Source: Streptomonospora mangrovi
GTDB taxonomy: Bacteria > Actinomycetota > Actinomycetes > Streptosporangiales > Streptosporangiaceae
Assembly: GCF_027604915.1 (NCBI RefSeq)
Contig: NZ_JAJAQC010000043.1
Location: 1-64,000, forward strand
Direction of reading: 5' to 3'
Length of the DNA stretch: 64,000 bases
Part shown: positions 1-64,000 of the stretch, piece by piece
Numbering within the stretch: the first letter of the stretch is position 1
How the letters are laid out: every line of letters starts with the position of its first letter
Notes under the pieces: generated by a model
Databases searched by the model: none
Told to the model about the DNA's origin: nothing
The model's input: the letters and a program-made list of their open reading frames with translations, nothing else
Translations under genes and position numbers: made by a program

Positions 1-594
1 CTCGCCGGTCTCGTCGGTCCCGGCGGCGGCCGGCCGCTGCCCGGCGGGGCGGGCGGTGCCCGCCCCGAACGGCCCCTCAGCGCCTCCGCTGCCCCCGGTG
101 CCCCCCGCTCCCCCGGCCGGCGCCGGCCGGGGGCGCCCGGCGCCGGCGGCCGCCACGGCGGCTTCGGCGGCCTGGGCGTCGCGGGCGCCGCGGGGGGCGG
201 GCACCGCCACCTCGGGCGCGCCCTCGGCGCGCGGGGCGGCCCGCTCGGGGGCCGCCTGGGGGGCGGCCTCCTCGGCGCGGTCCGGGGCGCCCTGGCGCGG
301 CCGGGCGGGGGTCACCGTGCCGGTCACCGGCGCCCCGGTGAACGCGGGGGCCATGGAGCCGCGCGCGTGCTCGCGGTCGAACTCCTCGACCAGGGGGGCG
401 GGGTCGAGCCCGAGTTCGCGGCACACCGACCGGATGTGCCCGCGCGCGTAGAAGTCGCCGCCGCAGACGCGGAAGTCGTCGCCCTCCATCCCCGCGAGCA
501 CGGGCTGCCGGATGCAGGTCCGCGCGCTCAGATCGGCGAGGGAGTACCCGAGGTCTTCGCGGGCAGCGGCGAGGGTCTGGCCGATCGTCGTCAT
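1..594 (-). CDS. RodZ-like helix-turn-helix protein, 3' part missing
   Basis: The gene enters from the left edge; the visible 198 codons are the N-terminal part. Residues 1-75 read as an HTH_25/RodZ-type domain (starts MTTIGQTLAAAREDLGYSLADL, then a typical FYARGHIRSVCRELGLDP helix). After that comes a long Ala/Pro/Gly-rich linker, so the RodZ-type membrane anchor would lie outside the window. The start is an ATG at 594 with GGAAGG about 7 nt upstream. It lies downstream of ftsK in the same direction. RodZ-family proteins link cell-shape or division machinery to the membrane. The family call rests on the HTH and linker only; the role in this organism is inference. Confidence 0.75.
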   Translation of the reverse strand, partial: MTTIGQTLAAAREDLGYSLADLSARTCIRQPVLAGMEGDDFRVCGGDFYARGHIRSVCRELGLDPAPLVEEFDREHARGSMAPAFTGAPVTGTVTPARPRQGAPDRAEEAAPQAAPERAAPRAEGAPEVAVPAPRGARDAQAAEAAVAAAGAGRPRPAPAGGAGGTGGSGGAEGPFGAGTARPAGQRPAAAGTDETGE

Positions 595-908
595 ATCCGC
601 CCCTTCCCAGGGTGGGGGTAGGCCGCGGGGCCGGGCGCCGCAGGCACGGCCGGGGGAACCCCGGCGCGCGGACCTCCGCCGCTGGCACCGCAGAGTAGGT
701 CTTCAACCACTGTGGGTGCCTCTGCCGAAAACGGCACCGCGCCACACCCCATGAACCGGTGAAAACTCGGTCAACCCGACCAGGTCGGCCAACCCCGTCA
801 CCACGGCCGACCCGGCCAACCCGGCCGATCCGGTCCGGCCCCCGGCAAACCGGGCGCGGCGGCGGCGCCTGCGGCGCGGCACCAGCGGGTCCGCGCGCGC
901 CACCGGCC
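595..908. other. Intergenic region between ftsK and the RodZ-like gene
   Basis: This is 314 bp with no convincing gene. It carries a short GC hairpin near 649-665 (GCCGGGG, 3-nt loop). Between about 770 and 845 there is a degenerate tandem pattern of CGGCCAACC/CGACC units (on the minus strand GGCCGGGTTGGCCGGGTCGG and similar). A weak -35-like TTGACC occurs on the minus strand near 775, without a good -10. The promoter of the RodZ-like gene probably lies here but cannot be placed. Confidence 0.4.
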
Positions 909-3428
909 TCAGCCCTGGGACCCGCGCACCTCGGCGAGCACGCCGGGCAGGTCCTCGGGCTTGACCAGCACGTCGCGCGCCTTGGAGCCCTCGCTGGGCC
1001 CCACCACGTCGCGGCTCTCCATGAGGTCCATCAGCCGCCCGGCCTTGGCGAAGCCCACGCGCAGCTTGCGCTGGAGCATCGACGTGGAGCCGAACTGGGT
1101 GGTGACCACCAGCTCGATGGCCTGGAGCAGCAGGTCCAGGTCCTCGCCGACCTCCTCGTCGATCTCCTTCTTCTTGGCCTCGGCGGTGCCGACGTCCTCG
1201 CGGTAGGTGGGCTCGGCCTGCTTCTTGCAGTGCTCCACGATCGCCCGGATCTCCTTCTCGGTGACCCAGGCGTTCTGGAGCCGGATGGGCTTGCCCGCGC
1301 CCATCGGCAGGAACAGCGCGTCGCCCTTGCCGACCAGCTTCTCGGCGCCGGGCTGGTCGAGGATCACGCGGCTGTCGGAGAGGCTGGAGGTGGCGAAGGC
1401 CAGCCGCGAGGGCACGTTGGCCTTGATCAGGCCGGTGACCACGTCGACGCTGGGGCGCTGGGTGGCCAGCACCAGGTGGATGCCCGCCGCGCGCGCCAAC
1501 TGGGTGATGCGCACGATCGCGTCCTCGACGTCGCGCGGCGCCACCATCATCAGGTCGGCCAGCTCGTCCACGATGACCAGCAGGTAGGGGTAGGGCTCGT
1601 AGACGCGCTCGCTGCCGGGCGGCGCCTTCAGCTCGCCGGCGCGCACGGCCGCGTTGAAGTCGTCGATGTGGCGGAAGCCCGAGGCCGCGAGGTCGTCGTA
1701 GCGGCGGTCCATCTCGCCCACGACCCACTGGAGGGCGTCGGCGGCCTTCTTGGGGCTGGTGATGATCGGCGTGATGAGGTGCGGGATGCCCTCGTACATG
1801 GTCAGCTCGACCCGCTTGGGGTCGACCAGGATCAGCCGGACCTCGTCGGGGGTGGCCCGCATCATGATCGAGGTGATGAGCCCGTTGATGCAGGTGGACT
1901 TGCCCGCGCCGGTGGCGCCGGCCACCAGCACGTGCGGCATCTTGGCGAGGTTGGCCACCACGGTCAGGCCCTCGATGTCCTTGCCCAGGCCCACGAGCAT
2001 GGGGTGGTCGTCGGAGGTGGCCGGGGAGGACCGCAGGACGTCGCCGAGGCTGACGATGTCCTTGTCGGCGTTGGGGATCTCCACGCCGATCGCGGACTTG
2101 CCGGGGATGGGCGACTGGATGCGCACGTCGGCGCTCTTGACCGCCAGCGAGATGTTCTTGGTGAGCGCGGTGACCTTCTCGACCTTCACGGCCGGGCCCA
2201 GCTCGATCTCGTAGCGGGTGACCGTGGGCCCGCGGGTGAACCCGGTGACCTCGGCGTCGATGTTGAACTGCTCCAGCACGCCGGTGAGCGCCTCGACCAC
2301 GGTGTCGTTGGCCTTGGTGCGCGGCTTGGGCGGGGTGCCGGGCTTGAGCATGGTGGAGGCGGGCAGCTCGTAGTCGCCGTCGACCACGCGCGGGGGGATC
2401 GAGAGCTGCTCGGCCGACTCCGGCGGCGGGGTGGGGTCGGGCGGGGGCGGCGCGGGCGCGGCCTCGGCGGCGGCCACCACGGGGGTGTCGTAGGGGCGCT
2501 CGTGGTCGCCGGCCACACCGGTGTCGGCCTCGGCGTCCTCGGGCGCCGGGCGGGGCTTGCGGCGCCGCTTGGGCTTGGGCCGCTCCTCCTCGGCGGGCGG
2601 GTCGAGGATGTCCACGCCTGAGTGGGGGCCGGAGTCGGGCTCCATCAGCCCGCCGAAGAGCTGGCGCAGCCGCTCGGGGATGCGGTAGACGGGGGTGGCG
2701 GTGACCACCAGCAGCCCGAAGACCAGCAGCATGGCCAGCAGCGCACCGGTGACCCAGGGGGTGACCAGCAGGCTCAGCGGCCCGGAGGCGGCGAACCCGA
2801 TGATCCCGCCGGCCTCGCGCACCGCCTGGGGGTCCTCGGCGGGCCAGGGGATCCCGTGGCCGATGTGGATGAGCCCGAGCAGGCCCACCAGCAGCGAGGT
2901 GGCGCCGATGAACAGCCGGCCGACATCGGTCTGGCCGGTGCCGGGGGTGCGCATCAGCCGCCAGGCGAACGGCAGGAACAGCAGCGGCAGCACCGGCGAG
3001 AACGTGCCGAACGCCCCGACCACCACGAGGCGGGTGATGCGCGGCAGCGGTCCCTCGGTGTCCCACCACACGGCGGCGGCGATCAGCAGGCCCAGCGCGA
3101 GCAGCACCAGGCCGAAGCCGTCGCGGCGCAGATCGGGGTCGAGGTCGCGGGCGCTGCGGCCGGCGGCGCGCGCCAGGCCGCCCACGGTGTGCGCCAGCAG
3201 CCGCCACACCAGCAGCAGCATGCGGCCGGTCCACACGAACAGCAGCGCGATGGGGCCCTCGGAGGCGGCGCCGGCCTTGGGCGCGGGGCGCCGGGCCGCG
3301 GGGGCGCGGCCGCGCTGGGCGGAGGAGCCGGAGCTACGGCGGGCCGGCGCCTTCTTCCGGCCGGAGCCGCCGCCCCGGGAGGTGCCGCCGCCGGATCCTT
3401 GAGGGGTCTTGGGCGCACGGGTGGCCAT
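909..3428 (-). CDS. ftsK: DNA translocase FtsK
   Basis: This is the septal DNA pump that clears chromosome ends during division and sporulation and acts at the membrane. It has 839 residues. Membrane segments lie at about 58-80, 104-121, 135-157, 170-190 and 207-246, followed by a Pro/Lys-rich linker (250-345). The motor follows, with Walker A GATGAGKS at 504-511 and Walker B LILVDPKR shortly after. A winged-helix gamma domain near 755-835 contains TTQFGSTSMLQRKLRVGFAKA, the DNA-orienting part. The start at 3428 (MATRAPKTPQ) was chosen over a longer frame because upstream sequence is low-complexity. It follows rnj and dapA, the usual actinobacterial order. Confidence 0.95.
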   Translation of the reverse strand: MATRAPKTPQGSGGGTSRGGGSGRKKAPARRSSGSSAQRGRAPAARRPAPKAGAASEGPIALLFVWTGRMLLLVWRLLAHTVGGLARAAGRSARDLDPDLRRDGFGLVLLALGLLIAAAVWWDTEGPLPRITRLVVVGAFGTFSPVLPLLFLPFAWRLMRTPGTGQTDVGRLFIGATSLLVGLLGLIHIGHGIPWPAEDPQAVREAGGIIGFAASGPLSLLVTPWVTGALLAMLLVFGLLVVTATPVYRIPERLRQLFGGLMEPDSGPHSGVDILDPPAEEERPKPKRRRKPRPAPEDAEADTGVAGDHERPYDTPVVAAAEAAPAPPPPDPTPPPESAEQLSIPPRVVDGDYELPASTMLKPGTPPKPRTKANDTVVEALTGVLEQFNIDAEVTGFTRGPTVTRYEIELGPAVKVEKVTALTKNISLAVKSADVRIQSPIPGKSAIGVEIPNADKDIVSLGDVLRSSPATSDDHPMLVGLGKDIEGLTVVANLAKMPHVLVAGATGAGKSTCINGLITSIMMRATPDEVRLILVDPKRVELTMYEGIPHLITPIITSPKKAADALQWVVGEMDRRYDDLAASGFRHIDDFNAAVRAGELKAPPGSERVYEPYPYLLVIVDELADLMMVAPRDVEDAIVRITQLARAAGIHLVLATQRPSVDVVTGLIKANVPSRLAFATSSLSDSRVILDQPGAEKLVGKGDALFLPMGAGKPIRLQNAWVTEKEIRAIVEHCKKQAEPTYREDVGTAEAKKKEIDEEVGEDLDLLLQAIELVVTTQFGSTSMLQRKLRVGFAKAGRLMDLMESRDVVGPSEGSKARDVLVKPEDLPGVLAEVRGSQG

Positions 3429-3495
3429 GGTGGGCACCCTACTAGGGGCGGGCGCGGCGGCCGCGCAGGGCCGCCCGGCGTGTCGGGCGCACGGG

Positions 3496-3528
3496 CGCGC
3501 CGCCGGGGGTCGGACCCCCGGCGGCGCG
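3496..3528 (-). terminator. Hairpin terminator after rnj
   Basis: A perfect 15-bp inverted repeat (CGCGCCGCCGGGGGT at 3496-3510 and its complement at 3514-3528) with a 3-nt loop begins 20 nt past the rnj stop codon. No T-tract follows, which is normal for high-GC actinomycetes. It could separate rnj from ftsK transcription. Confidence 0.75.
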
Positions 3529-3547
3529 GACGCCGGCGGGTGCGGGC

Positions 3548-5233
3548 CTAGATCTCCACGATGACCGGGACGATCATCGGCCGGCGCCGGTAGGTCTCGT
3601 TGACCCAGCGGCCCACCCCGCGCCGCACGAGCTGGCGCAACTGGGTGGGGTCGGTGATGCCGTCGGCGGCCGCCCGCTCCAGGGACTCCTGGATCTTGGG
3701 GATGACCTCGTCGTAGGCGTCGGCGCCGATGCCGGCGCCCCGGGTGTGGATCTCGGGCTCGCCCACGATCTTGCCGGAGGTGGAGTCCACGGCCACGATG
3801 ACCGAGATGAACCCCTCCTCGCCGAGGATGCGGCGGTCCTTGAGCGCGGACTCGGTGACGTCGCCCACCGAGGCGCCGTCGACGTAGACGTAGCCGGCCT
3901 GGACCTTGCCGGTGATGCGGGCGCGGCCCTTGTGCAGGTCGACCACCACGCCGTCCTCGGCCAGCACGATGCGGTCGCGCTCCAGGCCGGTGAGCGCGGC
4001 GATGTTGGCGTGGGCGCGCATGTGCCGCCACTCGCCGTGCACCGGCATGAAGTTGCGCGGGCGCACCATGTTGTGGACGTAGAGCAGCTCGCCGGCCGAG
4101 GCGTGGCCCGAGACGTGCACCAGGGCGTTGCCCTTGTGCACGACCTTGGCGCCCCACCGGGTCAGCCCGTTGATCACCCGGTTGACGGAGTTCTCGTTGC
4201 CGGGGATCAGCGAGGACGCCAGCAGGACGGTGTCGCCCTCCTCGATGCGGATCTGGTGGTCGCGGTTGGCCATGCGGGTCAGCGCCGACATCGGCTCGCC
4301 CTGGGAGCCCGTGGAGACCAGCACGGCCTCCTCGGGGCGCAGGTCGTCGAGGTTCTTGACGTCGACCAGCAGGTCGCCGGGCACGGTGAGGTAGCCCAGG
4401 TCGCGCGCGATGTTCATGTTGCGCACCATCGAGCGTCCCACGAAGGCGACCTTGCGGCCGTGGGCCTTGGCGGCGTCCAGGACCTGCTGGACCCGGTGCA
4501 CGTGGGAGGCGAAGCAGGCCACGATGATGCGCTGGCCGGCGTCGTCGAAGACCTTGTCGATGACCGGCGAGATGTCGCGCTCGCTGGTGACGAACCCGGG
4601 GACCTCGGCGTTGGTGGAGTCGGCCAGCAGCAGGTCGACGCCTTCGGCGCCCAGGCGGGCGAACCCGGCCAGGTCGGTGAGGCGGCCGTCCAGCGGAAGC
4701 TGGTCCATTTTGAAGTCGCCGGTGTGCAGCAGGGTGCCCGCCCCGGTGCGCACGGCCACGGCCAGCGCGTCGGGGATGGAGTGGTTGACCGCCAGGAACT
4801 CCAGGTCGAAGGGGCCGAAGGTGCGGCGGTCGCCCTCCTCGACCTGGACGGTCTCGGGCTTGATGCGGTGCTCGCCGAGCTTGGCCGAGATCAGCGCCAG
4901 GGTCAGCCGCGAGCCCACCAGCGGGATGTCGGCGCGCTCGCGCAGCAGGAACGGCACAGCCCCGATGTGGTCCTCGTGGCCGTGGGTGAGCACGAGGGCC
5001 GCAACGTCGTCGAGCCGGTCCCGGATGTGGTCGAAGTCGGGCAGGATGAGGTCGACGCCGGGCTGCTCCTCCTCGGGGAAGAGCACGCCGCAGTCGACGA
5101 TCAGCAGCTTGCCGGCGTACTCGAACACCGTCATGTTGCGGCCGATCTCGCCGAGGCCGCCCAGCGGCACCACGCGCAGGGTGTCGGCGGTCAGCGGCGG
5201 CGGCGGGCCGAGTTCGGGGTGCGGGTGGCTCAT
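3548..5233 (-). CDS. rnj: Ribonuclease J
   Basis: A metallo-beta-lactamase/beta-CASP ribonuclease of 561 residues that takes part in mRNA turnover and rRNA maturation in the cytoplasm. The HGHEDHIG zinc motif is at residues 84-91. Further metal-ligand regions are LHTGDFKMD and the beta-CASP motifs LLADSTNAE and HVSGHASAGEL. The C-terminal domain ends VIVEI. The start ATG (5231-5233) overlaps the dapA stop in an ATGA arrangement, so the two are translationally coupled. Pairing of dapA and rnj is common in actinobacteria. Confidence 0.95.
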   Translation of the reverse strand: MSHPHPELGPPPPLTADTLRVVPLGGLGEIGRNMTVFEYAGKLLIVDCGVLFPEEEQPGVDLILPDFDHIRDRLDDVAALVLTHGHEDHIGAVPFLLRERADIPLVGSRLTLALISAKLGEHRIKPETVQVEEGDRRTFGPFDLEFLAVNHSIPDALAVAVRTGAGTLLHTGDFKMDQLPLDGRLTDLAGFARLGAEGVDLLLADSTNAEVPGFVTSERDISPVIDKVFDDAGQRIIVACFASHVHRVQQVLDAAKAHGRKVAFVGRSMVRNMNIARDLGYLTVPGDLLVDVKNLDDLRPEEAVLVSTGSQGEPMSALTRMANRDHQIRIEEGDTVLLASSLIPGNENSVNRVINGLTRWGAKVVHKGNALVHVSGHASAGELLYVHNMVRPRNFMPVHGEWRHMRAHANIAALTGLERDRIVLAEDGVVVDLHKGRARITGKVQAGYVYVDGASVGDVTESALKDRRILGEEGFISVIVAVDSTSGKIVGEPEIHTRGAGIGADAYDEVIPKIQESLERAAADGITDPTQLRQLVRRGVGRWVNETYRRRPMIVPVIVEI

Positions 5234-6207
5234 GCGGATCCCTCCGTCAGGCGTTCCACGCCCACCACGCTGGCGGGCACGGCCTGGTGGGGGGCGAGGC
5301 CGATGGGTCCCTTGACGCCGGCCGCGGCGAGGTCTTCGCGCAGCAGCGCCTGGAGTTCGATGGAGGCGTCGGCCAGCGGCGTGCGCACGGGGCCGCCGGG
5401 CAGGCCGAACATGTTCAGCACCGCCTTGGTGGTGATGACCCCCTGGGTGCGGAAGATGCCCGTGTAGACAGGGGTGAGGCGGCGGTGGATGGCGAGCGCG
5501 CGGTGGACGTCGCCGGACTCGTAGGCGTCGATCATGTCGTGCAGGTCGGCGCCGACGATGTGGCCCACGACGCTGACGAACCCCGAGGCGCCCACCGACA
5601 GCAGCGGCAGGTTGAGGATGTCGGTGCCGCAGTAGTAGGCGAGGTCGGTGCGCTCCATCACCCAGGAGCTGGCGCCGAGGTCGTCCTTGGCGTCCTTGTT
5701 GGCCACGATGCGCGGGTGCTCGGCCAGCCGGACCAGGGTCTCCGAGGCGATCGGGGTGCCGGTGCGGCCGGGGATGTCGTAGAGCATCACCGGCAGGTCC
5801 GTGGAGTCGGCGATCGCCGTGAAGTGGCGGATCAGCCCCTCCTGGGGCGGCTTGTTGTAGTACGGGGTCACCAGGAGCAGGCCGTGGGCGCCCGCGCGCT
5901 CGGCCGACTCGGCGAGGTGCATGCTGTGCCGGGTGTCGTTGGTGCCCACACCGGCGACGACGACGGCGCGGTCGCCGACCGCCTCCAGCACGGCGCGCAG
6001 CAGCCGGTCCTTCTCGTCGTCGCTGGTGGTCGGCGACTCGCCCGTGGTGCCGCTGATGATGAGGCCGTCATTGCGCTGCTCGTCGACCAGATAGGTGGCG
6101 AGGCGGGCGGCGCCGTCGTAGTCGACGTCGCCGTTCTCGCGCATCGGCGTGACCATTGCGGTCAGCATCCGGCCGAAAGGAGCGCTCGGTGTAGTGCTGC
6201 CTGACAT
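5230..6207 (-). CDS. dapA: 4-hydroxy-tetrahydrodipicolinate synthase
   Basis: Condenses pyruvate with aspartate semialdehyde in lysine/diaminopimelate synthesis. The 325-residue TIM barrel carries the GTTGES motif at 53-58, Tyr in MLYDIPGRTG (about 143) and the Schiff-base lysine in VANKDAKDD (Lys171). The start MSGSTTPSAPFGRML at 6207 matches the family N-terminus. No good ribosome-binding site precedes it (TTTCCCT sits directly upstream), so a leaderless message, or a start at an in-frame upstream ATG near 6247, remains possible. dapB lies 3.7 kb away, not in this operon. Confidence 0.93.
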   Translation of the reverse strand: MSGSTTPSAPFGRMLTAMVTPMRENGDVDYDGAARLATYLVDEQRNDGLIISGTTGESPTTSDDEKDRLLRAVLEAVGDRAVVVAGVGTNDTRHSMHLAESAERAGAHGLLLVTPYYNKPPQEGLIRHFTAIADSTDLPVMLYDIPGRTGTPIASETLVRLAEHPRIVANKDAKDDLGASSWVMERTDLAYYCGTDILNLPLLSVGASGFVSVVGHIVGADLHDMIDAYESGDVHRALAIHRRLTPVYTGIFRTQGVITTKAVLNMFGLPGGPVRTPLADASIELQALLREDLAAAGVKGPIGLAPHQAVPASVVGVERLTEGSA

Positions 6208-6393
6208 AGGGAAAACGTACCGCGCCAGGACCCCACCTGCGCCCATGCGGCCCCGTCGAAGCGGATTTTCCGGGATATGGGCGACCTTCCGGCCGTTCGG
6301 GCGTGTCTCGGCGGGCGCCGCGCGGGGCGGTGGCGGCCTCGCCGTCACCCCGGCCGCGCTGTGCGCGACCTCTCAGTCCCGGCGGCGCGACCG

Positions 6394-6425
6394 GCGCGGC
6401 GGAGCGGGGTGCCGCTCCGCCGCGC
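6394..6425 (-). terminator. Hairpin terminator after the holin-family gene
   Basis: A perfect 14-bp inverted repeat (GCGCGGCGGAGCGG and its complement) with a 4-nt loop lies about 30 nt past the stop codon of the 6457-6837 gene. It would insulate that gene from dapA. Confidence 0.7.
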
Positions 6426-6456
6426 GGACGCGCTCGGGACTGGGGCCGGCAGGGGG

Positions 6457-6837
6457 CTAGTCGTCGCCGTCGCCGGGCAGCAGGAGGCTGAGCAGCCAGC
6501 TCACGATCGCCACCACGACCGCGCCGAACAGCGCCGGCCAGAACCCGTCGATGGTGAACGGCAGGTCCAGCGCACCGGCGATCCACGCGGTGAGCAGGAG
6601 CAGCAGCGCGTTGACGACCAGGGCGATCAGGCCGAGGGTGAGGACGTAGAACGCGCAGCCGACCGTTTTGACGATCGGCTTGATGACCGCGTTGACCAGG
6701 CCGAAGATCGCACCGAGGGCGACGTAGACGAGGATCGTCTGGGCGGGCGACTCGGTCTGGACGTCGAGCCCCTCGATCAGGAAGACGGCCGCCCAGATGG
6801 CGACGGCGTTGATGAGGATTCTCAGGATGATGCTCAC
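6457..6837 (-). CDS. Phage holin superfamily IV-like membrane protein
   Basis: A small integral membrane protein of 126 residues with four predicted membrane helices (about 3-22, 35-52, 59-85 and 100-122) and an acidic tail, GDGDD. Size, the SIILRILINAVAIW opening and the VNAVIKPIVK motif match the family named after mycobacteriophage four-helix holins, which in chromosomes is widespread and of unknown function. Nothing phage-like surrounds it, so a lysis role should not be assumed. It stands alone between dapA and a divergent GNAT gene. Confidence 0.8.
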   Translation of the reverse strand: MSIILRILINAVAIWAAVFLIEGLDVQTESPAQTILVYVALGAIFGLVNAVIKPIVKTVGCAFYVLTLGLIALVVNALLLLLTAWIAGALDLPFTIDGFWPALFGAVVVAIVSWLLSLLLPGDGDD

Positions 6838-7105
6838 TCCCCCGATGCTGCCACGACCCGGGCGCCGCGCGCATGCCGCACCGGCGCATTGCGGGTATTT
6901 CCCGGGTCCTCACCGATGCCGGGTCAGGGGCGGGGGCGCGGCGCGGGCGCGCGGCGGGCCGGCGCGGGACCGGGGCGCGCGGCGCGGCGTTTGGCGCAAC
7001 CGGCCGCGCCTGGGAGTATGCGGGGCACCACACCGCGCCCGGCGCGCGGGGGCAGCAGGTCGAGCAGCCGGATGAACAGCGGATCGAGCGGATAAGGGCC
7101 GTCCC

Positions 7106-7648
7106 GTGTCGACAGATCGCTTTGTCAGGTCCGCCCGCGAGGCGGACATCGCCACCGTCGTGGAGGTGCAGGTCGCGGCCTGGCGGTCGATGTACGGGCC
7201 GCTGCTGCCCGAGGCGGTCCTGGCCGAGATCGGCGGCGAGGAGGCGGCGGCGCGGTTCCGCGAGCAGTGGCTGGCGGCGGTGCGCACCCCGCCGACGTCG
7301 CGGCACCGGCTGCTGGTGGCCACCGACCACCGCGCGGTCGTGGGGTTCGCGGCCGTCGGCCCGGCCGAGGATCCCGACCGCTGGCCGGCCACCGACGCCG
7401 AGGTCTACGCCCTGCACGTGCACCCCGACCACGTCGGCGCCGGGCACGGCAGCCGGCTGCTCAACGCGGCCGTGGACCACCTGGTGGACGACGGGTTCTC
7501 GCTGGCGGTGCTGTGGGTGCTGGAGCCGGCCAACCCGCTGCGCTCCTTCGCCGAGGCGGCCGGGTGGCGGCCCGACGGCGCCACCCGCGAACTCGACCTG
7601 GGCGCGCCGCTGCCCATGGTGCGCCTGCACGCCGCCATCAGCGGGTGA
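7106..7648 (+). CDS. GNAT family N-acetyltransferase
   Basis: A 180-residue single-domain acetyltransferase. The acetyl-CoA-binding loop is visible as LHVHPDHVGAGHGSRLLNAA (about 110-129), and the final strand contains NPLRSFAEAAGWRPDGATRE, typical of the fold. The start is GTG at 7106 preceded by AAGGG. The substrate cannot be read from the sequence. It lies about 150 bp before menA on the same strand, with no evidence of shared function. Confidence 0.85.
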   Translation: MSTDRFVRSAREADIATVVEVQVAAWRSMYGPLLPEAVLAEIGGEEAAARFREQWLAAVRTPPTSRHRLLVATDHRAVVGFAAVGPAEDPDRWPATDAEVYALHVHPDHVGAGHGSRLLNAAVDHLVDDGFSLAVLWVLEPANPLRSFAEAAGWRPDGATRELDLGAPLPMVRLHAAISG

Positions 7649-7798
7649 GGCGCGCGGGAAGCGTAAGGACCGGCGGGCGGCCGCGCCGCGCGGTGGGCGG
7701 CGGGTCTGGTCCCGGTCGCGGCCCCGGGCGGCGCTACCGTTGAGGGCGGTCCCGGGCAGCCGGCCCGGGGCGAGCGGGCAAGGAAAGAGGACCAGCGC

Positions 7799-8680
7799 GT
7801 GGCCACGGTCAGCGAGTGGGTCGCGGGGGCGCGCCCCCGGACCCTGCCTAATTCGATCGTCCCGGTTGCGGTGGGCACCGGGGTCGCCCTGGGTGCGGGA
7901 TCCGCCGTGTGGTGGAAGGCGCTGCTGGCGATGGGCGTGGCGCTGGCCCTCCAAGTCGGCGTCAACTACGCCAACGACTACAGCGACGGCGTGCGCGGCA
8001 CCGACAACGAGCGGCGCGTTGGCCCCACCCGGCTGACGGCGGCCCGCCTGGCGGCGCCGCGCCGGGTGTTCACGGCGGCGTGGGCGTGCTTCGCGGTGGC
8101 CGCGGTGCTGGGCCTGGTGCTGGCTGTCACCACCGCGCTGTGGCTGGTGCTGGTGGGCGCGGTGGCGATCGTCGCCGCCTGGTTCTACACCGGCGGCAGC
8201 CGCCCCTACGGCTACCACGGCCTGGGCGAGGTCGCGGTGTTCGTGTTCTTCGGCCTGGTGGCCGTGGCGGGCACGGTGTTCGTCCAGATGGGGACCGTGC
8301 CCTGGCAGGGGTGGGTGGCCGCCGTGCCGGTGGGCCTGCTGTCGTGCTCGGTCCTGGTGATCAACAACCTGCGCGACATCCACACCGACGCCTCCACCGG
8401 CAAGAACACCCTGGCGGTGCGCCTGGGCGAGCGGGGCACCCGCCGCCTCTACGTCGGCTGCGTGGCGGCCGCCTTCGTGTCCGCGCTGGCCGCGGCGGCG
8501 GCCACCTGGTGGGCCGCCCTGGTGCTGCTGGCGGCGCCGCTGGCCGTGCCGCCGGTGCGCCGGGTGCTCTCCGGGCAGGTGGGCCGCGACCTGGTCCTGG
8601 GCCTGGGCGAGACCGGCAAGCTGCAACTGGCCTTCGGCGTGCTGTTCACGGCGGGCCTGGCGCTGGGGGCGCTGGGGTAG
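7799..8680 (+). CDS. menA: 1,4-dihydroxy-2-naphthoate polyprenyltransferase
   Basis: A UbiA-family membrane enzyme of 293 residues that attaches the isoprenoid chain to dihydroxynaphthoate in menaquinone synthesis. The prenyl-diphosphate/Mg motif NYANDYSDG is near residues 58-66 and the second Asp motif NNLRDIHTD near 190. Eight to nine hydrophobic helices are visible. The opening WVAGARPRTLPNSIVPV is a MenA hallmark. The start is GTG at 7799 with GGAAAGAGG upstream. It appears monocistronic, with a strong hairpin just after the stop. Confidence 0.95.
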   Translation: MATVSEWVAGARPRTLPNSIVPVAVGTGVALGAGSAVWWKALLAMGVALALQVGVNYANDYSDGVRGTDNERRVGPTRLTAARLAAPRRVFTAAWACFAVAAVLGLVLAVTTALWLVLVGAVAIVAAWFYTGGSRPYGYHGLGEVAVFVFFGLVAVAGTVFVQMGTVPWQGWVAAVPVGLLSCSVLVINNLRDIHTDASTGKNTLAVRLGERGTRRLYVGCVAAAFVSALAAAAATWWAALVLLAAPLAVPPVRRVLSGQVGRDLVLGLGETGKLQLAFGVLFTAGLALGALG

Positions 8681-8700
8681 CCGCGCGCGGCGCGCACGGC

Positions 8701-8735
8701 GGCGAGGGCCGGGGTCGGCGACCCCGGCCTTCGCC
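8701..8735 (+). terminator. menA terminator
   Basis: A stem of 16 bp (one G-T pair), with arms 8701-8716 and 8720-8735 and a 3-nt loop, starts 20 nt after the menA stop codon. It is long and nearly perfect, consistent with an intrinsic terminator lacking a U-tract. Confidence 0.75.
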
Positions 8736-8867
8736 GCGTCCGAGGGTCGGCCGGTGCGGATCGCGGGGGTCGGCGGGCGCGGGCGGGCGGATGCCGTCGG
8801 TTTGGCGGCTGTGATGTTCGGAAATGTGCAGGGGGTCGGATTGACCCAAGCATCGTCGCCTACGCGG

Positions 8868-8897
8868 TTGACAGCGATCAGAGAGCTGGATCACACT
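8868..8897 (+). promoter_or_regulatory. Possible promoter of the aquaporin gene
   Basis: A perfect -35 hexamer TTGACA (8868-8873) is followed after 18 nt by CACACT (8892-8897), a weak -10. It lies about 105 bp before the channel start. A second TTGACC-like box sits at 8841. The -10 match is poor, so confidence is low. Confidence 0.35.
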
Positions 8898-9001
8898 TCC
8901 TGCACTACGCATATCGCCGTACACCGACGCAATCCCCCCGTCTCGGCGCCGCGCGTCGGGACACACCCGAGGCCGGAAGCACTCGTCACGGTGGAGGTCC
9001 C

Positions 9002-9751
9002 ATGGTTTACCTGGCCGAGTTCGTCGGAACGGCGATCCTGACGCTGCTGGGCTGCGGCGTCGTCGCCGGCGTCACCCTCGCCCGCTCCAAGGCCGAGGGC
9101 AGCGGCTGGATCGTCATCACGTTCGGCTGGGGCCTGGCCGTGACCGTCGCCGTCTACGTGGTCGGCCAGTACAGCGGCGCGCACATCAACCCGGCGGTCA
9201 CCTTCGCCATGGCCTCCATCGGCGAACTCGGCTGGGCGCAGGTGCCCGGCTACATCGCCGCCCAACTGCTGGGCGCGTTCCTCGGCGCGGTGCTGGCCTG
9301 GGTGGTCTACCTGCCGCACTGGCGGGTCACCGAGGACCCGGTGGTCAAGCTGGGGGTCTTCAGCACCATCCCGGCCGTGCGCAGCATCGCCGCCAACTTC
9401 GCCACCGAGGTCATCGGCACGTTCCTGCTGATCTTCGGCATTCTGGGCATCAACGCCAACATGAACCCGATCGGCAGCGGCGGGGGCGGCCTGGAGGACC
9501 TGTTCGGCACCGGGTTCGCCCCGCTGCTGGTGGGCTTTTTGGTGCTGGCGATCGGCCTGTCGCTGGGCGGGCCCACCGGCTACGCCATCAACCCGGCGCG
9601 CGACCTCGGCCCGCGCATCGCCCACGCGGTGCTGCCGATCCCCGGCAAGGGGTCCTCGGACTGGGCCTACTCCTGGGTGCCGATCGTGGCGCCGATCGTC
9701 GGCGCGGTCCTGGCGGCGCAGGTCTACGTGCTGCTGGGCTTCGAGGTCTGA
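9002..9751 (+). CDS. MIP-family channel, aquaglyceroporin-like
   Basis: An inner-membrane channel of 249 residues with six helices and two half-helices. Both NPA motifs are present: AHINPAVTF (about 60-68) and AINPARDLGPR (about 197-207). Asp after the second NPAR is the feature that distinguishes glycerol-conducting members from water-only aquaporins, so glycerol or other small polyol transport is inferred. The start ATG 9002 follows GGAGG by 4 nt. It has its own promoter region and a hairpin after the stop. No glpK or glpD is adjacent. Confidence 0.88.
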   Translation: MVYLAEFVGTAILTLLGCGVVAGVTLARSKAEGSGWIVITFGWGLAVTVAVYVVGQYSGAHINPAVTFAMASIGELGWAQVPGYIAAQLLGAFLGAVLAWVVYLPHWRVTEDPVVKLGVFSTIPAVRSIAANFATEVIGTFLLIFGILGINANMNPIGSGGGGLEDLFGTGFAPLLVGFLVLAIGLSLGGPTGYAINPARDLGPRIAHAVLPIPGKGSSDWAYSWVPIVAPIVGAVLAAQVYVLLGFEV

Positions 9752-9757
9752 GGTCGA

Positions 9758-9792
9758 GGGCGCCGGCGGGCCGGGCGGGGCCGCCGGCGCCC
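9758..9792 (+). terminator. Hairpin after the aquaporin gene
   Basis: A 12-bp perfect inverted repeat (GGGCGCCGGCGG and complement) with an 11-nt loop begins 7 nt after the stop. A second weaker 8-bp stem at about 9807-9833 may serve the convergent dapB gene. Confidence 0.6.
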
Positions 9793-9866
9793 CCGGCCCG
9801 GTCGGGCCGGGTCGGGCCGTACTGAGCCGACCCGAGCCGGGCCGGCCCGGGCGGCATCAGGCCGGC

Positions 9867-10610
9867 TCAGTCCAATCCGAGCAGCGGCTCCAGCCCCAGC
9901 GTGAGGCGGTCGGGCAGGTCGGCCACGCGGCGCACCCCCAGCAGCACCCCGGGCATGAACGACTCCCGGTTCATGGAGTCGTGGCGGATGCGCAGGGTCT
10001 CGCCGTGGGTGCCGAACACGACCTCCTGGTGGGCGATCATCCCGGTGATGCGCAGGGCGTGCACCCGCACCCCGGCCACCTCGGCGCCCCGCGCGCCGGG
10101 CACCTCGGCGGTGGTGGCGTCGGGCATCGGCGCCGATCCCGCGCGCTCGCGGGCGGCGGCCACCAGCTCGGCGGTGCGCGAGGCGGTGCCGCTGGGGGCG
10201 TCGGCCTTGTTGGGGTGGTGCAGCTCGATGATCTCGGCGGACTCGAAGTAGGGCGCGGCCTTGGCGGCGAAGGACATCATCAGCACGGCCGCGATGCCGA
10301 AGTTGGGCGCGATGAGGACGTTGGCGCCGGGGTTGGCGGCCAGCAGCTCGCGCACCCGCGCCAGGCGGGCGTCGTCGAAGCCGGTGGTGCCCACCACGGC
10401 GTGCACCCGGTTCTCGATGAGCCAGCGCAGGTTGTCCATGACGGCGTCGGGGTGGGTGAAGTCCACGACGACGTCGGCGCCGCGCACGGCCTCGCGCTCC
10501 TCGGCGGTGTCGACCCCGGCCACCAGCTCGGTGTCGGCCGCGCCCTCGACGGCCTTGACGACTTCGGACCCCATGCGCCCCTGGGCGCCGAACACTCCTA
10601 CCTTGATCAC
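9867..10610 (-). CDS. dapB: 4-hydroxy-tetrahydrodipicolinate reductase
   Basis: Reduces the DapA product with NAD(P)H in diaminopimelate and lysine synthesis. It has 247 residues. The N-terminal Rossmann motif is VGVFGAQGRMGSE, GTTGFDD binds the cofactor, and ELHHPNKADAPSGTA holds the catalytic His pair and Lys. The start is GTG at 10610; upstream TACGGTAATCCCC shows no Shine-Dalgarno, so translation may be leaderless. It follows the egt genes in the same direction after a 66-bp gap. Confidence 0.95.
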   Translation of the reverse strand: MIKVGVFGAQGRMGSEVVKAVEGAADTELVAGVDTAEEREAVRGADVVVDFTHPDAVMDNLRWLIENRVHAVVGTTGFDDARLARVRELLAANPGANVLIAPNFGIAAVLMMSFAAKAAPYFESAEIIELHHPNKADAPSGTASRTAELVAAARERAGSAPMPDATTAEVPGARGAEVAGVRVHALRITGMIAHQEVVFGTHGETLRIRHDSMNRESFMPGVLLGVRRVADLPDRLTLGLEPLLGLD

Positions 10611-10676
10611 GGGGATTACCGTACCGGAGGCGCGCCCCCGGCCGGGCGGTGCGTGCCCGCCCGGCCGGGCGCGGGG

Positions 10677-11639
10677 TCAGGGCCGCGCGAGCAGCACGGC
10701 GAAGTCCCCGGCGGGGTCGGTCCACCAGTGCTCAAGGCGGAAGCCGGCCCGGCCCAGCTCCGCCTCGACCCCCGCGCGGCGGAACTTCGCGGAAATCTCG
10801 GTGCGCACCTCCTCCCCCGCCGCGAAGTCGACGGTCAGGCCGATGGCGCGCACGGCCGCCCGCTGCGCCGTGCGCGCGCGCAGCCGCATCTCGATCCACT
10901 CCGCGCGGGGGTCCCACAGCGCCACGTGGTCGAAGTCCTCGGGGGCGAAGTCGGCGTCGAGTTCCCGGTTGAGGACGCGCAGCACGTTGCGGTTGAACTC
11001 GGCGGTGACGCCGCGCGCGTCGTCGTAGGCGGCCACCAGCCGCGCCGGGTCCTTCACCAGGTCCAGCCCCAGCAGCAGGGTGTCGCCGGGGGCGAACCCC
11101 TCGCGCAGGTCGGCGAGGAAGGACACCCGCCGGTCGGGGGGCTGGTTGCCCAGGGTGGAGCCCAGCACCGCGACGGCGCGGCGGCCCCCGGCGGGCAGCA
11201 GGTGCAGGTGGCGCTCGAAGTCGGCGACCACCGCGTGCACCTCCAGGCCGGGGTAGGCGGCGCCGATCGCGGCGGCCGACTCCCGCAGGAAGGCGCCGCT
11301 GACGTCGACGGGCACGAACCGGCGCAGGGTGCCCCGAGCGCGCAGGGCGTCCAGCAGCAGCCGGGTCTTCTCGCCGGAGCCCGCGCCCAGCTCCACCAGG
11401 GTGTCGGCGCCGCAGGCGCGGGCGATCTCGGGGGCACTGCGGCGCAGGATGGCCCGCTCGGCGCGCGTGGGGTAGTACTCCGCCAGCGTGGTGATCTCCT
11501 CGAACAGCGCGCTGCCGCGCTCGTCGTAGAACCACTTGGGCGGCAGCGACCGCGGTCGCGCGCCCAGGCCCTCGGCGGCGTCGCGGCGCAGGGCTTTGGC
11601 CAGGTCGTCGGGTGTCAGGTAGTGGTCGATGCGCGGCAT
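10677..11639 (-). CDS. egtD: L-histidine N-alpha-methyltransferase (EgtD)
   Basis: Trimethylates histidine with S-adenosylmethionine to give hercynine, the first committed step of ergothioneine synthesis. It has 320 residues. The SAM-binding motif is LVELGAGSGEKTRLLL (about 83-98). The N-terminal PPKWFYDERGSALFEEIT and the central LGSTLGNQP are typical of the EgtD/DUF2260 family. The start ATG 11639 has GGGGGAG upstream. It is the last gene of the egtA-B-C-D order; the gap to egtC is 16 bp, so they are co-transcribed. Confidence 0.95.
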   Translation of the reverse strand: MPRIDHYLTPDDLAKALRRDAAEGLGARPRSLPPKWFYDERGSALFEEITTLAEYYPTRAERAILRRSAPEIARACGADTLVELGAGSGEKTRLLLDALRARGTLRRFVPVDVSGAFLRESAAAIGAAYPGLEVHAVVADFERHLHLLPAGGRRAVAVLGSTLGNQPPDRRVSFLADLREGFAPGDTLLLGLDLVKDPARLVAAYDDARGVTAEFNRNVLRVLNRELDADFAPEDFDHVALWDPRAEWIEMRLRARTAQRAAVRAIGLTVDFAAGEEVRTEISAKFRRAGVEAELGRAGFRLEHWWTDPAGDFAVLLARP

Positions 11640-11655
11640 CGGCTCCCCCGTTTGC

Positions 11656-12399
11656 TCAGTCGACCGCGCTGATGCCGGTCAGGCGGTATCCGTGCTGGTC
11701 GGCGGTGACCAGGGTCCGGTCGGGCACCCGCCGCCAGGCGGGGTCGTCGTCGAGGGGTTCGGAGGCCAGCCACACCCCGCCGGCGCCGTGGCGCACGTAG
11801 AGGGTGTCGCCGGCGGCGGTGGCGGCCAGGCCGCGGCCGTCGGCGGCCAGCAGGTTGTAGCGCCCGGCGGAGCAGGCGCGGGCCTCGCACGCCACCCGCG
11901 CCAGCGCCGCGCCCGTGGGCGCCCCCGCCCGCCACAGCCGCACGGCGGCGGCGAACAGCGGCGCGGAGTCCACGGGGGTGCGGGCGTCGAGGACCCCGCG
12001 CGGCAGGGGGTGGCCCAGCCGCGCGGCGAGTTCCTCGTGATCGTGTGCCGCGCCGTTGTGGGAGAACAGCCGGGTGTCGGCGCGGAAGGGCTGGGCGCAG
12101 GACTCGTCGGTGCCGAACCCGGGGGTGGCGTCGCGCACGGCGGCGACCAGGCAGGTGGTGGTGAGCGCCTGGGCGGCGTCGGCGAAGGAGGCGTCGGCCC
12201 AGATCGGCATGGCGCGCCGGTAGCGCAGCGGGGCCGGGCGGCCCGGGATGTACCAGCCGACCCCGAAGCCGTCGGCGTTGACGGTGCCGTGGCTCTGCTC
12301 GCGCGGCGCGTAGGACTGGGTGAGCAGCGAGAACGGCGCGGCGTAGACCAGGTCGTGCACGGTGCGGGGGGCGCCGAGGTAGGCGAGGTGGCGGCACAT
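11656..12399 (-). CDS. egtC: Gamma-glutamyl-hercynylcysteine sulfoxide hydrolase (EgtC)
   Basis: A class II glutamine-amidotransferase-like enzyme of 247 residues that removes the glutamyl group from the hercynylcysteine sulfoxide made by EgtB. Cys2 (MCRHLAYLG) becomes the N-terminal nucleophile after Met removal. NADGFGVGW and LFSHNGAA match the conserved amidotransferase motifs. It lies 40 bp after egtB and 16 bp before egtD. The start ATG is preceded by GGAGG about 10 nt upstream. Confidence 0.94.
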   Translation of the reverse strand: MCRHLAYLGAPRTVHDLVYAAPFSLLTQSYAPREQSHGTVNADGFGVGWYIPGRPAPLRYRRAMPIWADASFADAAQALTTTCLVAAVRDATPGFGTDESCAQPFRADTRLFSHNGAAHDHEELAARLGHPLPRGVLDARTPVDSAPLFAAAVRLWRAGAPTGAALARVACEARACSAGRYNLLAADGRGLAATAAGDTLYVRHGAGGVWLASEPLDDDPAWRRVPDRTLVTADQHGYRLTGISAVD

Positions 12400-12439
12400 C
12401 AGCCGGCCGCCTCCCCGCCGCCCGCGCGGCGCGCGGCGC

Positions 12440-13840
12440 TCACCGGCGGCCCCCGCCGCGCCCGCCCTCGTCGGGGTCGGCGTCGCGGGCGCACCGGAAC
12501 CCGGCGAAGATCTGCCGGCGGATGGGGTAGTCCCAGTTGCGGAAGGTGGCGCGCGCGGCGGTGGGGTGGGTGGCCCACGACCCCCCGCGCAGCACCTTGT
12601 AGCCGCCGCCGAAGAACACCTCGGAGTACTCCCGGTAGGGGAACGCCGTGAAACCGGGGTAGCCGGTGAAGTCGGTGGCGGTCCACTCCCAGACGTCGCC
12701 GAGCATCTGCACGGCGCCGCAGGGCGCGGCGCCCTCGGGGAAGGCCCCGGCGGGCGCCGGGCGCAGGAGGCGCTGGCCGAGGTTGGCGTGGCGCGGTCCG
12801 GGGTCGGTGTCGCCCCAGGGGTGGCGCAGCGAGGCGCCGGTGGCGGGGTCGTGGCGGGCGGCCTTCTCCCACTCGGCCTCGGTGGGCAGGCGCTTGCCCG
12901 CCCAGCGGGCGTGCGCCTGGGCCTCGTAGAAGCACACGTGCTGCACAGGCTCCTCGGGCGGCAGCGGCTCCACGCGGCCCAGGCGGCGGCGCAGCCAGCC
13001 GCCGCCGGTGTCGCGGACCCAGAAGGCGGGGGCGCGCTTGCCCGAGCGGGTGCGCCACTCCCAGCCCTGCGGGCTCCACCAGCGGGGGTCGTCGTAGCCG
13101 CCGTCGGCCATGAAGTCCAGGTGGGCGGCGTTGGTGACGGCGGCGGTGTCGATGTAGAAGGCGGGCAGGTCGACGGTGTGGGCGGGCCGCTCGTTGTCGT
13201 AGGCCCAGGGGTCGTCGTCGGTGCCCATGGTGAAGGGGCCGGCCGCCACCAGCACCTCGGCCGGGAGGCGGTGGCCGGGGGCGGGCCGGGGCGGCGGCGC
13301 GGCCAGGCCGGGCAGCACCGGCCGCCCGCGCCGCAACTGGTGGGTGGCCAGCATGGTCTCGTCGTGCTGGTGCTCGTGCTGGATGACCATGTGGTAGACG
13401 AACCCGTCGGCCAGCAGCGGGGTACCGGAGTCGAACCGGGCGCGCTCCAGGGCGTCGAGCACGCGGGCGCGCACCCGCGCGTTGTAGTCGCGGGCCTCGC
13501 GGGGGGTCAGCAGGGGGAGGCTGACGCGCTCGGCGCGCGGGTTCTCGAAGGCGTCGTAGAGGACGTCGATGTCGGGCCGCAGCGCCTCGCCCCCGGCGGC
13601 GGCGCGCACCAGCCACTGCTCCTCGTAGTTGCCGACGTGGGCGAGGTCCCACACCAGCGGCGACATCAGCGGCGAGTGCTGGGCCAGCAGCTCGGCCTCG
13701 TCCAGGGCCTCCACGGTGAGGCCGACGCTGCGGCGGCGGCCCTGGTCGAGTTCGGCGGCGATGCGGGCGCGCAGGCGGTCGGGGTCGGGGCGGGTGCCGG
13801 CGGCGGGCGGCCGGGCGGGCCGGTGCGTCGGGCGGGTCAT
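12440..13840 (-). CDS. egtB: Hercynine oxygenase (EgtB)
   Basis: A non-haem iron enzyme that joins hercynine and gamma-glutamylcysteine through a sulfoxide C-S bond. It has 466 residues. The DinB-like N-terminal domain carries the three histidine ligands: His68 (DLAHVG) and the H-x3-H pair His155/His159 in QHEHQHDE. The C-terminal FGE-sulfatase domain includes TMGTDDDPWAYDNERP and VLRGGSWATHP. The start ATG 13840 has AAGGAGG upstream. Use of gamma-glutamylcysteine is inferred from linked egtA and egtC. Confidence 0.95.
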   Translation of the reverse strand: MTRPTHRPARPPAAGTRPDPDRLRARIAAELDQGRRRSVGLTVEALDEAELLAQHSPLMSPLVWDLAHVGNYEEQWLVRAAAGGEALRPDIDVLYDAFENPRAERVSLPLLTPREARDYNARVRARVLDALERARFDSGTPLLADGFVYHMVIQHEHQHDETMLATHQLRRGRPVLPGLAAPPPRPAPGHRLPAEVLVAAGPFTMGTDDDPWAYDNERPAHTVDLPAFYIDTAAVTNAAHLDFMADGGYDDPRWWSPQGWEWRTRSGKRAPAFWVRDTGGGWLRRRLGRVEPLPPEEPVQHVCFYEAQAHARWAGKRLPTEAEWEKAARHDPATGASLRHPWGDTDPGPRHANLGQRLLRPAPAGAFPEGAAPCGAVQMLGDVWEWTATDFTGYPGFTAFPYREYSEVFFGGGYKVLRGGSWATHPTAARATFRNWDYPIRRQIFAGFRCARDADPDEGGRGGGRR

Positions 13841-13859
13841 GGCGTGGGTCCTCCTTCAC

Positions 13860-13891
13860 CCGCGGCGCGCCCCTGGGCGGGCGCGCCGCGG
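13860..13891 (-). terminator. Hairpin between egtA and egtB
   Basis: A perfect 13-bp inverted repeat (CCGCGGCGCGCCC and complement) with a 6-nt loop ends only a few bases upstream of the egtB ribosome-binding site. It is either the egtA terminator or an attenuating structure that tunes egtBCD expression relative to egtA. The 178-bp gap around it holds no gene. Confidence 0.6.
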
Positions 13892-14018
13892 CGGTGGCGG
13901 GTCGGTGGCGCCGGGTGGCGGGCGCCGGGCGCGCGGGCGGCGCGTCCGGGCGCTGGGTGCGGCGGTTCGGCGGTGCGGTGGGTCGCGGTGCGGTGAGCGG
14001 TGGCGCGGCGGGCGCCGG

Positions 14019-15224
14019 TCAGGCGGCCGGCGCCAGGTGGTGCAGGTCGGCGGGGCAGCGCCCGCGCTCCACGAAGCACTCCCGGTAGTCCTCCACCACG
14101 CCCGCCAGGCCGGCCTCGCCCATCCGCTCCAGCGCCGCGCCGGCGGCGGCGAAGCAGGTGCGGGCGCAGGCGGCCAGGTCGGGGTCGGCCAGGGAGCGGG
14201 CCGCGGCGCGCCGCCACAGCCCCGGTCCGGGGTCGGCGCCGCCGCCCAGGCGCTCGGTGGCCTCGGCGGCGGTGTCGGCCGCCGCCGGGTCGTCGAGCAG
14301 CGCGGCGGCCACGGCGATGGGCACCGCCAGCCAGCGCGCGGGCAGCGCGTCGATCATCCGCAGCTCCAGCCACCCGCGCGGGCGCACCGGCGGGAACAGG
14401 GTGCTGAGGTGGTAGGCGAGGTCGTCGCGGGTGGGCCGGCGGCGGTGGCGGCACGCCAGCCAGTCGCCGAACGCGATCCCGGGGTCGACCTCCCAGGGGC
14501 CGTCGTCGGCGCGGATGGTCATCAGCCGCGCCCGCAGCGCGTAGGCGGTCCAGGCGGCGACCGGGTCGCCGCGCCCGGGCGCGCGGGTGCGGGAGGGGTC
14601 GATGCCCTCCCACACGGCCCACCGGCTGGAGCGCCAGCCGGTGGCGCGGCCCCGGTGGACCGGGGAGTTGGCGAAGGCGGCCACCAGGACCGGCCCCAGC
14701 CGGTGGGCGAGCCGCCAGCGCCGGGCGGCGTCGGCGGCGTCGGCGCCGATGTCCAGGCACACCTGGAGCGACGCGGTGCTGCACATCATCAGGCGGCCGG
14801 TGGCGCATCCGGCGGAGTCGAAGTAACGCTCCATGGCCGCGTAGCGCGGCTGGGCGAGCTGGCGCACGGGCGGGCGCCGGGGATCCAGGCCCACCCCCTC
14901 CAGGCGCAGTCCGGCGGCACGGAGGCGGCGGCCGATGTGGTCGGTGTCGGCGGCGAGGGCGGCGTGGGCGGCCCCCGGGCCGGGGAGGGGCGGCGAGCTC
15001 AGCTCAAGCTGCCCTCCGGGTTCGTAGGTGACGGCGCTCCCGCCGGGCAGCGGCCCGGCCTGGGCCACGGCGGCCGACACGGAGCGGATGGGAACGGGTG
15101 CCCCCGGGCGGGCGGGATCGGTGACCAGCCATTCGGCTTCGGCGCCCACGCGGCCCGGAGGGCCGGTCTTGAAGCAGACACCGTTGATGTAGTCGTGCAC
15201 GTCGGACTCGGTGAGGTAGCTCAA
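14019..15224 (-). CDS. egtA: Glutamate-cysteine ligase (EgtA)
   Basis: Makes gamma-glutamylcysteine from glutamate, cysteine and ATP, the sulfur donor for EgtB. It has 401 residues. It shows the GCS2-type motifs VGAEAEWLV and YEPGGQLELSSPP near the N-terminus and LMMCSTASLQVCLD in the middle. The start is taken as TTG at 15224 because AGGAG sits 6 nt upstream and the protein then begins LSYLTESDVHDYINGVCFK, where the family begins; a GTG/ATG start further upstream would add an Arg/Pro-rich tail. First gene of the egt set. Confidence 0.88.
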   Translation of the reverse strand: MSYLTESDVHDYINGVCFKTGPPGRVGAEAEWLVTDPARPGAPVPIRSVSAAVAQAGPLPGGSAVTYEPGGQLELSSPPLPGPGAAHAALAADTDHIGRRLRAAGLRLEGVGLDPRRPPVRQLAQPRYAAMERYFDSAGCATGRLMMCSTASLQVCLDIGADAADAARRWRLAHRLGPVLVAAFANSPVHRGRATGWRSSRWAVWEGIDPSRTRAPGRGDPVAAWTAYALRARLMTIRADDGPWEVDPGIAFGDWLACRHRRRPTRDDLAYHLSTLFPPVRPRGWLELRMIDALPARWLAVPIAVAAALLDDPAAADTAAEATERLGGGADPGPGLWRRAAARSLADPDLAACARTCFAAAGAALERMGEAGLAGVVEDYRECFVERGRCPADLHHLAPAA

Positions 15225-15449
15225 GGCCGTCTCCTCGCTCGGCGGAGCTGACGTAGCTCTACCCCTGCCCGGTACCGGCCGCGCCCGAACTTCCGGGGCG
15301 GCGCGGGTCCGCTGACCCGGCGAGAAATTCACCCGTCGCCGACGCGAACGCGGGGCGGCCGTGGGCCGCGCCTTACCGGGGCGGGCCGGGGTCGGCCCAG
15401 ACCGCGGGCCGTTGCACGGTGACAGCGCCCGGCCCCCGAGGGCGGCGCC

Positions 15450-15941
15450 TCAGCGCAGCGGCGCGTGGTACCACTCCGCGGCCAACGACAGCCCCGAGCG
15501 CCACAGGAACGCCCGCTTGGCGGCGTCGTGGCCGCCGCTCTCCACCACCATGCGCACCGCGCCCAGCGCGGCCAGGCGCGGGCGGGCCGCCTCGATCAGC
15601 GCCGCGCCGCTGCCCCACCAGTCGCCGGGGTCGGCCACCCAGAAGTCCTCGACGTAGGCCAGCGGGCCGCCGGGCGCGTAGACCTCGGCGGAGGGCCCCA
15701 GGACCGCCATCAGGCAGCCGCTGAGCCGGGGGCCGCGCCGCGCCGCCAGGACCAGCGCGCGCGGGTCGGCCGCCAGGCGGGCGACCCGGGCGCGGTGGCG
15801 GTCGCGGGCGTCGGGCGCGGGGTCCCAGAACCCGGGCGCGTGCGGCCGGTAGGCGGCGCGCCGCTCCTCGGCCAGCGCCACGATCGCCTCGACGTCGCCG
15901 GCGTGCGCCTCGCGCACCTCGGGCCGCTCCTGAGCTGCCAT
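15450..15941 (-). CDS. GNAT family N-acetyltransferase
   Basis: A 163-residue acetyltransferase-fold protein. The central strand AYVEDFWVADPGDWWGSGAALIEAA corresponds to the acetyl-CoA-binding region, with a degenerate R/Q-x-x-G-x-G/A loop (DWWGSGAA). The ending AKRAFLWRSGLSLAAEWYHAPL fits the C-terminal GNAT motif. The substrate is unknown. It is divergent from the acyl-CoA oxidase gene with 191 bp between starts, which probably holds both promoters. Confidence 0.8.
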   Translation of the reverse strand: MAAQERPEVREAHAGDVEAIVALAEERRAAYRPHAPGFWDPAPDARDRHRARVARLAADPRALVLAARRGPRLSGCLMAVLGPSAEVYAPGGPLAYVEDFWVADPGDWWGSGAALIEAARPRLAALGAVRMVVESGGHDAAKRAFLWRSGLSLAAEWYHAPLR

Positions 15942-16132
15942 TTCGCCCTCTTCCCGGACCCCGGCGCGCTCCGGCGCCCGGCCCTGCGCGAATAGACCGA
16001 CCTGCGCCGGGGCAGCGGCGCACGCGCGGACTCAGGGCGCCCGCTCCCCTGGCGGGGTCCGCGTGCCCCGGTGCGCCCGGACCCGATGCAAGTGATACGA
16101 CGGTGCAGGAAACCACACAAGGGGGTACCGGC

Positions 16133-18172
16133 ATGACGTCACCCGACCGCCCGTCCGCTGATCCGGCCGAGCTGCGCACGCTGCTGGACGGCCGCTGGGC
16201 GCACATCCGCGACCTGGCCCGCCGCCACCTGCGGGGCGACATGTTCCGCCCCGTGTACGGCCTGGGCGTGGAGGAGCACCGCGAGCGCGTGCTCGGCCAG
16301 CTCAAGGCGATCGCGGCCACCGAGATGTCCGCCTACGGGTTCTCCGGCGACCACGGCGGCGCCGACGACGTCGGCGGCTCGGTGGTGGCCTTCGAGATGC
16401 TGGTGTGCGACCTGTCGCTGATGGTGAAGGTGGGCGTGCAGTGGGGGCTGTTCGGCGGCACCGTGCAGGCCCTGGGCACCGAGCGCCACCACGCCGAGTT
16501 CCTGCCGGGCATCATGTCGCTGGAGATCCCCGGCTGCTTCGCCATGACCGAGACCGGGCACGGCTCGGACGTGCAGCGGCTGCGCACCACCGCCGACTAC
16601 GACCCCGGCACCGGCGAGTTCGTGATCACCACTCCCGACGACGCCGCCCGCAAGGACTACATCGGCAACGCCGCCCGAGACGGCCGCTACGCGGTGGTGT
16701 TCGCCCAACTGCGCACCCGGGGCGAGGGCCACGGCGTGCACGCGCTGCTGGTGCCCATCCGCGACGCGCGGGGCCGCCCCGCCCCCGGCGTGCGGATCGA
16801 GGACTGCGGGCCCAAGGCCGGGCTCAACGGGGTGGACAACGGCCGGCTGTGGTTCGACCGGGTCCGGGTGCCGCGCGAGGCCCTGCTCAACCGCTACGGC
16901 GACGTCGCCCCCGACGGCACCTACAGCAGCCCCATCGAAAGCCCCAACCGGCGGTTCTTCACCATGCTGGGCACGCTGGTGCGCGGGCGCATCAGCGTGG
17001 CCGGCGGCGCGGGCAGCGCCACCAAGGCGGCGCTGGCCATCGCCGTGAAGTACGCCGAGGCGCGCCGCCAGTTCGACCACCCCGACTCCGGCGAGGAGGT
17101 GCGGCTGCTGGACTACCGCGCCCACCAGCGGCGGCTGCTGCCCGCCCTCGCCCGGACCTACGCCCTGCACTTCGCCCAGGAGGAGCTGGTCACGACCCTG
17201 CACGAGCGGCACAGCGGCGAGGGCCTGCACGACGAGCACGGCCAGCGCGAACTGGAGGCGCGCGCCGCCGGCCTCAAGGCCGTGGCCACCTGGCACGCCA
17301 CCCGCACCATCCAGACCTGCCGGGAGGCGTGCGGCGGCGCGGGCTACCTCGCCGAGAACCGGCTGCCCCAGCTCAAGGCCGACACCGACGTGTTCACCAC
17401 CTTCGAGGGCGACAACACGGTGCTGCTGCAACTGGTGGCCAAGGGGCTGCTGACCAACTACCGCCAGGAGTTCGGCGACCTGGACCCGATGGGCATGGCC
17501 CGGTTCGCGGCCGGGCAGTTCCTCGGCGCGGTCATCGAGCGCACGGCGGCGCGGTCGCTCATCGAGCGGCTGGTGGCGGCGGCGCCGGGGCGCGGCGACG
17601 CCTCCGACCTGCGCGACCGGGGCTGGCAGCTGAAGGTGCTGGAGGACCGCGAGCGCCATGTCCTGGACGGCCTGGCGCGGCGGCTGCGCCGGGCGGCCTC
17701 GGGGGGCGGGGACGCCTTCGAGGTGTTCAACGACGCCCAGGACCACGTGCTGGCGGCGGGGCGGGCGCACATCGACCGCGTGGTGCTGGAGGCGTTCGTC
17801 GCCGCGATCGACCGCTGCCCGGAGGGCGCCGCCAAGGACCTGCTGGACAAGGTGTGCGACCTGTACGCCCTGTCGGTGGTGGAGGAGCACCGGGCGTGGT
17901 TCCTGGAGCACGAGCGGCTGACCGCCACGCGCGCCAAGACGGTCACCCAGGAGGTCAACCGGCTGTGCCGGGAGCTGCGGCCGCACGCCATGACGCTGGT
18001 GGACGCGTTCGGCCTGCCCGACGAGTGGCTGGCGGCCCCGATCGCCCTGGGCGCCGAGGCCGCCCGGCAGGAGACGCAGCGCACCCACGAGGCCGAGGCC
18101 GCCGGGGCGGCGGCCGAGTCCGACGACGCGGGCGCGAGTGAGGGCGAGGAGGCTCAGGCTCGGGCCCGGTAG
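16133..18172 (+). CDS. Acyl-CoA oxidase / acyl-CoA dehydrogenase family protein
   Basis: A flavoenzyme that oxidises acyl-CoA at the alpha-beta bond. At 679 residues it is longer than ordinary acyl-CoA dehydrogenases (about 380) and has the peroxisomal-oxidase layout: N-terminal helical region, beta domain with CFAMTETGHGSDVQRLRT (about 139-156), FAD-binding helical domain and a C-terminal ACOX helical domain. The catalytic base is Glu425 in FTTFEGDNTVLLQL, matching the oxidase EGDN/EGEN motif. The start ATG 16133 follows AAGGGGG. Whether O2 or an electron-transfer flavoprotein takes the electrons cannot be told. Confidence 0.87.
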   Translation: MTSPDRPSADPAELRTLLDGRWAHIRDLARRHLRGDMFRPVYGLGVEEHRERVLGQLKAIAATEMSAYGFSGDHGGADDVGGSVVAFEMLVCDLSLMVKVGVQWGLFGGTVQALGTERHHAEFLPGIMSLEIPGCFAMTETGHGSDVQRLRTTADYDPGTGEFVITTPDDAARKDYIGNAARDGRYAVVFAQLRTRGEGHGVHALLVPIRDARGRPAPGVRIEDCGPKAGLNGVDNGRLWFDRVRVPREALLNRYGDVAPDGTYSSPIESPNRRFFTMLGTLVRGRISVAGGAGSATKAALAIAVKYAEARRQFDHPDSGEEVRLLDYRAHQRRLLPALARTYALHFAQEELVTTLHERHSGEGLHDEHGQRELEARAAGLKAVATWHATRTIQTCREACGGAGYLAENRLPQLKADTDVFTTFEGDNTVLLQLVAKGLLTNYRQEFGDLDPMGMARFAAGQFLGAVIERTAARSLIERLVAAAPGRGDASDLRDRGWQLKVLEDRERHVLDGLARRLRRAASGGGDAFEVFNDAQDHVLAAGRAHIDRVVLEAFVAAIDRCPEGAAKDLLDKVCDLYALSVVEEHRAWFLEHERLTATRAKTVTQEVNRLCRELRPHAMTLVDAFGLPDEWLAAPIALGAEAARQETQRTHEAEAAGAAAESDDAGASEGEEAQARAR

Positions 18173-18240
18173 CGGCGGCGGGTGGGTCGGGGCGGGCGGT
18201 CACCGGACCGCACGCCCCCGCCACCACCCTTCTTCGGGTG

Positions 18241-20646
18241 TCAGGACGACCAGCGCCACTCGCGGATGTCGGGGGCGTCGTCGCCGTGTTCGCGGGTGTG
18301 GGAGCGGCAGCGCAGCCGCTCGTTCTGCATGCGCTGGCGCAGGTGGGCGGCCCGGACGTCCAGCCCGGGGACGTGGTCGATGACGTCCATGACCAGGTGG
18401 AACCGGTCGAGGTCGTTGAGCATCACCATGTCGAAGGGGGTCGTGGTGGTGCCCTCCTCCTTGTAGCCGCGCACGTGCAGGTTGGCGTGGCCGTTGCGGC
18501 GGTAGGTCAGCCGGTGGATCAGCCACGGGTAGCCGTGGAACGCGAAGATCACCGGCTTGTCGACGGTGAACAGCGCGTCGAACGCGCTGTGCGGCAGGCC
18601 GTGCGGGTGCTCCTCGGCCGGTTGCAGCCGCATGAGGTCCACGACGTTGACCACCCGCACCCGCAGCTCCGGCAGGTGCTCGCGCAGCAGCTTGGCGGCG
18701 GCCAGGGTCTCGGCCGTGGGCACGTCGCCGGCGCAGGCCAGCACCACGTCGGGCTCCACACCGGCGTCGGTGCTGGCCCACTCCCAGATGCCCAGGCCGC
18801 GGGTGTTGTGCGCGATGGCCTCGTCCATGGCCAGGTAGTTGAGGTTGGGCTGCTTGCCCGCGATCACCACGTTGACGTAGTCGCGGGAGCGCAGGCAGTG
18901 GTCGGCCACCGACAGCAGGGTGTTGGTGTCCGGCGGCAGGTAGACGCGGATGATCTCCGGCTTCTTGTTGACCACGTGGTCGATGAAGCCGGGGTCCTGG
19001 TGGCTGAAGCCGTTGTGGTCCTGGCGCCAGACGTGCGAGCTGAGCAGGTAGTTCAGCGACGCGATCGGGCGCCGCCACGGCAGGGCGCGCGAGACCTTGA
19101 GCCACTTGGCGTGCTGGTTGAACATCGAGTCCACGATGTGGATGAACGCCTCGTAGCTGTTGAACAGCCCGTGGCGGCCGGTGAGCAGGTAGCCCTCCAG
19201 CCAGCCCTGGCACAGGTGCTCGCTGAGCGCCTCCATCACGCGGCCGTCGGGGGCGACGCCGTCGTCGGTGGGCAGCCGGGCCATGTCCCAGGCGCGGCCG
19301 GTGGCCTCGAACACCGAGCCCAGCCGGTTGGACGCGGTCTCGTCGGGGCCCATGATGCGGAACGTGCGCGGGTTGCGCCGGATGACGTCGCGCAGGTAGC
19401 CGCCCAGCACCCGCGTCGCCTCGCTCGCGGCCGCGCCGGGCGCCTCCACCTCCACGGCGTAGTCGCGGAAGTCGGGCAGGGTGAGGTCCTTGAGCAGCAG
19501 CCCGCCGTTGGCGTGCGGGCTGGCGCTGATGCGGCGGTCCCCGGCGGGCACGATCGCGGTGGTCTCGCGCACGGGGGCGCCGAGCTGGTCGAACAGCTCC
19601 TCGGGGCGGTAGGAGCGCAGCCACTCCTCCAGTTGGCGCAGGTGGGCGGGGTTGGCGCGGACCTCGGAGAGCGGCACCTGGTGGGCGCGCCAGGTGTTCT
19701 CCACAGGCGTGCCGTCGACCTCGCGCGGCCCGGTCCAGCCCTTGGGGCTGCGCAGCACGATCATGGGCCAGCGGGCCTCGATGTGCCGCCGGTCGCCGTC
19801 GGGGCCGCCGCCGGAGCGGGCGCGGCGGCGGATCTCGGAGATCTCGTCCAGGCAGCGCTCCAGGGCGTGGGCCATGTGCTGGTGCATGGTGGCGGGGTCG
19901 TCGCCGGAGACGATGTGGGGGCGGTGGCCGAAGCCCTCCAGCATCGCCACCAGGTCGGCCTCGGGCATGCGGGCGAGCACGGTGGGGCCGGCGATCTTGT
20001 AGCCGTTGAGGTGCAGGATGGGCAGCACCGCGCCGTCGCGGCGGGGGTCGGCGAACCGGTGGGCCATCCAGCTCCCGGCCAGCGGACCGGTCTCGGCCTC
20101 GCCGTCGCCGACGACGGCGGCCACGACCAGGTCGGGGTTGTCGAATGCGGCCCCGTAGGCGTGGGAGAGGGCGTAGCCGAGTTCACCGCCCTCGTGGATG
20201 GAGCCGGGGGTCTCGGGCGCGACGTGGCTGGGCACGCCGCCGGGGAAGGAGAACTGCCGGAACAGCCGCCGCATGCCCTCGGCGTCCTGGGTGATCTCGG
20301 GGTAGACCTCGGAGTAGGTGCCGTCCAGCCACGCGGTCGCCACGGCGGCCGGCCCGCCGTGGCCCGGACCCACGATCCACATCATCTCGGTGCCGCGCCG
20401 CCGCACCTGCCGGGAGAGGTGGGCGTAGACGAAGTTCAGCCCCGGCGTGGTGCCCCAGTGCCCGAGCAGCCGGGGCTTGATGTGGTCGGGCCGCAGCGGT
20501 TCGCGCAGCAGCGGGTTGTCCAGCAGGTAGATCTGCCCCACGGAGAGGTAGTTGGCGGCCCGCCAGTACTGGTCCACCCGCCGCAGCTCCACGTCGCTGA
20601 GCGCGGGCACGGTCGCGAGTCCGGTCGTGTGGGTGGTGTCCGTCAT
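18241..20646 (-). CDS. xfp: Xylulose-5-phosphate/fructose-6-phosphate phosphoketolase
   Basis: A thiamine-diphosphate enzyme that splits ketose phosphates to acetyl phosphate and an aldose phosphate. At 801 residues it has the usual family length. N-terminal [18 protein letters not shown] and GPGHGGPA, the ThDP motif [14 protein letters not shown], and C-terminal [23 protein letters not shown] are phosphoketolase signatures. The start ATG 20646 follows GGGGGAAG. No acetate kinase or phosphotransacetylase is adjacent, so the fate of acetyl phosphate is not shown here. It is convergent with the acyl-CoA oxidase gene. Confidence 0.95.
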
Positions 20647-20748
20647 GAGCTTCCCCCTCGCATGGCGCCGGCCCGGCCCACGGCAGCGACCGGGCCGCTG
20701 CTCCCCTACCCGGGAGGCGGCGGGTTATGGGGGCGGCGGCGGGGAGAC

Positions 20749-21240
20749 TCAGGCGAATCGGCGCAGGACGCCGCGGAGCGTGTGCGCGCCCCAGAGCACG
20801 GGGCCGACGACGCCGAGGGAGAGCGGAACGCCGTTGCGACCCACCCACTGGGCCACCTCCGCCAATTCCCGCCAGGGGATTCCCGCGTCCCAGCGGAGGG
20901 ACAGCACGATTCCGAACAACAGGTGGCCGAGGACCGCGCCGTAGACGGCTCCCAGCAGCATGAAGAAGAACGCGGAGCCGACCATCAGCACCCGGTCCTG
21001 CTCGATCCCCGCGCCCTCGCGCTCCCTGCGCATCGCACGCAGGCCGCACAGCGGGAACGCGGCCATCGAAAGGAAAGCGAGCACGTAGCCGATGGGCGCA
21101 TAAGGAATGACATCGCGCAAGAGGACGGACATGGTGATGAGCAGCAGCGGGAGGAGCAGGAGACCAAGCGCCATCGCCACGGTCATCCACGCGACGAACT
21201 GATCGGAGTCGATTTCCTGGGCGCGTCTTCGCCGCCGCAC
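20749..21240 (-). CDS. Hypothetical membrane protein
   Basis: Not recognised. About 163 residues with an Arg-rich start (VRRRRRAQEI) and four hydrophobic segments: MALGLLLLPLLLITMSVLL, YVLAFLSMAAFPLCGL, SAFFFMLLGAVYGAVLGHLLFG and GVPLSLGVVGPVLWGAHTL. The GTG at 21240 is a compromise; the reading frame stays open further upstream, and an ATG at 21186 would also work. It lies about 100 bp upstream of xfp on the same strand, but no functional link is evident. Coding is supported by regular hydrophobic helices rather than by homology. Confidence 0.55.
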   Translation of the reverse strand: MRRRRRAQEIDSDQFVAWMTVAMALGLLLLPLLLITMSVLLRDVIPYAPIGYVLAFLSMAAFPLCGLRAMRREREGAGIEQDRVLMVGSAFFFMLLGAVYGAVLGHLLFGIVLSLRWDAGIPWRELAEVAQWVGRNGVPLSLGVVGPVLWGAHTLRGVLRRFA

Positions 21241-21573
21241 CCCGCCGACCGGGTTCGGGGCGGCGCCCGCGTAAGGGGGCCGCGCGGCCCCGGGGACGCT
21301 GGGGCGCAGCACGGGCCACCTGTTCCGTGGGGGAAGGCCCGCTGCGGCGGCGCGGCGGGAGCGGGGGACGGTACAGAATTTAGAACACGGGCCACCCCCC
21401 GCACAAGCGGGTGGAATTCCGGTCCGCTGAACGAAATTCCGCATTTCCGCAGGTGCGCACATTGGCCTCCGACAAAGGCGCAGGTCGCGAATTCGGCCGT
21501 GAAACAGCACGGCGTCATTGGATCATGACACCCCGTTGACACCGCCGTAACGGTCACGTAAGTTTCGGACCAC

Positions 21574-21589
21574 TGGAAAGCGCTTCCCA
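21574..21589. promoter_or_regulatory. LacI-type operator candidate upstream of pectate lyase
   Basis: TGGAAAGCGCTTCCCA is a near-palindrome centred on AAGCGCTT. LacI/GalR regulators of actinomycete polysaccharide utilisation bind similar sites (for example the CebR-type TGGGAGCGCTCCCA). It lies about 320 bp upstream of the lyase start, so it would act on a distal promoter. No LacI-type gene occurs in the window. Confidence 0.45.
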
Positions 21590-21715
21590 AGACTGTTTCC
21601 CCCCGACCTCTCCCAGAGGTCGCGCACCGCCGGCCGCGGCGTTTCCCCACATCGGCGGGTGCCCTCGGGCAGCCGCCGGTACCCGCGGCCCACCACGGCG
21701 GGACGCCCCCGGTCG

Positions 21716-21850
21716 CCCCCCCCACCCCCCCCCCCCCCCCCGGGCCCCCCCCCCCCCCCCCCCGCCCCCCCCCCGGCCCCCCCCCCCGCCGCCCCCACAC
21801 CCGGCGGCCCCCCCCCGGCCCCCCCCCCCCCCCCCCCCCCCCCCGCGGCC
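21716..21850. repeat. Poly-C (poly-G) low-complexity tract
   Basis: About 129 bases are almost pure C on the plus strand, broken by short G or A interruptions. The longest uninterrupted runs are 17 (21725-21741), 19 (21745-21763) and 26 (21819-21844) C residues. It ends about 50 bp before the pectate lyase start. It may be a real G-quadruplex-forming, slippage-prone tract or a sequencing/assembly artefact; the raw sequence alone cannot decide. Confidence 0.9.
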
Positions 21851-21901
21851 ACGACTCCCTGACTCGCCGGCCCTCCGCCGGTCCCCCACAGAGGAGATCC
21901 G

Positions 21902-22867
21902 ATGCGTACGAACAGTGAGAAAGCCCCCTCCCGCCGGTCCGCGGCCGCCTTCGTCGCCTTCGGCGCCGGCGCCGTGCTCGTCGCCGGCACGCTGGCCGCC
22001 ACCCCCGCCTCCGCGCAGGCCGTGGGCTCGCCCGAAGGCTGGGCCAGCATGAACGGCGGCACGACCGGCGGCGCCAACGGCGACACGGTGACCGTCAGCA
22101 GCGCGAACGCCCTGGTCGACGCCATGTCCAGCGACGGCCCGCTCACCATCCAGGTGCAGGGCACCATCGAACTCGACGGCATGAACGACGTCACCAGCGA
22201 CAAGACCGTGATCGGCCTCGACGGCGCCGAGATCACCGGCGGCGGCCTGGACATCGACGAGGCGCACAACGTCATCGTGCAGAACATCGCGTTCTCCGAC
22301 TGGGGCGACGACGCCATCAACATCCAGGAGGGGTCGACCAACATCTGGATCGACCACAACAGCTTCACCAACGGCAACGACGGCGCCGTGGACGTCAAGC
22401 GGGAGTCCGACTACGTGACCATCTCGTGGAACCACGTGTTCGACCACGAGAAGTCCATGCTGCTGGGCCACTCCGACGGCCACACCGCCGACGAGGGCAA
22501 CCTGCGGGTGACCTACCACCACAACTACTTCGACGGCTCGGGCAGCCGCCACCCGCGCGTGCGGTTCGGCGACGGCGTGCACGTCTACAACAACTACTAC
22601 CGCGACAACGCCGAGTACGGCGTGGCCTCCACCATGGACGCCGGGGTGCTGGTCGAGAACAACTACTTCGAGAACGTCGACAACCCCACCCACGTGGGCT
22701 ACGCCGACTCCGACCCCGGCCGCATCGAGGCGCGCGGCAACGTCCTGGACAACTCCGGGGCGCTGGAGACCGCCGGCTCGGTGCCCGAGCCGCCCTACTC
22801 CTACGACCTGGACAACGCCGCGAACGTCCCCGGCATCGTCTCGGGCGGAGCGGGCCCGACCCTGTAG
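21902..22867 (+). CDS. Secreted pectate lyase, polysaccharide lyase family 1
   Basis: Cleaves polygalacturonate by beta-elimination outside the cell. It has 321 residues. The Sec signal peptide (1 to about 38/40) has an Arg-containing n-region, a hydrophobic core AAFVAFGAGAVLVAGTLAA and an ASA/AQA cleavage site. The parallel beta-helix follows, with VIVQNIAFSDWGDDAINIQ, NIWIDHNSF, DGAVDVKRESDYVTISWN and the GSGSRHPRVRFG segment holding the catalytic Arg. There is no binding module. The start ATG 21902 follows GAGGAG. It appears monocistronic with its own terminator. Confidence 0.93.
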   Translation: MRTNSEKAPSRRSAAAFVAFGAGAVLVAGTLAATPASAQAVGSPEGWASMNGGTTGGANGDTVTVSSANALVDAMSSDGPLTIQVQGTIELDGMNDVTSDKTVIGLDGAEITGGGLDIDEAHNVIVQNIAFSDWGDDAINIQEGSTNIWIDHNSFTNGNDGAVDVKRESDYVTISWNHVFDHEKSMLLGHSDGHTADEGNLRVTYHHNYFDGSGSRHPRVRFGDGVHVYNNYYRDNAEYGVASTMDAGVLVENNYFENVDNPTHVGYADSDPGRIEARGNVLDNSGALETAGSVPEPPYSYDLDNAANVPGIVSGGAGPTL

Positions 22868-22889
22868 GGTCCCCCACCCCTCCCCCGGC

Positions 22890-22920
22890 CCGGAGGGCGC
22901 GGCGCGCCCGCGCCCTCCGG
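22890..22920 (+). terminator. Pectate lyase terminator
   Basis: A perfect 13-bp inverted repeat (CCGGAGGGCGCGG and complement) with a 5-nt loop begins 22 nt after the lyase stop codon. It may also serve the convergent tetR gene. Confidence 0.75.
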
Positions 22921-22933
22921 GTAAGCGCTTACC
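22920..22933. promoter_or_regulatory. Palindrome sharing the AAGCGCTT core
   Basis: GGTAAGCGCTTACC is a perfect 14-bp palindrome. It shares AAGCGCTT with the site at 21574-21589, so the two flank the pectate lyase gene. It sits 2 bp from the tetR stop codon, an odd place for an operator. Confidence 0.4.
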
Positions 22934-22935
22934 GC

Positions 22936-23541
22936 CTATCCCAGCTCCTTGGCCACCATGCGCGCCCACTGCCGGACGATGCGCCCGCGCCGGGCGCTGT
23001 CGTCGGTCAGCAGGTCGGCCAGCCCCAGTCCGCGCGCGAGGTCCAGGGTGGCCTGGACGGTCTCGCGCACCCCGGGCCGCGACTCGTCGGCGCCCAGCAG
23101 CTCCACCGCCACCCGGTGGGCCTCGCGCCCGACGTGGTCCTCCAGCGGCAGCACGTGCTCGCGCAGCGCGGGGTCGCCCGCCGCGGCGGCCCACAACTGC
23201 ACGGCGGCGTCGAACTCGGTACCGTTGTAGGTGTCGATCAGCATGGTCACCGCGGCCTCGATCCGCCCGGGCCCCTCGGGCAGGCGGGCACCGCACCGGC
23301 GCAGCTCCTCCAGCCGGGCGCCGCTCATGTAGCGCAGCGCCTCGGTGAGCAGGTGCTCGCGGGTGCCGAAGTGGTGCTGGGCGGCGCCGCGCGAGACCCC
23401 GGCGCGCTCGGCCACCGCGCCCAGCGTGCTGGCGGCCACGCCGGTCTCGGCCAGGCACTCCACGGCCGCCTCCAGCAGCCGCTGGCGGGTGGCGCGGCTG
23501 CGCCGCTGCTGCGGCTCTCTGGCCGGTGCCCTGGTCTCCAT
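22936..23541 (-). CDS. TetR/AcrR family regulator
   Basis: A 201-residue one-component regulator. The N-terminal HTH runs from RRSRATRQRLLEAAVECLAETG to GVSRGAAQHHFGTREHLLTEAL (about 12-58), with the usual recognition-helix pattern but HHF for the common YYHF. The C-terminal helical domain would bind an unknown ligand. ATG 23541 was chosen because the HTH starts about 10 residues later, as in the family; a longer frame would add a Gly-rich tail. It is convergent with the pectate lyase, so direct control of that gene is not implied. Confidence 0.88.
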   Translation of the reverse strand: METRAPAREPQQRRSRATRQRLLEAAVECLAETGVAASTLGAVAERAGVSRGAAQHHFGTREHLLTEALRYMSGARLEELRRCGARLPEGPGRIEAAVTMLIDTYNGTEFDAAVQLWAAAAGDPALREHVLPLEDHVGREAHRVAVELLGADESRPGVRETVQATLDLARGLGLADLLTDDSARRGRIVRQWARMVAKELG

Positions 23542-23671
23542 GTCGGCACCGCCCCCCGGTCCGCCCGCGACTCCTGGCCGGATGGTGCGGGAGCAGGCCC
23601 CGGCCACCCGGCGTCAGGGGCATGCTAGAGCACGTCCGGGCGCCGCGTCACCGCCCGGACGCGGCGCGGCG

Positions 23672-24244
23672 TCACTCGGTGGGGCGCACGACCGGGCGGT
23701 GCACGACCTCGTCGATGACGGTCAGGGTCTGGGTGGCGGTGACGCCCGGCAGCGCCTGGAGCCGGGTGAGGATGAGGTCGCGCAACTGGTTGGTGTCGGC
23801 CACGCGGACCAGCAGCACGATGTCGGCCGAGCCCACCACGTACCAGCAGTACTCGATCTCGGGGTAGGAAGACAGGATCTCGCGGTTGGCCCGCCAGTCG
23901 GGCTGGCTGCCCGAGATCAGCACCAGCGCGGTCACGCCCAGCCCCATGCGGGAGTGGTCGGTGACCACCGAGTAGCCGCGGATGACGCCGTCGTCGGTCA
24001 GCCGCTTGATGCGGTTGTAGGCGGTGGCCCGCGAGACGTTGGCCATGGCCGCGATCTCGGTGATGCCGGTGCGGGCGTCCTCGGCCAGCGCGCCGATGAT
24101 CACCTCGTCCACCGCGTCGGGCAGCCGAGCGCCGCGTGCGCGCGGGCGGTCGGTGTCGTCGCCCGGGGGCCGCCCGGGCCGTCGGCGCTCGGCCTCGGCC
24201 GCGCCCTGCCTGCGGTCGGTGTCCTGCCACTGCCCGTCGGCCAT
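23672..24244 (-). CDS. Lrp/AsnC family regulator
   Basis: A 190-residue feast/famine regulator. An Arg/Asp-rich N-terminal extension of about 40 residues precedes the HTH (LPDAVDEVIIGALAEDARTGITEIAAMANVSRATAYNRIKRL, about 41-83) and the RAM ligand-binding domain (VTALVLISG to LTVIDEVV). It lies about 830 bp upstream of, and divergent to, the E1-alpha gene; in other actinomycetes an Lrp-type BkdR next to branched-chain oxoacid dehydrogenase genes controls them. That role here is inference from position. Confidence 0.88.
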   Translation of the reverse strand: MADGQWQDTDRRQGAAEAERRRPGRPPGDDTDRPRARGARLPDAVDEVIIGALAEDARTGITEIAAMANVSRATAYNRIKRLTDDGVIRGYSVVTDHSRMGLGVTALVLISGSQPDWRANREILSSYPEIEYCWYVVGSADIVLLVRVADTNQLRDLILTRLQALPGVTATQTLTVIDEVVHRPVVRPTE

Positions 24245-24448
24245 ACCCGTTGCTCCCCGGGGGTCTCGGTCGAAGGACGGTCGGGCGGGACGACCATCGG
24301 CTTCGCCTGCTTTGTCATTGATTATCGAGAAACCGGCGGCGGGTGCGCCACCCGGTCGGGCGGACCGCGCCCCTAGCGCGGCGGCGGCGCCGCCCTAGCA
24401 TGGGGCCAGGCGCGCGGCGCACACGTGCGGCTACCGCTAGGAGGCCCG

Positions 24449-24808
24449 ATGCCCGTCCCCCCGAAGGTCCGCGAGCGGGCCCGCGGCTTCCTGCCGGCCG
24501 GGGCCGAGATCCGCTACATCTTCCCGGCGTCGTGGAACGAGTCGATGTTCTTCGTGTTCGTGGTGACCGACTCCGCCATCACCGTGCTGCTGAACCGGTT
24601 CTGGAGCCGCACCCGGCCCAAGCGGATCTGGCACGTGTTCCCGCGCGGCGTGCGCCTGGGTCCGGTCGACACCCACCTGATCCCCACCTTCCACCTGGGC
24701 GGCCACACCTTCGAGGTCGACGACGAGTACGTGTCGGTGGTCAACGCCTGCGACGCCGAACTGCTGGGCCGGGCGTCGCTGCCGCCCGACCCGCTGCCCG
24801 ACCTGTAG
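24449..24808 (+). CDS. Conserved hypothetical protein
   Basis: Not assigned to a named family. It has 119 residues, soluble, no signal peptide, with alternating short strands (IRYIFPAS, MFFVFVVTDSAITVLLNRF, HTFEVDDEYVSVVNA) that suggest a small beta-rich, possibly PH-like, domain. The Pro-rich ends are MPVPPK and LPPDPLPDL. ATG 24449 follows an ideal AGGAGG, which decides the start over an upstream GTG at 24425. It stands alone and is closed by a strong hairpin. Start, RBS and codon pattern support a real gene. Confidence 0.7.
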   Translation: MPVPPKVRERARGFLPAGAEIRYIFPASWNESMFFVFVVTDSAITVLLNRFWSRTRPKRIWHVFPRGVRLGPVDTHLIPTFHLGGHTFEVDDEYVSVVNACDAELLGRASLPPDPLPDL

Positions 24809-24839
24809 GCGCCGCGCCTCCCCCAGCCCCCAGCCGTAC

Positions 24840-24872
24840 CGCCGCCGGGCGCGGACCCCGCGCCCGGCGGCG
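24840..24872 (+). terminator. Terminator after the hypothetical gene
   Basis: A perfect 15-bp inverted repeat (CGCCGCCGGGCGCGG and complement) with a 3-nt ACC loop begins 31 nt after the stop codon. It isolates the downstream dehydrogenase operon. Confidence 0.75.
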
Positions 24873-25077
24873 TCGCGGTGTGTCCACGACAGGCCCCGCC
24901 GGACACCGCCGATATTAGACGATCGGGAACGCTCCTCCGGCACGAGTTCTCGGGTGTATCGACTTTTTCGCAAGATCTGGCACATGTGTCGACCCCGAGC
25001 GCACAATCGAGGCAGCGGTCGGCGCGCTCGCGCACCGCCGTCCGCCTCCGCCCACCGCCGAGGGAGCTGAGCCCACC

Positions 25078-26112
25078 ATGCCGACCCGCGAGCCGCCCGA
25101 CCCCCGGCCCCACCGCGCCCGCCCGCTGCCCCCCGACCTGGCGCGCCGCCTGTACCGCCTGATGCTGACCGCCCGCATGATCGACACCGAGGCCGTCGCC
25201 CTCCAGCGCCAGGGCGTCTTCCCCGCCTACGTGTCGCTGCGCGGCCAGGAGGCCGCCCAGGTGGGCAGCGCCGCCGCCATGGACCCCGAGCGCGACTTCG
25301 CGTTCCCCACCTACCGCGAACTGGCGGTGGCGCTGACCCTGGGCGTGGACATGGTCGGCTACCTGGCCAGCCACCGCGCGCTGTGGCACGGCGGCCTCTA
25401 CGACCCGATGGCGTCGCGGTTCGCGCCGATCAACGCCGTGGTGGGCGGCCCGGTGCCGCACGCGGTGGGCTGGGCGCTGGGTGAGCGGCTGGCCGGGCGC
25501 ACCGGGGTGGCGGTGTCCTACTTCGGCGACGGCGCGAGTTCGGAGGGCGACGTGCACGAGGCCATGAACCTGGCCGGGGTGCTGACCGCGCCGGTGGTGT
25601 TCGTCTGCCAGAACAACCGGTGGGCGCTGTCGGTGCCCAACGAGCGCCAGATCGCCGGCGGCTCGGTGGCGGCGCGCGCCGCCGGCTACGGCATGGCCGG
25701 TGTCACCGTGGACGGCGACGACCTCGCCGCCGTCCACGACGCCACGCGCGCCGCCCTGGAGCGCGCCCGCTCGGGCGGCGGCCCCACCCTGATCGAGGCG
25801 CTGACCTACCGCGCCGGCCCGCACTCCACCTCCGACGACACCTCCCGCTACCGCGACCCCGCCGAGGAGCGCGCCTGGGCCGACCGCGACCCGCTGGTGC
25901 GCACGCGCGCGGCGCTGGAGGCCGCCGGCGCCGCCGACGCCGCGTTCTTCGCGGCGGCCGAGGCCGAGTGCCGCGCCGAGGCCGAGCGGATCCGCGACGG
26001 TGTCAGCGCCGCGCCCGAGCCGCCGGGCACCGACCTGTTCGACCACGTCTTCCGCGAGCCCGCACCGCACCTGGCCGCCCAGCGCCGGGTGTGGGAGGAG
26101 GAGGTCCGATGA
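25078..26112 (+). CDS. 2-oxoacid dehydrogenase E1 alpha subunit (branched-chain/pyruvate type)
   Basis: The thiamine-diphosphate-binding subunit of the decarboxylase of a 2-oxoacid dehydrogenase complex. It has 344 residues. YVSLRGQEAAQVGSAAAMDPERDF is the family N-terminal motif. FGDGASSEGDVHEAMNLAG (about 150-168) through VCQNNRWALS is the GDG...NN cofactor motif. YRAGPHSTSDDTSRYR is the phosphorylation-loop region. Features suit a branched-chain oxoacid or pyruvate enzyme, but substrate cannot be fixed. It starts the operon with GGGAGCTGAG upstream and overlaps the next gene (ATGA). Confidence 0.9.
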   Translation: MPTREPPDPRPHRARPLPPDLARRLYRLMLTARMIDTEAVALQRQGVFPAYVSLRGQEAAQVGSAAAMDPERDFAFPTYRELAVALTLGVDMVGYLASHRALWHGGLYDPMASRFAPINAVVGGPVPHAVGWALGERLAGRTGVAVSYFGDGASSEGDVHEAMNLAGVLTAPVVFVCQNNRWALSVPNERQIAGGSVAARAAGYGMAGVTVDGDDLAAVHDATRAALERARSGGGPTLIEALTYRAGPHSTSDDTSRYRDPAEERAWADRDPLVRTRAALEAAGAADAAFFAAAEAECRAEAERIRDGVSAAPEPPGTDLFDHVFREPAPHLAAQRRVWEEEVR

Positions 26113-27176
26113 GCCCGACCGCGACCGCCGGCACCGCCGCCGCCGCAACCGCCGCAACCGCCGCGGAGCGCGGCCGCGCGGCGGCGCCGCCCGCCCACCT
26201 CACGATGCGCGACGCGCTGAACCGCGCCCTGGACACCGCGCTGGCCGAGGACCCCGCAACGCTGGTGTTCGGCGAGGACGTCGGCCGCCTCGGCGGGGTC
26301 TTCCGCGTCACCGACGGCCTCCAGCGCCGCCACGGCGCCGACCGGGTGTTCGACACCCCCATCGCCGAGTCGGGGATCGTGGGCCTGGCGGTGGGCCTGG
26401 CCATGAACGGGTGGCGGCCGGTGCCCGAGATCCAGTTCGACGGGTTCGCCTACCCGGCGGTCGACCAGATCGTCAACCAGATGGCGCGCATGCACTACCG
26501 CTCGCGCGGGACCGCTCCGATGCCCATCACGCTGCGGGTGCCCAGCTTCGGCGGCATCCAGGCGCCCGAGCACCACGGCGAGAGCCTGGAGGCGCTGTTC
26601 GCCCACGTCCCCGGGCTGCGGGTGGCCGCGCCCGCCGACCCGCTGGACGCCTACCACCTGCTGCTCCAGTCGATCCGCGGCGACGACCCGGTGGTGTTCC
26701 TGGAGCCCAAGTCGCGCTACTGGGACCGCGCGCCGCTGCCCGAGGGCGGCCTGGCGGCGGCGCCGGAGCTGCCGGTGGGGGCGAGCCGGGTGGTGCGCCC
26801 GGGCCGGCACGCCACGCTGGTGGCCTGGGGCGCGATGGTGCGCCGCTGCCTGGCTGCGGCCGACCTCGCCGCCGAGGACGGCGTGGAGCTGGAGGTGGTG
26901 GACCTGCGCTGGCTCAAGCCGCTGGACGCCGACGCGGTGGCGGCCTCGGCGGCCCGCACCCGCCGCGCGGTGGTGGTGCACGAGGCGCCGCTGACCGCCG
27001 GGCTGGGCGGCGAGGTCGCCGCGCTGGTCACCGAGCGCGCCTTCCGCGACCTGGCGGCGCCGGTGCAGCGGGTCACCGGGTTCGACGTCCCCTACCCGGC
27101 CGGCCCGCTGGAGCCCCAGTACCTGCCCACCGTCGACCGCATCCTGTTCGCGGTCCAGCGCACTCTGGAGTACTGA
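26109..27176 (+). CDS. 2-oxoacid dehydrogenase E1 beta subunit
   Basis: Partner of the E1 alpha subunit. It has 355 residues with an Ala/Thr-rich N-terminal extension of about 28 residues before LTMRDALNRALDTALAEDP. Conserved motifs are VFGEDVGRLGGVFRVTDGL, FDTPIAESGIVGLAVGLAMNG, PEIQFDGFAYPAVDQI and the C-terminal VTGFDVPYP...LEPQYLPT. The start ATG overlaps the E1 alpha stop. A much longer in-frame reading through the upstream gene was rejected. Closest by motif to actinobacterial BkdB-type proteins; substrate is inferred, not shown. Confidence 0.92.
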   Translation: MSPTATAGTAAAATAATAAERGRAAAPPAHLTMRDALNRALDTALAEDPATLVFGEDVGRLGGVFRVTDGLQRRHGADRVFDTPIAESGIVGLAVGLAMNGWRPVPEIQFDGFAYPAVDQIVNQMARMHYRSRGTAPMPITLRVPSFGGIQAPEHHGESLEALFAHVPGLRVAAPADPLDAYHLLLQSIRGDDPVVFLEPKSRYWDRAPLPEGGLAAAPELPVGASRVVRPGRHATLVAWGAMVRRCLAAADLAAEDGVELEVVDLRWLKPLDADAVAASAARTRRAVVVHEAPLTAGLGGEVAALVTERAFRDLAAPVQRVTGFDVPYPAGPLEPQYLPTVDRILFAVQRTLEY

Positions 27177-27178
27177 GC

Positions 27179-27529
27179 ATGAGCGACGACGCCCCCGCGC
27201 GGGGGTCCACGTTCCACCTGCCCGACCTGGGCGAGGGCCTGGTCGAGGCCACGGTGCTGGAGTGGCTGGTGGCACCGGGCGACCGGATCGCGCGCAACGA
27301 CCCGCTGGTGGAGGTCGAGACCACCAAGTCGGCGGCGGAGATCCCCTCGCCGGCCACCGGCGTGGTCGCCCGGCTGCACGCCGAGGCGGGCGCGGTGGTG
27401 GCGGTCGGCGCGCCGCTGGTGACCTTCGAACTGGAGGGCGAGCCCGGCGCCGCGCCCGGGATCGTCGGCACCGTCCCGGCCGACGAGCCGGCCCGGCGCC
27501 GGGTGCGGCTGCGCCCGCCGCAGGAGTGA
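27179..27529 (+). CDS. Stand-alone lipoyl-domain protein (truncated E2)
   Basis: A 116-residue protein that is essentially one biotinyl/lipoyl domain. The lipoyl-attachment lysine is Lys50 in VEVETTKSAAEI, flanked by the usual DLGEGLVEATVLEWLV and SPATGVVARLHAEAGAVV. A charged tail ends RRRVRLRPPQE. The peripheral-subunit-binding and catalytic acyltransferase domains of normal E2 proteins (about 400+ residues) are absent, and no remnant is visible downstream. ATG 27179 is 2 bp after the E1 beta stop, so it is translated with the E1 genes. It may form a split E2 with the following hydrolase. Confidence 0.88.
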   Translation: MSDDAPARGSTFHLPDLGEGLVEATVLEWLVAPGDRIARNDPLVEVETTKSAAEIPSPATGVVARLHAEAGAVVAVGAPLVTFELEGEPGAAPGIVGTVPADEPARRRVRLRPPQE

Positions 27530-27579
27530 GCGTCCCGGCCGCCGCGCGCGGCACCGGCGACTTCGGAAAGGCGACCGCG

Positions 27580-28371
27580 ATGACCGACAGCGTCCTGGCC
27601 GGCGAGGTTCCGCTGGCCTACACCGCCGCGCCCGGTTCGGGCACCCCCGTGCTGCTGGTGCACGGGTTCGGATCGGACTTCGCCATGAACTGGGAGCGCA
27701 CCGGGTGGGTGCGCGCGCTGGCCGACCGCCCCGTCATCGGCTGCGACCTGCGCGGCCACGGCCGCAGCGGCAAGCCGCACGACCCCGCCGCCTACACCCC
27801 CGAGGCGATGGTGGCCGACCTGGTGCGGCTGCTGGACGCGGTGGGCGCCGAGCGGGTGGACGTCGTGGGCTACTCCATGGGCGCCCGCCTGGCCTGGGAG
27901 CTGGCGCTGGCGCACCCCGGGCGGGTGCGCCGGGCGGTGCTGGGCGGTTTCGGCCCGGCCGACGCGTTCGCCGGCGCCGACCTGGACCGCCTGGGGGCCG
28001 ATGAGGGCTCGCCGTTCGGCCCGGTGTTCCGCGCGGGCGCGGCGCTTCCGGGGGCCGACCTCGCCGCGCTGGAGGCGTGCGCGCGCGGGCAGGCCGCCCA
28101 CCCGTTCCGGCCCGATCCGGCGCCGCGCGGGGTACCGCTGCTGTTCGCGGCCGGCGACCGCGACGACCTCGCCCAGGGCGCGGCGGTGCTGGCCGCGCGC
28201 ACCGGCGGGACGCTGGCGCGGGTGCCCGGCCGCGACCACCGCACGGCGGTGGCGGCCCAGGCCATGAAGAGGGCCGCCGCGCAGTTCCTGGCGGCCGGGG
28301 ACGAGACGCCCGGCGGGCGGGCGGCGCACGGGGGCTCCCCCGGCGCCGACGGGGCGGCCCGCACCGCCTGA
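27580..28371 (+). CDS. Alpha/beta-fold hydrolase in dehydrogenase operon
   Basis: A 263-residue alpha/beta hydrolase. The HGFGSDFAMNW oxyanion segment is near residue 28. The nucleophile elbow is GYSMGAR (Ser about 99), the acid is in AAGDRDD and the His in VPGRDHRTAV. The C-terminal tail is Gly/Ala-rich and disordered. The start ATG 27580 follows GGAAAGG and is 50 bp after the lipoyl gene. In acetoin dehydrogenase AcoC a lipoyl domain is fused to just such a hydrolase fold, so these two genes may be its split form; an unrelated esterase is the alternative. Confidence 0.85.
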   Translation: MTDSVLAGEVPLAYTAAPGSGTPVLLVHGFGSDFAMNWERTGWVRALADRPVIGCDLRGHGRSGKPHDPAAYTPEAMVADLVRLLDAVGAERVDVVGYSMGARLAWELALAHPGRVRRAVLGGFGPADAFAGADLDRLGADEGSPFGPVFRAGAALPGADLAALEACARGQAAHPFRPDPAPRGVPLLFAAGDRDDLAQGAAVLAARTGGTLARVPGRDHRTAVAAQAMKRAAAQFLAAGDETPGGRAAHGGSPGADGAARTA

Positions 28372-28700
28372 CCCGCAATTCGGGGCCGCACGGCGCGGAA
28401 ATTTCGTGCTTTCCGAAAGAGGCGCCGCGCCGTCACCGCGCCGTTACTCGGCGGGCGCGGCCCGGCGGAGGAGAATTGCCGGGCGGAAGACGACCGGCCA
28501 GGTCACCGGGGTGGTGTTGGACACACGCGGCGGCGGGGAAAGGCGCGGCGCCGGACTCCGTTTCGCTCCGCTCTCGCCTTCATAACAACTTTTCCCTGGT
28601 CATTGGTGACATTTCACCGAACGGATATCGTCCCTTCCGCGAAACCTGGTGAGTCCGTTACCGACGCGGCCTGGTGTCCAGGTGCGAAGAGGAGTGCAGA
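28372..28700. other. Regulatory region before the nucleoside ABC operon
   Basis: These 329 bp hold no gene. A 9-bp stem, ACGGCGCGG with its complement (28390-28433, enclosing a second GGAAA/TTTCC stem), can end the dehydrogenase operon. Around 28580-28640 the sequence becomes AT-richer and includes GGTGACATTTCACC (28605-28618), an inverted repeat with 4-nt spacer that could be an operator of the downstream lipoprotein gene. Confidence 0.5.
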
Positions 28701-29777
28701 GTGAAGCGCAAGCATGCCGTCAAGCTCGCCGCCGCCACCGCGGTCGGCGCGCTGACCCTGGCCATGACGGCCTGTGACAGTCCCGAAGGCGAAAACGCCG
28801 GCGGCGACGGGGGCGAGGGCGGCGGGAGCGACGAGATCCGCGTCGGACTCGCCTACGACGTCGGCGGGCGGGGCGACCGGTCGTTCAACGACTCCGCCTA
28901 CCGCGGCCTCCAGCGCGTCCAGGAGGAACTGGGCGTCAGCGCCGACGACGTGCAGGACTTCGAGCCCAGCGAGGACGAGTCCGACGTCGACAAGGAGGAG
29001 CGCCTGAAGAACATGGCCGACCAGGGCTTCAACGTCATCATCGGGGTGGGCTACGCCTACACCGAGCCGATGCGCAACGTCGCCTCCGACGAAGCCTACT
29101 CCGACGTCCACTTCGCCATCGTGGACTCCGAGATCGAGGACCTGGACAACGTCACCAGCCTGGTCTTCACCGAGGAGCAGGCGTCCTTCCTGGCCGGCGC
29201 CGCCGCCGCGCTGAAGACCGAGGAGGACCACATCGGCTTCGTCGGCGGTGTCGAGAACCCGCTGATCAAGAAGTTCGAGGCGGGCTATGTGGCCGGCGCC
29301 CGGGAGATCAACCCCGACATCGAGATCGAGATCGCCTACCTCAGCCAGCCGCCGGACATGAGCGGGTTCTCCGACCCCGCCACCGGCCGCTCCACCGCCG
29401 AGGGCCAGTTCGACAGCGGCGCCGACGTCGTCTACCACGCGGCGGGCGCCTCGGGCAACGGCGTGCTGGAGGCCGCCGCCGAGGCCGAGCGGCTGTTCAT
29501 CGGCGTCGACAGCGACCAGTACCAGACCGCGCCCGAGGACCAGCGGCAGTACGTGCTGACCTCCGCCATCAAGCAGGTCGACACCGCGGTGTTCGACTTC
29601 GTGCAGTCGGTCCAGGAGGGTGACGCCCAGTCGGGCATCCAGCGCTTCGACCTGGAGAGCGGCGGTGTGGACTACTCCACCGCCAACGAGGAGGAGATCA
29701 GCGACATCCAGGACCAACTGGACGAGCTGAAGCAGCGGATCATCGACGGCGAGATCGAGGTCCCCACCGAGCCCTAG
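28701..29777 (+). CDS. BMP-family lipoprotein, nucleoside-binding component
   Basis: A substrate-binding lipoprotein of an ABC importer, anchored outside the membrane. It has 358 residues. The signal peptide (KRKHAVKLAAATAVGALTLA) ends in lipobox MTAC; an acidic Gly-rich linker follows. The BMP/Med domain begins IRVGLAYDVGGRGDRSFNDSAY, and SLVFTEEQASFLAGAAAA and GADVVYHAAGASGNGVLEAA are family motifs. The start is GTG 28701, with GAGGAG upstream. Proteins of this family with this permease type import purine or pyrimidine nucleosides, in keeping with the cdd and deoA genes downstream. Confidence 0.92.
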   Translation: MKRKHAVKLAAATAVGALTLAMTACDSPEGENAGGDGGEGGGSDEIRVGLAYDVGGRGDRSFNDSAYRGLQRVQEELGVSADDVQDFEPSEDESDVDKEERLKNMADQGFNVIIGVGYAYTEPMRNVASDEAYSDVHFAIVDSEIEDLDNVTSLVFTEEQASFLAGAAAALKTEEDHIGFVGGVENPLIKKFEAGYVAGAREINPDIEIEIAYLSQPPDMSGFSDPATGRSTAEGQFDSGADVVYHAAGASGNGVLEAAAEAERLFIGVDSDQYQTAPEDQRQYVLTSAIKQVDTAVFDFVQSVQEGDAQSGIQRFDLESGGVDYSTANEEEISDIQDQLDELKQRIIDGEIEVPTEP

Positions 29778-29807
29778 AGCGGAGCGGACCCGCTGTGACC
29801 ACCGCAC

Positions 29808-29837
29808 CGGGACCCGGGGAGCGTGCCCCGGGTCCCG
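29808..29837 (+). terminator. Attenuator-like hairpin after the lipoprotein gene
   Basis: A perfect 12-bp inverted repeat (CGGGACCCGGGG and complement) with a 6-nt loop lies 31 nt after the lipoprotein stop and 86 nt before the ATPase start. Such partial terminators commonly keep binding protein in excess over transporter subunits. Confidence 0.65.
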
Positions 29838-29922
29838 TGCCGTGTTCCGCCCGCACCCCTTCCGCCCGCCGCCCGCCGGCGGCGCGGACCAACGCCGGAC
29901 CTACGCCCAACCAAGGAGTCCG

Positions 29923-31487
<1,565 letters not shown>

Positions 31488-31491
<4 letters not shown>

Positions 31492-32924
31492 CGAGCAGAC
31501 TCCCCTCCCTCCCCGCCTGGGTAGTGGTGGCGGGCGCGGCCGTGCTGGCGGCGGCGGTGACACTGCTGGCCGACATGGGCCTGCTGGCGCCCGCCGCGGC
31601 GGCGCTGGGGGTGGCCCTGGCGTTCGCGGTGACCGCGCTGCTCAGCCGCCCGGCCACCGAGGACGCCGGCACCCGGGTGCACCGGTTCGTGGTGGTCCCG
31701 GCCGCGCTGGTGCTGTCGGTGCTGGCCGGCGTGGTGGTCGGCGGCGTGCTGGACTGGTGGTTCGTCGAGCCGGCGGCCTACGCGATGGGCGCCGTGGTCG
31801 GCGCCGTCGCCGGGTTCCTGCTGCACCGCCGCCTGGGCACGCAACTGGCGCTGGCCTTCGGCGCGGTGGCCGCGGCGGGCGTGCTGGCGCTGGCCGCCAC
31901 CAGCCTGGTGCTGGCCATCAGCGGTGTGGCGCCGCTGCACGCCTTCGGGCAGATGCTGGAGTTCGGCCTCCAGCCCAACAGCCTGGTCATCGTGGTCAAC
32001 TCCGCCACCACGCTGTACCTGTCGGGCGTGGCCGTGGCGATCGGCTTCAAGATGAAGCTGTTCAACATCGGCGTGGACGGCCAGTACCGGCTCGCGGCGC
32101 TGCTGGCGGCGGCCGTGGGCGGCGCGTGGGTGCTGCCGCCGGTGGTGCACCAGGTCGTGGTGATCCTGGTGGCGGTGGCGGTCGGCGGGTTCTGGGCGGG
32201 CATCGCGGGCTACCTGAAGGTCGCGCGCGGCGTCTCCGAGGTGATCTCCACGATCATGCTCAACGCGGTGGCCACCGGGATCACCGCCTACCTGCTCAAC
32301 ACCGACCGGCTGGCGGTGCAGATCAGCACCAACAACATCGGCACCCACCCCATCCCCGAGTCGGGCTGGGTGCCGGGGATCCCCGCCGGCTTCATGGGCT
32401 CCGACCGCGACATCTACGGGCTGGTGCTGCTGGCCGTGGCGGTGGGCGTGGGCTACTGGCTGATGCTCAACCGCACCCGGTTCGGGTTCGACCTGCGCGC
32501 CACCGGGCAGTCGCCCACGGCGGCGCTGGCCAGCGGCGTGAACATCCGCCGCATGGTGCTGCTGTCGATGGTGCTCTCGGGCATGGTCGCCGGCCTGGTC
32601 GGGATCCCGCAACTGCTGGGCCAGTCGCACTACTACGCGCTGGACTTCCCCGCCGGGCTCGGGTTCACCGGTATCGCGATCGCGCTGCTGGGCCGCAACC
32701 ACCCGGCGGGCATCGCGTTCGCCGCCCTGTTCTGGGCCTTCCTCGACCAGTCCGCCCAAATCCTCGACTTCGAGGGCATCCCCAAGGAGATCGCCGTGGT
32801 CACCCAGGCCACCATCGTGCTGACCGTGGTCGTGGTGTACGAGGTCGTGCACCGCTGGGGTCTGCGCTACCAGCAGCAGCAGGTCGGCCGGGAACTCGCG
32901 CGCGAGGGGGCGGAGGCGCGATGA
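31488..32924 (+). CDS. Nucleoside ABC transporter permease 1
   Basis: An inner-membrane permease of the BPD_transp_2 (branched-chain amino acid/ribose/nucleoside) family with 478 residues and about 10-12 helices. Conserved features are LYLSGVAVAIGFKMKLFNIGVDGQYRLAALLAAAVGG and GVSEVISTIMLNAVATGITAYLL, seen in YufP-type subunits. An extra N-terminal block of about four helices (1-130) precedes the core. It overlaps both neighbours by 4 bp, so the ATPase and two permeases are translationally coupled. Confidence 0.92.
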
Positions 32925-34354
32925 GCCAGGAGATGACACTCGCCGCGCCGGCCCCGGGCCGGCCCGCCGCCGAGGGGCGCCCGCGCGCCTGGAACCGGCT
33001 GCGGATCGTCAGCATCGTGGTGGCGGCGTTCGTGGCGCTGGCCGGGGTGCGCGCCATCACCGGCCAGCCCATGCTCACCAGTTCGGGCACGTTCCAGGCG
33101 GCGCTGGCGTTCGCGGTGCCCATCGGCCTGGCCGGGCTGGGCGGGCTGTGGGCCGAGCGGGCCGGGATCATCAACATCGGCCTGGAAGGCATGATGGTGC
33201 TGGGCACCTGGTTCGGCGCCTACTTCGCCTTCAGCACCGGCAGCCCGTGGGCGGGCCTGGTCGCCGGCGTGCTGGGCGGCATGGCCGGGGGGCTGGTGCA
33301 CGCGCTGGCCACCGTGACGTTCGGGGTGGACCACATCATCTCGGGTGTGGCGATCAACATCCTGGCGGTGGGCGCCATGCGCTACCTGTCGCTGCTGTTC
33401 TTCGTGGACACCCCCGGCGGCGGCGCCTCGCAGTCGCCGCCGCTGCCGGAGTTCCCGCAGGTGGGGCTGCCGTTCGTGGCCGACCTGCTGGCGCCGGCGC
33501 AGGAGTCGGGAGTGTTCCTGGCCGCCGACCTGGCCGGGCTGGTGGTAGGGCTGACCACCCAGATCTCGGTGCTGACGCTGCTGGCGCTGCTGCTGGCGCC
33601 GGCGACGTTCGTGGTGCTGTGGCGCACCCCCTTCGGGCTGCGGCTGCGCTCGTGCGGCGAGAACCCCGACGCCGCGGAGTCGCTGGGCGTGCCCGTCTAC
33701 ACCTACAAGTTCACCGCCGTGCTGCTGTCGGGCGGGTTCGCCGGCATGGGCGGGGTGTTCCTGGCGATGGTGGCGTCCTCGGTCTACCAGGAGGGCCAGA
33801 CCGGCGGGCGCGGCTACATCGGCCTGGCGGCGATGATCTTCGGCAACTGGCGGCCGGGCGGCCTGGCCATGGGCGCCGGGCTGTTCGGGTTCACCGACGC
33901 GCTCCAGGTGCGCGGGGGCGGCGGCGCGGTGCACGCGCTGCTGCTGCTCATCGCGGTGGCGCTGATCGCCGCCGGGCTGGTGCTGCTGGCGCGGGCGCTG
34001 TGGCGCACGCGGCGGCTGCCGGTCGTGGTGTTCGCCGCCGGGGCGCTGGTGGCGCTGGTCGCCGGCGTGGTGGCGCTGACGCTGGGCGGTGCGTGGTGGT
34101 GGGCGCTGGCCGGGGTGGGCCTGGCGGCCGCGGTGGGCGTGGGCGCGTGGACGGCGCGCGGCCCGGTCGCGGCCGTGGTGTCCGTGGTGGCCGGGGTCCT
34201 GGTGCTCGTGTGGTTCCTGGGCACCGACACCCTCCCGGGGCAGTTGGTCACCTACAGCCCGCAGATGGCGACGCTGCTGGTGCTGGCGCTGGCCTCGCAG
34301 CGGCTGCGGGCGCCGGCGGGCGTGGGCCGGCAGTGGCGCCGGAGCCGGTCGTGA
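32921..34354 (+). CDS. Nucleoside ABC transporter permease 2
   Basis: The second BPD_transp_2 permease, 477 residues. GGLWAERAGIINIGLEGMMVLGTWFGAY and the loop VDHIISGVAINILAVGAMRYLS are the YufQ-type motifs. GENPDAAESLGVPVYTYKF is the cytoplasmic coupling loop. The last about 120 residues add four hydrophobic segments rich in Val/Ala beyond the core and a basic tail (RQWRRSRS). Its TGA overlaps the GTG of the cytidine deaminase gene, tying uptake to catabolism. Confidence 0.92.
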   Translation: MSQEMTLAAPAPGRPAAEGRPRAWNRLRIVSIVVAAFVALAGVRAITGQPMLTSSGTFQAALAFAVPIGLAGLGGLWAERAGIINIGLEGMMVLGTWFGAYFAFSTGSPWAGLVAGVLGGMAGGLVHALATVTFGVDHIISGVAINILAVGAMRYLSLLFFVDTPGGGASQSPPLPEFPQVGLPFVADLLAPAQESGVFLAADLAGLVVGLTTQISVLTLLALLLAPATFVVLWRTPFGLRLRSCGENPDAAESLGVPVYTYKFTAVLLSGGFAGMGGVFLAMVASSVYQEGQTGGRGYIGLAAMIFGNWRPGGLAMGAGLFGFTDALQVRGGGGAVHALLLLIAVALIAAGLVLLARALWRTRRLPVVVFAAGALVALVAGVVALTLGGAWWWALAGVGLAAAVGVGAWTARGPVAAVVSVVAGVLVLVWFLGTDTLPGQLVTYSPQMATLLVLALASQRLRAPAGVGRQWRRSRS

Positions 34355-34764
34355 GCGCGGCGGGCGCCGAGGTGGACTGGCCGGCGCTGCGCGCGGCGGC
34401 CGCGGCCGCCATGCGCCGGGCCTACGCCCCCTACTCGGGGTTCGCGGTGGGCGCGGCGGCGCTGGTGGACGACGGCCGCACGGTGGCGGGCTGCAACGTG
34501 GAGAACGCCTCCTACGGGCTGTCGCTGTGCGCCGAGTGCGGCCTGGTGTCGGCCCTGCACGCCTCGGGCGGGGGCCGGCTGACGGCGTTCGCCTGCGTGG
34601 ACGCCGCCGGGCGGGCGCTGATGCCCTGCGGGCGCTGCCGCCAACTGCTGCTGGAGCACGGCGGCCCCGGCCTGCTGGTGGACACCCCCGAGGGGATCCT
34701 GCCGCTGAGCGCGGTGCTGCCGCAGGCGTTCGGGCCCGACGACCTGGCGCGCGGTCCGGCGTAG
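34351..34764 (+). CDS. cdd: Cytidine deaminase
   Basis: Deaminates (deoxy)cytidine to (deoxy)uridine. It is 137 residues long, the usual tetrameric type. YAPYSGFAVGAA is the substrate-binding start. Zinc ligands and the proton-shuttle Glu lie in CAE (60-62) and PCGRC (92-96). GTG 34351 overlaps the permease stop (GTGA), so it is part of the ABC operon. Followed after 75 bp by thymidine phosphorylase, giving a path from cytidine to base plus sugar phosphate. Confidence 0.94.
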   Translation: MSAAGAEVDWPALRAAAAAAMRRAYAPYSGFAVGAAALVDDGRTVAGCNVENASYGLSLCAECGLVSALHASGGGRLTAFACVDAAGRALMPCGRCRQLLLEHGGPGLLVDTPEGILPLSAVLPQAFGPDDLARGPA

Positions 34765-34839
34765 GCGGGTCGCCGGCGCCGAGGTGAGGAGCCGGGCCGG
34801 CCGCGCCGCGCGGCCGGCCCGCGGACGAGGAGGACCGGT

Positions 34840-36105
34840 ATGGACGCCGTCGAGGTCATCGCCGCCAAGCGCGACGGGCGCGAGCTGAGCGCCGCGCAGA
34901 TCGCGTGGGTGGTCGACGCCTACACCCGGGGCGAGGTCGCCGAGGAGCAGATGTCCGCCCTGTGCATGGCGGTGGTCTGGCGCGGCATGACCCGCGCCGA
35001 GGTCAGCGCCTGGACCGAGGCGATGCTGCGCTCCGGCGAGCGGCTGGACTTCACCGGCCTGGGCCGGCCCACCACCGACAAGCACTCCACCGGCGGGGTC
35101 GGCGACAAGATCACCCTGGTGCTCACCCCGCTGGTGGCGGCCTGCGGTGCGGCCGTTCCGCAGCTCTCGGGGCGCGGCCTGGGCCACACCGGCGGCACGC
35201 TGGACAAGCTGGAGGCCGTGCCGGGCTGGCGGGGCGACCTTTCCCCCGCGCGGATGCGCGAGGTCCTGGCCGAGACGGGCGCGGTGGTGTGCGCGGCCGG
35301 GCCGGGCCTGGCGCCGGCCGACCGCCGCCTCTACGCGCTGCGCGACGTCACCGGCACCGTGGAGTCCATCCCGCTCATCGCGGCCTCGATCATGTCCAAG
35401 AAGCTGGCCGAGGGCACGGCCTCGCTGGTGCTCGACGTCAAGGTCGGCTCGGGCGCGTTCATGAAGGACGCCGCGTCGGCCCGGGAGCTGGCCGAGACCA
35501 TGGTGGCCATCGGCGCCGACCACGGGGTGCGCACCCGGGCCCTGCTCACCGCGATGGACGCCCCGCTGGGCCGCGCCGTGGGCAACGCCGTCGAGGTCGC
35601 CGAGGCGGTGGAGGTGCTGGCCGGCGGCGGCCCGCCCGACGTGGTGGAGCTGACCCTGGCGCTGGCCCGCGAGATGCTGGAGGCGGCCGGGGTGGCGGCC
35701 GACCCCGCCGCCGCGCTGCGCGGCGGCGCGGCCATGGACGTGTGGCGGCGCATGGTCGCCGCCCAGGGCGGCGACCCCGACGCGCCGCTGCCCGCCGCCG
35801 CCGAGAGCCGCGACGTGCTGGCGCCGGCCACGGGCACGCTCACCCGGCTGGACGCCCGCGCGGTGGGCGTGGCCGCCTGGCGGCTGGGCGCCGGGCGCGC
35901 CCGCAAGGAGGACCGTGTCTCGCCCGGCGCGGGCGTGCTGCTGCACGCCAAGCCGGGCGACCCGGTGCGGGCGGGCCGCCCGCTGCTGACGCTGCTCACC
36001 GACGACCCCGCCCGGTTCGACCGCGCGGCCGAGGCTCTGGCCGACGCGTTCGCGGTCGACGGACCACAGGAGCGCCTGCCGCTGGTGCTGGACCGCGTCG
36101 GCTGA
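34840..36105 (+). CDS. deoA: Thymidine (pyrimidine nucleoside) phosphorylase
   Basis: Phosphorolyses thymidine or uridine to free base and (deoxy)ribose-1-phosphate. It has 421 residues. The family signature SGRGLGHTGGTLDKLE is near residues 109-124. TTDKHSTGGVGDKITLVLTPLVAACG binds phosphate, and the C-terminal domain ends in a lipoyl-like fold. The start ATG 34840 follows GAGGAGG. Last gene of the rightward nucleoside operon, facing the leftward mutase gene. Confidence 0.95.
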   Translation: MDAVEVIAAKRDGRELSAAQIAWVVDAYTRGEVAEEQMSALCMAVVWRGMTRAEVSAWTEAMLRSGERLDFTGLGRPTTDKHSTGGVGDKITLVLTPLVAACGAAVPQLSGRGLGHTGGTLDKLEAVPGWRGDLSPARMREVLAETGAVVCAAGPGLAPADRRLYALRDVTGTVESIPLIAASIMSKKLAEGTASLVLDVKVGSGAFMKDAASARELAETMVAIGADHGVRTRALLTAMDAPLGRAVGNAVEVAEAVEVLAGGGPPDVVELTLALAREMLEAAGVAADPAAALRGGAAMDVWRRMVAAQGGDPDAPLPAAAESRDVLAPATGTLTRLDARAVGVAAWRLGAGRARKEDRVSPGAGVLLHAKPGDPVRAGRPLLTLLTDDPARFDRAAEALADAFAVDGPQERLPLVLDRVG

Positions 36106-36190
36106 GCCGGCCCGTCCCGTCCGCTCCGCCCGGCCAGCGCCGCCCCGGGGGACGCGGGGCGGGCGGGAGGGGCGGGGGTCGGGCGGGTCC

Positions 36191-37849
36191 TCAGGCGGGG
36201 GCGGGGAACAGCGCCCGCACGGCCGCGCGCAGGCCGGCGAGGTGGCCGTCGGCGCGGGCGCGGGCGGCGGCGGGGCCGCCGGCCTCCACCGGCAGCACGA
36301 TCTCCAGGTACGCCTTGAGCTTGGGTTCGGTGCCCGAGGGCCGCAGGGTGACCCGGCCGCGCGCCGGTCCGCCGAGGCGGTAGCGCAGGGCGTCGGTGGC
36401 GGGCAGCCCGCCCAGCCCCTCGGCGAAGTCCTCGACGCCCTCCACCTCCAGGTCGCCGAAGGCGCGGGGCGGGCGGGCGCGCAGCCCGCGCATGGCCTCG
36501 CCGATGAGCGCGAGGTCGGCCACCCGCAGCGACTCCTGGGCGGTGGCGTGCAGGCCGCAGCGGCGGGCCTGGTCGTCGAGCAGGTCCAGCAGGGTGCGGC
36601 CGGCGCGCTTGGCCTCGGCCGCCATCGCGGCGACGGCCAGCGCCGCGCCGATGCCGTCCTTGTCGGCGACCGGGCGGCCGCCGTCGCCGGCCAGGCAGTA
36701 GCCCAGCGCCTCCTCGTAGGCGAACACGCACCGCTCCCCCGGCCCGGCGGCCCGCGCCAGCCACTTGAAGCCGGTCAGGGTCTCGGCGCAGCGCACCCCG
36801 TGGGCGGCGGCGATCTTGGGCAGCAGCCCGGCCGAGACGATCGTGGTGGCCACCATCCGGTCCGCGCCGCGGGTGCGCTCCAGCACGTACTCGGCGAGCA
36901 GGCCGCCCACCTGGTCTCCGGTGAGCAGCCCGTGGCCGGGCACGCCCACGGCCAGCCGGTCGGCGTCGGGGTCGTTGGCCAGCACGATGTCGGTTCCGGC
37001 GTCGCGGCCCAGCGCCAGCGCGAGGTCCATCGCGCCGGGCTCCTCGGGGTTGGGGAACTCCACCGTGGGGAAGTCGGGGTCGGGCTCGGCCTGCTCCAGC
37101 ACGACGGCGGGCGCGGGGAACCCGGCGCGGGCGAACGCGGTGGCCAGGGTGGCGCCGCCCACCCCGTGCAGCGGCGTGTAGGCGGTGGTGACGTCGCGCT
37201 CGCCGCCGAGCGGCAGTCGGCCCACGGCGGTGAGGTAGCGGTCGACCACCTCCTCGCCCAGCACCCGCCAGCCGGTGCCCAGCGGCAGCGTGTCGGCGTA
37301 CTGCACGGCGTCGACGGCGGCGGAGATCTCGGTGTCGGCGGGCGGCACGATCTGGGCGCCGGCGTCGGGGCCGGTCCCGCCGACGTAGACCTTGTAGCCG
37401 TTGTCGCGGGGCGGGTTGTGGCTGGCGGTCACCATGATCCCGGCGTCGGCGGCCAGGTCGCGCACGGCGTGGGCCAGCACCGGCGTGGGCAGCGGCCGGG
37501 GCAGCAGCAGGGCGGTGCACCCGGCGCCGGTGAGCACGGCGGCGGAGTCGCGGGCGAAGTCGGCGGAGCGGTGGCGGGCGTCGTAGCCGATGACCACGGT
37601 GGCCCCGGCGCCGGCCCAGCGCGCCACCCCGGCGGCGGCGCGCATGACGGTCACCCGGTTCATCCGGTTGGGGCCGGCGCCCAGTTCGCCGCGCAGGCCG
37701 GCGGTGCCGAACTCCAGGCGGGCGCCGAACCGGTCGGCCAGCGCGTCGTCGTCGCCGGCCTCCAGCAGCGCGGTCACCTCCGCCCGGGTCGCAGGGTCGG
37801 GGTCGTGCTCGCGCCAGGCCAGCGCCTGGGCGCGGTAGGAGTCGCCCAT
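36191..37849 (-). CDS. Phosphohexomutase/phosphopentomutase (alpha-D-phosphohexomutase family)
   Basis: A 552-residue sugar-phosphate mutase. RLEFGTAGLRGELGAGPNRMN starts the catalytic core. GIMVTASHNPPRDNGYKVY carries the phosphoserine. NDPDADRLAVG binds Mg, and RPSGTEPKLKAYLEI binds phosphate. Length and the FGTAGLRG start resemble the PGM2/PmmB group, which acts on pentose phosphates as well as hexoses. Beside nucleoside phosphorylases and deoC, conversion of (deoxy)ribose-1-phosphate to the 5-phosphate is the likely role (inference). The start ATG 37849 has AAGGGA rather far upstream. Confidence 0.88.
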   Translation of the reverse strand: MGDSYRAQALAWREHDPDPATRAEVTALLEAGDDDALADRFGARLEFGTAGLRGELGAGPNRMNRVTVMRAAAGVARWAGAGATVVIGYDARHRSADFARDSAAVLTGAGCTALLLPRPLPTPVLAHAVRDLAADAGIMVTASHNPPRDNGYKVYVGGTGPDAGAQIVPPADTEISAAVDAVQYADTLPLGTGWRVLGEEVVDRYLTAVGRLPLGGERDVTTAYTPLHGVGGATLATAFARAGFPAPAVVLEQAEPDPDFPTVEFPNPEEPGAMDLALALGRDAGTDIVLANDPDADRLAVGVPGHGLLTGDQVGGLLAEYVLERTRGADRMVATTIVSAGLLPKIAAAHGVRCAETLTGFKWLARAAGPGERCVFAYEEALGYCLAGDGGRPVADKDGIGAALAVAAMAAEAKRAGRTLLDLLDDQARRCGLHATAQESLRVADLALIGEAMRGLRARPPRAFGDLEVEGVEDFAEGLGGLPATDALRYRLGGPARGRVTLRPSGTEPKLKAYLEIVLPVEAGGPAAARARADGHLAGLRAAVRALFPAPA

Positions 37850-37919
37850 GGTCCGCGTCGTCCCTTTCCGTTGTCGCTTCGAACCCGCCGCCCGGCGGCG
37901 CCGCACCGCCCTCGGCCGC

Positions 37920-38140
37920 TAGGGCGTGTTTTATGGATACTCGCCCTACTGCGCGGCGCCCCAGCACCACTCTCGCTGCGTTCTCGTCGGTCGACAGGGA
38001 ACCACCCTGACTCCCTCCTCGGCCTTGCGAGAGCGGCACTGGTCCCTATCCGGCGCCCCGCGCGGGGGCGCTTCGCGCCTGGCGCGGGGCGCACGCGAGT
38101 GCGCCGCTCGCTACGGGCGGCATCCATAAAACACGCCCTA
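37920..38140. mobile_element. MITE with 19-bp terminal inverted repeats
   Basis: TAGGGCGTGTTTTATGGAT at 37920-37938 is perfectly repeated in inverse orientation at 38122-38140; with the flanking C and G the repeat is 20 bp. The outermost TA on each side (37920-37921, 38139-38140) can be read as a target-site duplication. The 221-bp element has no coding capacity and an interior with several GC hairpins. TA targeting and end sequence suggest mobilisation by an IS630- or IS5-like transposase, none of which is in the window. The right end supplies the purine nucleoside phosphorylase stop codon. Confidence 0.85.
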
Positions 38141-38965
38141 GTCGCCCTGGGAGTCGGCGGCCGGGGTGTCCAGGCGGGCCACGATCGCGGCGAGCAGCGC
38201 GCCGACGTCGGCGGCGACGTCGCGGCCGGTGGCCAGCACCTCCTCGTGGTCCAGCGGCTGGCCGGTGAGCCCGGCGGCGACGTTGGTGACCAGGGAGATC
38301 CCCAGGACGGCGGCGCCGGCCTCGCGCGCGGCGATCGCCTCCAGCGCGGTGGACATGCCCACCAGGTCGGCGCCGATGGCGCGCAGCATCCGGATCTCGG
38401 CGGGGGTCTCGAAGTGGGGGCCGGGCATGGCGGCGTAGACGCCTTCGCGCAGCGCGGGGTCGGCCTCCTTGGCCAGCGCCCGCAGTACCGGGGAGTAGGT
38501 GTCGGTGAGGTCGACGAACGCGGCGCCTCGCAGCGGGGAGCGGGCGGTGAGGTTGATGTGGTCGGCGATGAGCACCGGGGAGCCCACGGGCATGTCCGGG
38601 CGCAGCGACCCGGCGGCGTTGGTGAGGACGACGGTGGAGGCGCCGGCGGCGACGGCGGTGCGCACGCCGTGCACGACCGGGTCGGTGCCGTGGCCCTCGT
38701 AGAGGTGGGTGCGGCCCAGGAAGACCAGCAGGTCGCGCCCGCCGGCGCTGAGGCTGCGCACCGTGCCCCGGTGGCCCTCCACGCCCGGCGGGACGAACCC
38801 GGGCAACTCGCTGACGGCGAACTCGCCGCCGGGCCCGCCGAGGGCGTCGGCGGCGGGCACCCATCCCGAGCCCATCACCAGGGCCACGTCGTAGGAGTCC
38901 ACTCCGGTGCGCGCGCGCAGTTCGTCGGCCGCCTTGCGGGCGGTGATCACGGGGTCGGTGGTCAC
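38138..38965 (-). CDS. punA: Purine nucleoside phosphorylase
   Basis: Phosphorolyses purine nucleosides to base and (deoxy)ribose-1-phosphate. It is 275 residues, of the trimeric PunA/MTAP class. VALVMGSGW starts the phosphate loop; [49 protein letters not shown] and [10 protein letters not shown] are family motifs. GTG 38965 is chosen because AAAGGAG lies 9 nt upstream and would be inside the gene if the GTG at 38986 were used. The stop TAG lies in the end of the MITE, yet the pre-insertion site would also read TAG, so length is probably unchanged. Confidence 0.93.
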
Positions 38966-39127
38966 GGGTGCTCTCTCCTTTGGCACGGGGACGCGGTCGG
39001 CGCGGACACGGGGCCGCTCAGTGATCTTGTCCCGTCGCTGCGGGTCCGGGCAACGACGTACCGCCCGGCGCGGCGCGCGGGTTCGCGGCCGGGCCGGCGG
39101 CCGGGCGGGGGCGCGGGGCGCGGCGGC

Positions 39128-39709
39128 TCACCGCACCGGCCTGCGCAGCAGGGCCTGGGGGCCGGCGGTCGCGGTGAGGGGGACCTGGTGGCCGGTGGGG
39201 GCGAACCCGCCGGCGAGGTAGGCGCGCACGGCCGGGCGGTTGGTCTCGGCGACGGCGACGAGGACGGCACGGGCACCGGGGTGCACCGCGCGCACCAGGG
39301 CGTCGAGGCGGGCGCAGGCGGTGCGGCCGATCCGCCGGTTCTGCCACTCCGGCGCCAGGTAGAAGGCGCGCAGCAGCACGGCCGCGCGCGGGTCGCCCAC
39401 GGCGGTGGGGGCCGCCTCGCCCAGCAGCAGCGCCAGCCGGCTGACGGCGCCGCCCCGCTCGATGATCCCGAAGCCCACCGGGGTGTCGGCGCGCATGACG
39501 GCGAAGGGGAAGCGGTCGGGGTCGGCGTCGGCGCGCGGCAGGGTCTCGACGGCCTCGGTGACCAGCCGCCGCTGCCCCGGGGCCACGCGCAGCCGCAGCA
39601 CGGCGGCGCGCACCCGGTCGACCTCGCCTTCGCCGCGAAGGTCCAGCCGCAGCAGCCGCACTCCGGCGGCGGGATCGCCGGCGCCGGGAGCGTCGGGGGG
39701 GTCGGCCAC
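39128..39709 (-). CDS. GNAT family N-acetyltransferase
   Basis: A 193-residue acetyltransferase. FAVMRADTPVGFGIIERG is the beta2-beta4 region. LRAFYLAPEWQNRRIGRTACARLDALV carries the acetyl-CoA loop (Q/R-x-x-R-I-G). ETNRPAVRAYLAGGFAPTG is the final motif. The start is assigned to GTG 39709, which has AAAGG 10 nt upstream; the frame is open further upstream. Substrate is unknown. It follows the aldehyde dehydrogenase terminator, so it is probably a separate transcript. Confidence 0.8.
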   Translation of the reverse strand: MADPPDAPGAGDPAAGVRLLRLDLRGEGEVDRVRAAVLRLRVAPGQRRLVTEAVETLPRADADPDRFPFAVMRADTPVGFGIIERGGAVSRLALLLGEAAPTAVGDPRAAVLLRAFYLAPEWQNRRIGRTACARLDALVRAVHPGARAVLVAVAETNRPAVRAYLAGGFAPTGHQVPLTATAGPQALLRRPVR

Positions 39710-39752
39710 CTCGCGCCACCTTTCTGCCGGCCGGTCCCGCCGTGCGGAACCG

Positions 39753-39780
39753 GGGCGCGCGGTGCGGGCACCGCGCGCCC
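39753..39780 (-). terminator. Terminator of the deoC-aldehyde dehydrogenase operon
   Basis: A perfect 12-bp inverted repeat (GGGCGCGCGGTG and complement) with a 4-nt loop lies about 52 nt past the stop of the short aldehyde dehydrogenase gene. Confidence 0.7.
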
Positions 39781-39831
39781 AAATGCCCAATATCGCACAG
39801 GGCGCCCCGGACGCCCGGGGCGCGGTGGGGG

Positions 39832-40803
39832 TCACCTGCCGACGGGATGCCAGACGGTCTTGGTCTCCAGGAACGCGGTCATGCGCGCCAGGCCGGGGTC
39901 GGCGGTCCAGTCCTCGTCGGGGCGGGGGCGCAGCACCCGCTTGAGGGTGCCGGCGGCGGCCCGCTCCAGTTCGGCGGCCTCCTCGGGCGCGGCGCCAGTG
40001 AGGTCGAGGCCGTTGACGTCGGCGTGGGCGGCCAGGTGCGGCGCGATCTCGGCGGTGCGGCCGGTGAGGATGTTGACGACCCCGCCGGGCAGGTCGGAGA
40101 CCGCCAGCGCCTCGGCCAGGGTGAGCGCGGGCAGCGGCGCGCGCTCGGCCGCCACCACCACGCAGGTGTTGCCGGTGGCGATGACCGGCGCGATGACCGA
40201 CACCAGCCCCAGCAGCGGGGCGCGCTGGGGCGCCAGGACGGCGACCACGCCGGTGGGCTCGGGCGTGGAGAGGTTGAAGTAGGGGCCCGAGACCGGGTTG
40301 GCCCCGCCCACGACCTGGGCGATCTTGTCGGGCCAGCCGGCGTAGTGCACCCAGCGGTCCACGGCGGCGCAGACCAGCCGGTCGGCGTGGTCGGCGGCGA
40401 TGCCGTCGGCCTCGGCGATCTCGGCGGCGTACTGGGCGCGGCGGCCCTCCATCATCTCGGCGACGCGGTAGAGGATTTGGCCGCGGTTGTAGGCGGTGCG
40501 GCCCGCCCAGCCGGCGAACGCCGCGCGCGCGGCCACCACCGCGTCGCGGGCGTCCTTGCGTGAGGCGAGCGCGGCGTTGGCGAGGTGGCCGCCGTGGGCA
40601 CCGGTCACGGGGTAGCACCTGCCTGACTCCGAGCGGGGGAAGGCCCCGCCGACGTAGAGCTTGTAGGTCTTGCGGACGGCCAGGCGGGCGGGGCCGGCGC
40701 CGGCGGGCAGGCGGTCGGGCGCGGGGCCGCCGGGCTCGGGCGCGGCCGCCAGGTGGGGCTGGGCGTCGGGGGTGTCGGCGGCGGGCCGCTCAGGCGTGGA
40801 CAA
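39832..40803 (-). CDS. Short non-catalytic aldehyde dehydrogenase paralogue (ALDH16 second-domain type)
   Basis: A 323-residue protein matching only part of the aldehyde dehydrogenase fold: the oligomerisation/NAD-binding region (YKLYVGGAFPRSESG to LPGGVVNILTG), then a short tail ending MTAFLETKTVWHPVGR. The catalytic-Cys domain is missing, and the NAD-binding Lys of the VLKPAE motif is replaced (VVVAAERAPL). The start is TTG 40803, with GGAGGG 5 nt upstream, overlapping the full-length enzyme gene by 14 bp. The architecture corresponds to the truncated second half of ALDH16 proteins; a structural partner role is inferred. Confidence 0.85.
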   Translation of the reverse strand: MSTPERPAADTPDAQPHLAAAPEPGGPAPDRLPAGAGPARLAVRKTYKLYVGGAFPRSESGRCYPVTGAHGGHLANAALASRKDARDAVVAARAAFAGWAGRTAYNRGQILYRVAEMMEGRRAQYAAEIAEADGIAADHADRLVCAAVDRWVHYAGWPDKIAQVVGGANPVSGPYFNLSTPEPTGVVAVLAPQRAPLLGLVSVIAPVIATGNTCVVVAAERAPLPALTLAEALAVSDLPGGVVNILTGRTAEIAPHLAAHADVNGLDLTGAAPEEAAELERAAAGTLKRVLRPRPDEDWTADPGLARMTAFLETKTVWHPVGR

Positions 40804-42316
40804 GGTAGCCCTCCAGTCCGTGGCGGCCGCCCTCGCGGCCGTAGCCGGATTCCTTGTACCCGCCGAACGGACTGGCCGGGTCGAACTTGTTGAACGTGTT
40901 GGACCACACCACCCCGGCGCGCAGCCGCTCGGCGGTCCACAGCATGCGCGAGCCCTTCTCGGTCCAGATGCCGGCCGACAGGCCGTAGGGGGTGTTGTTG
41001 GCCTTGGCCACGGCCTCCTCGGGGGTGCGGAAGGTCAGCACCGACAGCACCGGGCCGAAGATCTCCTCGCGGGCCACCCGGTGGGCCTGGGTTACACCGG
41101 TGAGGACGGTGGGCGGGAACCAGTAGCCGCGTTCGGGCAGGGGGCAGGCGGGCGACCAGGACTCGGCGCCCTCGTCGGCGCCGGCGCGGGCGAGTTCGCG
41201 GACGCGGTCGAGTTGGGCGGCGGAGTTGATCGCGCCGATGTCGGTGTTCTTGTCGAGCGGGTCGCCCAGGCGCAGCCGCTCGATGCGGGCGCGCAGGCGC
41301 GGCAGCAGGTCGTCGGCGACCGACTCCTGGACCAGCAGCCGGGAGCCCGCGCAGCAGACGTGGCCCTGGTTGAAGAAGATGCCGGAGACGACGCCCTCGA
41401 CGGCCTGGTCCAGCGCGGCGTCGTCGTAGACGATGTTGGCGCCCTTGCCGCCGAGTTCGAGGGTGAGGCGCTTGGGGGTGCCGGCGACCGCGCGGGCGAT
41501 CTCGCGGCCGACCTCGGTGGAGCCGGTGAAGGCGACCTTGTCGGTGCCGGGGTGGGCCACCAGCGCGCGGCCGGTGTCGCCCGCGCCGGTGACGATGTTG
41601 ACGACCCCGGGCGGGAGGTCGGCCTCCTGGCAGATCTCGGCGAAGGCCAGCGCGGTCAGCGGGGTGGTCTCGGCGGGCTTGAGGACCACGGTGTTGCCGG
41701 TGGCCAGCGCGGGCGCGATCTTCCAGGCCAGCATGAGCAGCGGGAAGTTCCACGGGATGACCTGGGCGGCGACCCCCAGCGGGCGCGGCGCCGGCCCCAG
41801 GCCGGCGTGGGCGAGCTTGTCGGCCCATCCGGCGTGGTAGAAGAAGTGCGCGGCGACCAGGGGGAGGTCGACGTCGCGGGTCTCCTTGATGGGCTTGCCG
41901 TTGTCGAGGGTCTCCAGCACGGCCAGTTCGCGCGAGCGCTCCTGGATGATCCGGGCGATCCGGAACAGGTACTGCCCGCGTTCGGCTCCGGGCATGCGGC
42001 CCCACACGCCCTCGTAGGCGCGGCGGGCGGCGGCCACGGCGCGGTCGATGTCGGCGGCGCCGGCCACCGCCACCCGGGCCAGGGGCTCCTCGTCGGCGGG
42101 GTTGAGGGTGGTCAGCTCCCCGCCGCCGGCGGCGGGGGTGAACTCGCCGTCGATGAACAGCTCGTAGGAGGGGCGCAGCGACACCACCGCGCGCGACTCC
42201 GGCGCGGGGGCGTACTCCAGGCCCAGGGGTGCGGGGCCGGTGCCGTGCGGGCCGCCGGGGCGGGCGGCGCGCTCGGTGCCGGCGGCGGGATCGGCCCGGT
42301 CGGGCTGTTCTGCCAC
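40790..42316 (-). CDS. Aldehyde dehydrogenase, catalytic subunit
   Basis: An NAD(P)-dependent aldehyde dehydrogenase of 508 residues. PWNFPLLMLAWKIAPALATGNTVVLKPAE (Lys213) binds the cofactor. Glu287 in LTLELGGKGANIV is the base, and Cys321 in GHVCCAGSR is the nucleophile. EEIFGPVLSV and GGYKESGYGREGG are C-terminal motifs. GTG 42316 follows GAAAGG. It lies 11 bp after deoC, so oxidation of the acetaldehyde made by DeoC is the likely task (inference). It overlaps the short paralogue, suggesting a fixed-ratio complex. Confidence 0.93.
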   Translation of the reverse strand: MAEQPDRADPAAGTERAARPGGPHGTGPAPLGLEYAPAPESRAVVSLRPSYELFIDGEFTPAAGGGELTTLNPADEEPLARVAVAGAADIDRAVAAARRAYEGVWGRMPGAERGQYLFRIARIIQERSRELAVLETLDNGKPIKETRDVDLPLVAAHFFYHAGWADKLAHAGLGPAPRPLGVAAQVIPWNFPLLMLAWKIAPALATGNTVVLKPAETTPLTALAFAEICQEADLPPGVVNIVTGAGDTGRALVAHPGTDKVAFTGSTEVGREIARAVAGTPKRLTLELGGKGANIVYDDAALDQAVEGVVSGIFFNQGHVCCAGSRLLVQESVADDLLPRLRARIERLRLGDPLDKNTDIGAINSAAQLDRVRELARAGADEGAESWSPACPLPERGYWFPPTVLTGVTQAHRVAREEIFGPVLSVLTFRTPEEAVAKANNTPYGLSAGIWTEKGSRMLWTAERLRAGVVWSNTFNKFDPASPFGGYKESGYGREGGRHGLEGYLVHA

Positions 42317-42327
42317 GGGTCGGCCTT

Positions 42328-43302
42328 TCAGTCCAGGGTGTAGTAGTCGGGGCCGGGGTAGCTGCCGGTGGACAGCCGGGTGCGCTGCATCAGCAGGTCG
42401 TTGAGCAGGCTGGAGGCGCCAAGGCGGAAGTGGGCGGGGTCGAGCCAGCCGGGGCCGGCGACCTCGTTGACCAGGACCAGGTTGCGCAGCGCGTCCTTGG
42501 TGGTGCGGATGCCGCCGGCGGGCTTGACGCCGACCCGGCGGCCGGTGGCGGCGTGGTGGTCGCGCACGGCCTCCAGCATGATCAGCGTGACGGGCAGGGT
42601 GGCGGCGGGCGCGACCTTGCCGGTGGAGGTCTTGATGAAGTCGGCGCCGGCGTGGATGGCCAGCCACGAGGCGCGGCGGACGTTGTCGTAGGTGGCGAGT
42701 TCGCCGGTTTCGAGGATGACCTTGAGGTGGGCCGGCCCGCACGCCTCCTTGACCGCCAGGATCTGGTCGTAGACGGCGCGGTAGTCGCCGGCCAGGAACG
42801 CCCCCCGGTCGATGACCATGTCGATCTCGGCGGCGCCGTCGGCCACGGCGCGGCGGGTGTCGGCCAGCTTGGCCTCCAGCGGCGCCCGGCCCGAGGGGAA
42901 CGCGGTGGCCACCGACGCCACCGCCACGCCGCTGCCCGCCAGGGCGTCGGCGGCGGTACGGGCGAGGTCGGGGTAGACGCAGACGGCGGCGACCGAGGGG
43001 ACGGCGCGGTCGGCGGGGTCGGGGCGCACGGCCTTGGCGCACAGCGCGCGGACCTTGCCGGGGGTGTCGGCGCCCTCAAGGGTGGTGAGGTCGACCATGC
43101 TGATGGCGAGGTCGATGGCCCGCGCCTTGGCGGTGGTCTTGACGCTGCGGGTGGCGAGGTCGGCCGCGCGCGCCTGGACACCGACCTCGTCGACACCGGG
43201 CAGGCCGTGCAGCAGCGCCCGCAGCGCGGCGTTGGACACGGCGGCGTCCGGCGGCAGCGGGCTCGGGGCCGCCGCGCCGGGCGGTGGAGCGGTATCGGTC
43301 AC
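42328..43302 (-). CDS. deoC: Deoxyribose-phosphate aldolase
   Basis: Splits 2-deoxyribose-5-phosphate to acetaldehyde and glyceraldehyde-3-phosphate. It has 324 residues, somewhat longer than the short bacterial type. VCVYPDLARTA, EIDMVIDRGAFLAGDY, LKVILETGEL and GADFIKTSTGK (Schiff-base Lys224) are visible, and a second active-site Lys lies in VGVKPAGGI. GTG 43302 follows GAGG by 6 nt; upstream in-frame codons would add a Pro/Arg-rich tail. First gene of the deoC-aldehyde dehydrogenase operon. Confidence 0.95.
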   Translation of the reverse strand: MTDTAPPPGAAAPSPLPPDAAVSNAALRALLHGLPGVDEVGVQARAADLATRSVKTTAKARAIDLAISMVDLTTLEGADTPGKVRALCAKAVRPDPADRAVPSVAAVCVYPDLARTAADALAGSGVAVASVATAFPSGRAPLEAKLADTRRAVADGAAEIDMVIDRGAFLAGDYRAVYDQILAVKEACGPAHLKVILETGELATYDNVRRASWLAIHAGADFIKTSTGKVAPAATLPVTLIMLEAVRDHHAATGRRVGVKPAGGIRTTKDALRNLVLVNEVAGPGWLDPAHFRLGASSLLNDLLMQRTRLSTGSYPGPDYYTLD

Positions 43303-43603
43303 GTGGCACCTCACGGCTGTCGCTGGCGGCGCGCGCGGAGGCCGCGGCACCGGTGATCACCGCCACCATAGTGCCACGATCGGACAAATCACCGCCTGCG
43401 GCCCGCCGCGCGCAGCCCCGGGCGTGAGGGGCGTCGCCGCTGGTGAAAGGGGGTGGCGCGGGCGCGCGGGCCGGCGGCGCGGGCGCGGGGCGAGGGCGGC
43501 CGGGCGGGGGCATCGGGCATCATGGGGAGCCGGAGGCGGGAGGGACCGCCCGGCTCACGGCACGCGCGCTCCCGCGAGGGCGGGCAGCACGACAGGAGGG
43601 GCA
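43303..43603. other. Divergent promoter region of deoC and the 43604 gene
   Basis: Just over 300 bp with no gene. It contains the palindrome CGGTGATCACCG (43351-43362) about 50 bp before deoC, a modestly AT-richer stretch (43365-43395), and then GC-rich sequence leading to AGGAGGGG before the rightward gene. No -35/-10 pair with good spacing was identified. Confidence 0.45.
43351..43362. promoter_or_regulatory. Palindromic operator candidate before deoC
   Basis: CGGTGATCACCG is a perfect 12-bp palindrome located 49 bp upstream of the deoC start in the divergent intergenic region. The binding protein is unknown; no DeoR/GntR gene is adjacent, but a TetR gene follows at 44331. Confidence 0.4.
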
Positions 43604-44320
43604 ATGGCGGAGTTCCGGATCACCTCCGAGGACGGCGTCCTGGACCTGAAGCGGCTGGCCGCCGACCTGGTGGAGTCCCAGGGCTGGCCGCGCGACCAGG
43701 TCGGCATCTGGGAGAACCGGGGCGGCGGCGACGTCGTCGTCACCGTGGACGACGCGCTGCTCGCGCGCTCGGCCGGACCCGACCCGATGAACGTCCCCGT
43801 GCACACCCGCAGCGACGTCCACCGGGCGTGCGAGACCCTGCGCCGCAGCGACCCGTCGCTGCGCGGGGTGGACTTCGCCGACCTGCGCGACGAGGCCGCC
43901 CGGTTCTTCTCGGCCGGGTGGACGGTCAACGACCTGCTGCACGCGCTGGCCAACCGCTACGACGGCGCACCGTGGCCGCGCGGCGAGGGGTATGAAGGCA
44001 TCGAGTGGCTCCAGCACCGGCTGCGCGGGTGGAAGTCGCCGCGCGGGGACATCCGGCCCTCGGTGTCGCAGGAGGGCGCCCAGTTGCGCATCGTGGGGCG
44101 CGTCGGCCTGCCCGAGGGGCTGGGGCTGCCCGCCGAGGAGCCCGCCGACCACCGCCGCGCCGCCTCCCCCGAGACCGCGCGGGCGGCCGCCGACGACGCC
44201 CGGCGGCTGATGCGCGCCCAGGCGCCCACCACCAGCGACGCCCTGGCGCACCGCGAGCGCACGGCCGCGCACATCACCCGGCCGCCCGGTGCTCGCGGGG
44301 GCTCCGGCGGCGGCTGGTAA
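43604..44320 (+). CDS. Hypothetical protein
   Basis: Not recognised. It has 238 residues, soluble, without signal or membrane segments. The N-terminal part (MAEFRITSEDGVLDLKRLAADLV) is followed by a domain with GWTVNDLLHALANRYDG and GIEWLQHRLRGWKSPRGDIRPSVSQE, a Trp-rich helical pattern seen in uncharacterised actinobacterial proteins. The C-terminal third is Ala/Arg-rich and probably disordered. ATG 43604 follows AGGAGGGG, a strong ribosome-binding site. It lies 10 bp upstream of a TetR gene, so the two are likely co-transcribed. Confidence 0.7.
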   Translation: MAEFRITSEDGVLDLKRLAADLVESQGWPRDQVGIWENRGGGDVVVTVDDALLARSAGPDPMNVPVHTRSDVHRACETLRRSDPSLRGVDFADLRDEAARFFSAGWTVNDLLHALANRYDGAPWPRGEGYEGIEWLQHRLRGWKSPRGDIRPSVSQEGAQLRIVGRVGLPEGLGLPAEEPADHRRAASPETARAAADDARRLMRAQAPTTSDALAHRERTAAHITRPPGARGGSGGGW

Positions 44321-44330
44321 TTTCTCGTCC

Positions 44331-44966
44331 ATGCGGCCAGAAAGCAGTCAGGGCGGTCGGAAGAAGCGCTCCTTCATCGAGGAGGCGCGCCGCGCGCAGA
44401 TCATCGAGGCCGCCATCCAGACCATCGCCGAGGCCGGCTTCGCCAACTCCTCGCTGGCGCGCATCGCCCAGCGGGCCGGGATCAGCAAGGGCGTGATCTC
44501 CTACCACTTCTCCAGCAAGGACGAGCTGATGGAGCAGGTGGTCATCCAGGTCTACACCGCGATCGCCGAGTACGTGGGGCCGCGCATCATGGCCGAGCCC
44601 GACGCCCGCGCCGGCCTGCGGACCCACATCCGCACGGTGGCCGAGTACATGCGCGGCCACCGCGAGCAACTGCTGGCCCTGGGCGCGATCTTCACGGGCT
44701 CGCTCACCCCCGAGGGCAGGTCCAAGTACGGGGCGGCCGGCTCCGAGCCCATCTACCAGGGCATCGAGGCCCTCTTCCGCGACGGCCAGCGGGAAGGGCT
44801 GTTCCGCGCGTTCGACCCCCGGATGATGGCGGTGAACCTCCAGGCCGCCATCGACGGCATGTTCGGCTACTGGGCCGCCTACCCCGACCACGACCTGGAG
44901 CGGCACGCCGAGGAACTCGCCGAGGCCATGGACCGCGCCACCCGCGCCGACCCGCCGCAGGCGTAG
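44331..44966 (+). CDS. TetR family regulator
   Basis: A 211-residue TetR-type regulator. The HTH spans EEARRAQIIEAAIQTIAEAGFANSSLARIAQRAGISKGVISYHFSSKDELM (about 17-67), very close to the family consensus. The C-terminal ligand domain includes YMRGHREQLLALGAIFTGS and AVNLQAAIDGMFGYWAAYPD. ATG 44331 has no Shine-Dalgarno (TTTCTCGTCC precedes it), so translation probably depends on the upstream gene that stops 10 bp earlier, or on a leaderless mRNA. The target is unknown. Confidence 0.9.
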   Translation: MRPESSQGGRKKRSFIEEARRAQIIEAAIQTIAEAGFANSSLARIAQRAGISKGVISYHFSSKDELMEQVVIQVYTAIAEYVGPRIMAEPDARAGLRTHIRTVAEYMRGHREQLLALGAIFTGSLTPEGRSKYGAAGSEPIYQGIEALFRDGQREGLFRAFDPRMMAVNLQAAIDGMFGYWAAYPDHDLERHAEELAEAMDRATRADPPQA

Positions 44967-45313
44967 CCGGTCCCGGCCGGTCCCGCACCGGCGCGGCCGC
45001 CCGCCCCGTGGACCGCGAACCGGCCCTCTCACCCGCGAGCGGCGCCCGCCCGTTCGCCCGCCCAGCGGGGCGTGCGGGGCGTGTGACACGCGTCCGCTTC
45101 CGGCCGCCCCCGGGTCCCGCCGGGGGCCCTCTAGGGCGCTGAACGGCGGATTCACCCGCCGCTCCGGGTCTTCCCCGGGGTTCCTCCAGGGGGCTTCTCC
45201 GTGGCATCTCAGGGTCCACCGGGATTGCGTTCTGTCCGCACGTCCTGAAAACTGACCACGTGGCCAAAAATCCGGCCAACCGTATGGTTCCTCCTTCGCG
45301 CTCGGAGTCCCTG
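44967..45313. other. Intergenic region before the acyltransferase gene
   Basis: These 347 bp contain no convincing gene. One clear element is the odd-length palindrome GCGTGTGACACGC at 45079-45091 in otherwise GC-rich sequence. From about 45150 to 45290 there are short imperfect stems and less extreme GC. The promoter of the acyltransferase presumably lies in that second half. Confidence 0.45.
45079..45091. promoter_or_regulatory. Palindrome GCGTGTGACACGC
   Basis: A perfect inverted repeat, GCGTGT-G-ACACGC, lies 113 bp after the tetR stop and about 220 bp before the acyltransferase start. Size and symmetry suit a regulator dimer; the neighbouring TetR is a candidate binder. Confidence 0.35.
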
Positions 45314-46525
45314 ATGTCCCTGGAGTCGCCCCCGGCCGGCTCGGCCCCCCACGCTCCCCCGCCCTCCGCCTCGCCCTCCGCCGCCTCCCCCGCCGCCCCG
45401 GCGGACGCCGCAGGCGCGGCCCCCCGCCCCCGGCTGCACTACCTCGACAACCTGCGCGTGGCGCTGACCGTGCTGGTGGTGCTGCACCACGTGGCGGTCA
45501 CCTACGGCAACATCCCGGTGTGGTACTACGTCGAGTCCGCCCAGGACCCCACCGGCGGCCTGCTCGACCTCCTGGCAGTGCTCAACCAGGCGTTCTTCAT
45601 GGGGTTCTTCTTCCTGGTGTCCGGGTTCTTCGTCCCCGGCTCCCACGACCGCAAGGGCGGGCGCGGCTTCCTGCGCGGCCGGCTGGTGCGCCTGGGCATC
45701 CCGCTGCTGGCGTTCCTGCTGCTCCTGCGGCCCGTCGCCACCCTGGGGGTGTTCCAGGACTACGCCGACCAACTGCCCTACTGGCTCTTCTACCTGGTGT
45801 CCTGGGACCCCGGACCGCTGTGGTTCGTGGAGACCCTGCTGGTGTTCTGCCTGGTCTACGCGCTCCTGCGGCGCGTGGGCGACCGCCGCGCCGCTCCCGC
45901 CGCCGCCACCGCGCGGACCGCCGGCCGCATGCCCGGCCCGCTCGCGGTGGCCGGGTTCACCGCCGCGCTCATCGTGCTGACCGCCCTGTGGCGCGTGCTG
46001 GTGCCCGTCGGCTCCTACTGGCCGATCATCGGCGTGGCCACGCCCGCCTACATGCCGCAGTACGTGCTGCTGTTCGCGGTCGGCGCCCTGGCCTACCGGC
46101 GCGGCTGGTTCGACCGCATCCCCGCCGCCGCGGGGTGGGCCGCCCTGCCGGTCGCCCTCGCCGGTGCCGTCGGCGTGGGGGTCGGGGCCGTCATCGGCGG
46201 CACCGCGGCCGCCCCGCTGCACTGGTCGTCGCTGCTCTACACCACGGCCGAGGGCGTGTTCGCCGTGTCGGTCATCATCGTCCTGCTGTGCCTGTTCCAG
46301 CACCGCTTCAACAGCCAGCGCGCCCTCGGCCGGTTCCTCTCCGCCAACGCCTACGCCGTCTACTTCCTGCACGCGGTGGTGCTGGTGGGCCTCGGCTACG
46401 CGTTCGCCTGGTGGGACGCGCCGGCGATCGCCAAGTTCGCGGTGGTGGGGGCGCTGTCCCTGCCGCTGTGCTGGGGCGCCGCCGCGCTGCTGCGCGCCGT
46501 CCCCGGGGCCAAGCGGGTCTTCTGA
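45314..46525 (+). CDS. Acyltransferase family 3 membrane protein
   Basis: An integral membrane O-acyltransferase-like protein of 403 residues. After a Ser/Pro/Ala-rich cytoplasmic start, the core begins RLHYLDNLRVALTVLVVLHHVAVTYG, whose His pair is the family catalytic motif, and continues with about ten helices (LNQAFFMGFFFLVSGFFVPGSHDRKG and others) to AYAVYFLHAVVLVGL. Such proteins acetylate or acylate surface sugars, lipids or antibiotics; the substrate is unknown. ATG 45314 is preferred because GGAG lies 6 nt upstream; GTG 45260 and ATG 45284 in frame have no such site. Confidence 0.85.
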   Translation: MSLESPPAGSAPHAPPPSASPSAASPAAPADAAGAAPRPRLHYLDNLRVALTVLVVLHHVAVTYGNIPVWYYVESAQDPTGGLLDLLAVLNQAFFMGFFFLVSGFFVPGSHDRKGGRGFLRGRLVRLGIPLLAFLLLLRPVATLGVFQDYADQLPYWLFYLVSWDPGPLWFVETLLVFCLVYALLRRVGDRRAAPAAATARTAGRMPGPLAVAGFTAALIVLTALWRVLVPVGSYWPIIGVATPAYMPQYVLLFAVGALAYRRGWFDRIPAAAGWAALPVALAGAVGVGVGAVIGGTAAAPLHWSSLLYTTAEGVFAVSVIIVLLCLFQHRFNSQRALGRFLSANAYAVYFLHAVVLVGLGYAFAWWDAPAIAKFAVVGALSLPLCWGAAALLRAVPGAKRVF

Positions 46526-46552
46526 CCCCCTCGGGGCTCCGGCACCAAAGGA

Positions 46553-47239
46553 CTAGAAGATCTCGACCAGCCGCCCGATCGGGTCCACCTCGCGGAAGCG
46601 GGCGTGCCCGGCGGGCGGTTCCGCGTGCTCCAGGACCCAGGTGGCGGGGTGGGGCACCAGCACCGCGCCCATGCCGGCCGCCAGCGCGGGCAGGATGTCC
46701 GAGCGCACCGAGTTGCCGATCATCCAGGTCGCGCCGGGGTCGAGGCCGTGGTCGCGGCCGAACGCCTCGTAGGCGGCCGGGTCCTTCTCGCGCACGATGC
46801 CCACGCCCTTGAACAGCGGCGCCATGCCCGAGGCGGCGATCTTGGCCCGCTGGTGCTCGGGGTCGCCCTTGGTCAGCAGGTACAGCCGGTGCCGCCGGCG
46901 GAGCGTGTGCAGGGTCTCCAGCGCGCCCTCCAGCAGCACCAGCTCGCCCTCCACCAGTGCCGCGCACAGCCGGTGCAGGAACGCGCGGTCGGCGGGGCCC
47001 ACCGGCCGGTCGGGGCGCAGCCGCGCCAGGCAGTCGCCCAGGCTGCGCTCGAAGACGCGGGCGCCGTAGCCGTGGGCGGCGGTGTTCTCGCGTTCGACCT
47101 CGGTCAGCGCCGCCCGGACTTCGGCCCGCGACAGCGTGGGGTGGTCCACGTAGTCGACGAAGGTCTCGACCGCGCGCTCGAACAGCACCGTGCACTCCCA
47201 CAGCGTGTCGTCGGCGTCGAAGATCAGGTTCTGCGGCAC
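46553..47239 (-). CDS. HAD family hydrolase
   Basis: A haloacid-dehalogenase-superfamily phosphatase of 228 residues. The nucleophile motif is FDADDTLWE (Asp about 9 and 11), motif II is LYLLTKGD, and the later acidic motif is ATWMIGNSVRSDI. A helical cap lies between motifs I and II (about 25-95). GTG 47239 follows GGGGAGG by 4 nt, which decides the start; a longer Gly-rich frame upstream was rejected. Substrate is unknown. It is convergent with the acyltransferase and divergent from the PTS operon. Confidence 0.88.
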   Translation of the reverse strand: MPQNLIFDADDTLWECTVLFERAVETFVDYVDHPTLSRAEVRAALTEVERENTAAHGYGARVFERSLGDCLARLRPDRPVGPADRAFLHRLCAALVEGELVLLEGALETLHTLRRRHRLYLLTKGDPEHQRAKIAASGMAPLFKGVGIVREKDPAAYEAFGRDHGLDPGATWMIGNSVRSDILPALAAGMGAVLVPHPATWVLEHAEPPAGHARFREVDPIGRLVEIF

Positions 47240-47376
47240 CGCGCCTCCCCGTGTGTCGTCGGCGTTCTCCCCGGTGGCGGCGCCGGCAAAGCCGCCACCG
47301 CCCTGGCGCGCACCGGGCGGCGCGTGCGACCCTACCGGGCACGACACCAGACCGGACCTTACGTTACATTCGTGCG

Positions 47377-47394
47377 ATCACGCCCTAGCGTGAT
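47377..47394. promoter_or_regulatory. Inverted repeat upstream of the ascorbate-type PTS operon
   Basis: ATCACGC-CCTA-GCGTGAT is a perfect 7-bp inverted repeat with a 4-nt spacer, 62 bp before the PTS IIA start, in a small AT-richer island (TTACGTTACATT just upstream). Position and form suit an operator for a PTS regulator. No regulator gene is adjacent. The 216-bp gap also serves the divergent HAD gene. Confidence 0.5.
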
Positions 47395-47455
47395 AACGCG
47401 GCTCCAGCCACGTGCGCGAACTCCGCGAGCCGGGTGCACCATCGGGAGGACATGC

Positions 47456-47929
47456 ATGCGCGAACCGTCCCTGTCGCAACTCCTGCCGGTCGACGCGATC
47501 GTCACCGGCATCCAGGTCGACGGCTGGCGCTCGGCCATCAGGGCCGCCGGTGAACTGCTGGTCGCCACGGGCGCCACCACCGCCGACTACATCGAGCAGA
47601 TGCAGAGCGCCGTCGACGAGTACGGCCCCTACATCGTGATCGCCCCCGGCCTGGCCCTGGCCCACGCCCGCCCCTCGCCGGCGGTGCTGCGCACCGGCCT
47701 GTCGTGGGCGGGCCTGCAAGAGCCCGTGGAGTTCGGCCACAGCACCAACGACCCCGTGCGCCTGGTGGTCGGGCTCGCCGCGGTGGACCACGACGGCCAC
47801 TCCTCGGCGCTGTCGCGGCTCGCGCGGCTGCTGGCCGACCCCGCCCGGCTCGACCGGCTCTCCCGCTCCACCAGCGCCGAAGAGATCCACACCACCATCT
47901 CCGAGTACGAATCGAGCGCCGACGAATGA
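47456..47929 (+). CDS. ulaC: PTS system IIA component (ascorbate/fructose-mannitol type)
   Basis: The cytoplasmic phosphocarrier that passes phosphate from HPr to IIB. It has 157 residues of the PTS_EIIA_2 fold. The phosphorylated His is His70 in VIAPGLALAHARPSP. LVVGLAAVDHDGHSSALSRLARLL is the second conserved block. The companion IIC is of the UlaA type, so ascorbate or a related sugar acid is the probable substrate. ATG 47456 follows GGGAGGA. The stop overlaps the IIB start (ATGA). Confidence 0.9.
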   Translation: MREPSLSQLLPVDAIVTGIQVDGWRSAIRAAGELLVATGATTADYIEQMQSAVDEYGPYIVIAPGLALAHARPSPAVLRTGLSWAGLQEPVEFGHSTNDPVRLVVGLAAVDHDGHSSALSRLARLLADPARLDRLSRSTSAEEIHTTISEYESSADE

Positions 47930-48201
47930 AGATCCTCGCGGTTTGCGGAATGGGTATCGGTACCAGCGTCCTGCTCAAGAGCAACGCCGAGCGCGCCGCC
48001 CAGGAGCTGGGGCTGGACGCCGACGTGGAGGTCGCCGACATCGGCACGGCGCGCGGCGCCGCCGCCACGGCCGACATCGTGCTGACCTCGGGCGAGCTGG
48101 CCGCCGAACTGGGCGACCTCAGCGTGCCGGTCGTGGTCATCGACAACTTCGTGGACGGCACCGAGGTGCGCGACAAGCTCGCCGCGGCGGTCAACGGCTG
48201 A
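47926..48201 (+). CDS. ulaB: PTS system IIB component (ascorbate type)
   Basis: The 91-residue IIB subunit that carries phosphate on Cys7 in LAVCGMGIGTSVLLKSNAE, the P-loop of the lactose/ascorbate-type IIB. The rest (VEVADIGTARGAAATADIVLTSGELA, VPVVVIDNFVD) forms the small alpha/beta domain. It is translationally coupled to IIA by ATGA and followed 87 bp later by IIC. Confidence 0.92.
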   Translation: MKILAVCGMGIGTSVLLKSNAERAAQELGLDADVEVADIGTARGAAATADIVLTSGELAAELGDLSVPVVVIDNFVDGTEVRDKLAAAVNG

Positions 48202-48288
48202 CCCCGCGCCGGGGCCCGGCCCTTCCCCCGGCGCCGCCTCCCCCGCCCTGGTCGTTGTCGGTCCCACGGTTAGTGCAGGAGCGGTCCC

Positions 48289-49764
48289 ATGCAGTGGCTC
48301 GTCGCGGTAGCGCAGTTCGTCGTCAACGAGATCCTGAGCATCCCCGCCTACATGGTGGGCCTGATCACCGCGGTCGGCCTGATCGCGCTGCGCCGCTCGG
48401 TCGGGCAGGTGGTGGGCGGCGGGATCAAGGCCGTGCTGGGCTTCCTGCTGATCGGCGCCGGCGCCGACCTGGTGGTGGCCGCGCTCGACCCGCTGGGCGT
48501 GATGATCCAGGGCGCCGCCGGCGCCCAGGGCGTGGTGCCCACCAACGAGGCGATCGTCGCCATCGCCCAGGACAGGTTCGGCGCCCAGGTGGCCTGGATC
48601 ATGATCGCCGGGTTCGCGCTCAGCCTGGTGCTGGCGCGGTTCACCCCGCTGCACTACGTGTTCCTCACCGGCCACCACACGCTGTTCATGGCCACCCTGC
48701 TGACCATGGTGCTGGCCACCACCGACCTGCCCACCGTGGTGACGGTGGCGCTGGGCGCGGTGCTGCTGGCCGTGGTCATGGTGTCGCTGCCGGCGCTGGC
48801 CCAGCCCTGGACCCGGCGGGTGGGCGGCGACGGCAAGATCGCCATCGGCCACTTCGGCACGCTGGGCTATGTGGCGGCCGGCGCCACCGGGCAACTGGTG
48901 GGGCGCACCAGCCGCAGCACCGAGGAGATGAAGCTGCCCGAGGGGCTGCGCTTCCTGCGCGACTCCATGGTGGCCACGGCGCTGTCGATGGTGCTGATCT
49001 ACCTGGTCGTGGCGCTGGTGTACTGGGCGCGCCAGGGCACCGCGGCGGCGCTGGAGATGTTCGAGCCGGCCCAGGGGCTCGACCCCACCATCGGCCACTT
49101 CCTCATGCAGTCGGTGATGCAGGGCCTCCAGTTCGGGATCGGCGTGGCGGTGATCCTCTACGGCGTGCGGACCATCCTGGGCGAACTGGTACCGGCGTTC
49201 CAGGGGATCGCCGAACGGATCGTGCCCGGGGCGGTGCCCGCGCTGGACGCCCCCATCGTGTTCCCCTTCGCGCAGAACGCCGTGCTGATCGGGTTCATCT
49301 CCAGCTTCGTGGGCGGGCTGGCGACCCTGGCGGTGATGGCGCTGGCGATCAACCCGGTGTTCGGGCTGGCGCTGATCCTGCCCGGCCTGGTCCCCCACTT
49401 CTTCACCGGCGGCGCCGCCGGGGTCTACGGCAACGCCACCGGCGGGCGCCGGGGCGCGGTGGCGGGGGCGTTCGTCAACGGCGTGCTGATCACCCTGCTG
49501 CCCGCGCTGCTGCTGGGGGTGCTGGGCGACTTCGGCAGCGCCAACACCACCTTCGGCGACGCCGACTTCGGGTGGTTCGGGATGGCGATCGGGTACGGGT
49601 TCCGCGCCGGCGACGGCATCGGCGTGGTGATCGCCCTGGTGGTGGCGGGCGTGCTGCTGGCGGCGGCGATCATGGTGCAGAAACGGGTGGTGGAGCGCGG
49701 TTGGGACCCCGGCGCCCGGCACGAGGCGGCGCTGGCCGAGCGCGCCGAGCGCGAGGAGAAGTAG
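48289..49764 (+). CDS. ulaA: PTS system ascorbate-type IIC permease
   Basis: A membrane transporter of the UlaA/SgaT family with 491 residues and about 11 helices. FVVNEILSIPAYMVGLITAVGLIALRR, FTPLHYVFLTGHHTLFMATLL and LPGLVPHFFTGGAAGVYGNATGGRRGAVAG are characteristic. The start ATG 48289 follows GGAG. With IIA and IIB this makes a complete PTS. None of the catabolic genes of the E. coli ula system (ulaD, E, F, G) is next to it, so the true substrate remains open. Confidence 0.92.
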   Translation: MQWLVAVAQFVVNEILSIPAYMVGLITAVGLIALRRSVGQVVGGGIKAVLGFLLIGAGADLVVAALDPLGVMIQGAAGAQGVVPTNEAIVAIAQDRFGAQVAWIMIAGFALSLVLARFTPLHYVFLTGHHTLFMATLLTMVLATTDLPTVVTVALGAVLLAVVMVSLPALAQPWTRRVGGDGKIAIGHFGTLGYVAAGATGQLVGRTSRSTEEMKLPEGLRFLRDSMVATALSMVLIYLVVALVYWARQGTAAALEMFEPAQGLDPTIGHFLMQSVMQGLQFGIGVAVILYGVRTILGELVPAFQGIAERIVPGAVPALDAPIVFPFAQNAVLIGFISSFVGGLATLAVMALAINPVFGLALILPGLVPHFFTGGAAGVYGNATGGRRGAVAGAFVNGVLITLLPALLLGVLGDFGSANTTFGDADFGWFGMAIGYGFRAGDGIGVVIALVVAGVLLAAAIMVQKRVVERGWDPGARHEAALAERAEREEK

Positions 49765-49814
49765 CCGCCGGCGCACCGTCCCGCCCGGGACGAGCCGCCG
49801 CGCGGCGCGCCGGA

Positions 49815-50684
49815 TCACCGCGGGCGGGCGAAGCGGCGGGAGGTCCAGGCCAGGGCGGCGGCGGTGCACGCGGCGACCAGCAGGAGTTCGAGGGCCACCG
49901 GCGGCTGCCAGCCGCCCCACTCCACCGTGGACAGAAAGGCGGCGGACTCGGCGGGGTCGGCGCCGCCCACGGCGGCGATGGTGCGGCGCTGGGCATCGAC
50001 GGCGTAGGTCAGCGGGTTGGCCAGGGCCACCGCCGCCATCCACCCGGGCATGGCGCTGAGCGGGAACATCATCCCCGACAGGAACAGCAGCGGGGTCATC
50101 AGCACCCCCAGCACGGTGTGGAAGGTCTGTATCCGGCGGATGGACACCGCCACCGCCGCTCCCAGCGCGGTCATGGCCAGGGCTGTCAGGCCCAGTTGGG
50201 CCAGCAGCGCGGCCAGCAGGCCCGGGTGGTAGGGGATCCCCACCAGCCCCGCGCAGGCCAGCACCACCACCGCGTTGCAGGTGGCCACGGTGGCGCCGCC
50301 CAGGCACTTGGCCAGCACCAGGGTGGAGCGGCGCACCGGCGCCACCAGCATCTCGCGCAAGAAGCCGCTCTCGCGGTCCCAGACGATCGAGGCTCCCGCC
50401 GAGACCGCCGGCGCCTGCGCGGCCATGACCAGCACCCCGGGGAAGAGGAACCGCAGGTAGGCGTCGCCCGCCGAGCCGTCGGCGCCGGACTCCGCGAGTA
50501 GGCGGGCCAGGCCCACCCCCAGGATGAACAGGAACAGCATCGGCTGGAACAGCGACACGGCGGCGCGGGCGGGGTCGCGGAGGTAGTGCAGCATCTCGCG
50601 GCGCCACACCATGGCGCCGGCCCGCAACTCCAGCGCGGCGCCGGCCGTGGGCGCGGCGGGGGCGGCCGGCGCGGCGGGGGTCAC
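49815..50684 (-). CDS. cinH: ABC-2 permease of the lanthipeptide cluster (CinH-like)
   Basis: Membrane half of an exporter, 289 residues, six helices. FQPMLFLFILGVGLARLL, FLFPGVLVMAAQAPAVSAGASIVWDRESGFLREMLVAPV and LFLSGMMFPLSAMPGWM are DrrB/ABC-2 motifs. GTG 50684 overlaps the ATPase stop (GTGA), so the pair is coupled. Gene order precursor-LanM-hydroxylase-ATPase-permease equals that of the cinnamycin cluster, where CinT and CinH are thought to export the peptide or give self-protection. It ends the cluster; the convergent UlaA gene stops 50 bp away. Confidence 0.88.
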   Translation of the reverse strand: MTPAAPAAPAAPTAGAALELRAGAMVWRREMLHYLRDPARAAVSLFQPMLFLFILGVGLARLLAESGADGSAGDAYLRFLFPGVLVMAAQAPAVSAGASIVWDRESGFLREMLVAPVRRSTLVLAKCLGGATVATCNAVVVLACAGLVGIPYHPGLLAALLAQLGLTALAMTALGAAVAVSIRRIQTFHTVLGVLMTPLLFLSGMMFPLSAMPGWMAAVALANPLTYAVDAQRRTIAAVGGADPAESAAFLSTVEWGGWQPPVALELLLVAACTAAALAWTSRRFARPR

Positions 50685-51703
50685 GGCGCGCCGCCCGGCG
50701 CGGGTGCGGCCCCGCCGGCGGCGGTGGCGGGGTGGCCGGTGTGGTGCATGAAGACGTCGTCCAGCGTGGGGCGGGCGACGCTGACCGCGTGGACGGCCAC
50801 GCCGAGGTCGGCGCACAGGCGCGGCACCAGGCCGGCGGCGTTCCGGGCGCGCAGGGTCAGGGTGTCGCCCGCCGCCGAGGCGGCCAGCCCGAAGCGGTCG
50901 CGCAGGACGCGGGCCGCGGCGGGGTTGTCGGCGGTGCGCAGCTCGACCCGGTCGGCGCCCAGGACCGCCTTCAGCTCGGCGGGGGCGCCCTGGGTCACGA
51001 TCCGGCCGGAGTCGACGATGGCGACGCGGTCGCAGTGGTCGGCTTCGTCCAGGTAGTGGGTGGTGAGGAACAGGGTGGTGCCCTCGTGCCGGCTGATGTC
51101 GCGCAGGTGCGCCCAGACGCGCGCGCGGGCGTGGGGGTCGAGCCCGATGGCGGGTTCGTCCAGGAACAGCACGCGCGGCCGGTGCAGGATGCCCCGGGCG
51201 ATCTCCAGGCGGCGGCGCATGCCGCCGGACAGGGTGCGCACGAGGTGGGCGCGGTGGCCGGAGAGCTCCACGAGGTCGAGGACCTCCCCGACGCGGTGCG
51301 GCAGGCCGGCGCGGGGCAGGCCGTAGAGGTCGCCGTGGAAGCGGAGGTTCTCCTCGACGGTGAGTTCGGGGTCGAGGGTGGACTCCTGGAACACCAGGCC
51401 GATGCCGCGGCGCACGGCGCCGGGCGCGGTGCGGGTGTCGTGGCCGCAGACCTCGGCCCGGCCGGCGGTGGGCGGCACCAGCGTGCACAGCATGGCGATG
51501 GTGGTGGTCTTGCCGCAGCCGTTGGGGCCGAGGAAGCCGAACATCTCGCCCTGGGCCACGGTGAGGTCGAGGCCGCGCACCGCCGCGACCACACCCGTGG
51601 ACGTGGGCCCGCCGACGGCGCGGCTGGCCGGGGCGGCGGCCGGATCGGGGCCGGACGCCCCGGGGCCGGGCCGCGCCCCGGGGCGGAGCCGGAGTGGGAA
51701 CAA
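50681..51703 (-). CDS. cinT: ABC transporter ATPase of the lanthipeptide cluster (CinT-like)
   Basis: The cytoplasmic ATPase partner of the ABC-2 permease, 340 residues. Walker A is GPNGCGKTTT at about 59-68 (Cys where most have Ala). The signature is LSGGMRRRLEIARG and Walker B is VLFLDEPAIGLDP. A DrrA-like C-terminal domain follows. TTG 51703 is taken as start because AAAGGA lies about 6 nt upstream; the resulting Pro/Gly-rich N-terminus of about 35 residues is unusual. Located 52 bp after the hydroxylase gene in the same direction. Confidence 0.88.
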   Translation of the reverse strand: MFPLRLRPGARPGPGASGPDPAAAPASRAVGGPTSTGVVAAVRGLDLTVAQGEMFGFLGPNGCGKTTTIAMLCTLVPPTAGRAEVCGHDTRTAPGAVRRGIGLVFQESTLDPELTVEENLRFHGDLYGLPRAGLPHRVGEVLDLVELSGHRAHLVRTLSGGMRRRLEIARGILHRPRVLFLDEPAIGLDPHARARVWAHLRDISRHEGTTLFLTTHYLDEADHCDRVAIVDSGRIVTQGAPAELKAVLGADRVELRTADNPAAARVLRDRFGLAASAAGDTLTLRARNAAGLVPRLCADLGVAVHAVSVARPTLDDVFMHHTGHPATAAGGAAPAPGGAP

Positions 51704-51755
51704 CGGGGTCCTTTCCGCGGTGCTGGCCGCTGGCGGGGGTGGAGCGGCGCGCGGG

Positions 51756-52682
51756 TCAGCCGTCCAGGCCGAGGCGCCGCTGCCAACCGTCGGGCACGAC
51801 GAACCCGAAACTCCAGCGGTCGGAGGCGGTGGGGTTGACGATGCAGTGCCAGAAGAGGCGGTCGGGGTCCTGCTCGACCTTGAAGAACCGCACGATCTTG
51901 GGCCGCTCGGTCAGGGTGACGAGTTCGCCGGTGTCGGGGTGCATGTACCGGAAGAACGAGGTCTCGGCGGAGGCGAACGGCGGGTCGACCTCGATGATGT
52001 ACATGCGCCAGCCGGGCTGGCTCTCGTTGGTGTGCCAGAGCCGGTAGCTGTTGGGCGGGTACCACATGCTGCCGGAGAAGCGGATCTCGCAGCCGAAGAG
52101 GTCTTCGAGGGCGGCGATGGTGCGCCCCTTGGCCGCGAGGTAGTCGAGGTAGCCGGGGTGGTCCACGTGCTCGTCCAGGTTGATGACGTGGAACTCGCGC
52201 TCGTTGCTGTCGGGAGGGCCGGGGCGGCCCTCGGCCTCGGCGGCGCGCTGGACGCCGGCCTCCCAGGCGCGGTACTCGGGGCTCCCGGGGGCGAGGTCGG
52301 TGGTGCGGAGGTCGTCGGAGCGGTGGCGCCGGGCGAAGGCGTCGAGGTCGACGGTGGGCGGCTTGATGGCCAGTCGCGGGATCTCGCTGAGCACGGGCTC
52401 GAACCCGGGGAGGTCGGTGAGTGAGTACTCGTGGTGGTAGAAGGACGTGCGGCCGGGGTCGGCGGCGGCCGGCTCGGGGGCGGGCGGCGGGCCGGGGGCC
52501 TCGCCCTCGGGCGGCACGAACGCCGAGGAGGCCGCGGCGAGGTCGGTGAGCTGGAAGTCGAAGCCGTGCCGGCGGCCCAGCGCGACCATCTCGCGGGCGG
52601 CGGTCATGGCGCGGAGTTGGGCGGTCAGCTCCCGCGAGGAGTAGACCGTGCGCAGGAACTGCGTGCAGGACTCGATGGACAT
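51756..52682 (-). CDS. cinX: CinX-like aspartyl hydroxylase with Nif11-like N-terminus
   Basis: Probable 2-oxoglutarate/Fe(II)-dependent hydroxylase that oxidises Asp15 of the core peptide, 308 residues. The C-terminal half (MWYPPNSYRLWHTNESQPGWRMYIIEVD to FWHCIVNPTASDRWSFGFVVPDGW) has His, Asp/Glu and Arg positions expected of such an enzyme. Residues 1-55 (CTQFLRTVYSSRELTAQLRA, REMVALGRRHGFDFQLTDLA) match a Nif11-like domain, a fold also used as RiPP leader. ATG 52682 follows AAGGGG and lies 2 bp after the LanM stop. Assigned by position, length and motifs. Confidence 0.85.
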   Translation of the reverse strand: MSIESCTQFLRTVYSSRELTAQLRAMTAAREMVALGRRHGFDFQLTDLAAASSAFVPPEGEAPGPPPAPEPAAADPGRTSFYHHEYSLTDLPGFEPVLSEIPRLAIKPPTVDLDAFARRHRSDDLRTTDLAPGSPEYRAWEAGVQRAAEAEGRPGPPDSNEREFHVINLDEHVDHPGYLDYLAAKGRTIAALEDLFGCEIRFSGSMWYPPNSYRLWHTNESQPGWRMYIIEVDPPFASAETSFFRYMHPDTGELVTLTERPKIVRFFKVEQDPDRLFWHCIVNPTASDRWSFGFVVPDGWQRRLGLDG

Positions 52683-52684
52683 CG

Positions 52685-55600
52685 TTACCCCTTCGCGGAG
52701 TCGGTGGCGGGCGGGTCGAGGAGCAGCACCGAGGGCACGCGGTCGGGGGCGGCCAGCCGCAGGAAGTGCATGCCCATACCGGAGATGCCGAGCATGAGCC
52801 CGGGGAAGAAGTCGGTGCTGTCGCCGGTGATGCCGTGGCGGGCCTCGTCGAAGGTGCGCCACTGGTTCTGCACCTGCACGTTGGCCTCCAACTGGAAGGC
52901 GGGGTCGTCGTGCAGGCGGCCGTAGCGCAGCAGGAGTTCGGCGTTGCCGGACCGGCCGTGGCAGAGGGTGTCGTTCATCAGGCGCGGGAAGTTGCGCACG
53001 GTGGCGGCCAGGGCGATCCCGGCCTCGCGCAGCAGGAGGTCGTCGTCGCGGCCGAGGAGGTCCCAGGCGCTGATGCGGCTGAGCCCGATCCCGGCGGCGC
53101 CGTTGCACCAGGCGTTGGCGTAGTGGCGGTTCTCGCGGACGACTCCCCCGCCGAAGGTGCGCAGGTCGTACCAGTCCTGGGCGGTGGGGTCGAAGTGGTA
53201 GGACTCGTAGGCGAACGCCCGGCGGCCGGCGGCGATGTAGTCGGGGCGGTCGATGCGCACCCCCAACTGGATGAGCGCCCAGCCCATGCCGGCGGCGCCG
53301 TGGGTGAACCCGGTGAGGTCGAGCTGGGTGGGGTCGGCGCCCTGCTGGGGCCAGCTCAGGGTGTCGCCGTTGTCGCGGGCGCGGCGCAGCAGGTGGTCGG
53401 CGCAGCGCACGGCCTCGGTGAGGCCGGCGCCGTCGGCCGCGGCGGCCAGCCCCAGCAGGACCGGGATGAGCCCGGCGGCGCCGCCGAGGATGTCGAGGTG
53501 GGGGTCGGCCTCGATGCGGTCGCCCAGGCCGGCGGTGAGCCGCACCGCGCGGTCGAGCAGCGCGGGGTCGCCCCAGAGGTGGTGCAGGTGGGTGAGCAGG
53601 TAGACCAGTCCGCCGGTGCCGGTGAAGGCGCCGATGCGCCGGTGGTCGTCGGCGTGGGCGAGGGCGTGGTGCAGCGCGCGTTCGGCCGCGGCGCGGACCC
53701 GGGGGTCGGGGGTGAGGTGGTCGAGGTAGGCCAGGAACAGCGCGATGCCCGCGGAGCCGAGGTAGAGGTCGGCCTCGATGTCGGCTTCGACGGGGGTGCC
53801 GTTGTCGAGCCGGTAGGAGGTCCAGGGCGCGGGGGCGCCGGGGTCGCGCAACTGGTCGCAGAGCCGCAGGCCGATGCGTTCGGCCTGGCCGCGCGCGGCG
53901 GTGACGAAGGAGGGGCTGGAGATCTCGCCGGCGGAGAGCCCGGCGGCGATGTAGTGCCGCTGCTGGGTGCGGTTCTCGGGCGAGAGCCGGCGGATGCGTT
54001 CGGCCGCGCCCTGCACCGGCGACTGCGCGAGGTAGGACGCCACGGCGGTGGTGTGGTCGTGGACCAGGCGGCGGTCGTGGGCGCCCACGGTGAACAGCGG
54101 GATGTCCATGCGCCACAGGGACTGGAGTTCGCATTCGGCCAGGACGCCGTGGGTGTCCCACACCCGGGGCGCGGCGCGCACCACCCGGGCGAGGAGGTCG
54201 ACCTCGAGGGGGTCGGCCAGCGCCTTGGGGTGGCGGGCGGACAGCAGGGCCTGGGCGTAGACCTGGGTGGCCCGGTTGATGAACCGCAGGGTGGCGCCGG
54301 AGAAGGCGTCGGCGACGTGCTGGGCGGTGCGGTCGGGCCACTGGCGGAACCAGTCGTAGACCCGGCTGAACCCGGTGGTGATGGCGTCGGCGTGGTCGCC
54401 GGGGTCGACCAGGTGGTCGCCCAGGAAGACGCGGTTGGCCGGGGTGGGGGCGACGCGGACGCCTTCTTCGTGGGTGACCGAGGCGGCGAAGGTCATGCGG
54501 GGGCCGCTGACGCGCGGGACGGCGATGGGCATCTCGTAGGCGGTGCCGCCGGCGTAGCCGCTGATGTTCATGGCGGCGGCGCCGTCGGCGCCCACGGCGG
54601 GCCGGGGCCATTCGAGCAGGCCGGTGTTGAAGACGGAGTCCAACAGGGTGCCCGAGCCCTCGATCTGGCCCTCGGGGCGGGCGCCGAGCACGGTCTCGCA
54701 GTCGCAGACGTAGGCGTTGCCGTCGGCGACGAGGATGTTCTCGAAGTGGAGGTCGCCGCCGCCCAGCACGTAGAACAGGGCGAGGTAGCCGCCGAGCTGG
54801 CGGTAGACGCGGTCGACGTCGGCGGTGGCGCCCACGCGGTTGCGTCCGGCGGGGATGGCGGCCTCGTAGCCGTAGGCGCCGCGGTCGAGGACGGCGCGGG
54901 TGGCGAAGTCGACGGCGCCGGATTCGCGGATGCGGGTGAGCAGGTCCTGGACGGCGGCCTCGGCGGCGATGCTGCGGGGCTTGTAGACCAGGCTGCCGGT
55001 GCGGCCGTTGTCGAGGTCGACCTGGACGAACGCCACCTGCTGCGCGCCGGCGTGGGGGTCGGAGTGCCCCAGGGTGAGGGCGCGGAACCGGGTGATCGGG
55101 CTCTCGAAGAACGCGGCGGAGAGGTCGGCGGCGTCGGCGCAGAGGCGGTCGATGAGGTGGGCGCCGTAGTCGGCGAGCAGGCGGGTGACGTGGGCCAGCC
55201 ACCGGCCCAGCACGGGGTAGCGGAGGTAGAAGGAGTGGTAGGCGGCGCCGTCGGCGAAGGCGGTGTCGAGGAAGGCGAGGTAGTCGGCCTCGGTGGCGGC
55301 GGCCTTGTCGAGGCCGGTCCGCGCACAGTGGACGTTGCCCTCGGCCTCGACCGCCCAGGCGAGGTGGAGGTCGAAGCGGTCGAGCAGGTGGTTCTGGAGG
55401 TCGGCCACGACGCGGCGGTCGACGAGCCCGGAGCGGGCCGCGGGGTTGCGGTCGCGGGCGGACTCCAGGCGGCGGCCGAGTTCGAGGAGGAAGGGTTCGC
55501 AGGCGGTGGCCAGGCGGCCGTAGTAGGTGTCGGGTGCGCGCCAGGGGGCGTCGGGGTCGGCGGCGGGGGCGTGGTCGTAGGTGTCCAGGGCGGCCTGGTA

Positions 55601-55933
55601 GGTGGGCAGCCAGTCGGCGTGGAGGTCGGTGAAGACCCGCCGGACGGAGTCGTCGGCGTGGGGCAGGTGGAGTTCGTGCAGGCGGTAGGCGGTGAGGATG
55701 CGGGTGTAGTCGGCCTGGTCGAGGCCGGCGGGCGCGGCGGCGGAGCCGGGTTGGGGCTGGCGCCGCAGCCGGTCGGCGAGCTTGGCCGAGGTGCGCTCGA
55801 TCTTCCAGGTGTCGAAGGGGTCGAGTTCGGCGGCCGCGCCCGGACGGGGGTCGCCCAGCGCGTCGACGATCCGGATGCGCTCCGCGAGGTTGCACGCACG
55901 GGCCGCGATGTCGGCGGGGTAGGGGTTTCCCAT
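52685..55933 (-). CDS. cinM: Class II lanthipeptide synthetase LanM (CinM-like)
   Basis: Bifunctional enzyme that phosphorylates and dehydrates Ser/Thr of the precursor and then closes (methyl)lanthionine rings. It has 1082 residues. The N-terminal DUF4135 dehydratase domain carries SLVYKPRS (about 314-321), GGGDLHFENIL (391-401) and CDCETVLG (410-417). The C-terminal LanC-like cyclase has FTHGAAGMGW (876-885) and zinc ligands Cys943 (WCNG), Cys991 and His992 (CHG). All key residues are present. ATG 55933 has AGGAG 11 nt upstream. It follows the precursor after 124 bp containing two hairpins. Confidence 0.95.
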   Translation of the reverse strand: MGNPYPADIAARACNLAERIRIVDALGDPRPGAAAELDPFDTWKIERTSAKLADRLRRQPQPGSAAAPAGLDQADYTRILTAYRLHELHLPHADDSVRRVFTDLHADWLPTYQAALDTYDHAPAADPDAPWRAPDTYYGRLATACEPFLLELGRRLESARDRNPAARSGLVDRRVVADLQNHLLDRFDLHLAWAVEAEGNVHCARTGLDKAAATEADYLAFLDTAFADGAAYHSFYLRYPVLGRWLAHVTRLLADYGAHLIDRLCADAADLSAAFFESPITRFRALTLGHSDPHAGAQQVAFVQVDLDNGRTGSLVYKPRSIAAEAAVQDLLTRIRESGAVDFATRAVLDRGAYGYEAAIPAGRNRVGATADVDRVYRQLGGYLALFYVLGGGDLHFENILVADGNAYVCDCETVLGARPEGQIEGSGTLLDSVFNTGLLEWPRPAVGADGAAAMNISGYAGGTAYEMPIAVPRVSGPRMTFAASVTHEEGVRVAPTPANRVFLGDHLVDPGDHADAITTGFSRVYDWFRQWPDRTAQHVADAFSGATLRFINRATQVYAQALLSARHPKALADPLEVDLLARVVRAAPRVWDTHGVLAECELQSLWRMDIPLFTVGAHDRRLVHDHTTAVASYLAQSPVQGAAERIRRLSPENRTQQRHYIAAGLSAGEISSPSFVTAARGQAERIGLRLCDQLRDPGAPAPWTSYRLDNGTPVEADIEADLYLGSAGIALFLAYLDHLTPDPRVRAAAERALHHALAHADDHRRIGAFTGTGGLVYLLTHLHHLWGDPALLDRAVRLTAGLGDRIEADPHLDILGGAAGLIPVLLGLAAAADGAGLTEAVRCADHLLRRARDNGDTLSWPQQGADPTQLDLTGFTHGAAGMGWALIQLGVRIDRPDYIAAGRRAFAYESYHFDPTAQDWYDLRTFGGGVVRENRHYANAWCNGAAGIGLSRISAWDLLGRDDDLLLREAGIALAATVRNFPRLMNDTLCHGRSGNAELLLRYGRLHDDPAFQLEANVQVQNQWRTFDEARHGITGDSTDFFPGLMLGISGMGMHFLRLAAPDRVPSVLLLDPPATDSAKG

Positions 55934-55985
55934 GGTCCAGTCGGCTCCTGCCGTCGAAGGGGCGGCGCGGGGCCGCCGGTGGCCG

Positions 55986-56010
55986 GGCGGGCCGGCGGCG
56001 CCGGCCCGCC
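55986..56010 (-). terminator. Second hairpin between precursor gene and lanM
   Basis: A perfect 10-bp stem (GGCGGGCCGG and complement) with a 5-nt loop follows the 56017-56041 hairpin in the direction of transcription. The tandem pair probably attenuates read-through so that precursor mRNA exceeds lanM mRNA. Confidence 0.65.
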
Positions 56011-56016
56011 ACGGGT

Positions 56017-56041
56017 CCGGGCGGGGACCCGCCCCGCCCGG
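56017..56041 (-). terminator. First hairpin after the precursor gene
   Basis: A perfect 10-bp stem (CCGGGCGGGG and complement) with a 5-nt loop begins 17 nt past the precursor stop codon. It acts as a partial terminator or as mRNA 3'-end protection for the precursor transcript. Confidence 0.65.
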
Positions 56042-56057
56042 CCGCTCTCAGGGACTG

Positions 56058-56297
56058 CTACTTGGTGGAGCCGTCACACACGACGGTGAAGGGGCCCCAA
56101 CTGCAACTGGTGCTGCACGCGAAGATCTCGCTGCTGACGATGCCGTCGGTCCAGGAGTCGACGGCCGCCTGGTCGGCCTGCTCGACCGCGGTGGGAAGCG
56201 CGTCGGCGGTGAGGCCGAAGGCGGCGGGGTCGGCGAGGACCGCGGCGCGGAACTCGGCGTCAACGGCGGCCTGGTGCATCAGCGTGGTGGTGGACAT
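56058..56297 (-). CDS. cinA: Cinnamycin-type lanthipeptide precursor
   Basis: A 79-residue peptide: 60-residue leader and 19-residue core CSTSCSWGPFTVVCDGSTK. Every residue used for cross-links in cinnamycin is present: Cys1-Thr18, Ser4-Cys14 and Cys5-Thr11 for the three thioether rings, Ser6-Lys19 for lysinoalanine, and Asp15 for hydroxylation. GPF at 8-10 and CDG at 14-16 are conserved. The leader is related to that of CinA (VDAEFRAAVLADPAAFG, then ALPTAVEQADQAA) and ends EIFA, where cinnamycin has EAFA. ATG 56297 follows AAGGAG. Confidence 0.96.
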   Translation of the reverse strand: MSTTTLMHQAAVDAEFRAAVLADPAAFGLTADALPTAVEQADQAAVDSWTDGIVSSEIFACSTSCSWGPFTVVCDGSTK

Positions 56298-56378
56298 GTG
56301 TTCTCCTTCGGTGGTGTGGCGATGTGCCGATTGCGTGAGGTGGTGATGGACCGGGCGGCCCCGGCGGGCCCCGGTGGT

Positions 56379-56735
56379 TCACTCGGACTTCTCGGCGGTG
56401 AGACGCATGCCGGTCTGCTGCTCGACGTTGGCGAGTTCCCGCATGGCGGCGCCCATGTTGTCGCTGTCGCTCTGCCAGTCGACCACCTGCCTCTCCTGGG
56501 GCGTGATGTCGTCGCGGAGCCAGAAGGACTCCAGCCACCCCTTGACGGCGTGGGGGTGGAGGTCGGGGACGGGTTTGACGTGGGCCAGCAGGGGCTCCTC
56601 GTGCACGGCGAGGGCGGTCTGGAGGAGTTCGCGGAGTTTGCCGTCGGGCGGCAGCAGGGAGCACAGGACCACCAACTGCTGGATGCGGCGGATGGTGTCG
56701 ACGCCTTCGTAAATGGTCGGTTCTTTTGCGCTCAT
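56379..56735 (-). CDS. durN: DurN/Cinorf7-like lysinoalanine-forming protein
   Basis: A 118-residue protein, the length of DurN and Cinorf7 (about 119), which form the Lys19-Ser6 lysinoalanine bridge in duramycin and cinnamycin. It is mostly helical (VDTIRRIQQLVVLCSLLP, KLRELLQTALAVHEEPLLAHVKP, VVDWQSDSDNMGAAMRELANVEQQTGMRL). No catalytic motif is expected, because DurN works with residues of the substrate. It lies directly upstream of the precursor, as in known clusters, and its promoter region carries SARP-like repeats. ATG 56735 follows GGAAGG. Confidence 0.88.
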   Translation of the reverse strand: MSAKEPTIYEGVDTIRRIQQLVVLCSLLPPDGKLRELLQTALAVHEEPLLAHVKPVPDLHPHAVKGWLESFWLRDDITPQERQVVDWQSDSDNMGAAMRELANVEQQTGMRLTAEKSE

Positions 56736-56915
56736 CGGCGAACCTTCCTGGAGTGGCCCGTGGGAGGCTGTGCGAGCGTGGCCGCGGAGATCCGGCGGAG
56801 GCGATGTGCGGTTTCGAGCGACCCGCCACGAGGTCCCGGACATGGCGGCCGACTGGTTTTTCCGCGGATCCGCTCCAGCCATATAGGAGCATAGACGAAA
56901 GGCCGCCACCGGACC

Positions 56916-56945
56916 CTTTCATTCGTCTTACTTACTTCTTTCATT
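56916..56945 (-). promoter_or_regulatory. SARP-type direct repeats upstream of the lanthipeptide operon
   Basis: On the minus strand AATGAAAG occurs twice, at 56938-56945 and 56916-56923, 22 bp apart (two helical turns), within an AT-rich island between the SARP gene and the durN-like gene. SARP activators bind direct heptamer repeats spaced by 11 or 22 bp near the -35 region. A -10-like TATGCT follows at 56888-56893. Start of durN is about 180 bp downstream. Confidence 0.6.
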
Positions 56946-57000
56946 TGCCGCATCGCAGGGCCACCCGCATTCCCGGAAAAGCACCATTCTCCCGATTGGT

Positions 57001-57855
57001 TCACTGCTCGATTCCGCTTTTCTCCGGCAGTGCCCCGGTCTGCCCGGTTCGGGCGGCGGGGACCGTGGCCGGGGCGCCGGCCGCGGTGGCGAGGCCGGGA
57101 TCGCCGCGCAGCACGGCGAGGTGGAGGTCGCGCGACTCGGGGCAGGGGTCCATGCCGGTCTCCTCGCGCAGGCGCGCGCTGAGTTCGGCGTAGGTCTCAA
57201 GCGCCTCGACCCGCCGGCCGGCGCGGTAGAGGGCCAGGACCAACTGGCGCCAGAAGCCCTCGTGGAAGGGGAACTGCCGCACGAGGTCGCGGAGTTCGGC
57301 GATCAGGGGGTCGTGGCGGCCGCGGGCCAGGGCGAGTTCGTGGGCGCGCTCGCGCACCGGCAGCCACTCCTCGGTGACGCGCGCGACGAGGTCGCGCCGC
57401 AGCGCCTCGGAGCGGATCTCGGGCAGGACGGGCACGCTCCACAGCGCCAGGGCCTGGCGCAGGGCCGCGGACTCGGAGTCGTGGTCGCCGCGCGCGGCGG
57501 CCTGCCGGGCGTGGGCGGCCAGCCGCCGGAAGCGCAGGAGGTCGAGCTGGTCAGGGCCGGCCTCGACCAGGTAGCCGGCCGAGCAGGTGCGCACCACCGC
57601 CGACAGTCCCGGGGTGTGGTGGTCGAGGGTGTGGCGCAGCCGGGTCAGGCACGTGTGGAGCGCGGCCCGGGGGCTGAGCGGCGGGGTGCGGTCCCATACC
57701 CAGCGCACGAGCTGGTCCTGGGCGACGGGTTCGTTGGCGCTGAGCAGAAGGGCCGCCAGCAGCGCCCGCTGCTTGCCCGCGGAGAGCCGGACCGGGTTGC
57801 CGTGCACGGCCACCCGGAGCGGCCCCAGGACAGAGAAAGCCACCCCTTGAGCCAT
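57001..57855 (-). CDS. SARP family transcriptional activator
   Basis: A pathway-specific activator of 284 residues. Residues 5-100 are the OmpR-like winged helix (FSVLGPLRVAVHGNPVRLSAGKQRALLAALLL, LVRWVWDRTPPLSPRAALHTCLTRLRHTL). Residues 100-255 are the bacterial transcriptional activation domain (FRRLAAHARQAAARGD to YAELSARLREETGMDP). SARP genes activate cinnamycin and kyamicin production. It lies upstream of and in the same direction as the lanthipeptide operon with direct repeats between. ATG 57855 follows GGGGAA; a longer frame was rejected. Confidence 0.92.
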   Translation of the reverse strand: MAQGVAFSVLGPLRVAVHGNPVRLSAGKQRALLAALLLSANEPVAQDQLVRWVWDRTPPLSPRAALHTCLTRLRHTLDHHTPGLSAVVRTCSAGYLVEAGPDQLDLLRFRRLAAHARQAAARGDHDSESAALRQALALWSVPVLPEIRSEALRRDLVARVTEEWLPVRERAHELALARGRHDPLIAELRDLVRQFPFHEGFWRQLVLALYRAGRRVEALETYAELSARLREETGMDPCPESRDLHLAVLRGDPGLATAAGAPATVPAARTGQTGALPEKSGIEQ

Positions 57856-58206
57856 AAGCGTTCCCCGCTTCCCGGCACGGGAGGTGGCCCCCGCCGCGCC
57901 CAGCCCGACACGCTGTGGACCATAACCGGATTTCGGAAATGCCATTAATGCGTGCAGTAACGATCACGGCGGAATTTTATCCGTTTCACCGGCACCGGCG
58001 GCGGCGTTATCCACAGATGCCGACGGAAGGGAGCCGCGCGCGTCGCGCAATAGGAGTGGGGCGGCGGAAGCGCATGACTGGAACACAGGGATATGAATTC
58101 CAATAAGGATATATGACCGGAAATCCGGGGAGATGGAACTGGGGAAATCGGCATCCGGGATGCGGAGCGCGGGACGGGGCCGCCCCCGCCGGGCCGCCCC
58201 CGCACA
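57856..58206. other. Upstream region of the SARP gene
   Basis: About 350 bp of relatively AT-rich, gene-free sequence between the SARP gene and the MFS terminator. The SARP promoter should lie on the minus strand here. A perfect DnaA-box nonamer TTATCCACA is present at 58007-58015. Short direct repeats of GGATAT occur at about 58089-58113. No open reading frame with a ribosome-binding site was seen. Confidence 0.5.
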
Positions 58207-58245
58207 CGCGACGGCCCGGAGCGCCGGGCGCTCCGGGCCGTCGCG
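58207..58245 (-). terminator. MFS exporter gene terminator
   Basis: A perfect 18-bp inverted repeat (CGCGACGGCCCGGAGCGC and complement) with a 3-nt loop begins 22 nt after the MFS stop codon. It is the strongest terminator in the window and separates the MFS gene from the lanthipeptide cluster. Confidence 0.85.
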
Positions 58246-58267
58246 GTGGAACGGCGGGATCAGCGGA

Positions 58268-59872
58268 TCAGATGTGCACGACCGGAGCGTCGGTCCCGGA
58301 GTCGTTCCGCTGCGGCTTCATGAACATCGCCAGGACGGCCGCGGCCACCATGACGGCGGCGGCGATCCCGAAGGACAGGTGCATGCCGTCCAGGAACGCC
58401 AGGTTGCTGGCGTGGGTGATGGCCTCGGCCGTGGCGCCCTGGGCCGACCCCACGACCTCGCCGCCCTGGGACACCGCGCTCTGCATCTCCTGAGCCTCGG
58501 CGGCCGACAGCTCCCCCAGCCCGGCGTCGGCGAAGTGGCCCGGCAGGGTGGAGACGATCACCAGCGACAGCACCGCGCCCAGCACGGCCGTGCCCAGCGA
58601 GCCGCCCAACTGCATGGCGGTCTGCTGGAGGCCCGACGCGACACCGGCCAGCGACACCGGCGCCGCGGTGATCATGGCGGCGGTGGCTCCGGTCATGACC
58701 AGGGTCAGCCCGACGCCCAGCAGCAGGAACCCCGCCGAGGTGGCCACGACGCCGGTGTCGAAGCTCAGCCGCGACAGCAGGAACAGGCCGGCCGCGGCGA
58801 TGAGCAGCCCGGCGACGGTGGGCACGCGGGTGCCGAAGCGGTCCATCAGCCGCCCGGCCGGGGTGCCGAGCACGCCCATCATCAGGGTGAGCGGGAGCAG
58901 TTGCAGGCCGGTCTGCATGGGGCTGAGGTCGCGCACGCCCTGGAGGTAGAAGGTCACGAAGAACAGCGACCCCATGAGGCCGAGCGCCACCAGGACCATC
59001 AGCACCACGCCGATGGACAGCGCCGGCAGCCGGAAGATGGCCAGCGGCATCAGCGGGTCGGCGGCGCGCGCCTGCCACAAGACGAACCCGGCGCCGAAGG
59101 CCAGCGACACCGCCAGCACGGCCAGGGTCTCGGGGTGGGTCCAGCCCACCACCGGGGCCTCGACCAGCGCCCAGACCAGGGCGAAGATGGCCACGCTCAG
59201 CAGCAGGATGCCGAGGACGTCCAGGCGGGAGGAGGGGTCGGTGGCGCGGTTGGGGCCGATGAGCCACAGCGCCGCCGCGACCGTCACGATGCCCAGGGGC
59301 ACGTTGATGAGGAACGCGGCCTCCCAGCCGAAGGAGGACACCAGGATGCCGCCGACGATGGGGCCGGCCGCCATGGCGCCGCCCAGGATGCTGCCGAACA
59401 CGCCGAAGGCGCGGCCCAGCATGTGCGGCGGGAAGTTGGAGCGCAGCAGGCCCATGGCGGCGGGCGCGATGGTGGCGCCGAAGATGCCCTGGAGGATCCG
59501 GAAGCCCACCAGCACGGGCACCGCCCCCGAGAGCGCGATGCCGATCGAGGTGAGGGTGAACCCGACGACGCCGATCAGGTACATGCGGCGGTAGCCGAAG
59601 CGGTCGCCGAGCTTGCCCGAGGTGATGAGGAAGACCGCCAGGCCGAGCAGGTAGCCGTGGGTGACCCACTGGAGTTCGGCCAGCGAGGCGCTGAGGTCGC
59701 GGGCGATGTCGGGGTTGGCCACGGCGACGATCGTGCCGTCGAGGGCCACCATGACCACGCCGAAGGCGATGGCCACCAGCGTGCCCCAGGGGCCGCCGCG
59801 GAACCCGCGCGGCGCGGGCGGCGCCGGCGGCTGCCCCGGTTGGTGGATGGGTCTGGCGGCGGTGTCGGTCAT
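58268..59872 (-). CDS. MFS drug exporter, DHA2 (14-helix) family
   Basis: A proton-driven efflux protein of 534 residues with 14 predicted helices. VVMVALDGTIVAVANPDIARDL is DHA2 motif D1. SGKLGDRFGYRRMYLIGV is the MFS loop 2-3 motif A. FRILQGIFGATIAPAAMGLL is motif B, and FGSILGGAMAAGPIVGGIL is motif C. ATG 59872 has GGGGGAG upstream. It is divergent from a TetR gene, and its promoter overlaps a likely operator. It could help resistance to a drug or to the nearby peptide, but a terminator divides them. Confidence 0.92.
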   Translation of the reverse strand: MTDTAARPIHQPGQPPAPPAPRGFRGGPWGTLVAIAFGVVMVALDGTIVAVANPDIARDLSASLAELQWVTHGYLLGLAVFLITSGKLGDRFGYRRMYLIGVVGFTLTSIGIALSGAVPVLVGFRILQGIFGATIAPAAMGLLRSNFPPHMLGRAFGVFGSILGGAMAAGPIVGGILVSSFGWEAAFLINVPLGIVTVAAALWLIGPNRATDPSSRLDVLGILLLSVAIFALVWALVEAPVVGWTHPETLAVLAVSLAFGAGFVLWQARAADPLMPLAIFRLPALSIGVVLMVLVALGLMGSLFFVTFYLQGVRDLSPMQTGLQLLPLTLMMGVLGTPAGRLMDRFGTRVPTVAGLLIAAAGLFLLSRLSFDTGVVATSAGFLLLGVGLTLVMTGATAAMITAAPVSLAGVASGLQQTAMQLGGSLGTAVLGAVLSLVIVSTLPGHFADAGLGELSAAEAQEMQSAVSQGGEVVGSAQGATAEAITHASNLAFLDGMHLSFGIAAAVMVAAAVLAMFMKPQRNDSGTDAPVVHI

Positions 59873-59920
59873 GGTCTCCCCCTGTGGGCCGTGGTCCCCG
59901 CGGGCGGCGGGGACCGGACA

Positions 59921-59949
59921 AGATTATGGCAGCAACTGACACTTGGCAA
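59921..59949 (-). promoter_or_regulatory. Promoter of the MFS exporter
   Basis: On the minus strand TTGCCA (59949-59944) is followed after exactly 17 nt by TAATCT (59926-59921), a good match to the housekeeping consensus. The spacer and -35 contain a repeated CTGAC motif (about 59935-59939 and 59953-59957 on the plus strand), a possible TetR operator. It lies about 50 bp before the MFS start. Confidence 0.6.
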
Positions 59950-60078
59950 TCGCTGACTGTTTTTCGCGCCCGCGGGTATCATCCGGACAGACACGCACTG
60001 ACGATGAGGTGAATGCGGTGAACGTAACGGCACGCGACGACATTTCGAGCGTCCGCTCCCGGGGAGGGCGTGCGTGAG

Positions 60079-60762
60079 ATGACCCACGACCGCGAGCAGA
60101 CCGGGCTCCGCGAGCGCAAGAAGGCCCGCACCCGCCAGGCCCTCGTCGCCGCCGCGCTGCGGCTGTTCGCCGAGCGCGGGTTCGACGCGGTCACCACCGA
60201 GGAGATCGCGGCCGAGGCCGACGTCTCCCAGCGCACGCTCTTCCGCTACTTCGCGAGCAAGGAGGAGATCGTGCTGTCGGTCCACGACCAGATCGAGGAG
60301 GGGTTCCGCCTCAAGCTGGCCGCCCGGCCCGCCGAGGAGCACCCCTTCACGGCGATGGTCAACGCCTTCGCCGACGCGTGGTCGGAACTGGAGCCCGCCG
60401 ACGTCGCGGCCCAACTCCAGGTGCTGCGCATCAGCAACGACTCCTCCCGCCTGCACGGCGCGCGCCAGGAGCGGGTGTGCTCACACCAGAACCGCCTCGC
60501 CCTCCTCATCGCCCGCCGCGCGGGCGTGGACCCCCGCCTCGACCCCCGCCCCGAACTCCTGACGGCGGCGTTCACCTCGGCCCTCCAAGTGGCCTTCGGC
60601 CGCTCGTGCCGCGCCGCCGGCCAGGACAACCTGCTGGAGGCCGTCGACGAGTGCCTGGCCCTGCTGCCCACCGCCCTCACGGCCGACTGGGACACCGCCA
60701 ACACCCCCGCCCACACCAGCACACCGGACGCGGACGGACAGATCCTCCCAGTCGGGGGGTAG
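60079..60762 (+). CDS. TetR family regulator of the MFS exporter
   Basis: A 227-residue TetR regulator. The HTH runs RERKKARTRQALVAAALRLFAERGFDAVTTEEIAAEADVSQRTLFRYFASKEEIV (about 11-65), of the subgroup with RTLFRYF. The C-terminal ligand domain is helical and its last about 25 residues are polar. Divergent location beside the MFS gene suggests it represses that exporter and itself. ATG 60079 is favoured; GTG 60070 is possible but only 2-3 nt from the GGAGG. Confidence 0.9.
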   Translation: MTHDREQTGLRERKKARTRQALVAAALRLFAERGFDAVTTEEIAAEADVSQRTLFRYFASKEEIVLSVHDQIEEGFRLKLAARPAEEHPFTAMVNAFADAWSELEPADVAAQLQVLRISNDSSRLHGARQERVCSHQNRLALLIARRAGVDPRLDPRPELLTAAFTSALQVAFGRSCRAAGQDNLLEAVDECLALLPTALTADWDTANTPAHTSTPDADGQILPVGG

Positions 60763-60870
60763 GCGGAGCCACCGGTTTTTCCGCACACCGATCACCGCGA
60801 CCCGATGGCCGCAGTCCACCGGCCACGGCCCACGGCCCACGGACCGCAGGCCATCGGCCGCCGGCCTCCG

Positions 60871-62106
60871 CTACGGACGCGGCGCGGCGCGGTCGGGGCT
60901 TTCCGGGGGGACGATCTCGGCGGCGGTGTCGGCGAGGTGGCCGACCAGGCGTTCCAGGGGGCCGCGGCCCAGCGTCAGGCGCCACACCGTGGCGAACACC
61001 AGCGCGCCGATCACGAACGCCTCGAGCCGGAACGGCTGGGCGTCCCAGGCGGAGTAGCCCAGGGCGCCGATCACCAGGACGTGGCCGGTGTAGATGGTCA
61101 GGGGCATCGAACCCGCCGCCGCGAGGGGGTAGAGCAGCCGCCCGGCGACGTCGGCCGCCGCCATGCAGGCGGCCAGCACGATGAGCGCGGTGCCCACCGC
61201 GCCCGCGATCTCGAAGCCGGTGCCGCTGTGCGGCGTGGCCACGGCGAGGTACCAGGCGGTGTCCGTGGGGACCTGCCCGTGCAGGTCGCCGATCTTGTCG
61301 CCGATGCCCTGGTACATCAGCTCGTCGGGGCTGCCCAGCCACGCCCGCTCCAGGTGGGCCAGCCCGCCCAGGGGGTGCAGCAGCAGCCAGGAGCCGCCGT
61401 AGCCCAGCAGGGCCAGGCCCGCGCCGGTGGCCACCATGCCCAGCCGGGTCCGGGCGGAGGCGAGGTCGAGCCGGCCGACCGCCATTCCGGCCACCACGAA
61501 CGCCATGAAGGTGAAGGCCGGATAGTAGCCGGTGAGCAGGAAGTCGAGCGGTCCGCCGATGGAGGACACGCGCGACCCGGTATCGCCCATGGCGCCGCGG
61601 ATCGCGAAGGAGGCCACCGGGCCGGCCACGGCAATCGCCGCCGCGGTCGCGGCCAGCGCCGGGGCGCGCAGCCGCAGCAGGAGCAGCGGGATCGCCAGCA
61701 GGAAGAACCCGGCGTAGTAGGTGAGGATGATCGCGATGGGCGCCCCGGCGAAGTCCAGCAGCACCCCGAGCACACCCAGCACGAGCGCGCGCATGAGGAT
61801 CCGCAGGCACCTGCGCCGCAGTTCGGCCCCTGCCACGGGGTGGGCGCGCCCGGTCATCAGGGCCAGGGAGACCCCGGCCAGGAACGCGAACAGGGCCGAG
61901 GAGCGGCCCCGGGTCAGTTCGTGGACGGAGTCGGTGAGGGCGGAGCCGACCGCGTCGGAGCCGAAGACGCCGATGGCCCCGACCCCGAGGTGGACGGAGA
62001 ACATGCCGAACACCGCGAGGGCGCGGGCGACGTCGATGCCGGCGATGCGCTCCGCGGGGGAGCGTGGCGCGGTGGCGGCCCGCGTCTGGGGTGAGTGCTG
62101 CGACAC
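60871..62106 (-). CDS. DUF418/DUF1624-type membrane protein
   Basis: An integral membrane protein of 411 residues with about ten helices. RIAGIDVARALAVFGMFSVHLG and GRSSALFAFLAGVSLALMTGRAHP are the N-terminal heparan-acetyltransferase-like (DUF1624) motifs. The C-terminal region (AAAGSMPLTIYTGHVLVIGALGYS, QPFRLEAFVIGALVFATVWRLTLGRGPLERLV) is DUF418. The family is thought to be acyltransferase-related, without a known substrate. GTG 62106 is assigned by alignment of the core; upstream in-frame sequence is Gly-rich low complexity. Confidence 0.82.
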   Translation of the reverse strand: MSQHSPQTRAATAPRSPAERIAGIDVARALAVFGMFSVHLGVGAIGVFGSDAVGSALTDSVHELTRGRSSALFAFLAGVSLALMTGRAHPVAGAELRRRCLRILMRALVLGVLGVLLDFAGAPIAIILTYYAGFFLLAIPLLLLRLRAPALAATAAAIAVAGPVASFAIRGAMGDTGSRVSSIGGPLDFLLTGYYPAFTFMAFVVAGMAVGRLDLASARTRLGMVATGAGLALLGYGGSWLLLHPLGGLAHLERAWLGSPDELMYQGIGDKIGDLHGQVPTDTAWYLAVATPHSGTGFEIAGAVGTALIVLAACMAAADVAGRLLYPLAAAGSMPLTIYTGHVLVIGALGYSAWDAQPFRLEAFVIGALVFATVWRLTLGRGPLERLVGHLADTAAEIVPPESPDRAAPRP

Positions 62107-62239
62107 GCCGCCCAGACTAGGCGGGTTCGGGAGTGTTTGTCCCCTCCCGCCGCTCCCCGCCCTCCCCGACGCCGTTTCCACCGCCCTCCCCGCCGCCGCT
62201 CCCCCGCCTGTCCCGCCTCCCCCGCCGCACCGCCGGGCG

Positions 62240-62269
62240 GGTCCGGGCGCCGCCACCCGCGCCCGGACC
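62240..62269 (-). terminator. aacS terminator
   Basis: An 11-bp perfect inverted repeat (GGTCCGGGCGC and complement) with an 8-nt loop lies 17 nt after the aacS stop codon, before the DUF418 gene. Confidence 0.6.
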
Positions 62270-62285
62270 GGCCCGGCCGGCGGGC

Positions 62286-64000
62286 TCACCGCTCGGCGGC
62301 CAGCCGGGTGAAGTAGTCCAGCGCGGCGGGGTTGGCCAGGGAGTCGCGGCTGGCGACCCGCTCTGGGCGCTCCCCCATGAGGATGCGCTTGACCGGGACC
62401 TCCAGCACCTTGCCCGACAGCGTGCGCGGAACCTCGGCGATGGCGCGCACCGCGTCGGGCACGTGCCGCGGCGAGCAGTCCTCGCGGACGCGCCGGGCCA
62501 GCCGGGCGGTGAGGTCGTCGTCGAGGGCGGCGCCCTCGCGCACCACCACGAACAGCTCGATGCGCGACCCGCCGTCGGGCTGAGGGACGTCCACCACCAG
62601 CGCGTCCACCACCTCCTCCAGCGCCAGCACCGCGCGGTAGATCTCACTGGTGCCCATGCGCACGCCGCCGCGGTTGATGGTGGAGTCGGAGCGGCCGTAG
62701 ATCACCGCGGTGCCGCGCTCGGTGATCTCGATCCAGTCGCCGTGCCGCCACACCCCCGGGTACATGGCGAAGTAGCTGTCGCGCAGCCGCTCCCCGCCGG
62801 GGTCGTTCCAGAAGTAGATCGGCATGGAGGGCGCCGGCCGGGTGACCACCAGCTCGCCCACCTCGCCGACCAGCTCCTTGCCGTCGGGGTCCCAGGCGGC
62901 CACGGCCATGCCCAGGGAACGCGCCTGGATCTCGCCCTCGTAGACCGGCAGGGTGGGCACGCCGCCCACCAGGCAACTGCAAATGTCGGTGCCGCCGCTG
63001 GTGGAGAACAGCCACAGCCGGTCGCCCAGCTCGCGGTAGCACCAGGCGAACCCCTCGGGGCTGAGCGGTGAGCCGGTGGAGCCCACCGCGTGCAGGTGCG
63101 ACAGGTCGCGGCCCTCGGCGGGGTGGACGCCGGCCTTCATGCAGGAGGCCAGGTAGCCGGCGCTGGTGCCGAAGACGGTGATGCGGGCGCGCTCGGCCAG
63201 GTCCCACAGGGCGCCGAGGTCGGGGTGGCCGGGGCTGCCGTCGTAGAGGACGATGGAGGCCCGGGTCAGCAGCACGCTGACGAGGAAGTTCCACATCATC
63301 CAGCCGGTGGTGGTGAACCAGAAGACCCGGTCGTCGGGCTGGGCGTCCAGGTGCAGGGTGAGGTTCTTGAGCTGCTCGACCACGATGCCGCCGTGGCTGT
63401 GCACGATCGCCTTGGGCAGGCCGGTGGTGCCCGAGGAGTACAGCACCCACAGCGGGTGGTCGAACGGCAGGGGGGTGAACTCCAGTTCGGCGCCGGCGCC
63501 CGCGGCCTCCAGCTCCGCCCAGTCCAGCGCGCCCTCCACCGGGCCGGTGCCCAGGTAGTCGAGCACCACGGTGTGGCGCAGAGTGGGCAGGGCGGCGCGC
63601 AGTTCGGCGAGCACCCCGGTGCGGTCGAAGTCCTTGCCGCCGTAGCGGTAGCCGTCGACGGCCAGCAGCACGGCGGGCTCGATCTGGGCGAAGCGGTCCA
63701 CGACGCTGCGCACCCCGAAGTCGGGGGAGCAGGAGGACCACACGGCGCCGATGGCGGCGCAGGCGTAGAACGCTGCCGCGGCCTCGGCGATGTTGGGCAG
63801 GTAGGCCACCACCCGGTCGCCCGGCCCCACGCCCAACTGGCGCAGCCCCTGGGCGATGGCGGCGGTGCGCGCCTTCAGCTCCCCCCAGGTCCACTCCCCC
63901 AGCACGCGCAGCTCCGAGGCGTGCCGGATGGCCACGGCGTCGTCGTCGCGGTCGCGGAAGACGTGCCGGGCGTAGTTGAGCCGCGCTCCGGGGAACCACT
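62286..64000 (-). CDS. aacS: Acetoacetyl-CoA synthetase, 5' end missing
   Basis: An AMP-forming ligase that activates acetoacetate with CoA and ATP. 571 codons are visible and the N-terminus lies beyond the right edge; the frame is open to the edge ([20 protein letters not shown]). [27 protein letters not shown] is specific to AacS. The AMP-binding P-loop is [20 protein letters not shown]. Later motifs are [33 protein letters not shown] and the catalytic Lys in [14 protein letters not shown]. Full-length members have about 650 residues, so about 80 are missing. No linked ketone-body genes are seen. Confidence 0.93.

Follow-up and report, generated by a model that had tools for sequence, protein, structure and literature searches.

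A stretch of 64,000 nucleotides from Streptomonospora mangrovi (contig NZ_JAJAQC010000043.1; hereafter the window) almost certainly carries a cinnamycin/duramycin-type cluster for a class II lanthipeptide. The cluster looks complete, and we propose its chemistry from characterised relatives. Seven genes, all with open frames, run along the minus strand at 49815-57855 and encode a SARP, a DurN-like lysinoalanine synthase, the precursor, a LanM, a predicted CinX-like Asp hydroxylase, and the ATPase and permease of an ABC exporter. The assignment draws on matches to family models, which lie far beyond chance, on a match to a lysinoalanine synthase in the PDB, and on the recurring gene order, core residues, SARP repeats and hairpin, all present at the locus. 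The oxygenase-like fold of the hydroxylase model and a mass rule that reproduces the duramycin formula add to it.

Gene content and order of the cluster

57001..57855, minus strand: SARP-family activator (CinR1/KyaR1-like), 284 aa, ATG at 57855
56379..56735, minus strand: DurN-like lysinoalanine synthase, 118 aa; PF19375, 149.5 bits, E 3.5e-44
56058..56297, minus strand: precursor, 79 aa; 60-aa leader with C-terminal IFA, 19-aa core CSTSCSWGPFTVVCDGSTK, stop
52685..55933, minus strand: LanM, class II lanthipeptide synthetase, 1082 aa; TIGR03897, 518 bits (cut-off 304 bits)
51756..52682, minus strand: predicted CinX-like Asp15 hydroxylase, 308 aa, N-terminal Nif11 domain; assigned by orthology and place
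50681..51703, minus strand: ABC exporter ATPase (CinT/KyaT-like); PF00005 ABC_tran, E 2.1e-31
49815..50684, minus strand: ABC exporter permease (CinH/KyaH-like); PF01061 ABC2_membrane, E 1.9e-32

The first-pass annotation had proposed these seven leftward genes, and each was found. Its gene assignments all held, by Pfam and NCBIfam models, the PDB match and orthology, with the hydroxylase assigned by orthology and fold. It had also described the order as that of the cinnamycin core cluster; the order does recur in relatives, but the description is inexact for the SARP. The identical seven-gene order occurs in Marinactinospora thermotolerans (L033), Nocardiopsis trehalosi (L031), two Actinoallomurus loci (L032 and L035), a congener (L044) and L081. 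For the permease, reading the sequence gives GTG at 50684 as the probable start, which overlaps the stop of the ATPase gene.

The precursor and its core peptide

The precursor matched the Pfam DurB-like family PF19398 (105.2 bits, E 2.2e-30) and the NCBIfam model NF033431 cinnamycin_RiPP (106.2 bits; cut-off 35 bits). The gene at 56058-56297 was the sole precursor match in the genome at E values up to 0.001. The 19-residue core fits the motif CxxxCSxGPFTxxCDGxTK of cinnamycin-type precursors, as given in section 2.4 of PMC12837462. The earlier claim that the core has every cross-link and modification residue was borne out, as Cys1, Cys5, Cys14, Ser4, Ser6, Thr11, Asp15, Thr18 and Lys19 are all present. 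The core also keeps Gly8, Pro9, Phe10 and Gly16, with Trp at position 7 and Ser and Thr at positions 2 and 3. Given Trp7, Ser2 and Thr3, an extra dehydration is possible.

Within the family of the source organism, PF19398 precursors were found in 38 of 341 genomes. A separate set of 30 genomes gave no match (0/30). We read 24 distinct cores; all 24 have the usual residues at positions 4, 6, 15, 18 and 19, two having Thr6 and two Ser18. Two cores differ from CSTSCSWGPFTVVCDGSTK by one substitution. That of G128 (L017), from the genus of N. potens, has Arg2; that of the congener G297 (L008/L044) has Ser18 and an extra Gln after Lys19. Neither the exact core nor the fragment CSWGPFT was found in the full texts searched, a set that covered running text and few subscription papers. 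The first-pass annotation had called the core unfamiliar. The absence from these texts agrees with that, but its importance is reduced by the 38 genomes with such precursors, the 24 distinct cores and the two among them that are one substitution away. The peptide is thus a further cinnamycin-type member, with its exact 19-mer undescribed in the texts searched and its nearest sequenced relatives one residue away.

Modification enzymes

The DurN-like protein matched the lysinoalanine synthase of PDB entry 6c0g over residues 2-115 (E 2.4e-45). PF19375 was matched in 4 of 394 genomes sampled from the class, one of them being the source genome, and in 1 of 35 genomes of family f17. Family f18 gave 0 of 394, where the controls gave no match either. 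The LanM carries a dehydratase domain (PF13575, E 3.8e-76) and a LanC-like cyclase domain (PF05147, E 4.7e-66). Its residues C943, C991 and H992, which we take to be the zinc ligands of LanC domains, were invariant in an alignment of 20 sequences with up to two gaps allowed.

The CinX-like protein is a predicted Asp hydroxylase on the basis of orthology and place. Its orthologs are 46-84% identical and are located after LanM in cinnamycin-type loci, and the Nif11 domain (PF07862) was found in 14 of the 14 members scanned. No PDB relative was found by sequence at E values up to 0.01. The predicted model (pLDDT 82) suggests an oxygenase-like fold: its nearest matches in a Foldseek search of the PDB were Fe(II)/2-oxoglutarate prolyl hydroxylases (E 7.6e-6), with low TM-scores of 0.26-0.33 by query length among the 50 matches listed.

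Regulatory elements and conservation of the locus

56938-56944, 56927-56933 and 56916-56922, minus strand: three SARP-type direct repeats, ATGAAAG / AAGTAAG / ATGAAAG, 11-nt spacing
55934..56057, minus strand: precursor-LanM intergenic hairpin, 11-bp perfect arms and 3-nt loop, attenuator-like

The SARP contains a BTAD domain (PF03704, E 1e-32) and a Trans_reg_C domain. As in cinnamycin-type clusters, this regulator is accompanied by a triple repeat before the N gene, here 181-209 nt upstream of the DurN-like gene. The triplet was the top-scoring one in the 330 nt upstream, and 0.6% of 500 mononucleotide shuffles reached it. A similar triplet ranked top in 7 of the 7 loci tested (of 9 with a SARP match), and in two of the seven it was not rare against shuffles (0.108 and 0.112). 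The hairpin had a stability z of -3.08, and none of 200 dinucleotide shuffles was as stable. The longest perfect arms measured 10-14 bp in 11 of 14 loci and 6-8 bp in the other 3. Both the SARP repeats and the A-M hairpin are published for cinnamycin (PMC5408092), and both are shared by this locus.

The congener G297 holds a near copy of the cluster, with seven proteins 84-95% identical. We also considered a cluster that, though its sequence is intact, is silent or decaying and is retained with no product made. It is dispensable, because four of six congeners do not have it at the corresponding site, and wild-type strains made no kyamicin in 13 media according to PMC6974636. Against this, all seven frames are open, the proteins of the congener are closely similar, and the hairpin keeps its pairing between this locus and G297 despite change on both arms. 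We consider silence or decay improbable and favor a functional cluster. The G+C content of the cluster (74.0%) equals that of the flanks (74.2 and 74.3%), so base composition is uninformative on horizontal arrival and was dropped as a means of judging it.

Neighbouring exporter and regulator genes

58268..59872, minus strand: DHA2-type MFS exporter; TIGR00711 EmrB, 267 bits (cut-off 230 bits)
60070..60762, plus strand: TetR regulator, transcribed divergently from the MFS gene; PF00440, E 1.9e-20

The MFS gene adjoins the cluster in this locus, in G297 and in N. trehalosi, and the TetR gene is in the same place in the latter two. In all four cluster-less congeners the best match to the MFS protein was 36-37% identical, and the TetR protein had no match at the corresponding site, the only place searched. 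The pair travels with the cluster and may have an accessory role. The first-pass annotation did not mention the pair, nor the missing immunity and two-component genes.

Comparison with known clusters

The probable mathermycin cluster of M. thermotolerans (L033, strain DSM 45154 and not SCSIO 00652) corresponds to this one gene for gene over all seven, order included, with proteins 56-70% identical; the SARP (58%), ABC ATPase (68%) and permease (70%) orthologs are in the same places. Neither the MFS nor the TetR protein of this locus had a counterpart in the 20-kb locus of L033. Its core, CASTCSFGPFTIACDGTTK, is 7 residues off CSTSCSWGPFTVVCDGSTK. We infer that it is mathermycin from the source species and from six substitutions counted against the cinnamycin core. 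Six substitutions are cited for mathermycin in a review (PMC10676316).

The cinnamycin and duramycin clusters have the N, A, M, X, T, H and SARP genes in common with this locus. They have additional genes: R, K and L, of which no counterpart was found beside this cluster, and some that are non-essential (PMC6974636, Table 1). The core is 5 residues off that of cinnamycin and 5 off that of duramycin; the duramycin core used here agrees with its published formula. The kyamicin cluster has the compact N-A-M-X-T-H set plus SARP, as here, according to PMC6974636. Cinnamycin B (Actinomadura atramentaria, L036) and coerumycin (A. coerulea; PMC12837462, section 2.4) share N, A, M, X and the exporter, and the L036 locus had no match to the SARP of this locus. 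The L036 core and the L026 core CASTCSSGPFTFACDGSTK are each 6 residues off CSTSCSWGPFTVVCDGSTK; the coerumycin core, from another A. coerulea strain, may be the L026 core.

Immunity and two-component genes

In cinnamycin and kyamicin, immunity comes from the phosphatidylethanolamine (PE) methyltransferase CinL, controlled by CinKR, although a cluster can belong to the group without this system. Kyamicin has KyaR, KyaK, KyaL and Kyaorf11 (PMC6974636), whereas no such kinase, response regulator or PE methyltransferase was found in a Pfam scan of 53 ORFs of the window. A single methyltransferase was present among them, an EgtD-like histidine methyltransferase encoded at 10677-11639 as part of an ergothioneine-type set. 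In other loci, no methyltransferase was found among 10 flanking proteins scanned. PF04191 (PEMT) was rejected as a stand-in for CinL, with 1-3 matches in each of six congeners regardless of the presence of the cluster. In L055 (the f17 cluster), the hydroxylase gene is followed by a 223-aa ORF that was suspected to be CinL by its size; it was rejected too, being VWA7_N-like by Pfam. A tentative and rather unlikely idea is that the compact cluster protects its maker otherwise than by PE methylation, for example by export via the MFS pump at 58268-59872. If true, cinnamycin-type immunity would have more than one solution. As the compact cluster has no obvious immunity gene, self-protection is testable here.

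Predicted product and its activity

By analogy with characterised relatives, the SARP would bind the three repeats upstream of the DurN-like gene and turn the operon on. LanM would dehydrate Ser4, Ser6, Thr11 and Thr18, and would close Ser4-Cys14 as a lanthionine and Cys5-Thr11 and Cys1-Thr18 as methyllanthionines. The CinX-like enzyme would hydroxylate Asp15, and the DurN-like enzyme would link Dha6 to Lys19. The leader would be cleaved after IFA and the ABC pair would export the 19-mer. The computed product is C82H117N21O26S3 with [M+2H]2+ at 954.889, and its deoxy form is expected at m/z 946.892. The mass rule reproduces the formula and m/z of duramycin published in PMC6974636, Table 2. A guessed kyamicin core was dropped, as it did not match the published formula of kyamicin.

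The exported 19-mer is expected to bind PE and, as with its relatives, to act on bacteria. Alternatively, the cinnamycin-like scaffold might have lost PE binding and do something else. The cores of other DurB-like precursors within the family are clearly unlike this one, and Trp7 is missing from the L033 core and presumably from those of cinnamycin and duramycin. On the other side, Gly8, Pro9, Phe10, Asp15 and Gly16 are retained, the DurN-like and hydroxylase genes are present, and Trp7 is found too in Nocardiopsis potens and Actinoallomurus cores. O'Rourke et al. tie Pro9 to the PE pocket (PMC5408092). We regard a scaffold devoid of PE binding as very unlikely and favor a PE-binding product. 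The locus would enlarge a small set of medical and imaging interest by one natural peptide of the PE-binding type that carries Trp7 and Ser2-Thr3.

A complete cinnamycin-type gene set

The first-pass annotation described a minus-strand set of seven genes at 49815-57855, and this set was borne out by the ORFs and by the Pfam and NCBIfam models.

Genes of the cluster and the models that match them
57001-57855, minus strand, SARP: BTAD (Pfam)
56379-56735, minus strand, DurN-like protein: DurN, 149.5 bits (Pfam)
56058-56297, minus strand, precursor: DurB-like, 105 bits (Pfam); cinnamycin family, 106 bits (NCBIfam, cut-off 35)
52685-55933, minus strand, LanM: DUF4135 and LANC_like (Pfam); 518 bits (NCBIfam, cut-off 304)
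51756-52682, minus strand, CinX-like hydroxylase: Nif11 only (Pfam)
50681-51703, minus strand, ABC ATPase: ABC domain (Pfam)
49815-50684, minus strand, ABC permease: ABC domain (Pfam)

The precursor reads MSTTTLMHQAAVDAEFRAAVLADPAAFGLTADALPTAVEQADQAAVDSWTDGIVSSEIFA, then CSTSCSWGPFTVVCDGSTK and a stop, and has no second match in the 6.36-Mb genome (E up to 0.001). The lysinoalanine synthase structure 6c0g matches the DurN-like protein (E 2.4e-45), and the LicM2 and CylM structures match LanM. The cluster is a further member of the cinnamycin-type family, and its gene set is complete.

An N-terminal Nif11 domain was found in all 14 CinX-like hydroxylases scanned (that of the window and 13 aligned relatives); this domain is known otherwise from RiPP leaders. 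A PDB sequence search with the hydroxylase gave no match at E up to 0.01. The best Foldseek matches of its predicted model (pLDDT 82, pTM 0.82, 14 sequences) were Fe(II)/2-oxoglutarate prolyl hydroxylases (E 7.6e-6, probability 1.00), with poor superposition among the 50 matches listed (TM 0.26-0.33 by query length, rmsd 12-17). These matches fit the description of CinX as an oxygenase in PMC5408092.

Core peptide and predicted product

The pattern C...C..GP.T..C.G..[KR] was present in 32 of the 33 loci compared, the exception being a His-rich variant (L030), in a count that omitted the other divergent PF19398 matches (L047-L049, L073-L079). The constancy of C1, C5, G8, P9, T11, C14 and G16 is built in, since the pattern itself fixes them. 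At unconstrained positions, all 24 distinct cores have S or T at position 4, D at 15 and Lys at 19; position 6 is S in 22 and T in two, and position 18 is T in 22 and S in two. Thr replaces Ser at position 6 in three of the 32 loci (L003, L004, L023), and such cores would yield a methyl-lysinoalanine bridge. One to four residues are encoded past Lys19 in 13 of the 32 precursors (L003, L004, L007, L008, L009, L012, L016, L018, L020, L021, L022, L024, L080).

A single substitution separates the window core from each of CRTSCSWGPFTVVCDGSTK (L017, in the genus of N. potens) and CSTSCSWGPFTVVCDGSSK followed by Q (L008, in the window's own genus), and seven separate it from that of Marinactinospora thermotolerans (L033); it differs by five from each of what we take to be the cinnamycin and duramycin cores. 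The search of available full texts returned no paper with the exact core and none with the fragment CSWGPFT.

The predicted product, with the thioether pairing expected for this family, is C82H117N21O26S3 (monoisotopic 1907.764), reached by four dehydrations and one hydroxylation. The predicted [M+2H]2+ is 954.889, and 946.892 for the deoxy form. Applied to duramycin, the same mass rule returns the published formula and 1006.9262 (PMC6974636, Table 2). The dehydrated residues and the Dha6-Lys19 bridge of the window product were assigned after that paper.

Relatives and divergent precursors

Among 341 genomes of the window's taxonomic family, 38 held PF19398 precursors, 35 of them over the cut-off. 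A scan of named genomes, with a search pattern that would have missed cinnamycin's own core, gave 13 loci with a cinnamycin-type precursor, among them those of Nocardiopsis trehalosi, N. potens, M. thermotolerans, Actinomadura atramentaria, Actinoallomurus species and an Oscillatoria metagenome-assembled genome. Given that 12 of the 13 were already among the family matches, the scan added names and no new cores. With the window proteins as tblastn queries, DurN, precursor, LanM and hydroxylase were present in 13/13 loci and both exporter genes in 12/13, all except Oscillatoria. SARP was matched in five of the 13, at the same place in N. trehalosi (L031), Actinoallomurus (L032, L035) and M. thermotolerans, and on the opposite strand in L034. 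The gene content and order in M. thermotolerans are exactly the window's seven.

His-rich precursors (L047:9769-9996, L048:9539-9826, L049:9552-9779, L073:1894-2136) combine a DurB-like leader with a core of 17 residues, for example CPATHHCIHTHVCRKTY, which has three Cys and three Thr. In the three 19.5-kb loci the precursor adjoins LanM and the two exporter genes, and no match to DurN or hydroxylase was found there. These precursors appear to form a lanthipeptide group of their own, from which the PE-binding residues have been lost. Six weak PF19398 matches (L074-L079; three over the cut-off) have a leader of another type and cores such as CRNTCVSGWTIRCDGYTL; the 5 kb around the precursor held exporter or SARP matches and no match to LanM, DurN or hydroxylase.

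Regulatory elements

For cinnamycin, O'Rourke et al. (PMC5408092) report an attenuator in the cinA-cinM gap and, 5' of cinorf7, three hexameric repeats spaced by about 11 nt. Counterparts of both elements are present in the window cluster. The top 11-nt-spaced triplet 5' of the DurN-like gene is ATGAAAG/AAGTAAG/ATGAAAG, and a like triplet was the top one in 7/7 loci tested, out of nine distinct loci with a SARP match available. In five loci, a fraction of 0.004-0.048 of 500 mononucleotide shuffles reached the triplet; for the remaining two loci this fraction was 0.108 and 0.112. The precursor-LanM gap folds with a z of -3.08 in the window and of -1.57 to -4.53 across loci (100 shuffles each). 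With gap ends set by tblastn (<=170 nt), the longest perfect hairpin has arms of 10-14 bp in 11 of 14 loci and of 6-8 bp in three. Compared with the near copy of the cluster in a congener (G297), both hairpin arms are changed and the pairing is kept.

Genomic site

An MFS exporter gene (58268-59872, minus strand) and a TetR gene (60070-60762, plus strand) accompany the cluster, at 58268-60762. The PTS permease gene on one flank is present in all six genus genomes compared, and in four congeners without the cluster it still adjoins the acyltransferase-like gene (window 60871), at a distance of 1.1-7.7 kb versus 11 kb in the window. The 19 kb at the site in these four congeners gave no match to the seven genes, MFS or TetR, save in three of them an ABC ATPase 29-32% identical to the cluster's own. 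In N. trehalosi, which belongs to a different genus, this site does hold the cluster, together with the same MFS and TetR genes. The best MFS match elsewhere in the four congeners reaches 36-37% identity, whereas that in the cluster-bearing congener reaches 92%. Based on the site comparison and the co-occurrence of MFS and TetR, the unit gained or lost probably spans about 49.8-60.8 kb. The seven genes annotated at first pass stand, but their extent probably falls two genes, MFS and TetR, short of this unit.

Immunity

According to PMC6974636 and PMC5408092, the cinnamycin and kyamicin clusters carry CinL/KyaL, and in cinnamycin PE is methylated by Cinorf10 (CinL) under the control of the CinKR pair. 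In contrast, no CinL/KyaL-type methyltransferase or CinKR-type pair was found among the 53 window ORFs, which include some overlapping or antisense frames. Pfam identified no histidine kinase or response regulator among these 53, and their single methyltransferase is an EgtD-like histidine methyltransferase (10677-11639). The minus-strand row at 10677-15332 (this gene, glutamine amidotransferase, DinB/FGE-sulfatase and GCS2) is an ergothioneine-type set.

In the published duramycin assembly, the contig with the biosynthetic genes is not the one that holds the genes for resistance and regulation (PMC6974636), so distance from the cluster is no proof that CinL is absent. The genome encodes a phosphatidylserine decarboxylase; it should therefore make PE and hence need protection. 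The main interest of the cluster lies in this question of immunity.
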